The notes beneath the pieces are model-generated. The model worked only from the letters and a program-made list of their open reading frames with translations, ran no database searches and had not been told where the DNA came from. The position numbers were made by a program, and so were the translations under genes. Shown here piece after piece: positions 1-23,043 of a stretch of DNA of 23,043 bases (position 1 is the stretch's first letter; each line of letters starts with the position of its first letter). The stretch is taken from positions 1 through 23,043 of the IMG/VR virus record IMGVR_UViG_3300037325_000438; one strand, written 5' to 3'. Origin of the DNA: a virus.

Positions 1-268
1 TTATTGAGAGATAGGCTGAAGTTGTGCTCAGTATTTTAATAATAGCGGGTAACCTCTTATCTAAAAGAGGTTCATTAATCCCGAAAGGCGAAACTCTTCC
101 CTTAAAATTTAGAGTTTTTAACTGGCTAGCGATAAACTCAATAGTCGCCATACTCAACTCGACCAAAGGCTCTTTCTCCTCTTCTATTCCAAACTTACAA
201 AAATAGCATTTTCTCGTACAGATATTCACTGTTTCGAGTAAAACAACCTGGAATAAAGAACTCTTCAT
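1..268 (-). CDS. Radical SAM enzyme, N-terminal 89 residues (cut by left edge)
   Basis: Reading leftward from ATG at 268, the frame stays open to the window edge for 89 residues. Residues 17-24 read CTRKCYFC, the C-x3-C-x2-C motif (Cys17, Cys21, Cys24) that holds the 4Fe-4S cluster of radical SAM enzymes, followed by KFG. Around residues 63-71 comes FGINEPLLD, matching the conserved G-x-EPLL segment after the second strand of MoaA/SPASM-type radical SAM barrels. These enzymes cleave S-adenosylmethionine to a 5'-deoxyadenosyl radical; the substrate here cannot be told because most of the barrel and any C-terminal SPASM domain lie outside. The ATG is 4 nt past the stop of the glycosyltransferase gene, so the two are very probably co-transcribed. 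No good ribosome-binding site sits at ideal spacing (a purine-rich stretch lies about 16 nt upstream). The family is fairly sure, the function is not. Confidence 0.78.
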   Translation of the reverse strand, partial: MKSSLFQVVLLETVNICTRKCYFCKFGIEEEKEPLVELSMATIEFIASQLKTLNFKGRVSPFGINEPLLDKRLPAIIKILSTTSAYLSI

Positions 269-272
269 AAGA

Positions 273-1328
273 CTAAAACGGATGCTCCTTAGTGTTATTT
301 AAGGCCATCCAAGTAGCGGCCTTACGATGGAGGCAAGACTCTTCTCCAAACCAACTTTCCCAAAGGCCCGTACCTAGCTCCCCAATAAAAGGTCCCTCTA
401 TCCCCGCGTATAGTTTATTGTCTTGGACGGTGAGAGCCGTATAGGTTAAACTTTTATTTGTGAGAGGTGTATTTAAAAAGCACGTAAAGCCAACGTCTCT
501 ATAGGGTTTCTGGTTTGTAGTACATATAGCTCCTTTAAACCCCACGCTAGTAAGCTCTAAGGCTAGCTGCTCTCTGTCGTTATTTCCGCTATCCATAACC
601 ACGGTAAAGAGATGAGCCTTAAGGGGCTTGTCTATTGATGGGTGGGTGATCATCCAGCCCTCTTTTAAGTTAGATTGCTTAAATACTATATCTGCAAAAA
701 TAGGCGACCAAGGCTCAGGGGTAACTTTTAAGGTAGTTCCGATATACCTGATAAGTAGGGTATCGTCGGCTAAGAATGTTATCCCATCACCGTTTCGATA
801 GGTATCTCGGTAATTTTTATTATCGAGGGTAACTAACCTTTCAAGAGTTTCGCGACTATACCCACTAGAGCCTCCCGAGCAGCCCACTCCTAAGGGTTTT
901 AGGTCGTAGAGAAAGCCAAACCAGTCAGCTGCGATAGGCCTTACCTCTTCCATTATCTGGTTATCTGGGTCTAGCCGACAGATCCAGCGAGTCTCCATCC
1001 ATCTTAAAGCAAACTTCCACCTATCGAACATGTACTGGTCTCCATATTCGAGGGTTTTAGGGCTGTCGGAAAAGTCAACAAAGTCTAGATTTGGAAGGTA
1101 GGGAAACGACTTAACATTGTCGCCAATAACAAGTATTTTCTGAGAGTTAAACTGCCTTAGTCTTTTAATCATTCTAAGAGCTAAAGCGTAGTCTCCTTCG
1201 CAAACCCAAACTACAAAGGAAAACTCGTCTTTCTTAAGTTGTCGATACTCTTTAACTGGGGTATTTAACCGGTTAATACTTAGGTTACTATTCAAGGCTA
1301 GGTGGTCCACTGGTAGAAGGAGATCCAA
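273..1328 (-). CDS. Glycosyltransferase, GT-A fold, with extra C-terminal domain
   Basis: A protein of up to 351 residues. The N-terminal part looks like a nucleotide-sugar glycosyltransferase of GT-A type. A first beta strand (SFVVWVCEGD, residues 37-46) is followed by a helix and a second strand (ILVIGD, 65-70). RLDPDNQI then carries a DxD-type metal/nucleotide-binding motif (Asp120-Pro-Asp122), GCSGGSSGYS lies at 149-158, and an acidic pair ADD at 187-189 is a candidate catalytic site. Histidines at about 229 and 239 could complete metal binding. Residues from about 240 to 351 form a second region I do not recognise. The longest frame starts at TTG 1328 and overlaps the upstream gene by 31 nt; GTG 1310 or TTG 1295 (2 nt after the upstream stop) are alternatives, and no ATG precedes the first strand. 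It lies between tail-fibre genes and a radical SAM gene, so modification of a virion protein or of host surface sugar is the natural guess. Family moderately sure; acceptor unknown. Confidence 0.65.
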   Translation of the reverse strand: MDLLLPVDHLALNSNLSINRLNTPVKEYRQLKKDEFSFVVWVCEGDYALALRMIKRLRQFNSQKILVIGDNVKSFPYLPNLDFVDFSDSPKTLEYGDQYMFDRWKFALRWMETRWICRLDPDNQIMEEVRPIAADWFGFLYDLKPLGVGCSGGSSGYSRETLERLVTLDNKNYRDTYRNGDGITFLADDTLLIRYIGTTLKVTPEPWSPIFADIVFKQSNLKEGWMITHPSIDKPLKAHLFTVVMDSGNNDREQLALELTSVGFKGAICTTNQKPYRDVGFTCFLNTPLTNKSLTYTALTVQDNKLYAGIEGPFIGELGTGLWESWFGEESCLHRKAATWMALNNTKEHPF

Positions 1329-1750
1329 CCGTTAGCGCCTATCTGTCCGGTCTTATCAACTCCTACAAAAAGAAGGGCGCTGCCAACCGTCCCATACTGG
1401 ACGTCTACGGTCAGATAAAAGTATATATCCGTTTTACCATCGGTTTGAGGATCAACCGTCGGAGGAAAGGCCGTGGGATTTGTCGTCCCCGCTCGAATTT
1501 GAGTTGGCCCTACGGCGGCAAAAGCAAACTGAAACCACCGACCCGGGCTAGTTGTAGGCTCTACGATTTGAGGGAGAGCTTCAACATCGGTACTTGTCTC
1601 TTTATAGTAATACCAATCGGGTGAGCCGTCGCCTCTATCCGCTACGGCCATAAAGATGCCGTCGGCAATAGCAGGAGTGGAAAGAGTAGTTAGCTCTTTA
1701 AGGGCAGCGATATCAGGCACTACCATTTTTTCATAATATGGAGCAGGCAT
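1298..1750 (-). CDS. Small tail-fibre-associated protein (hypothetical virion protein)
   Basis: A 150-residue protein with no signal peptide or membrane segment. Residues about 28-75 contain DGIFMAVADRGDGSPDWYYY and, later, SPGRWFQF. This pattern (a value field, an aromatic cluster, then GRW) recurs in small domains at the ends of phage tail fibres, but I cannot name a family. The rest is Thr/Gly-rich and probably all-beta (DIYFYLTVDVQYG). The ATG at 1750 has an AGGAT ribosome-binding site about 8 nt upstream, which supports this start. The gene follows the 694-aa tip protein by 11 nt and its 3' end overlaps the longest form of the glycosyltransferase gene. A fibre cap or attachment protein is likely, by context only. 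Confidence 0.7.
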   Translation of the reverse strand: MPAPYYEKMVVPDIAALKELTTLSTPAIADGIFMAVADRGDGSPDWYYYKETSTDVEALPQIVEPTTSPGRWFQFAFAAVGPTQIRAGTTNPTAFPPTVDPQTDGKTDIYFYLTVDVQYGTVGSALLFVGVDKTGQIGANGWISFYQWTT

Positions 1751-1761
1751 GTTTGTTTATC

Positions 1762-3846
1762 CTATAAGAAAGTTAAAGGGTCGTTGACAGCATCGGTTAG
1801 AACATCTCCGTTAACGTCGGTTATAGCGTTTGCGGTACCTCCGGAAGGTGTCGTTCCTCCTCCTCCAGAAATCTTAACAAACCGACCAGCGCCATTTAGG
1901 ACGCTGAGATAGGTATCTCCGTTAACCGTCTGGGTATTCTCTAGCTGGTACATATAAAGTGCTGGGAGATTACTCTGAGCCGTAACTACTGGGTAGATAG
2001 CCTTATTAGTCAGCAAATAGGCGCTTACATTGGATAAGCCATTTCGAGTATTTATTGGAGCTTTCCAGAATATAGAGTTAGCACTTGCCTCTCCTATTTC
2101 TGCCAAGTTGTTTGAGAGCTCATAGACACTACCGTTAGCTATACTGTGGTCGATGTTGGTAACGGTATTACCAGTATAGTTGAAGCTGACAGCAAAGTCA
2201 AAGTAGAAAGTTCCTGCTGTTTTTTGAACTACTAAATTACTAGAAACCAGGTTTGCGGGAGTCCATAGCCCAAACAACTCGGAGGGTATGTCATCGGTAT
2301 AGAGGTTGGCGTCTTCGTAAAGAAAACTAAACTCATCGCTAGTTGTATTTGTTGGAGCAAAGCCTTGAGCTTTTCTAGTTTCTATAATAGCTCCATCTAG
2401 ACTAGCTCGTTTTCTAACAAATAGTACGATTTCCGAAGCGTTGAAAGTGCCCTTAGTTGAAGACGCAATTACGTCCTGAAGAGAAGGTCTAATCTCGTTA
2501 GGGTATATTACTGTAAAAGTAATGTTAGGATTTGGGTTACCTTCAATTTGAGAACTGAAAGAGGTGGCTGCCGATATTCCGGCGAGAGTTGATACTAAAG
2601 CTCTTTGTCTTTCGTTACCGCGTAGGGAGGAAACTGGGTAAACTGACCCTGAAGAATTAATTGCAAGTATTAGGTTATCTTGCTCTCCTTGCAAATTAAG
2701 AACGGTGGAAGGAACAGTGTTTTTAGCAATTCTTCCGTCAATAATCGAAATACCCGTATCCGCAAAAGCTGATAAGCCCGGCAAAGGATAAATTCGTCTT
2801 AAGTTAGGATCATTTCCGATAATAACGTCTCCCAGAAGTTCTCCTAAGTCTGTGGGAGTTCCGGAAGTTGGAATTAGAAAAGGTACGAGATTTAAAGTTG
2901 AATCTAGTGGAGCAAGATTGAGTCCAAAGCCAAGTTCAGAGACATCAAACTCAGGGAAAACCTTGAACTGGAATCCTTGACGAAACTCTAGGTTACGCTC
3001 GAAAACCAAATTCTCCATATCTGAAGAGTAGTCTATCTCTATTGCTAGGTAAGTAAACTGGGCAATCCCATCTCTAAGGGTTATATACTCCTCTTCAATA
3101 GTATCAAAGTACCCTTCAAAAACAATTTTAAATAAACCGTAAAAAAGACTTGATAAATCAGTATCCTGAACAGTGGTTGTAATTCCTAACTGTCGGCCAA
3201 TTGGTACTGGGGTGTCAAGATCGTTGTAGAGCCAGTAGGTCCGAGGTTTACCCTCAACCCCCGTCATTGAATAATCATAGTTAATGACGTGGCGGCTCGG
3301 GCTAATTAGACTTAACGGAGTATCGCACCCGAGCAAGAGGTTAGTGGTGTCATCAATGACCCCCGTATTATACCCATCGTAGTGTCTTTCCCAAACGCTA
3401 AAAAGAGAACGATATTTATAGATGAGCCCATCGTTTGTCCGAGTTATGAGTAGGCCGTTAATTAGATTAGTTGTTGGAAAAGCAGCTGCTTGGCGTTCAG
3501 CTGTAATATGCGTAGGATTAGTTAAAGGTAGAGTATAGGGAAGAGAGATATCGTCCTTTCTTACTACTATAAGAATCTTTGAGGAAGTTAGATCATTTGT
3601 GGTGTTAATGAGAATAGCGTACTCTAACCAGTTCTCACTTCCAACGTGGGCTTGCTCTGGAATAGTTAAAGCTATCCCCTGACTACCGTTTACCGAAATA
3701 CTCGCTACTGGACCGGGGAGGTTATATCCCACATCGTTTCTGCCCTGAAGCCAAAAGTAGTATATCCCCGCAGGAAGAGTTCCTGAAGTAGTATTAGGGG
3801 TTAAAGCACAAAGAGCGGGCCTCCCACTGGCGTATTGAAATCTCAT
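1762..3846 (-). CDS. Large tail tip / fibre protein, 694 aa
   Basis: A 694-residue, Thr/Ser/Asn-rich, beta-dominated protein without membrane segments or enzyme motifs. Residues about 22-55 (PAGIYYFWLQGRNDVGYNLP and what follows) resemble a fibronectin-III-like or carbohydrate-binding beta sandwich, as found at the start of phage tip proteins. The centre holds several acidic beta-rich blocks. The last 40 residues are a Gly-rich linker (SGGGG) ending in ITDVNGDVLTDAVNDPLTFL. The ATG at 3846 comes 2 nt after the stop of a 55-aa gene. Position (after the hub-like protein and before the small fibre protein) and length suit a receptor-binding or central-fibre component. I recognise no named homologue, so the structural role is inferred from composition and neighbours. 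Confidence 0.7.
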   Translation of the reverse strand: MRFQYASGRPALCALTPNTTSGTLPAGIYYFWLQGRNDVGYNLPGPVASISVNGSQGIALTIPEQAHVGSENWLEYAILINTTNDLTSSKILIVVRKDDISLPYTLPLTNPTHITAERQAAAFPTTNLINGLLITRTNDGLIYKYRSLFSVWERHYDGYNTGVIDDTTNLLLGCDTPLSLISPSRHVINYDYSMTGVEGKPRTYWLYNDLDTPVPIGRQLGITTTVQDTDLSSLFYGLFKIVFEGYFDTIEEEYITLRDGIAQFTYLAIEIDYSSDMENLVFERNLEFRQGFQFKVFPEFDVSELGFGLNLAPLDSTLNLVPFLIPTSGTPTDLGELLGDVIIGNDPNLRRIYPLPGLSAFADTGISIIDGRIAKNTVPSTVLNLQGEQDNLILAINSSGSVYPVSSLRGNERQRALVSTLAGISAATSFSSQIEGNPNPNITFTVIYPNEIRPSLQDVIASSTKGTFNASEIVLFVRKRASLDGAIIETRKAQGFAPTNTTSDEFSFLYEDANLYTDDIPSELFGLWTPANLVSSNLVVQKTAGTFYFDFAVSFNYTGNTVTNIDHSIANGSVYELSNNLAEIGEASANSIFWKAPINTRNGLSNVSAYLLTNKAIYPVVTAQSNLPALYMYQLENTQTVNGDTYLSVLNGAGRFVKISGGGGTTPSGGTANAITDVNGDVLTDAVNDPLTFL

Positions 3847-3848
3847 TA

Positions 3849-4016
3849 TTATCTACTCGTAACTTTTCTATTGGATAGCTCAACAGATGGAGGAGACTGC
3901 TTAAACGTGAGAGTCTTATTTCCCACGATAAGAGTATCCCCACTCACCCTTATTGGAGTCGGGGAAAGTATATCCTGAAGCTTTCTATGTAACAATTGTA
4001 ACTGCTGTGTGTCCAT
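3849..4016 (-). CDS. Small hypothetical protein, 55 aa, between hub and tip genes
   Basis: A 55-residue frame from ATG 4016 to TAA 3849-3851 that fills the space between two tail genes exactly. The upstream stop (4019-4021) is 2 nt before its ATG, and its own stop is 2 nt before the next ATG (3846). An AGAGG stretch about 6 nt before the ATG can serve as ribosome-binding site. The product starts MDTQQLQLLHRKLQDILSPT, a probable amphipathic helix, followed by a short beta hairpin (IRVSGDTLIVGNKTLTF) and a Ser/Pro-rich tail. No Cys, no membrane segment, no family recognised. The precise fit into the operon is the main argument that it is real; a linker or small tip protein is a guess. Confidence 0.72.
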   Translation of the reverse strand: MDTQQLQLLHRKLQDILSPTPIRVSGDTLIVGNKTLTFKQSPPSVELSNRKVTSR

Positions 4017-4018
4017 TA

Positions 4019-6550
4019 TTAGCCTCTCGATCCTGTTTCTTCTTCAACCTCATCTCCTGAAGGATTACGCCGGGTTTTAATCTTCGGAACAATCGAGGTC
4101 CCAAAAATAGGCTTTCCCCTTATAGAAGTTTTAATATCTAGGTCACCGCCGCCATTATCAGAAAGGTTTTTAAAACGCTTTCTCAAGGAAATTGACTTGC
4201 TCCTCATAATACCACAAGTTAAGCTAGTTCCTGAGCAGGTCTTTAGTAATTCCGAGTCCACAAATCCCTGGTAGTCTATTTGAAAACTTAGGCTCTTAAC
4301 TCTTAAGTTTCTCTTTGAACCGTCGTCGACGACCTCTAAATAATCTCCTGGTCTAATTGCCGGATAAAACCAGGCTAGCTTCATAGACATATCAGTAGAC
4401 CCTGAGAAATTTGCTAGTGCCAACTCACAACGGGCGGCGGCAATCGCTAGACCTAAAGATAACGTCTCGTACTGTAAAGACTCACTTGACACAGGAACCT
4501 GGCTACTGCTTGTGGTCGAAATTAAGTATTCAAACTCTTTAGAGTCAGCTTCTTTTTCGTCTTCTTTATCTTTGTCCGAGTCGTGAAACTCATGGCTAAA
4601 AGTTGTAGCGTCAGGCAACTGCCCGGTTGTCGTTCTGAAAGTTTTTTCTTGCAAAGAGTATTGAAAGTTATGATCTTGGTGGCTAGCATCTGATTCATAC
4701 TCTAAGTAAAGGTCCGTTTTTAACCGACTATTACTGCCATACCGTCCAGTGGTATTAGCACTAGGAATTATTTTCCTCAAAGTAGAGCGATAAGTATCTT
4801 CCCCAGTTGTTAAAGAGGGCAGTAGCTTCAAACCCTTTAACTCTTCCTTTTTCTCAGCCGCGCTTAGGCTATCGTCGTTTGAAACCTCCTCTCTATCCTG
4901 TCTCACATAGATATTTTGAGGATGGTCAATCTGGTCAAAACTCTGAGTTAACGATCTCTCTTCCAAAACCTTAAGTGGAAAGGTATACGCTGGGTCGGGG
5001 ATAGCGATTAAGACACTGCCCTCCCCCTTCTGGCCAATACTTTCTTTAGTTACAAACTGAGTTTGAAAAGGAGCCTGCTGTATATCCTTATAGATATCTG
5101 TTGCCGGAACTAAGTAATACTGGGTTATCGACTTAAAGGGTATTTTTTTAAAAGTAATTGTCTTTAGCTGGGCTTTAGCATAGGCTAAGTCTATCGTATC
5201 ATCGGGTGTGGGGCTAGGGGTGTTGGTTAGCTCAAGGATTTCGTCTCTGAGCCAACGAGAATCTAGCGAATTTGAGTCTGTCCCCGCTTCATCGAACTGT
5301 TCTTGCTGAAACCTTGCTAATTTCCAACCCTCCGTTCTTATCTCCGTTAGGTACGTTGAATTAAATAGGGAAGAGCCAACTACTTGACCAGTGTATGTTT
5401 TACCGTCTTTATCTTTACCCGTAACGGTAGCACTCACGTTTGCCGATTGGTAAATATATTCGGTAGTTTGAGTTTCAATTAACTGCCACCACTCTTCTGG
5501 TTCATCTGACTTAAGAGCAGGCACACTAATATCAGAGGTTTCGTCCTCAGCTTCAGGATTTCGGAGGTCCTGGGCCATATAGACAAACCCGTAAGTGTCA
5601 ATTCTCTCTTTAGACGGTTGCCCGTTTAAGGTTGTCGTAGTTTTAGTAGTTTTTCGAGGCCCACTAAAATCAAAGTTCATGTCGATAGTTCTTAGCTTTC
5701 GAACATCGTTTGGGGGCTTAGTTGGTTTGAGGTCCCCTTCGAGAGTGACAAGTCTAACGGGGGCCTTTCTACGTCGGTTATCTCCAAACTGGTCCTTTAG
5801 AGATTCTTTTTTCTTCAAGCCTTCGATAAATGGTAAGCCCCCTTTACCAGATAAAGTCGTGTTTAGGTACTCGGCCTCTTGCTGTTTAGAGACATCGATA
5901 GAGTAAAGGATATCGTGGCTAGAAACACTCCACTTACTTCCAGCTAGGTAGTTCCGACTTCTAACTGTCCGCCCCGTCCAGTCTAATACCTGAGCTTTAA
6001 GTCTCAGGTTTTCCTGGATTATGGAAGAGAAGGTGGTCTTAAAAGAACCCGAATCTTTGGGGATATCCTTGATGTACGAGTAGCCTGAATAAGATATTCC
6101 TACCGCCCCAGCTACCGAGGCGGCATTCAGCTTTCCATTAATAGTTAGATTGGGACCAAAGCTTATTGCATCTTTAACAGAGGTTCTAACTTCCACAGAA
6201 GCACTAGACCTTATTTCGTTACCCCCTCTGAGATTTATGGATAGGTTGTAGACCCTAATTTGGGAACCCGGAGAAACACTAATTAAGTCTTCTGTTTCGG
6301 AGTACGAAGATATCTCAAAGTATAGGGTGTCTAGTAAGACTAGCTTTTTACCAATAACATTATACGTAGTTCGGTACTGCTGAATTTCTTCTTCAGAAAT
6401 ACTCTCAATAGAAATTGAACCCTGGGGCTGTCCTTCAAAGCTTAATGAAACCGACAAGCTTCCCTTAAAAATAGGCAAAGGCAAACCTTCAAAATTTGCA
6501 TTGCTTAATCTATTTGACTTAGGGTTTGAGCTTATTCCGAAGACAGCCAT
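4019..6550 (-). CDS. Tail hub / tip structural protein, 843 aa
   Basis: An 843-residue protein lying after the small virion proteins and before the tip genes. The N-terminal about 240 residues are beta-rich (VSLSFEGQPQGSISIESIS), and the middle is strongly charged (RRRKAPVRLV, DKDKEDEKEADSKEFEY). Near residues 725-765 comes AWFYPAIRPGDYLEVVDDGS followed by LRVKSLSFQIDY. This 'PGD-x-x-x-V ... RV-x-x-x' arrangement is typical of the C-terminal part of phage hub/Tal-type proteins (gpD/gp27/gp44-like). The C-terminus is basic and then acidic (VEEETGSRG). No peptidase or lysozyme motif is visible. The ATG at 6550 lacks a clear Shine-Dalgarno site; a candidate leftward promoter lies just upstream. 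The hub call rests on one motif, size and position. Confidence 0.6.
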   Translation of the reverse strand: MAVFGISSNPKSNRLSNANFEGLPLPIFKGSLSVSLSFEGQPQGSISIESISEEEIQQYRTTYNVIGKKLVLLDTLYFEISSYSETEDLISVSPGSQIRVYNLSINLRGGNEIRSSASVEVRTSVKDAISFGPNLTINGKLNAASVAGAVGISYSGYSYIKDIPKDSGSFKTTFSSIIQENLRLKAQVLDWTGRTVRSRNYLAGSKWSVSSHDILYSIDVSKQQEAEYLNTTLSGKGGLPFIEGLKKKESLKDQFGDNRRRKAPVRLVTLEGDLKPTKPPNDVRKLRTIDMNFDFSGPRKTTKTTTTLNGQPSKERIDTYGFVYMAQDLRNPEAEDETSDISVPALKSDEPEEWWQLIETQTTEYIYQSANVSATVTGKDKDGKTYTGQVVGSSLFNSTYLTEIRTEGWKLARFQQEQFDEAGTDSNSLDSRWLRDEILELTNTPSPTPDDTIDLAYAKAQLKTITFKKIPFKSITQYYLVPATDIYKDIQQAPFQTQFVTKESIGQKGEGSVLIAIPDPAYTFPLKVLEERSLTQSFDQIDHPQNIYVRQDREEVSNDDSLSAAEKKEELKGLKLLPSLTTGEDTYRSTLRKIIPSANTTGRYGSNSRLKTDLYLEYESDASHQDHNFQYSLQEKTFRTTTGQLPDATTFSHEFHDSDKDKEDEKEADSKEFEYLISTTSSSQVPVSSESLQYETLSLGLAIAAARCELALANFSGSTDMSMKLAWFYPAIRPGDYLEVVDDGSKRNLRVKSLSFQIDYQGFVDSELLKTCSGTSLTCGIMRSKSISLRKRFKNLSDNGGGDLDIKTSIRGKPIFGTSIVPKIKTRRNPSGDEVEEETGSRG

Positions 6551-6571
6551 TTATATTTTATAATGAGGTTA

Positions 6572-6600
6572 AATACTATCACTTTTACATTATATGTCAA
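6572..6600 (-). promoter_or_regulatory. Candidate leftward sigma70-type promoter before hub gene
   Basis: On the minus strand TTGACA (6600-6595) is followed by a 16-nt spacer and TAGTAT (6578-6573), which gives a transcript starting about 15 nt ahead of the hub ATG at 6550. The -35 box is a perfect consensus and the -10 matches 4 of 6. The box overlaps the ATG region of the rightward gene at 6594. On the plus strand a TATAAT (6559-6564) could be the -10 of a rightward promoter, but no good -35 accompanies it. Short AT-rich DNA yields such boxes by chance, hence the modest confidence. Confidence 0.35.
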
Positions 6601-6983
6601 TTACCTTTAACGACGTAACACTAAGAAATACTATTGGAGACTCAATTATTTCTAGGCTGGCTGCGGGTACTGCAAATGCAACAGCTAGGTTGGTCTTTAG
6701 AACTTCTGCAAACGTTGTACTGGCTACAGCAAACTGTACTGCCCCTCCCACAGGTTCTTTTGATGAAGGAACTGTGACCTTCTCTGCAATCGCTGATGCT
6801 CCTATTGTAGCGACTGGGGTTGTCACAAATTTTCAAGCGATTAACCGAGATGCGGTAGTCATTTTTTCAGGTAGCGTTACTCCAATTGGCGGTAGTGGAA
6901 ATATCACTTTTAACTTAGTTAGCTGGGTTGATGGTGACCTTATTAGGCTTAATTCCCTAACCCTTACTATTCCTGGGGCTTAA
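6594..6983 (+). CDS. Beta-rich virion-type protein on the opposite strand, 129 aa
   Basis: A 129-residue protein read rightward inside a leftward operon. The order of segments follows a phage protein family I know as short unknown virion proteins: N-terminal helix (DSIISRLAAG), a strand with ARLVFRTS, LATANCTAP, GTVTFSAIADAP-x-x-ATGV, a strand with AVVIFSGSV, then DGDLIRLNSLTLTIPGA ending in 'tLTIPGA'. Family members carry 'lRIYsG...LLa.l.l', 'atGtA-wFRv', 'v-dGsvg' and 'sftlt-pA' at the same places. No TM segment or signal peptide. No Shine-Dalgarno site precedes ATG 6594. It is convergent with the 84-aa gene (3 nt between stops) and divergent from the hub gene. The reverse strand here has only short alternative frames, which supports the rightward reading. 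Role: decoration or fibre-associated protein, uncertain. Confidence 0.68.
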   Translation: MSITFNDVTLRNTIGDSIISRLAAGTANATARLVFRTSANVVLATANCTAPPTGSFDEGTVTFSAIADAPIVATGVVTNFQAINRDAVVIFSGSVTPIGGSGNITFNLVSWVDGDLIRLNSLTLTIPGA

Positions 6984-6986
6984 GTC

Positions 6987-7241
6987 TTATACCCTCCGAG
7001 GATACACTAGGCCTGCCGTAGGACGAACAGCCCCTCCACCACCTCCAACAGGTCTACCCTCCTCAATTGTCTTTGTGAATGGCAGCGTCAAGGGATTATT
7101 TATAGCTCGTTGTAGATCCCCAATTGGGATTACTTGCGGGCTCTCTATTTGAATCTGTGAAACTGATCTAGGACTCATCGTAGTGAATGGCCCTGGTCTA
7201 ACCCCTAGATTAGGGTTGCTTGTTGCAGCTATCCAAGTCAT
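6987..7241 (-). CDS. Small Pro/Gly-rich hypothetical protein, 84 aa
   Basis: An 84-residue protein. I place the start at ATG 7241, which shares the ATGA overlap with the stop of the preceding 281-aa gene, a standard sign of translational coupling. A TTG 18 nt further upstream (7259) would add six residues and is less likely. The sequence is Pro/Thr/Gly-rich with SPRSVSQIQIESPQVIPIGD in the middle and a run of five glycines near the C-terminus (VGGGGGAVRP). No membrane segment, no known motif. It is probably a small virion or fibre-linking protein; function unknown. Its stop is 3 nt from the stop of the convergent rightward gene. Confidence 0.6.
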   Translation of the reverse strand: MTWIAATSNPNLGVRPGPFTTMSPRSVSQIQIESPQVIPIGDLQRAINNPLTLPFTKTIEEGRPVGGGGGAVRPTAGLVYPRRV

Positions 7242-8083
7242 GTTGTCTCTAATACCCAATCATTTTGAGAAAGCCCAAAAAATTCTCTACCGTTTGCTGC
7301 GTAGTAACCCCCAAAGTTAAACGTAGAGGCAGTACTACTCATCCATAACTTAGGGTGAGCTGGGTATACTAGCAAATTGGTAGAATCTGTCCCGGGTGCG
7401 TATGTCCCAGTATTGCCGGTAAAGCACAACTTGACTAATTGCGGTGGGCTGCTAATAGGAGCCACCTGAATACCGGAGAAAGCCTGCAATCCCAACTCCG
7501 GATTTTGAACTACTCCTCTTCGTAATGTAGCCCTTGCTACAAACCCTACCCATCTATTGTTTGTATCCTTGAATAAAGCTATACAGTCTCGGTAGCTTGT
7601 GGAGTTAGCCATATTCCAGCCAAGAATAAAAAATTCTTGATTTGCATCAGCGGAAGAAGCAATTATAAATTCAGCCTGCCCTCCCGAAATGTACCAGCCC
7701 AGGCTCGCTTCAGCAACAAGGACCCCCGTTATAGCCCCATACCCGTCATTAATTGAGTTATCTGTCCAACCACCTTGAGGGAAAAGGTCGCATCTTGCCC
7801 CGGATGTTGTATTACCTGATGCAATTTGATTAGCAAAGTGGAGCATGAAGCCAGGGCCAACACCATCAGTCAGCCTAACCACCCAACCTCTACGGGTTCC
7901 TGTGGATGAGGCAATATCCCTCATTACGGTAATTTGTTTGGCGGAGTTACCAGCATTAGAATTTACGGCAGCTACCCAAGCTTTTAGTTTTGTGTCAATT
8001 TGCATCGGGGCATTAGCCGCAGCATTTGAGTTCCAATTGTAGTTCAACGTTGTAAAGTTTTGATATTCGATAACTACGGGCAT
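7238..8083 (-). CDS. Putative tail fibre / virion protein, 281 aa
   Basis: A 281-residue protein with a short N-terminal strand (MPVVIEYQNFTTLNYNW) followed by alternating beta strands rich in Asn, Ser, Gly and aromatic residues. Examples are GWVVRLTDGVGPGFMLHF, AEFIIASSADANQEFFILGW and NRWVGFVARATLRRG. There is no signal peptide, TM segment or catalytic motif. Two or three Cys are scattered (around residues 98, 168 and 220). Its ATG overlaps the upstream stop as TAATG (1 nt shared) and its stop overlaps the next start as ATGA, so it sits in a tightly coupled set. A fibre head, lectin-like domain or host-range protein fits the composition. I cannot name a family. Confidence 0.62.
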   Translation of the reverse strand: MPVVIEYQNFTTLNYNWNSNAAANAPMQIDTKLKAWVAAVNSNAGNSAKQITVMRDIASSTGTRRGWVVRLTDGVGPGFMLHFANQIASGNTTSGARCDLFPQGGWTDNSINDGYGAITGVLVAEASLGWYISGGQAEFIIASSADANQEFFILGWNMANSTSYRDCIALFKDTNNRWVGFVARATLRRGVVQNPELGLQAFSGIQVAPISSPPQLVKLCFTGNTGTYAPGTDSTNLLVYPAHPKLWMSSTASTFNFGGYYAANGREFFGLSQNDWVLETT

Positions 8084-8529
8084 TAGTTAAACCTCGTTCC
8101 TTTAATAGTTACATCTATATTTTGTGTGGAATCTCCTGTATTCTGCACTCTAAAGAATACATTAGCGGGGGCCCAATAGCCTACGGCGGGAGTGATAAAA
8201 ATCTCGGTTGCAGACGTTGCGATTAATTCTAACAAAATACCAGACCCCGGTAAAGGGTCCGTAGTTATTGTCCTATCGACATCCGCAGTTCTATTAGCCG
8301 CAGAAGTGTAGGCAACAAGCCAACAAGGCTGAGTCACTACAACTGAAGTAAATAACCCAGACTTACCCAAGTTAAAGTTAAAGTTGCTAAAAGCGAAAGA
8401 CCCTAAAGATGCCACTGACTCAAGATTCTCAAAAGTCGGGCCTGTTACATTCAATTGTTCTATCGCCAAGTTTAGTTTAGCTCTTACGCTAGAACCTAAT
8501 TCGATGTTACTAATTGTGCTTATTGGCAT
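8083..8529 (-). CDS. Small virion-associated protein, 148 aa
   Basis: Starts at ATG 8529; a TTG two codons upstream (8535) is possible but less attractive, and GGAT about 11 nt ahead may be the ribosome-binding site. The N-terminal IELGSSVRAKLNLAIEQLN (from about residue 11) is a helix with the 'R-x-KLN-x-x-I' pattern often seen at the start of small phage structural proteins. The rest is probably a beta sandwich (ILLELIATSATEIFITPAVG and VFFRVQNTGDSTQNIDVTIK), in the style of a capsid or tail decoration domain. No signal peptide or TM segment. It follows the Gly-x-Gly fibre gene and its possible readthrough tail, and shares TAATG with the following gene. Structural role inferred from context. 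Confidence 0.6.
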   Translation of the reverse strand: MPISTISNIELGSSVRAKLNLAIEQLNVTGPTFENLESVASLGSFAFSNFNFNLGKSGLFTSVVVTQPCWLVAYTSAANRTADVDRTITTDPLPGSGILLELIATSATEIFITPAVGYWAPANVFFRVQNTGDSTQNIDVTIKGTRFN

Positions 8530-8570
8530 ATCCAATTAATCCAAATACTATAGTTATTATAGGGTAAACG

Positions 8571-8639
8571 TTAGCCATCATTCCAAGCTGAATCATCCTC
8601 CCAGTTAGCTAGGTCATTCCAAGAACCCGATTCCAAAAG
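8571..8639 (-). other. Possible UGA-readthrough extension with three W-N-D hexapeptides
   Basis: Directly after the UGA stop (8642-8640) of the 376-aa fibre gene the same frame continues for 22 codons to TAA at 8571-8573. The peptide contains three tandem hexapeptides, SGSWND/LANWED/DSAWND, with Trp exactly every six residues. Such order is unlikely in random non-coding DNA. The stop is followed by C, the base known to favour UGA readthrough. No start codon with a ribosome-binding site makes this a separate gene. Alternatives are a recent nonsense mutation that shortened the gene, a sequencing error at the UGA, or chance. Confidence 0.4.
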
Positions 8640-9770
8640 TCAGTTAGTGATATGACCAGTTCCCACAAGCTCTATGGGGCTAGTCAAGTCTCCACTTCCC
8701 GACACAGGAATAAAGCCTGTTCCGGTGACCTCGACGTTATTAAGCGGTAAGCTTCCTGTACCTATATTCAAAGAGGAACCAAGACCAGTTGCACTTGGAC
8801 TCAAGGTTGCCAAAGAACCTCCTCCTAGCATGACTCGATTATTAGCTCCTTCCCCAACCAGACTAATAATTGGCGTGGCTAGTAGGCCCGAACCAAGTCT
8901 AATTGCGCCTGCTAATCCGCTTCCAAACAATGCTCCGTTAACAGGAGTTAGGTTTCCTGAACCCTTTGAAATCCGTACTAGTCTGCCTTGGCCCGAAAAC
9001 AAAACAGGTCTGATAAAAATCTGGCTCTGACTAACCGTCTCGATAAAGTAGTTACCTAGAGCCCCAATAGTAAAAAATAGATCGCCTGAAGTATTTACTA
9101 AGTTACTTTCTTCTAAAATATTGGAGTAAGTAAAACCTTGTCCTTTATGTGTGAAGTAGGTTACAAACGAGATGCCGAGCCCCGTCTTGGAAAAGAAACT
9201 AACCTCGTTAGCCTGAACAGTTGGGTTTGGATACTCCATGTCTAGAGTAATTGTAGCGAGGGAACCAACTCTTGGAATACAAGATTTAGACTCACTAAGA
9301 ATAGTGACAACTCCGTTGGTTTGAACGAAAGCTGACTGTAGCCCTCCCGAAGAGATTGCGGTAACAGGAAACTCAAAGTAGCCAAAGTCAAACGAGTTAG
9401 TAACGGTAACCGTTATTTTTTGAGTGTAAGTTCTCTTACCTAAATTAGAAATAGCGTAGGTGTTTCCGTCTCTCCAAAAATAAGTATTGTTACCTAAATT
9501 ATTTACAGATAGAACTCGGGTTAACCCCGTAATACTCCATTCACCAAGAAGGGTGAAGAGATAAGCCTCTACTACCGGAGTTAATACCGTAGTCGTGTCC
9601 TCGACTACAACCGGGCTATCAAAGACTAAAGCTGGAGCCGGGTCATTTCTCGCTAGGCCTGGTTTAACCTTAAAGAACGGGCACGCTAAGTTTAGATCCC
9701 CAATATCCGTAAGACGAAGATTTGAGGAAGAAGCCGCCAAGCTAATTGTTCTGTTAATATTCCAGGTCAT
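8640..9770 (-). CDS. Gly-x-Gly repeat tail fibre / adhesin protein, 376 aa
   Basis: A 376-residue protein. Residues 1-250 are beta-rich without a recognisable domain (TQKITVTVTNSFDFGYFEFP and others). From residue 260 a repeat region begins in which Gly-x-Gly turns recur at 260, 270, 283, 293, 306, 316, 329, 337, 350, 358 and 370, ten short and long segments alternating. This looks like a beta-solenoid or interleaved trimeric beta fibre, as in phage adhesins built on glycine turns. No signal peptide or TM segment. The ATG at 9770 is 1 nt past the upstream stop. The gene ends in UGA, followed in frame by a Trp-rich extension (separate entry). A host-range fibre or tip adhesin is likely; the exact partner is unknown. 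Confidence 0.68.
   Translation of the reverse strand: MTWNINRTISLAASSSNLRLTDIGDLNLACPFFKVKPGLARNDPAPALVFDSPVVVEDTTTVLTPVVEAYLFTLLGEWSITGLTRVLSVNNLGNNTYFWRDGNTYAISNLGKRTYTQKITVTVTNSFDFGYFEFPVTAISSGGLQSAFVQTNGVVTILSESKSCIPRVGSLATITLDMEYPNPTVQANEVSFFSKTGLGISFVTYFTHKGQGFTYSNILEESNLVNTSGDLFFTIGALGNYFIETVSQSQIFIRPVLFSGQGRLVRISKGSGNLTPVNGALFGSGLAGAIRLGSGLLATPIISLVGEGANNRVMLGGGSLATLSPSATGLGSSLNIGTGSLPLNNVEVTGTGFIPVSGSGDLTSPIELVGTGHITN
8655..8993 (-). repeat. Coding repeat: alternating Gly-x-Gly turns (11 copies)
   Basis: The last 117 codons of the 376-aa fibre gene encode eleven Gly-x-Gly tripeptides spaced 10, 13, 10, 13, 10, 13, 8, 13, 8 and 12 residues apart. The basic unit is therefore a pair of segments of about 23 residues, shrinking to 21 at the end. 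The residues between are hydrophobic and polar in alternation, typical of short beta strands. The DNA itself is not obviously repeated, so the unit is old and kept by selection on the protein. Confidence 0.75.
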
Positions 9771-9771
9771 A

Positions 9772-10236
9772 CTAAAACCACTTGGGGTCAGGCGAAACTA
9801 TTCTTAGCTCTACCGTATCGAATACCTCAGTCGGGTTAGGCTCAAAGTTTCGAAAGAGAGAAACAGGGGCTTTAATAGGGGGCTGAATATAGAGACTGTT
9901 TAACTCCGTTCCCTTATAGTATAAAGCCAAGCTACCCCGACCCGTAGTTCTAACATTATTCAGAAAGTCGGTCCTTGCAAAATTGGTGATAATAGTTAAG
10001 TCTGCTTGAGTAACCGCGTAGAGAGTTATGTTGAACTCGGTCATGCTGGCGCTGATATCACGGGTAAAACTTTGGTACTTGATAGTAATTGATTTACCTG
10101 CATCCGCTTGTTCCACCTGAATATCGTCAGGGCCAAGAGCAAAGATTAATTCAGGGTTTACTGGAAAGATAAGGGCTTGTTGTAGCCCGTAACCTTGGCA
10201 AATTTGTGAGTAGTAAGGAGGCGGTTGAAGGGGCAT
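9772..10236 (-). CDS. Distal-tail-like minor tail protein, 154 aa
   Basis: A 154-residue protein directly downstream of the tape-measure gene (stop and start 2 nt apart). The sequence has a beta-rich body (KSITIKYQSFTRDISASMTEFNITLYAV) and a C-terminal strand pair (TVELRIVSPDPKWF). This size and place are those of the phage protein that caps the tube end and connects to the hub (Dit or gpM/gpL-like). No diagnostic motif is seen, so the assignment rests on gene order. The ATG at 10236 is supported by tight spacing to the tape-measure stop; the next gene begins 1 nt after its stop. No TM segment, two Cys at most. Confidence 0.55.
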   Translation of the reverse strand: MPLQPPPYYSQICQGYGLQQALIFPVNPELIFALGPDDIQVEQADAGKSITIKYQSFTRDISASMTEFNITLYAVTQADLTIITNFARTDFLNNVRTTGRGSLALYYKGTELNSLYIQPPIKAPVSLFRNFEPNPTEVFDTVELRIVSPDPKWF

Positions 10237-10238
10237 GG

Positions 10239-13200
10239 TTACTTGTTTTTATTTATGGAGTAGTCAAACAGCTGGTTTAGACCCGTATAGATAGCTTCTG
10301 AGGCAGCTTTCTGTAGTTCGTCCTTATCTAGTTTACCAGCATCTCCCGAAACCTCGAGAGTAACTTTAATCTCCCCAGACACCGCTGGTTGTTGATTTTG
10401 ACGAGAAGTCCCCTCTCCCCCAACAAACCCTCGGGCACTTGGCATTCCTCCGGTGTTAGCCGAAACGTTAGGAACTCCCCCAGCGTACAGCGTGTTTCGA
10501 AATTGACCTTGCCCCACGCCGAAGTTATTAACTGTGGGCTGAAAGAACTCGCTCTGCATATCTCGAGCTTCCCCCAGAAACTCCCGGCTTAACTGACGGT
10601 CATCCCCTCGTCTTCGAGTAGTTTGAGCAACGGCTAATCTTTGGGTATCCATTTCCTGACTTTGCTTTTGCTCAAACATCTCTTCTTCAGTTCCCGCCAA
10701 TTGCCGAGTAAGACTGAGGTTTCCTTGGTTTAACTCTAAGGTCTGTTGAGCCGCACTAACACTTAGGTCGGCAGCCTGTACAGCCAAAGCAGCAGCGCTC
10801 TTCTCTTCATCGGTAGCATCCTTGCGGGCATTAGTTCTTGCCGCCTCAGCGCGAGCCGTAGCAGCCTCAGATTGAGCTCTTATGATAGCGATTTGGCCTT
10901 CAATAACTGACCGTTCAGCCGCCAACTCTTTTTGAAGTTGCTGAATCTCAAAGACCTTTCTTTCCATTTCTTGTTGCTTGAGAAGGTTATCGAGTTTAGC
11001 TCTTTCTCTTTCTCTCTCAATTCGCTGCTTTCTTCTCTCGTTACGTTCTCCCTGGATAGCCAGATTGTACATAGCGTCGACACTAGAGGCTCTAGAATTG
11101 ACAAGCTCTTGCTGCTTCTGGATAATCGTAGTTTGTTGGTTTAGCAGTTGGGTCTGCTTCTCCAGCCCCTGAATTTGCTGATTTGCACTAAGCTCGGTAG
11201 CTTGCTGATTCAGTTTAATTTGACTAATTTGCTTATCATAACCCGCAATAATTTCATTCTGCTTAGCTAGTTCCACATCAATAGCCGCAGTGTCTTTAGC
11301 CGCAGCTTGTCGGTTTTGAATAGCTGTCATTTGGTCTTTAGCAATTTGCTCGTTCTGTGTTTGAGATTTACCGTTTAAGGTAATCTGATCCTCAATCAGA
11401 GCATTCTGAGTATCAATAGAGGCAATCTGTTGTTTTAGGCCCAGCTTTTCCTGCTCGGTTAGTTTGTTCTCCTCAGAATTTAACAGCTGTCTCTCAAGGA
11501 TTGCCTTATTTCGTAGTCCCTCTAGCTTGCCAAGATTAAGTTGAATACCCTCTTGTTCTAAAGCAATCTCCGTAAGGTTCTGTTGAATCTTAGCATTGGC
11601 AATTTCAAAACCCTGTTCGGCCTCTAGGGTTACCAATCGTTTCTCGGCTATGTCTGTTTGAATACCAGCTTTCTCAACAATATCTCCCGTAACCTTAAGT
11701 TTGTTGGAAAGGAGAGTTGTCTCTAACTCGATAATCGATTTACTAAGGTCTTGCTTGGACTGCTCAGCTTTCTGTAAGTCCGCAACGGTCTTTTGATAAA
11801 TGGTGAACTCATTAAGCTGTTTTTCGTAAGCGGCTTTAGTATAGAAGTCAGTTTGCTCAAGATAAGTCTTGTACAAATCAAGCTCTTGCTGAAGCTGAGT
11901 TTGCTTATTCTTAAAAGAGTTTAAGCTTGCCTGATTTTGAGCTTCGAGCAGGGCTGCTTGGGCCGCTCTATACTGAGAAGTATCTTGTCCGTAAAGTCGG
12001 GCAGTCCTAGCTAACTGGTCTTTTCTAATCTGAATAAGGTTTTCATCAATAACCTCTTGTTCCACAGCTCTTTTCTTTGTTGCTTCAAGACCGGTAAGTC
12101 CTCTATTCTGCTCAAGAACGTCAATCTCTTTAAGAGTACGCTGATTAGAGGCAACCTCTCTTACCCCATATTTTTCTATATCGTCAATACGACGTTGCAT
12201 ATAGGCCGACCACTCAGCGGGGCTATAAATATCTTTAAGGGTAGCTTCAACTCCTCCAGCTGTGATTTCAAGGTTATCGATAATTTCAGTTTTAAGCTTA
12301 TCGGCCATATCCGTATCGATAGTTCCAGCTTCAAGAGCCGCCTCAATTTGCTCTTCAAACTTCCGCACACTGTTTTGTACCTCGTCGACGGTGGCGGGGT
12401 TGCCTGGATCAGCGGTTCTAGCAGCAACGGTAAAGACGTTTTGTAAGCTAGACCCGAGGGCTGCCCCTGCTTGTCTTTGAGCAGCGCTAGTTAGATTAAG
12501 GGTTTCTCCTAAGTCAAACTCACTTTCTTCGATGTCTCCAAAACTATTTTTAAGCTCCTTAACTTGAAAGCCTAGTAAGTCCTTAAACTTAGCTCCGGCT
12601 TCTTCATTTAAGCCCTCAGTCATTTGCTCAAATCGGTCTTTGATAGTTGCCGTATTTTTAGCAGCAGCGTTAACCTCAAGAGTGGCTCCAATAGTGTTAA
12701 TAGACTCTCTATACTTAATCGCTCTATTTCGGTTCTGCTCTAAGAGAATCTGCTGCTGTTCTAAGCTAGCAATTTCCTGCTCAGCCTGCTCTTTAAGAAC
12801 AGGGTTTTCCATGAGCTTAGCATTACCTTCCATCTCCTCTCGCTGCTTATTAATGGAGTCTTGGAGAGTCGCATACTGCTGGTCGTAGAACTCTTTATCC
12901 GCCGCCGTAGCCTCTTGAAGTTCATCGGCTCTTAAAGCCCGTCTTTCTTCAGTTGCTTTTTGTAGTAAAGCTTGAGCTTCGGGAGTAACAAATCCTCCAT
13001 TACTCCACAAACTGGAAGAACGAGTAGTTTCATCAACAAGCTCTTGGTTAGCTCGCTGCATTTCGGTCATAGCTTCTCGATAAGGAGCCTCAATATTAAG
13101 CTGGATTGTCTCTCTCCAAAAGTTTCCAACTTGGCGGATGACGTTCTTAGTATTTTTTCCCCAGTTACCAGCGGCCTCGCCAGATTTTTCGAAGGCTCTT

Positions 13201-16200
13201 CCAATAATCGGAATGCCCGTAGCGAAGTCTTTAATTCTTTGAAAGGTCTCGGGAAAGAGGTTCCCGATTCTATTCAAAACAGCCTTGATAGACCCAAAAA
13301 TAATATCCATGGGTTTTAGAAAGACGTTAACTAAGCCTCCCATTAGCAGTTCCGCCGCAGAGATGAGGGGCCCCCAGAAGCTTCGAATAAATTCCTTCTC
13401 GGGAATAGCCGCAGCTAGTAGTTTCTCTTTTTCTTCCCTGATTCTTTCGATCTCTTTATCTTCATTCGACATTCTTGAGTCGTCAAGTCTAGAGGCGTTA
13501 GCATCGGTTTGAGCTTCTCTATACTCCTTTAAAAGGCCAATCTGCTCTCTCAGGGCCTCACTATTTTCTTCAATTCTTTTTCCAGCTCTTCCGTAAGCGC
13601 TTGTCCACCGGGTAATCCCTGGAATAAGAGTTTCAATTAAAGACTTAAGAAGTAGAAAAGCAGCTACGGCAGCAAGCACCGCAACGGTAATTGGCCCGAA
13701 GGCTGTCCAGAGAAGTCCCAGGGCTCCCGTTAGTATTCCCAGACTAAGAGTAAAGAAGTTTGTCGAAGTTGCCGCAATTCCCGTAACTTTTGTATAGATA
13801 GACTTAGCAAGAATGTTAAGTTTGAACCCACCGGTGTTTCCTTTTACCGCAACACTATTAGCCCCAGTCGCAGCTGTCGAAGCTTTTGTAGCCCCAATTT
13901 GCAAACCAAAGACTTTACCGTTATGGGACTGCATACGGGTGAGATCAGCAAAGCTGCCCGTTAAAACTTTGTTGGTCTTAGCGAGAATTCCTTTCTGCCC
14001 AACGTTTAGCCTCATTTGGTCGAGAACGCCTTTAAAGCTATCTTTGCTCTTAAGGTTTATTCCTTGGAGGCTCTCTTGGGTTTTCTTTAGACCGGCAGCA
14101 TTTTCCTTAAAGGTAGCAAAAACCCCCTGGGCAATCTGGGCCGTGTCATCAAGAGTTCCTGTGTCAACACCAACCGAGCTTAGCCCGGTATAAAGAAGAC
14201 CTTTCGCCCCTTGCTTAATGTCGGCGACCCCTTGACCGGCTTTTTTATCGAGACCCCCGGCCTGAGTATCGGCAATAGTCTCATCAATAGTCTTTTTAAC
14301 ACCGGTCACTCCGTCAGTAACAGTATCTTTAACCTGCTGAAGTCTCTGGTCAAAGGTGTCTTTAACCGCTACCATGTTATCGTCTACGTTTTTCGTAAAC
14401 GTATCAGTGCTAAGTTTGTTAAGCTCTTTTTCGATCTCTTGTAAATACTGAACTGCGGCAGATTTAGTTACGTCAACGTTAGTATCTGTTGTGACAGCAT
14501 TTTCAACGGCGGCTATAACTTGAACAACTCTACTCTCAATACCGTCGAGATTACTTTTTAGTTTAGCTTGTAGACTTTCATCACCGATAGAGGCAATACG
14601 AGTATTTATCGTTACAATTTTAGCAGCAAGTCGATCTTCAAGGTTGTTGTTAAATTGGTAGTTGCTGAGTCTATCTAACCGGGTAGTTGCTCCATCAACA
14701 AATGCCCCAATCTTCTCTTCCAGGGCGTTTTCATCAAACTGGTCAATTCCAGCTTTTTGCTGTAATTCGGTTATTAGAGTTTTTAGCTTTGCTCTAAGAG
14801 TTGTTCCTTTTTGGTCGACTGTCATTATCGAGTTGGTGAGAGTCTCTTCTAACTCAACCTCAATAGTACGATACCCGTCAGCGTCTACTGGGATATCGAA
14901 GGTCGACTCAAAGCCTGTCTTGATCTCTCCTCTTAGAGAGTCAAAAGCCCCTCGGATTGAAGCACCTTCCGAGATGGAAGAGAGAACCCCATCAATCTGA
15001 CGCTCAATAGCTTCGGTAATTCCGGTAGAGTTAATGTCTTGTCCTAACTCTCCCATCTTTTGACCAAAAGTATCTACAAACACTCCCGCTGTGGCGTACA
15101 GCTTTTGAGCTTTTTGCTTAAAGGTAAGGTTAGTATCTTCTAGACTTTCGGCAATATCCTCTTCCAAACGATCAAGAGCTGGAAGAAGAATAGGTCTATC
15201 AGCCTCTTTAACAATGTCCTGGGTCTGGTTGCGAATTTCCGTAGCAACCTTTCTAAGGTTAATCTTCTCGGAGACACTGTTAATTTCATTAATATTTCGT
15301 TTAATAGAGTCGACAATAACAGAAGTGGGCTTGGTAAGGGCTTCTTTAAGTTTGGCAGCTTCTGGCCCAGAAAGGTCGGCTGCGATACTATTAAACGATC
15401 CCTCTAGCGCTTGACCTAAACGATCAAAGCTTCCTGTCATATCTTCGTTATCAAAGTTCTGAAGTTCAAACTCTAGTTTAGCCTTTAAAATTGCGGCTTC
15501 TTCAGGAGCACCAGCGTCACTAAAAGCTTGTGCCATAAGATTTAGCTGATTACCAATAATGGTATTTGTCTTAAGGAGTTGCGCTTGGATATACGCGGAG
15601 TCTAAACCTTCAAGAACTTTATCAAATTCACCACGCGCTTTATTGGCGACTTCGCTTGTATCAAAGTCTAATCGCTCAAATCCTTGGCTTACTGTTGTTT
15701 TTAACTTTAAGAATTCAGTTTCGGTTAGGGCAGTAACGTTAGATAGCCCTTTCTGTAAGCCTTGAGACAAAGCTATATAAGAGGAGGGACTCTTAGCGGC
15801 AACCCCAAGGCCGTCCATACTGGCATTAAAGATCTGGAGCATCTGGTCTCCATTAGCTTTAAAGTAGATATTGGCTTTAGCTAAGTTCTCCTGAATCCCT
15901 TTTGAAAATAGTTCTAGCCCACTACTTGTTTTAAGAGGAGTTTCAATACTCGAAACCAGACTTAGAACCGTAGCTCTTAGTTTCTGTAACTCGGGTTTTG
16001 CTTCGGCATCGGCTTCTTTAAACGCTTCGGCAAAGTACCGGGTAAAAAATGCCTGTCTTCGAGCAAAAGGCACTGTGGTATCAGAAAGAAGGGTATTAAT
16101 CGCCTGCTCTAGCTTAGGCGCGACCTTTTGTACAGACTCTGGTAAAGCCTGTAAACTTACACTTAACGCTTCGCCTAAGGCTTCTCGTCTTTTTATAAAC

Positions 16201-19200
16201 GGTTGATCTAGGTCAGCGGCAATCTTTTGAAGCTCTAAGAGAGTTTTAGACCCCTCCGCCCGCGCCGATTTAGGTAAGTTACCAATAGCTAAGTCAAAAG
16301 CGCTTTTAAGTTTAGCTTCGTACTCTAGCGGAACTTGACTAATTTCAAGCATTCCGCTTTCCATAAGCTTTTGAACTTCGGCTAGTTCACTTTTAACCTT
16401 AGGGGAGAAACCTTCAAAACTCTGGCCAAAGATTAACCTTGTTTTTTGCAGTTTTTGCTGCATGTTTAAAGTGGAGTCGTCCAAGATAGCCGGAATCTGC
16501 TGAAAAGCTTTTTGGGCAATTCGGGCAACTTCGTCGTCCATTGGTCCTAATGTCGCCGTAACAGTTTGAAGAAGGGCTTGCTTTTTCTCTTTTAGAGTTA
16601 GCTCCATATCAGCTAGATTGCGAGTCATACTAGCTCGGGCGTCTTTTAGCACATCGGTCTTAACAAGGTCAAAACCTCCAAAGACTCGACGAACCTCTCC
16701 CTCTAGGCCGTTAAGAAGCTTTTTCTGCTTTTGAAAAGCAATGGGGTCAATAACCTCTAGGCCGGAACCAGCCAGGTCTTTTCGAGCTTTACCTAATCCC
16801 GCTAAGGCCTGCTTGTATCCCTCAATATTCTTGAGGTTAAAGCTCTCCCCTAACACTGTTTTTAGTTTTTCTTGCGTATTTAAGGCTCTTGTCTGCGCTT
16901 CACTCAGAGCCAAAGCCCCGTCCGAGTAGTTGGTTTGAATTCCAACTACGCGTTTCATGGCTTCCCCAAAGTCTTTTTGCTGGAAGATAAGTTGCTTAAG
17001 AACTTTTCCTTCTTTAATAAGTTGGCCCGTAAACAGCAAGTGCATTATTCGGGCGGTAATAGCCGTAAGGATAAGGTTTTTAACCATCCCGGCAAAGATA
17101 CCGCCGATATCGGTAACTTTACTTATTCCAACCTGAAGGGCCACAATTCCGCCGATCATTGCTTTTACGGGTTCTGGTAGATTTTGGAGAATATCCAACA
17201 TCTTACTTAAGAAAGCTACACCAGGCTCTAGGAGAGCATCAACAATTTGCTGGTTAGCTAGCCCCGCCATAGCCTCATTAAAGCCATTCATTAGCGCGGT
17301 CATTCTCTGAACCATGCTTTGCTGTCTGTCGCCAAACACTTGGTCTAGGGAGCCCTCTTGAGCATTAGCCACGCGCTCTGTTGTTTGAGCAGCAGCCCCG
17401 GCCGAAACCGTCATAAGGTTAAGCGCCGTGTTAAAAGCTAAGCTGTCAGGAATGATTTCTTTAAGGATGCTAGCGTTACCGTTAGTCGCAACGTAGAGGT
17501 CATTCAGACTTGCTAAAAGGCCTTTTGTTTTAATGCTGTTAACGTCAAACTGAATACCTAAAGCTTTAACCGCTTTTTCAGCTTCGGCACCTTGACCAGC
17601 AATGGCGTTCATTAAAGAAGCAAAACCTGTCATGGCGTCGTCGGCTGTCATAACTTTCGTTAGAGCAGAAACAGAACCAAAGGTTTCGTCGATACTCACT
17701 CCCGTAGCTCTAGCAACCGAAGATACTCGACCTAGGCCACCCGCAAGTTGGTCAAAGGTTACCTGACCATCTTCAACGATAGCGTACATCTTAGCTGCGG
17801 TTGTACCGGCTTCGAGGTTACTTAGCTTATAGACGTTAGTAACTTTAGCTAGAGTGTCGAGAGTTTGGGCTGAGTTAGCTCCCGATCCAGAAGCTAGTTT
17901 CAAAGCAGCTTCCATAAAGGTTGCTGATTGTGAGACGTCTAGGGTCGAGGTACTAAGGCCATCCACCTCTCGGGTAACAACTCCAATACCGGCCGAAATC
18001 GTGTTGTAGAAGGCGTCTGTAGCAGCCACAGAGGTAACGGCATTCTTTAGAGGGCCATTAACCAGCTCTTGCATAGCTGTAGTAATCCCTTCAATACCGA
18101 GCTGGGATCCAGCACTCAGAGTTGTTACAAAGGCTGCTTGGTCTTCTAGTTGGGCATAAGCTGCAATAGCGGCTTGACCAAAAGCCTTAGCCGCATCAGC
18201 ACTAAACAGAAGTTTTTCACCAACAATACCGAACTGAAAAGCAATTTCGGCAGCCTGGGTGCTAACTCCAATACTCTGCATCGCCGAGAAGGCATCATTA
18301 AGGCCCGCCTGTCGTAAAGCTGCATCGGTAATTGCGGCTCCAATAGTTTTAAATGTTTGAACGAGGATTATGATATCCCCTGCGGCCAAAACAACCTGAG
18401 CTAAACTTTTAAGAAAGCCATTCTGTAAATTTTTGTCGGCTTCTTTAGCAGCTTTTTGAGTGTTTTGCCAAGGAGATTGATTCTGAAGCTGTGTGGTGAA
18501 CTCCTGAGCTTTACCACTGGCTAGCCCAAAACCAGAAGCTACGGTTCCGCCCATAACGGCCGCTAACTCTTTAGCGCCCATACCTGCTAAATAGGTGCTC
18601 CCGGCGAAATCCGCCATTTGAACACCAAAGGCCGCTTGCTTAAACTTCTTACCTGCGATTTCAACGCCGTCTCCGATACCTCGCGTTGAGTCTGCTAATT
18701 TCTGAAACTTAGCCGGGTCAATCTTATCACTAGATTTAGCAATTTCGGTTCCAGCGACTCCAAGGATTGCTCCAATTCCTCCCAACTGGTTAGCGATTAG
18801 TCGTCCAGCAATGCTCTGTTGAGCAAGTTTCTGAATGACCTTTTCGATACCCAGACTCAGAGAGCTAAGAGCCCCCCCTGCTACTCTAAGACTGCTTTGA
18901 GCAACCGTAGCTACGATAGTTCCAAAGTTTTGAAAAGCCTTGGATAGGGTAACAAGCTGGTGCCCCATAAACTTGAAAGTTCGAGTTACCGGGTCCGCCA
19001 CGGCATTAAGAATAACGAAGGCCCTTTCAGTGTTAGAAGTTGCATCAGCAATCTCCATAAAGAAGCCCCCCATGGGACTAATGAGGGCATTAGTTAAACT
19101 TACATGCTTTTGAACTCCTACTAGCTTTAGAGCTAAACCTGCAATTCCCGACTCCATTGCCGAGAGACTTTCATTAGCCGTAATGATCGACTTTCCGAAA

Positions 19201-19460
19201 CCCAGGGTATCGCTATAGGCCCCCTTAGTTTGGTTGTTCCAAGTCTTAATAGCCCCAACCGAAGCTAAAAGATTATCCGACATTGTCTTAACAGACTCGC
19301 CAGTTGTCTTTGTAGCTTTATTAAAGGGGCTAATGTTATCACTAGACTTTTTAATCTCCTTAGAGAGCCCTGACATTGCCTTTCCAGCAGTCTCGAGGAG
19401 CTTCGTTAGGGTATCTTTACCCTGGAGATTAAAAGTAGCAGAAGTTGAAAAGTTAGTCAT
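10239..19460 (-). CDS. Tape-measure protein, 3,073 aa
   Basis: Sets tail length and fills the tail tube until DNA ejection. Residues about 450-780 resemble the TP901/PhageMin_Tail core (TLAKVTNVYKLSNLEAGTTA, GVSIDETFGSVSALTKVM, then NLPEPVKAMIGGIVALQVGI). Residues about 900-1750 are helical, with degenerate repeats. A hydrophobic stretch at about 1898-1948 (SLGILTGALGLLWTAFGPI then VAVLAAVAAFLLLKSL) and a second at about 2027-2058 are candidate membrane-insertion segments. From about 2190 to 2950 the protein is a Gln/Glu-rich coiled coil, and the C-terminus has a small beta/helix end. With about 0.15 nm per residue, the usual estimate, the tail would be near 460 nm. The ATG at 19460 shares TAATG with the preceding stop. 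No lysozyme or peptidase motif was found. The family call is secure by size, composition and position. Confidence 0.93.
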   Translation of the reverse strand: MTNFSTSATFNLQGKDTLTKLLETAGKAMSGLSKEIKKSSDNISPFNKATKTTGESVKTMSDNLLASVGAIKTWNNQTKGAYSDTLGFGKSIITANESLSAMESGIAGLALKLVGVQKHVSLTNALISPMGGFFMEIADATSNTERAFVILNAVADPVTRTFKFMGHQLVTLSKAFQNFGTIVATVAQSSLRVAGGALSSLSLGIEKVIQKLAQQSIAGRLIANQLGGIGAILGVAGTEIAKSSDKIDPAKFQKLADSTRGIGDGVEIAGKKFKQAAFGVQMADFAGSTYLAGMGAKELAAVMGGTVASGFGLASGKAQEFTTQLQNQSPWQNTQKAAKEADKNLQNGFLKSLAQVVLAAGDIIILVQTFKTIGAAITDAALRQAGLNDAFSAMQSIGVSTQAAEIAFQFGIVGEKLLFSADAAKAFGQAAIAAYAQLEDQAAFVTTLSAGSQLGIEGITTAMQELVNGPLKNAVTSVAATDAFYNTISAGIGVVTREVDGLSTSTLDVSQSATFMEAALKLASGSGANSAQTLDTLAKVTNVYKLSNLEAGTTAAKMYAIVEDGQVTFDQLAGGLGRVSSVARATGVSIDETFGSVSALTKVMTADDAMTGFASLMNAIAGQGAEAEKAVKALGIQFDVNSIKTKGLLASLNDLYVATNGNASILKEIIPDSLAFNTALNLMTVSAGAAAQTTERVANAQEGSLDQVFGDRQQSMVQRMTALMNGFNEAMAGLANQQIVDALLEPGVAFLSKMLDILQNLPEPVKAMIGGIVALQVGISKVTDIGGIFAGMVKNLILTAITARIMHLLFTGQLIKEGKVLKQLIFQQKDFGEAMKRVVGIQTNYSDGALALSEAQTRALNTQEKLKTVLGESFNLKNIEGYKQALAGLGKARKDLAGSGLEVIDPIAFQKQKKLLNGLEGEVRRVFGGFDLVKTDVLKDARASMTRNLADMELTLKEKKQALLQTVTATLGPMDDEVARIAQKAFQQIPAILDDSTLNMQQKLQKTRLIFGQSFEGFSPKVKSELAEVQKLMESGMLEISQVPLEYEAKLKSAFDLAIGNLPKSARAEGSKTLLELQKIAADLDQPFIKRREALGEALSVSLQALPESVQKVAPKLEQAINTLLSDTTVPFARRQAFFTRYFAEAFKEADAEAKPELQKLRATVLSLVSSIETPLKTSSGLELFSKGIQENLAKANIYFKANGDQMLQIFNASMDGLGVAAKSPSSYIALSQGLQKGLSNVTALTETEFLKLKTTVSQGFERLDFDTSEVANKARGEFDKVLEGLDSAYIQAQLLKTNTIIGNQLNLMAQAFSDAGAPEEAAILKAKLEFELQNFDNEDMTGSFDRLGQALEGSFNSIAADLSGPEAAKLKEALTKPTSVIVDSIKRNINEINSVSEKINLRKVATEIRNQTQDIVKEADRPILLPALDRLEEDIAESLEDTNLTFKQKAQKLYATAGVFVDTFGQKMGELGQDINSTGITEAIERQIDGVLSSISEGASIRGAFDSLRGEIKTGFESTFDIPVDADGYRTIEVELEETLTNSIMTVDQKGTTLRAKLKTLITELQQKAGIDQFDENALEEKIGAFVDGATTRLDRLSNYQFNNNLEDRLAAKIVTINTRIASIGDESLQAKLKSNLDGIESRVVQVIAAVENAVTTDTNVDVTKSAAVQYLQEIEKELNKLSTDTFTKNVDDNMVAVKDTFDQRLQQVKDTVTDGVTGVKKTIDETIADTQAGGLDKKAGQGVADIKQGAKGLLYTGLSSVGVDTGTLDDTAQIAQGVFATFKENAAGLKKTQESLQGINLKSKDSFKGVLDQMRLNVGQKGILAKTNKVLTGSFADLTRMQSHNGKVFGLQIGATKASTAATGANSVAVKGNTGGFKLNILAKSIYTKVTGIAATSTNFFTLSLGILTGALGLLWTAFGPITVAVLAAVAAFLLLKSLIETLIPGITRWTSAYGRAGKRIEENSEALREQIGLLKEYREAQTDANASRLDDSRMSNEDKEIERIREEKEKLLAAAIPEKEFIRSFWGPLISAAELLMGGLVNVFLKPMDIIFGSIKAVLNRIGNLFPETFQRIKDFATGIPIIGRAFEKSGEAAGNWGKNTKNVIRQVGNFWRETIQLNIEAPYREAMTEMQRANQELVDETTRSSSLWSNGGFVTPEAQALLQKATEERRALRADELQEATAADKEFYDQQYATLQDSINKQREEMEGNAKLMENPVLKEQAEQEIASLEQQQILLEQNRNRAIKYRESINTIGATLEVNAAAKNTATIKDRFEQMTEGLNEEAGAKFKDLLGFQVKELKNSFGDIEESEFDLGETLNLTSAAQRQAGAALGSSLQNVFTVAARTADPGNPATVDEVQNSVRKFEEQIEAALEAGTIDTDMADKLKTEIIDNLEITAGGVEATLKDIYSPAEWSAYMQRRIDDIEKYGVREVASNQRTLKEIDVLEQNRGLTGLEATKKRAVEQEVIDENLIQIRKDQLARTARLYGQDTSQYRAAQAALLEAQNQASLNSFKNKQTQLQQELDLYKTYLEQTDFYTKAAYEKQLNEFTIYQKTVADLQKAEQSKQDLSKSIIELETTLLSNKLKVTGDIVEKAGIQTDIAEKRLVTLEAEQGFEIANAKIQQNLTEIALEQEGIQLNLGKLEGLRNKAILERQLLNSEENKLTEQEKLGLKQQIASIDTQNALIEDQITLNGKSQTQNEQIAKDQMTAIQNRQAAAKDTAAIDVELAKQNEIIAGYDKQISQIKLNQQATELSANQQIQGLEKQTQLLNQQTTIIQKQQELVNSRASSVDAMYNLAIQGERNERRKQRIERERERAKLDNLLKQQEMERKVFEIQQLQKELAAERSVIEGQIAIIRAQSEAATARAEAARTNARKDATDEEKSAAALAVQAADLSVSAAQQTLELNQGNLSLTRQLAGTEEEMFEQKQSQEMDTQRLAVAQTTRRRGDDRQLSREFLGEARDMQSEFFQPTVNNFGVGQGQFRNTLYAGGVPNVSANTGGMPSARGFVGGEGTSRQNQQPAVSGEIKVTLEVSGDAGKLDKDELQKAASEAIYTGLNQLFDYSINKNK

Positions 19461-19882
19461 TAAGTAGTCGCCGGAGTGTCAATCAGGTTAAAAATATCTT
19501 GTACGATAATCTCGAGCATTAAGTTAAAGCAAATATCAGTTACGAGCAGAGGATCAAGTTCTGGAAAAGAGATTCTCATTAAAGGAATAATCTCAGTATG
19601 AAGAGCTTCGCAGAAAAACATCTGCCCAACTAGTCTTTGAACATCCGCTTCGTCTGTTTGGCCTGTCGCTCTTTCGACGCAAGTAGAGAGGATATCGTTA
19701 TCGGATAGCGTAGATAGCTCTTCTTTAGAGAAAAGCATTGGGGCTAAACTACTTTTGTAGAAACGTAGGATATTACCTACAAAGATTAACGCGGGCTTAA
19801 TATAGGAAACCTCATTCCCTAAAATCTCTACTGGCTGAGTGGGTCTAAGCAGCCCACTAAGGTCTTTCTTGTTTAATATCAT
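19460..19882 (-). CDS. Tail-assembly chaperone-like protein, 140 aa
   Basis: A 140-residue, mostly helical protein immediately before the tape measure, with which it shares TAATG. It starts at ATG 19882 inside the 3' end of the previous gene (26-nt overlap, +1 frame); a GGGG stretch about 11 nt before the ATG may serve as ribosome-binding site. Helices at IKPALIFVGNILRFYKSSL and LVTDICFNLMLEIIVQDIFN are hydrophobic but too polar overall for membrane spans. Position and overlap resemble the T part of the G/GT tail chaperone pair that binds tape measure and tube protein. A stop codon sits just upstream of the ATG in this frame, so any fusion would need a shift within the overlap. Function inferred from order. 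Confidence 0.55.
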   Translation of the reverse strand: MILNKKDLSGLLRPTQPVEILGNEVSYIKPALIFVGNILRFYKSSLAPMLFSKEELSTLSDNDILSTCVERATGQTDEADVQRLVGQMFFCEALHTEIIPLMRISFPELDPLLVTDICFNLMLEIIVQDIFNLIDTPATT

Positions 19883-20186
19883 CTAAACTAAATCCCCATA
19901 AATTTTTATCAATTGTAAGACCGCCTACAACTATTTTATCACCGTTTTCGAAGAGTGCTTTGCGTGCCTCTTCGGCTTTTTTACTGGCTATCTCTTGAAC
20001 GTCCTGCTCTCTTTGCTCTTGAGGCTTTGTAAGTTCACTCCAATAAGACAGAATATTCTTGATTTTGAAAAGAGGATAGTTTTTAACAAGCTCTAAAACT
20101 CCCCCCACATCCCCCTGACTTTTCTCAAAGAGAAGAGCCATAAGGTCGGCTTGTATATCCCCACTGCTCTTAACCTCGGCAATCAT
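19857..20186 (-). CDS. Tail-assembly chaperone-like protein, 109 aa
   Basis: A 109-residue protein of mostly helical character (DIQADLMALLFEKSQGDVGG, then LFKIKNILSYWSELTKPQEQ and a Lys/Glu-rich helix REQDVQEIASKKAEEARKAL). It begins 2 nt after the upstream stop. Its 3' end overlaps the next gene by 26 nt, and it ends CCT TAG, a possible +1 slip site into that gene's frame (see findings). A 'YWSEL' segment and small helical build resemble the tape-measure-adjacent chaperones of long-tailed phages, where two small proteins lie between tube and tape measure. No diagnostic domain, hence moderate confidence. Confidence 0.55.
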   Translation of the reverse strand: MIAEVKSSGDIQADLMALLFEKSQGDVGGVLELVKNYPLFKIKNILSYWSELTKPQEQREQDVQEIASKKAEEARKALFENGDKIVVGGLTIDKNLWGFSLDDIKQERP

Positions 20187-20188
20187 CT

Positions 20189-20662
20189 TTACGAAGGTTT
20201 GTTCGTCTTTGTCTTCGTCTTCGCTACTTCCGGTGGGGGAGTCAGGGCTTCCTTCAGTAGCTTCTGAAAATTTAGGCTATTAATCCGCGAAATTAGACTA
20301 GGGGTTAAAGTATTCCCGCTACTTGGAACTAGAGAGCCTGTTGTTTCGGAGAGAATAGGCTCTGCCGTAATAAAGATTTCAGTTAGATGCAAAATATCAT
20401 CAATTTTACGAGGGTCAAACCCCACCTCCGTCTTACCAACAAGGGGCATTAGATTGCCGAGGGTACAGATAAGATCCCAGAAGGCGGTATTACTAACTTT
20501 GAAGGCACTCCCTAGGTGTCCGTCAAACTCTCCTACCGCAATCTTTAAGACTTCAGTTTGAAGAGCTTCTACATCGTCTAGGTTTTTCCAGCTAACGGGC
20601 TTGACGATATCCCGCGAACCATCCTCAAAGGTAACTACGAAACTTAATTTTTCTGAGGGCAT
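20189..20662 (-). CDS. Tail-assembly protein, 157 aa (first chaperone-type gene)
   Basis: A 157-residue protein. It opens with a strand pair (KLSFVVTFEDGSRDIVKPVS) and continues as helices (DDVEALQTEVLKIAVGEFDG, DPRKIDDILHLTEIFITAEP), ending in a Thr/Lys tail (KTKTKTNKPS). It resembles, in outline, the small proteins between tail tube and tape measure, often tail chaperones or completion factors. The ATG at 20662 has no clear Shine-Dalgarno sequence and faces the divergent macro-domain gene 40 nt away. Upstream leftward transcripts are likely stopped by the hairpins at 21375-21465, so this gene probably needs its own promoter in or near 20663-20760. Confidence 0.55.
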   Translation of the reverse strand: MPSEKLSFVVTFEDGSRDIVKPVSWKNLDDVEALQTEVLKIAVGEFDGHLGSAFKVSNTAFWDLICTLGNLMPLVGKTEVGFDPRKIDDILHLTEIFITAEPILSETTGSLVPSSGNTLTPSLISRINSLNFQKLLKEALTPPPEVAKTKTKTNKPS

Positions 20663-20702
20663 ATTACGCTATTATGTAAAAACGAGACTTAAACTACTAC
20701 CC
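20663..20702. promoter_or_regulatory. Divergent intergenic leader, probable promoter zone
   Basis: This 40-bp AT-rich gap separates two divergent genes. TATTAT (20670-20675, plus strand) could be a rightward -10 box for the macro-domain gene, and CATAAT (minus strand, 20676-20671) a leftward -10 box for the chaperone operon. I see no convincing -35 for either. The argument for a promoter here is mainly architectural: the leftward genes lie beyond terminator-like hairpins, and the rightward gene has no other upstream neighbour on its strand. Confidence 0.25.
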
Positions 20703-21266
20703 ATGATACTACATCGAGGCAATTACTGGGACTACTACCAGGTCGCTGACCTATTTCTTTTTACAGGCAACAGCACCGTAAAAGATAACGGAAAACTAGT
20801 AATGGGTGCGGGTACAGCAAGGCAAGTTCGAGACCAGTTCTCTGGAATTGACCAGAAGATTGGTAAAGAGATTATAGAGGGGTATCCCCCTATCAACAAC
20901 AAGATTTGGAAAAGAGAATATTTGCTTCTCGTATCTCCGGGCTTTAGCAAGAAATCTCCTAAGAAAATTGGGGCTTTTCAGGTTAAATACTACTGGAAGA
21001 ATAGTGCTAGCCTTAAACTAATAGAGAAAAGTTGTTTTGCCTTAATTAGGTTTATGGATGCCCACCCAGGGCTAAATATCTTTCTTCCCTTTCCAGGTAT
21101 TGGAAATGGGAATAAGTCTTTTGAAGAAGTCTTTCCTATTGTTAACATTCTTAGGAATTATGAAAAAAATGAAAAGAATGAAACCGGTCTTTCGTTTTGG
21201 GTTAGTTCTAACGCTAGCTTTGACCTGGGTTCTTTTACTCCCCAGGTCACTATCGTTGAATGTTAG
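20703..21266 (+). CDS. Macro-domain (ADP-ribose-binding type) protein, 187 aa
   Basis: Read rightward from ATG 20703, placed between two leftward tail genes. The sequence fits the phage/bacterial macro-domain pattern. A first strand (LFLFTGNST, residues 17-25) leads to Asn23, which would contact the distal ribose. GKLVMGAGTARQVRDQFSG (30-48) is the glycine-rich loop and helix, and SPGF (78-81) follows. NIFLPFPGIGNGNKSFEEV (125-143) carries the second phosphate loop (G132-I-G-N-G136). Macro domains bind ADP-ribose and may remove it from proteins, DNA or RNA. The last 40 residues are less conserved. A TTG at 20601 would extend the frame into the leftward gene; the ATG gives a normal N-terminus. 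Cargo-type gene ('moron'), likely a counter-defence or host-takeover function by inference. Family fairly sure, substrate unknown. Confidence 0.8.
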   Translation: MILHRGNYWDYYQVADLFLFTGNSTVKDNGKLVMGAGTARQVRDQFSGIDQKIGKEIIEGYPPINNKIWKREYLLLVSPGFSKKSPKKIGAFQVKYYWKNSASLKLIEKSCFALIRFMDAHPGLNIFLPFPGIGNGNKSFEEVFPIVNILRNYEKNEKNETGLSFWVSSNASFDLGSFTPQVTIVEC

Positions 21267-21372
21267 CCCTAAAGAAATCGACACAAGAGCTTATCGCGGT
21301 AGTGGACGTATAAGCTATAATAGACCCATAACTGACCACGAAGAGCTTGAGTCTTACAAACCTAGAAACTAA
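21160..21372 (+). CDS. Small membrane/signal-anchor peptide, 70 aa, overlapping macro gene
   Basis: A 70-residue frame starts at ATG 21160 within the macro-domain gene (other frame, 107-nt overlap) and ends at TAA 21370-21372. The N-terminus is strongly basic (MKKMKRMKPVFRF) and is followed by a hydrophobic span FGLVLTLALTWVLLL (residues 13-27), then a polar, charged tail (DTRAYRGSGRISYNRPITDH). This is a type-II signal-anchor or uncleaved signal-peptide shape; no lipobox Cys, so not an outer-membrane spanin. An AGGA lies 3 nt before the ATG; start codons at 21169 and 21178 give better spacing. Downstream is a terminator. Support is the shape of the protein and the 106 non-overlapping 3' bases that stay open; chance is possible. 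Confidence 0.45.
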   Translation: MKKMKRMKPVFRFGLVLTLALTWVLLLPRSLSLNVSPKEIDTRAYRGSGRISYNRPITDHEELESYKPRN

Positions 21373-21374
21373 AA

Positions 21375-21424
21375 AGGGGTCTTTGGTAAGATAGAGTTAT
21401 GTCAGTTTTATAATTAAGGCCCCT
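21375..21424 (-). terminator. Second hairpin with U-run for leftward transcripts
   Basis: AGGGGTCTT (21375-21383) can pair with AAGGCCCCT (21416-21424): nine pairs, one a T-G wobble, with a 32-nt AT-rich loop. In the leftward direction the stem is followed by TTTTT, as expected of an intrinsic terminator, but the long loop weakens it. In the rightward direction no T-run follows. It would back up the stronger hairpin at 21438-21465. Confidence 0.4.
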
Positions 21425-21437
21425 CCCTATACAAAGA

Positions 21438-21465
21438 AACCCCTCAGGAATTAACTTGAGGGGTT
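21438..21465. terminator. Bidirectional intrinsic terminator between tube and macro genes
   Basis: AACCCCTCA (21438-21446) and TGAGGGGTT (21457-21465) form a perfect 9-bp stem with a 10-nt loop. Rightward it is followed by CTCTTTTGTC, so it can end the macro-domain transcript. Leftward it is followed by TCTTTG, so it can also end transcripts from the abundant tail tube gene, whose stop is only about 25 nt away. This placement fits a known need to make much tube and little tape measure. Confidence 0.8.
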
Positions 21466-21489
21466 CTCTTTTGTCTGTAACCTTAAGAT

Positions 21490-22296
21490 TTAGCTACAGC
21501 CAACTCTAATTTGGCTATCAGTAATCTGGAATGCTCGGCACTCCCCAGGTGGGTTATTTAGAAATAGTCCTAGCTCCATACCCCCTTCTCCACCAAAGTC
21601 GACGCTTCGTCCTTCGAGGTTAGGAGTAACAGAGAAAGCTTCGAAGAAGGTCAGCTTATTCTCAGTATTAACGAGAGTCGCATAAAGGCTGTGTGGGCCA
21701 ATCAGAATATCCGATAGTCGGATACCGATGATGCTAATAGGTAGCAGAAGCATAACCACATCGCGGTTAGTTACTAGGTTGTCCGAGAACATCAGAGCTC
21801 CATCGGCACCAACAGCAAAGCTGTCATCGTTAGCTGGGGAAACCCCGGCAAAGGCGGCAAATGCGGTACGGGTTAAGGGAGTCGATAGACCAGCTCTAAT
21901 CACGGAACCTTGGGCCGTAACTGGGTCGGCAGTGACTCCTTCAAACAGGTAGCCTTCAGCCGCAGCTGGATAGCTGGCCTTAGTAACCACAAGAGACCGA
22001 GGAGCAAAAGTTCCAAAGGTTCCTGTAGCCATCTGGTTTCCAATTTGAAAACCGATCATTTCAGGCTGAATATAGCTGTATTGAATAGAGAGGTCAGGCA
22101 TTTCGCCAGCGACGTAAGACCCGGTACGTACTTTACGACCTTGGTTGCTACGCCCTTCTTGAACTCTTTGTTCAATGTTTGTGTTGAGTACGAAGTTCTG
22201 AGGGGTGGGCCAAGCCATGATTACATTGTCAGATTGACGCTGTAGTACAAGGTTCGACAACCCAACAAAAGTACGTTGGTTAATCGTAATAGTCAT
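21490..22296 (-). CDS. Major tail tube protein, 268 aa
   Basis: A 268-residue protein with the size, beta-rich build and position (first large gene before the chaperones and tape measure) of a phage tail tube subunit. Visible segments include QRVQEGRSNQGRKVRTGSYV, typical of the early loop of tube proteins, DLSIQYSYIQPEMIGFQIGN (51-99 region), and a strand-rich C-terminus (GMELGLFLNNPPGECRAFQI). The middle carries an Ala/Gly-rich stretch (LTRTAFAAFAGVSPANDDSF). ATG 22296 is preceded by GAGG about 11 nt upstream. The 80-aa gene ends 8 nt before it, and a terminator follows its stop. No close family name recalled, but hexameric tube assembly is the natural role. Confidence 0.72.
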   Translation of the reverse strand: MTITINQRTFVGLSNLVLQRQSDNVIMAWPTPQNFVLNTNIEQRVQEGRSNQGRKVRTGSYVAGEMPDLSIQYSYIQPEMIGFQIGNQMATGTFGTFAPRSLVVTKASYPAAAEGYLFEGVTADPVTAQGSVIRAGLSTPLTRTAFAAFAGVSPANDDSFAVGADGALMFSDNLVTNRDVVMLLLPISIIGIRLSDILIGPHSLYATLVNTENKLTFFEAFSVTPNLEGRSVDFGGEGGMELGLFLNNPPGECRAFQITDSQIRVGCS

Positions 22297-22304
22297 TCTT
22301 TAAT

Positions 22305-22547
22305 TTACGCCTCAGATTGAGTTTCTAGTTTGGCAGGATTATCTGTTTTTCTATAGGTAGACTCGTTAGCCTTTTTATTAGAAGATTCGTCTTTTGGAGT
22401 AGCGAGTCTCCATCTTCCAGCCTCAAGAATTTCAGGGGTTAGTTCGGATACTTCGTACTCTCCCGGCATAATGGTTGAGCCATCTTCTTTAATTGCCGCA
22501 GCCAGAAGCTGTACTTTATCCGTATTTTTTAGCTTGGTATGATCCAT
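22305..22547 (-). CDS. Small hypothetical protein, 80 aa, before tail tube
   Basis: An 80-residue protein with a folded first part (DKVQLLAAAIKEDGSTIMPG, then EYEVSELTPEILEAGRWRLA) and a hydrophilic, disordered second part (TPKDESSNKKANESTYRKTD and on). The first half looks like a small beta/helix domain of the kind found in head-tail or tail-completion proteins, but I cannot name it. Its ATG (22547) has AGGAT about 8 nt upstream, which is a good ribosome-binding site. It lies 8 nt ahead of the tube gene, so the two are co-expressed. Confidence 0.6.
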   Translation of the reverse strand: MDHTKLKNTDKVQLLAAAIKEDGSTIMPGEYEVSELTPEILEAGRWRLATPKDESSNKKANESTYRKTDNPAKLETQSEA

Positions 22548-22577
22548 AATTTTTTATCCTATTTCTTTAATCTTAAC

Positions 22578-22916
22578 TTATCTCGGTCTCTTTAGTTTAC
22601 TTTGAAGAGTTTGATACTTTTTAATAGAGCTTGCTGCTCCCTGAAGTCTGTTTCCTGTTAGGCCACTTCTTAGGGTATCTCGGACAGCGGAACCTCCCAC
22701 TTTTTTAGCTTTTGTTTTAAAGCCCGCCTTATTAAGTTGGTTAGCTACGGCGGCTTTACCTACAGCTCGGTCAATAGCTAAGCCTCCTCTCGCTCTTTCT
22801 ACTCTTTTTCCAAGGCTTTTACGAGCTGCACCAAGCTGCTTTCTTTTGCCTTTAAGAGCTTGGCTAATTTTCATTCGAGTAGCACTTGATTTTGGTCGAC
22901 GTGTTGGGTTAAACAT
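22578..22916 (-). CDS. Very basic protein with NUMOD3-like motif, 112 aa
   Basis: A 112-residue protein with about 31 Lys/Arg and only 3 acidic residues, hence a likely nucleic-acid binder. Residues 8-26 read PKSSATRMKISQALKGKRK, which matches the NUMOD3 pattern ('s-e-T-r-x-KIS-x-A-x-KG-k') known from homing endonucleases and other DNA-binding proteins. The remainder is made of basic amphipathic helices (LGAARKSLGKRVERARGGLA, VANQLNKAGFKTKAKKVGGS). No nuclease motif (GIY-YIG or HNH) is present, so it is not itself a homing endonuclease. It is followed by a tail gene, and preceded by another basic gene, so a virion DNA-associated protein is possible. Start ATG 22916. Confidence 0.6.
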   Translation of the reverse strand: MFNPTRRPKSSATRMKISQALKGKRKQLGAARKSLGKRVERARGGLAIDRAVGKAAVANQLNKAGFKTKAKKVGGSAVRDTLRSGLTGNRLQGAASSIKKYQTLQSKLKRPR

Positions 22917-22933
22917 AGTTTATTTTCTAGTAG

Positions 22934-23043
22934 TTAGCCGAGGCGGGGTGCGGTGCTAGGGGTAAGTCTAGGACGCCTTGCGCCTAAACGAGGTTGTTTA
23001 AAACCTGGGGCTCTAAACCCTGTCTTCTTACGAAGAGCTAAGG
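22934..23043 (-). CDS. Basic protein, C-terminal 35 residues (cut by right edge)
   Basis: On the minus strand only one frame is open from the right edge to a TAA at 22934-22936. The visible C-terminus is LALRKKTGFRAPGFKQPRLG followed by ARRPRLTPSTAPRLG, rich in Arg, Pro and Gly and without acidic residues. It resembles the neighbouring 112-aa gene in charge but not in sequence. The stop lies 17 nt before that gene's ATG. No family can be assigned from 35 residues. Confidence 0.5.
   Translation of the reverse strand, partial: LALRKKTGFRAPGFKQPRLGARRPRLTPSTAPRLG

Follow-up and report, generated by a model that had tools for sequence, protein, structure and literature searches.

A contig-end radical SAM enzyme gene behind a glycosyltransferase-like gene: a possible glycan-modifying cassette at the end of a tail operon in a relative of cyanobacterial siphoviruses

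What a radical SAM enzyme might do at the end of a phage tail operon, and on which substrate it might act, is the question raised by the left edge of the DNA analyzed here (the window, a linear IMG/VR record taken in full, 23,043 bases long). There, a minus-strand frame (268..2; MKSSLFQVVLLETVNICTRKCYFCKFG...FGINEPLLD) runs for 89 aa without a stop from an ATG to the contig edge, where the gene is cut; the 89 codons of this 5' part give the first third of the protein, and the C-terminal two thirds lie beyond the contig end. An earlier note had pointed to CTRKCYFC and FGINEPLLD in this frame and to a gap of 4 nt behind a glycosyltransferase gene. Both segments are indeed present, and 4 nt separate the TAG stop of the preceding 351-aa ORF (275-273) from the radical SAM ATG (268-266). 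A possible ribosome-binding site, AAGGAG (285..290, minus strand), lies within the 3' end of this upstream gene at an unusually long spacing of 16 nt from the ATG.

CTRKCYFC (197..220, minus strand) is a CxxxCxxC [4Fe-4S] motif formed by Cys17, Cys21, and Cys24; it spans residues 17-24 and, in an AF2 model of the fragment, follows a strand at residues 7-10. Comparison with 24 bacterial relatives marked NEPLLD (59..76, minus strand) as the counterpart of the SAM-binding GGEPLL segment, and the three cysteines and the NEP of NEPLLD were invariant in all 24. Across all six frames, the window has a single occurrence of the pattern E..N.C...C.[FYM]C, and 200 Markov-simulated windows of the same dinucleotide make-up have none; the bare CxxxCxxC motif was found four times in the window against 0.67 expected. 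In Pfam, PF04055 matched residues 12-81 (E = 1.4e-4) with 22.5 bits against a whole-domain cut-off of 29.5, only 69 of the 166 profile positions being present in the cut gene. BtrN was the top PDB sequence match by phmmer (E = 6.8e-7, residues 4-78). The AF2 model, made from a 25-sequence alignment (pLDDT 71, pTM 0.62, with low confidence in the cluster loop), contained the first beta/alpha units of the (beta/alpha)6 partial TIM barrel that characterises radical SAM enzymes, the remainder of which lies past the contig end. Foldseek ranked two BtrN chains first (probability 1.00, TM 0.73 and 0.68), followed by ThiH, TokK, and HydE, all of which are radical SAM enzymes; no Foldseek match reached E <= 0.001, the lowest E being 0.007. 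PHROGs holds several radical SAM families, none of which matched the fragment better than E = 0.14. Together, these sequence and fold matches support the radical SAM call, and we consider it nearly certain that the fragment is the N-terminal third, a half-barrel, of a genuine radical SAM enzyme.

BtrN (2-deoxy-scyllo-inosamine dehydrogenase, PDB 4M7S/4M7T) is the best match of the fragment in both sequence and fold, the comparison covering the N-terminal third only, and the two are alike in the spacing and near-equal position of the cysteines and in the EPLL segment. Cys17/21/24 of the fragment align with the cluster cysteines C16/C20/C23 of BtrN (PMC9012708). Since BtrN carries a twitch domain (PMC9012708) and the bacterial relatives scanned at full length carry Radical_SAM and SPASM domains, the enzyme probably belongs to the SPASM/twitch class, a guess made from these relatives. 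The C-terminal cysteine-rich domain of that class, which binds one or more auxiliary clusters (in BtrN a twitch cluster with four Cys), would fall in the part past the contig end. Function cannot be transferred, since the relatives share only about 30-45% identity with the fragment, that is, in the N-terminal part. No genes of the BtrN pathway (DOI synthase, aminotransferase) were recognised among the scanned ORFs of the window, whose end cuts off whatever lies downstream of the gene.

The full-length bacterial proteins range from 235 to about 330 aa, and the closest of them are encoded among glycan-related genes. Plasmid pHS1 of Sodalis praecaptivus encodes a radical SAM/SPASM protein of 235 aa that is 31% identical to the fragment; its gene lies directly behind that of a glycosyltransferase, with 2-deoxy-scyllo-inosose synthase and a PIG-L deacetylase nearby. 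This order is that of the window, although the Sodalis transferase is of the GT4 type, unlike that of the window. In Lachnospiraceae, the neighbors of the relatives include DUF6044 membrane proteins, an acyltransferase, a GT17 protein, a GDSL esterase, and FAD oxidoreductases (GT17 protein at locus L048; acyltransferase at L083; DUF6044 membrane protein and GDSL esterase at L015); this set was gathered with a query built partly from one of its members and does not reveal the closest clade. The Lachnospiraceae and Sodalis genes are cellular, whereas that of the window is viral, and the three cysteines and NEP are common to both. Relatives were few in a Bacillota sample: of its 299 genomes, 3 had one at E <= 1e-4. 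The Sodalis region as a whole (pHS1 390424-400705, locus L100) appears to be an aminocyclitol-type cluster, with genes for 2-deoxy-scyllo-inosose synthase, a PIG-L deacetylase, a glycosyltransferase, the BtrN-like radical SAM/SPASM protein, and an ABC exporter. The only match filed as a phage, MT835743.1 (L002; GenBank 'Bacteriophage sp.', from human faeces), was rejected as a phage relative and used as a bacterial relative only. By eye, its genes include V-ATPase-like, methionine-ABC-transporter-like, and LysR-like ones, so that the record is probably a bacterial contig filed under phages by mistake.

The neighbors of the gene in the window have their homologues among the tail-end proteins of cyanobacterial siphoviruses, in agreement with the phage tail operon that had been proposed. 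They are all on the minus strand: a 150-aa tail-end protein (1298..1750; part of phrog_31840, 39% identical to positions 9675-10079 of the IMG/VR contig L120), a 694-aa tail-fibre-region protein (1762..3846; phrog_31840, with homologues in PaV-LD, CL131, and Nodularia phages), an 843-aa tail protein (4019..6550; phrog_15468, with homologues in PaV-LD, CL131, and Pseudanabaena phages), and a 3073-aa protein (10239..19460) that is tape-measure-like by length and position. The last had no Pfam match and has a partial homologue at the start of contig L118. Identities of the 843-aa and 694-aa proteins to their homologues in Planktothrix PaV-LD, Aphanizomenon CL131, and the Nodularia and Pseudanabaena phages were 21-29%, and further IMG/VR contigs encode homologues as well. 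Judged from these sequences, the contig is distantly related to cyanobacterial siphoviruses (PaV-LD, CL131, Nodularia phages), and, since the homologues of its tail proteins occur in cyanobacterial phages, its host is probably a cyanobacterium.

The end of this operon differs among the relatives. In L120, a 689-aa tail protein, a 145-aa protein, and a transferase-like ORF follow one another and match window positions 1762-3846, 1298-1750, and 273-1328, respectively; the transferase-like gene thus has the same place as in the window, but it is the last in the row, with no radical SAM gene behind it. Next come a short helix-turn-helix-like gene, on the opposite strand, and the prohead and capsid genes. 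The layout of CL131 is the same, except that the slot is occupied by a different gene, gp036; in Nodularia phage kac68v161, the place behind the tail gene is taken by a ConA-like lectin. With contents that differ among L120, CL131, and kac68v161, the end of the tail operon is thus a variable slot, and since the L120 transferase has no radical SAM gene behind it, the radical SAM gene of the window is an added accessory cassette. That gene is absent from PaV-LD, CL131, kac68v161, and L120, all of which have tail proteins homologous to those of the window, and a search of phage relatives as whole records for radical SAM genes yielded none but one QueE-like gene (G009/L095). Searches of IMG/VR with the fragment alone, with the fragment plus one relative, and with a four-sequence alignment found no viral relatives of the fragment; four matches to the motif pattern were discarded as chance, their frames being broken by stops. 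The fragment has 36.3% G+C against 43.7%, placing it in the lowest 1.4% of the window's 267-bp stretches, and this low value agrees with a recent gain, although 267 bases are few. Both in L120 (10767-11084, minus strand) and in CL131 (gp037), the tail operon is set off from the prohead and capsid genes by a short opposite-strand regulator.

The 351-aa protein immediately upstream (273..1328, minus strand) had been called a glycosyltransferase. Its TTG start is uncertain and overlaps the preceding gene by 31 nt. It had no family match in Pfam (E <= 5), PHROGs, or PDB, direct searches for relatives in IMG/VR, phages, plasmids, and PDB returned none, and a single-sequence AF2 model was unusable (pLDDT 36). 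It does, however, contain LDPD (963..974, minus strand), a candidate DxD metal/nucleotide-sugar motif that is identical in the L120 homologue; the two proteins are about 26% identical, with FSF..WVC, LDPD, and DWFG in common. The L120 protein, in turn, has a weak match to Glycos_transf_2 (PF00535, E = 0.0079). On the strength of the LDPD motif, its retention in L120, and the weak match of that homologue, we call the product glycosyltransferase-like, of the GT-A type by motif.

We lean, by a little, toward the explanation that a cyanobacterial siphovirus carries, where its late tail operon ends, an accessory cassette for a radical SAM enzyme that is near BtrN, most likely belongs to the SPASM/twitch class, and has a glycan role together with the transferase. 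The glycan role is suggested by the bacterial relatives in Sodalis pHS1 and the Lachnospiraceae neighborhoods; adjacency gives weak guidance as to substrate, and we regard the chances of glycan-directed action together with the transferase, taken by itself, as evenly balanced. In such a system, the enzyme would be translated together with the transferase, and its [4Fe-4S] cluster would reduce SAM to give a 5'-deoxyadenosyl radical, which would take a hydrogen from a sugar or cyclitol. An auxiliary cluster could then accept the second electron, as in BtrN-like dehydrogenation, or the radical could be rearranged; the neighboring transferase would add or process the same glycan. The outcome might be an altered host envelope, and so superinfection exclusion, or a decorated tail or virion. 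Of the substrates named in the earlier note, a sugar or glycan best fits the neighborhood, whereas a peptide or a modified base found no support. A more specific version, in which a BtrN-like dehydrogenase and the transferase make an oxidised sugar or cyclitol, otherwise absent from the host, that is put on the tail or envelope, strikes us as rather unlikely; if true, radical chemistry would be serving phage glycan disguise.

Radical SAM genes inside phage structural operons had been described as uncommon. For phages as a whole, that wording is too strong: pelagimyophage genomes differ by radical SAM cassettes in a host-recognition cluster with tail fibres and glycosyltransferases (PMC7029224), and 12 radical SAM genes have been counted in one T4-like marine viral genome (PMC5332604). 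It does appear to hold within this cyanophage group. The pelagimyophage cassettes resemble the present one in lying in the tail-fibre region with glycosyltransferases, a likeness drawn from their description, but pelagimyophages are T4-like myophages of SAR11, whereas the window comes from a relative of cyanobacterial siphoviruses. A phage radical SAM gene beside tail-fibre and glycosyltransferase genes is therefore already known, and no other example was found at this locus in this phage group. With the window, the glycan-modifying cassettes seen at phage host-recognition loci would reach a siphovirus lineage of cyanobacteria as well. The genes for a GT-A-like transferase and a BtrN/SPASM-like radical SAM enzyme are, moreover, a concrete pair for which a substrate could be looked for. 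In the cited literature, phage radical SAM genes were listed rather than tested.

A less probable explanation, which we nevertheless take seriously, is that the enzyme has nothing to do with the transferase and instead matures a peptide or protein, or acts on a small molecule, its gene having been brought in independently where the tail operon is variable. The N-terminal half resembles many radical SAM families, and the NCBIfam matches of the fragment were weak and scattered over Tes, HydE, MqnE, and W_rSAM; the transferase of L120, which stands without a radical SAM gene, shows that the pair is separable. Nevertheless, the best matches are BtrN and the Sodalis protein encoded behind a glycosyltransferase, which argues against this explanation. 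It is improbable that the gene is a functionless remnant, decayed or left at the contig end: the cut by the contig end and the long distance from the possible ribosome-binding site to the ATG would fit such a remnant, but all 89 codons are open, the cluster cysteines and NEP are kept, and the start lies 4 nt past the previous stop. A chimeric assembly, in which bacterial DNA was joined to the phage contig at its left end, is still harder to credit, given the phage precedent for radical SAM cassettes beside tail-fibre genes (PMC7029224). The low G+C at the very edge and the lack of viral relatives in the collections at the sensitivity used would fit a chimera; the reading direction and the 4-nt spacing, however, exactly continue the tail operon. 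We see almost no chance that the gene is a phage copy of a viperin-like defence enzyme or of a nucleotide enzyme (QueE, NrdG). The radical SAM N-terminal half is common to all of these, and the bacterial relatives have weak viperin_w_prok matches (about 1e-6), which would fit such a copy. However, PADLOC gave no match even at E <= 1, all three are absent from the NCBIfam matches of the fragment, the QueE cluster motif is CX14CX2C with QueD/QueC neighbors, and the fragment has CX3CX2C with tail genes as its visible neighbors.

The QueE-like protein of G009/L095 was rejected as a counterpart of the fragment, being distinct and unrelated to the window locus. It is encoded in a 96 kb PaV-LD relative (IMG/VR 3300042396_000723), where QueE-like, QueD-like, and FolE-like genes are consecutive, a preQ0-type pathway.

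Two ORFs in the tail operon of the window are switched to the plus strand. One, of 129 aa (6594-6983), opposes an overlapping minus-strand ORF (6590-6826). The other, of 221 aa (20601-21266), overlaps ORF 20189-20662 head-on by about 60 nt and matches phrog_335, annotated as a phosphatase (E = 3.5e-14); by eye, its product is a macrodomain-like ADP-ribose-1''-phosphatase (NSTVKDNGKLVMGAG).
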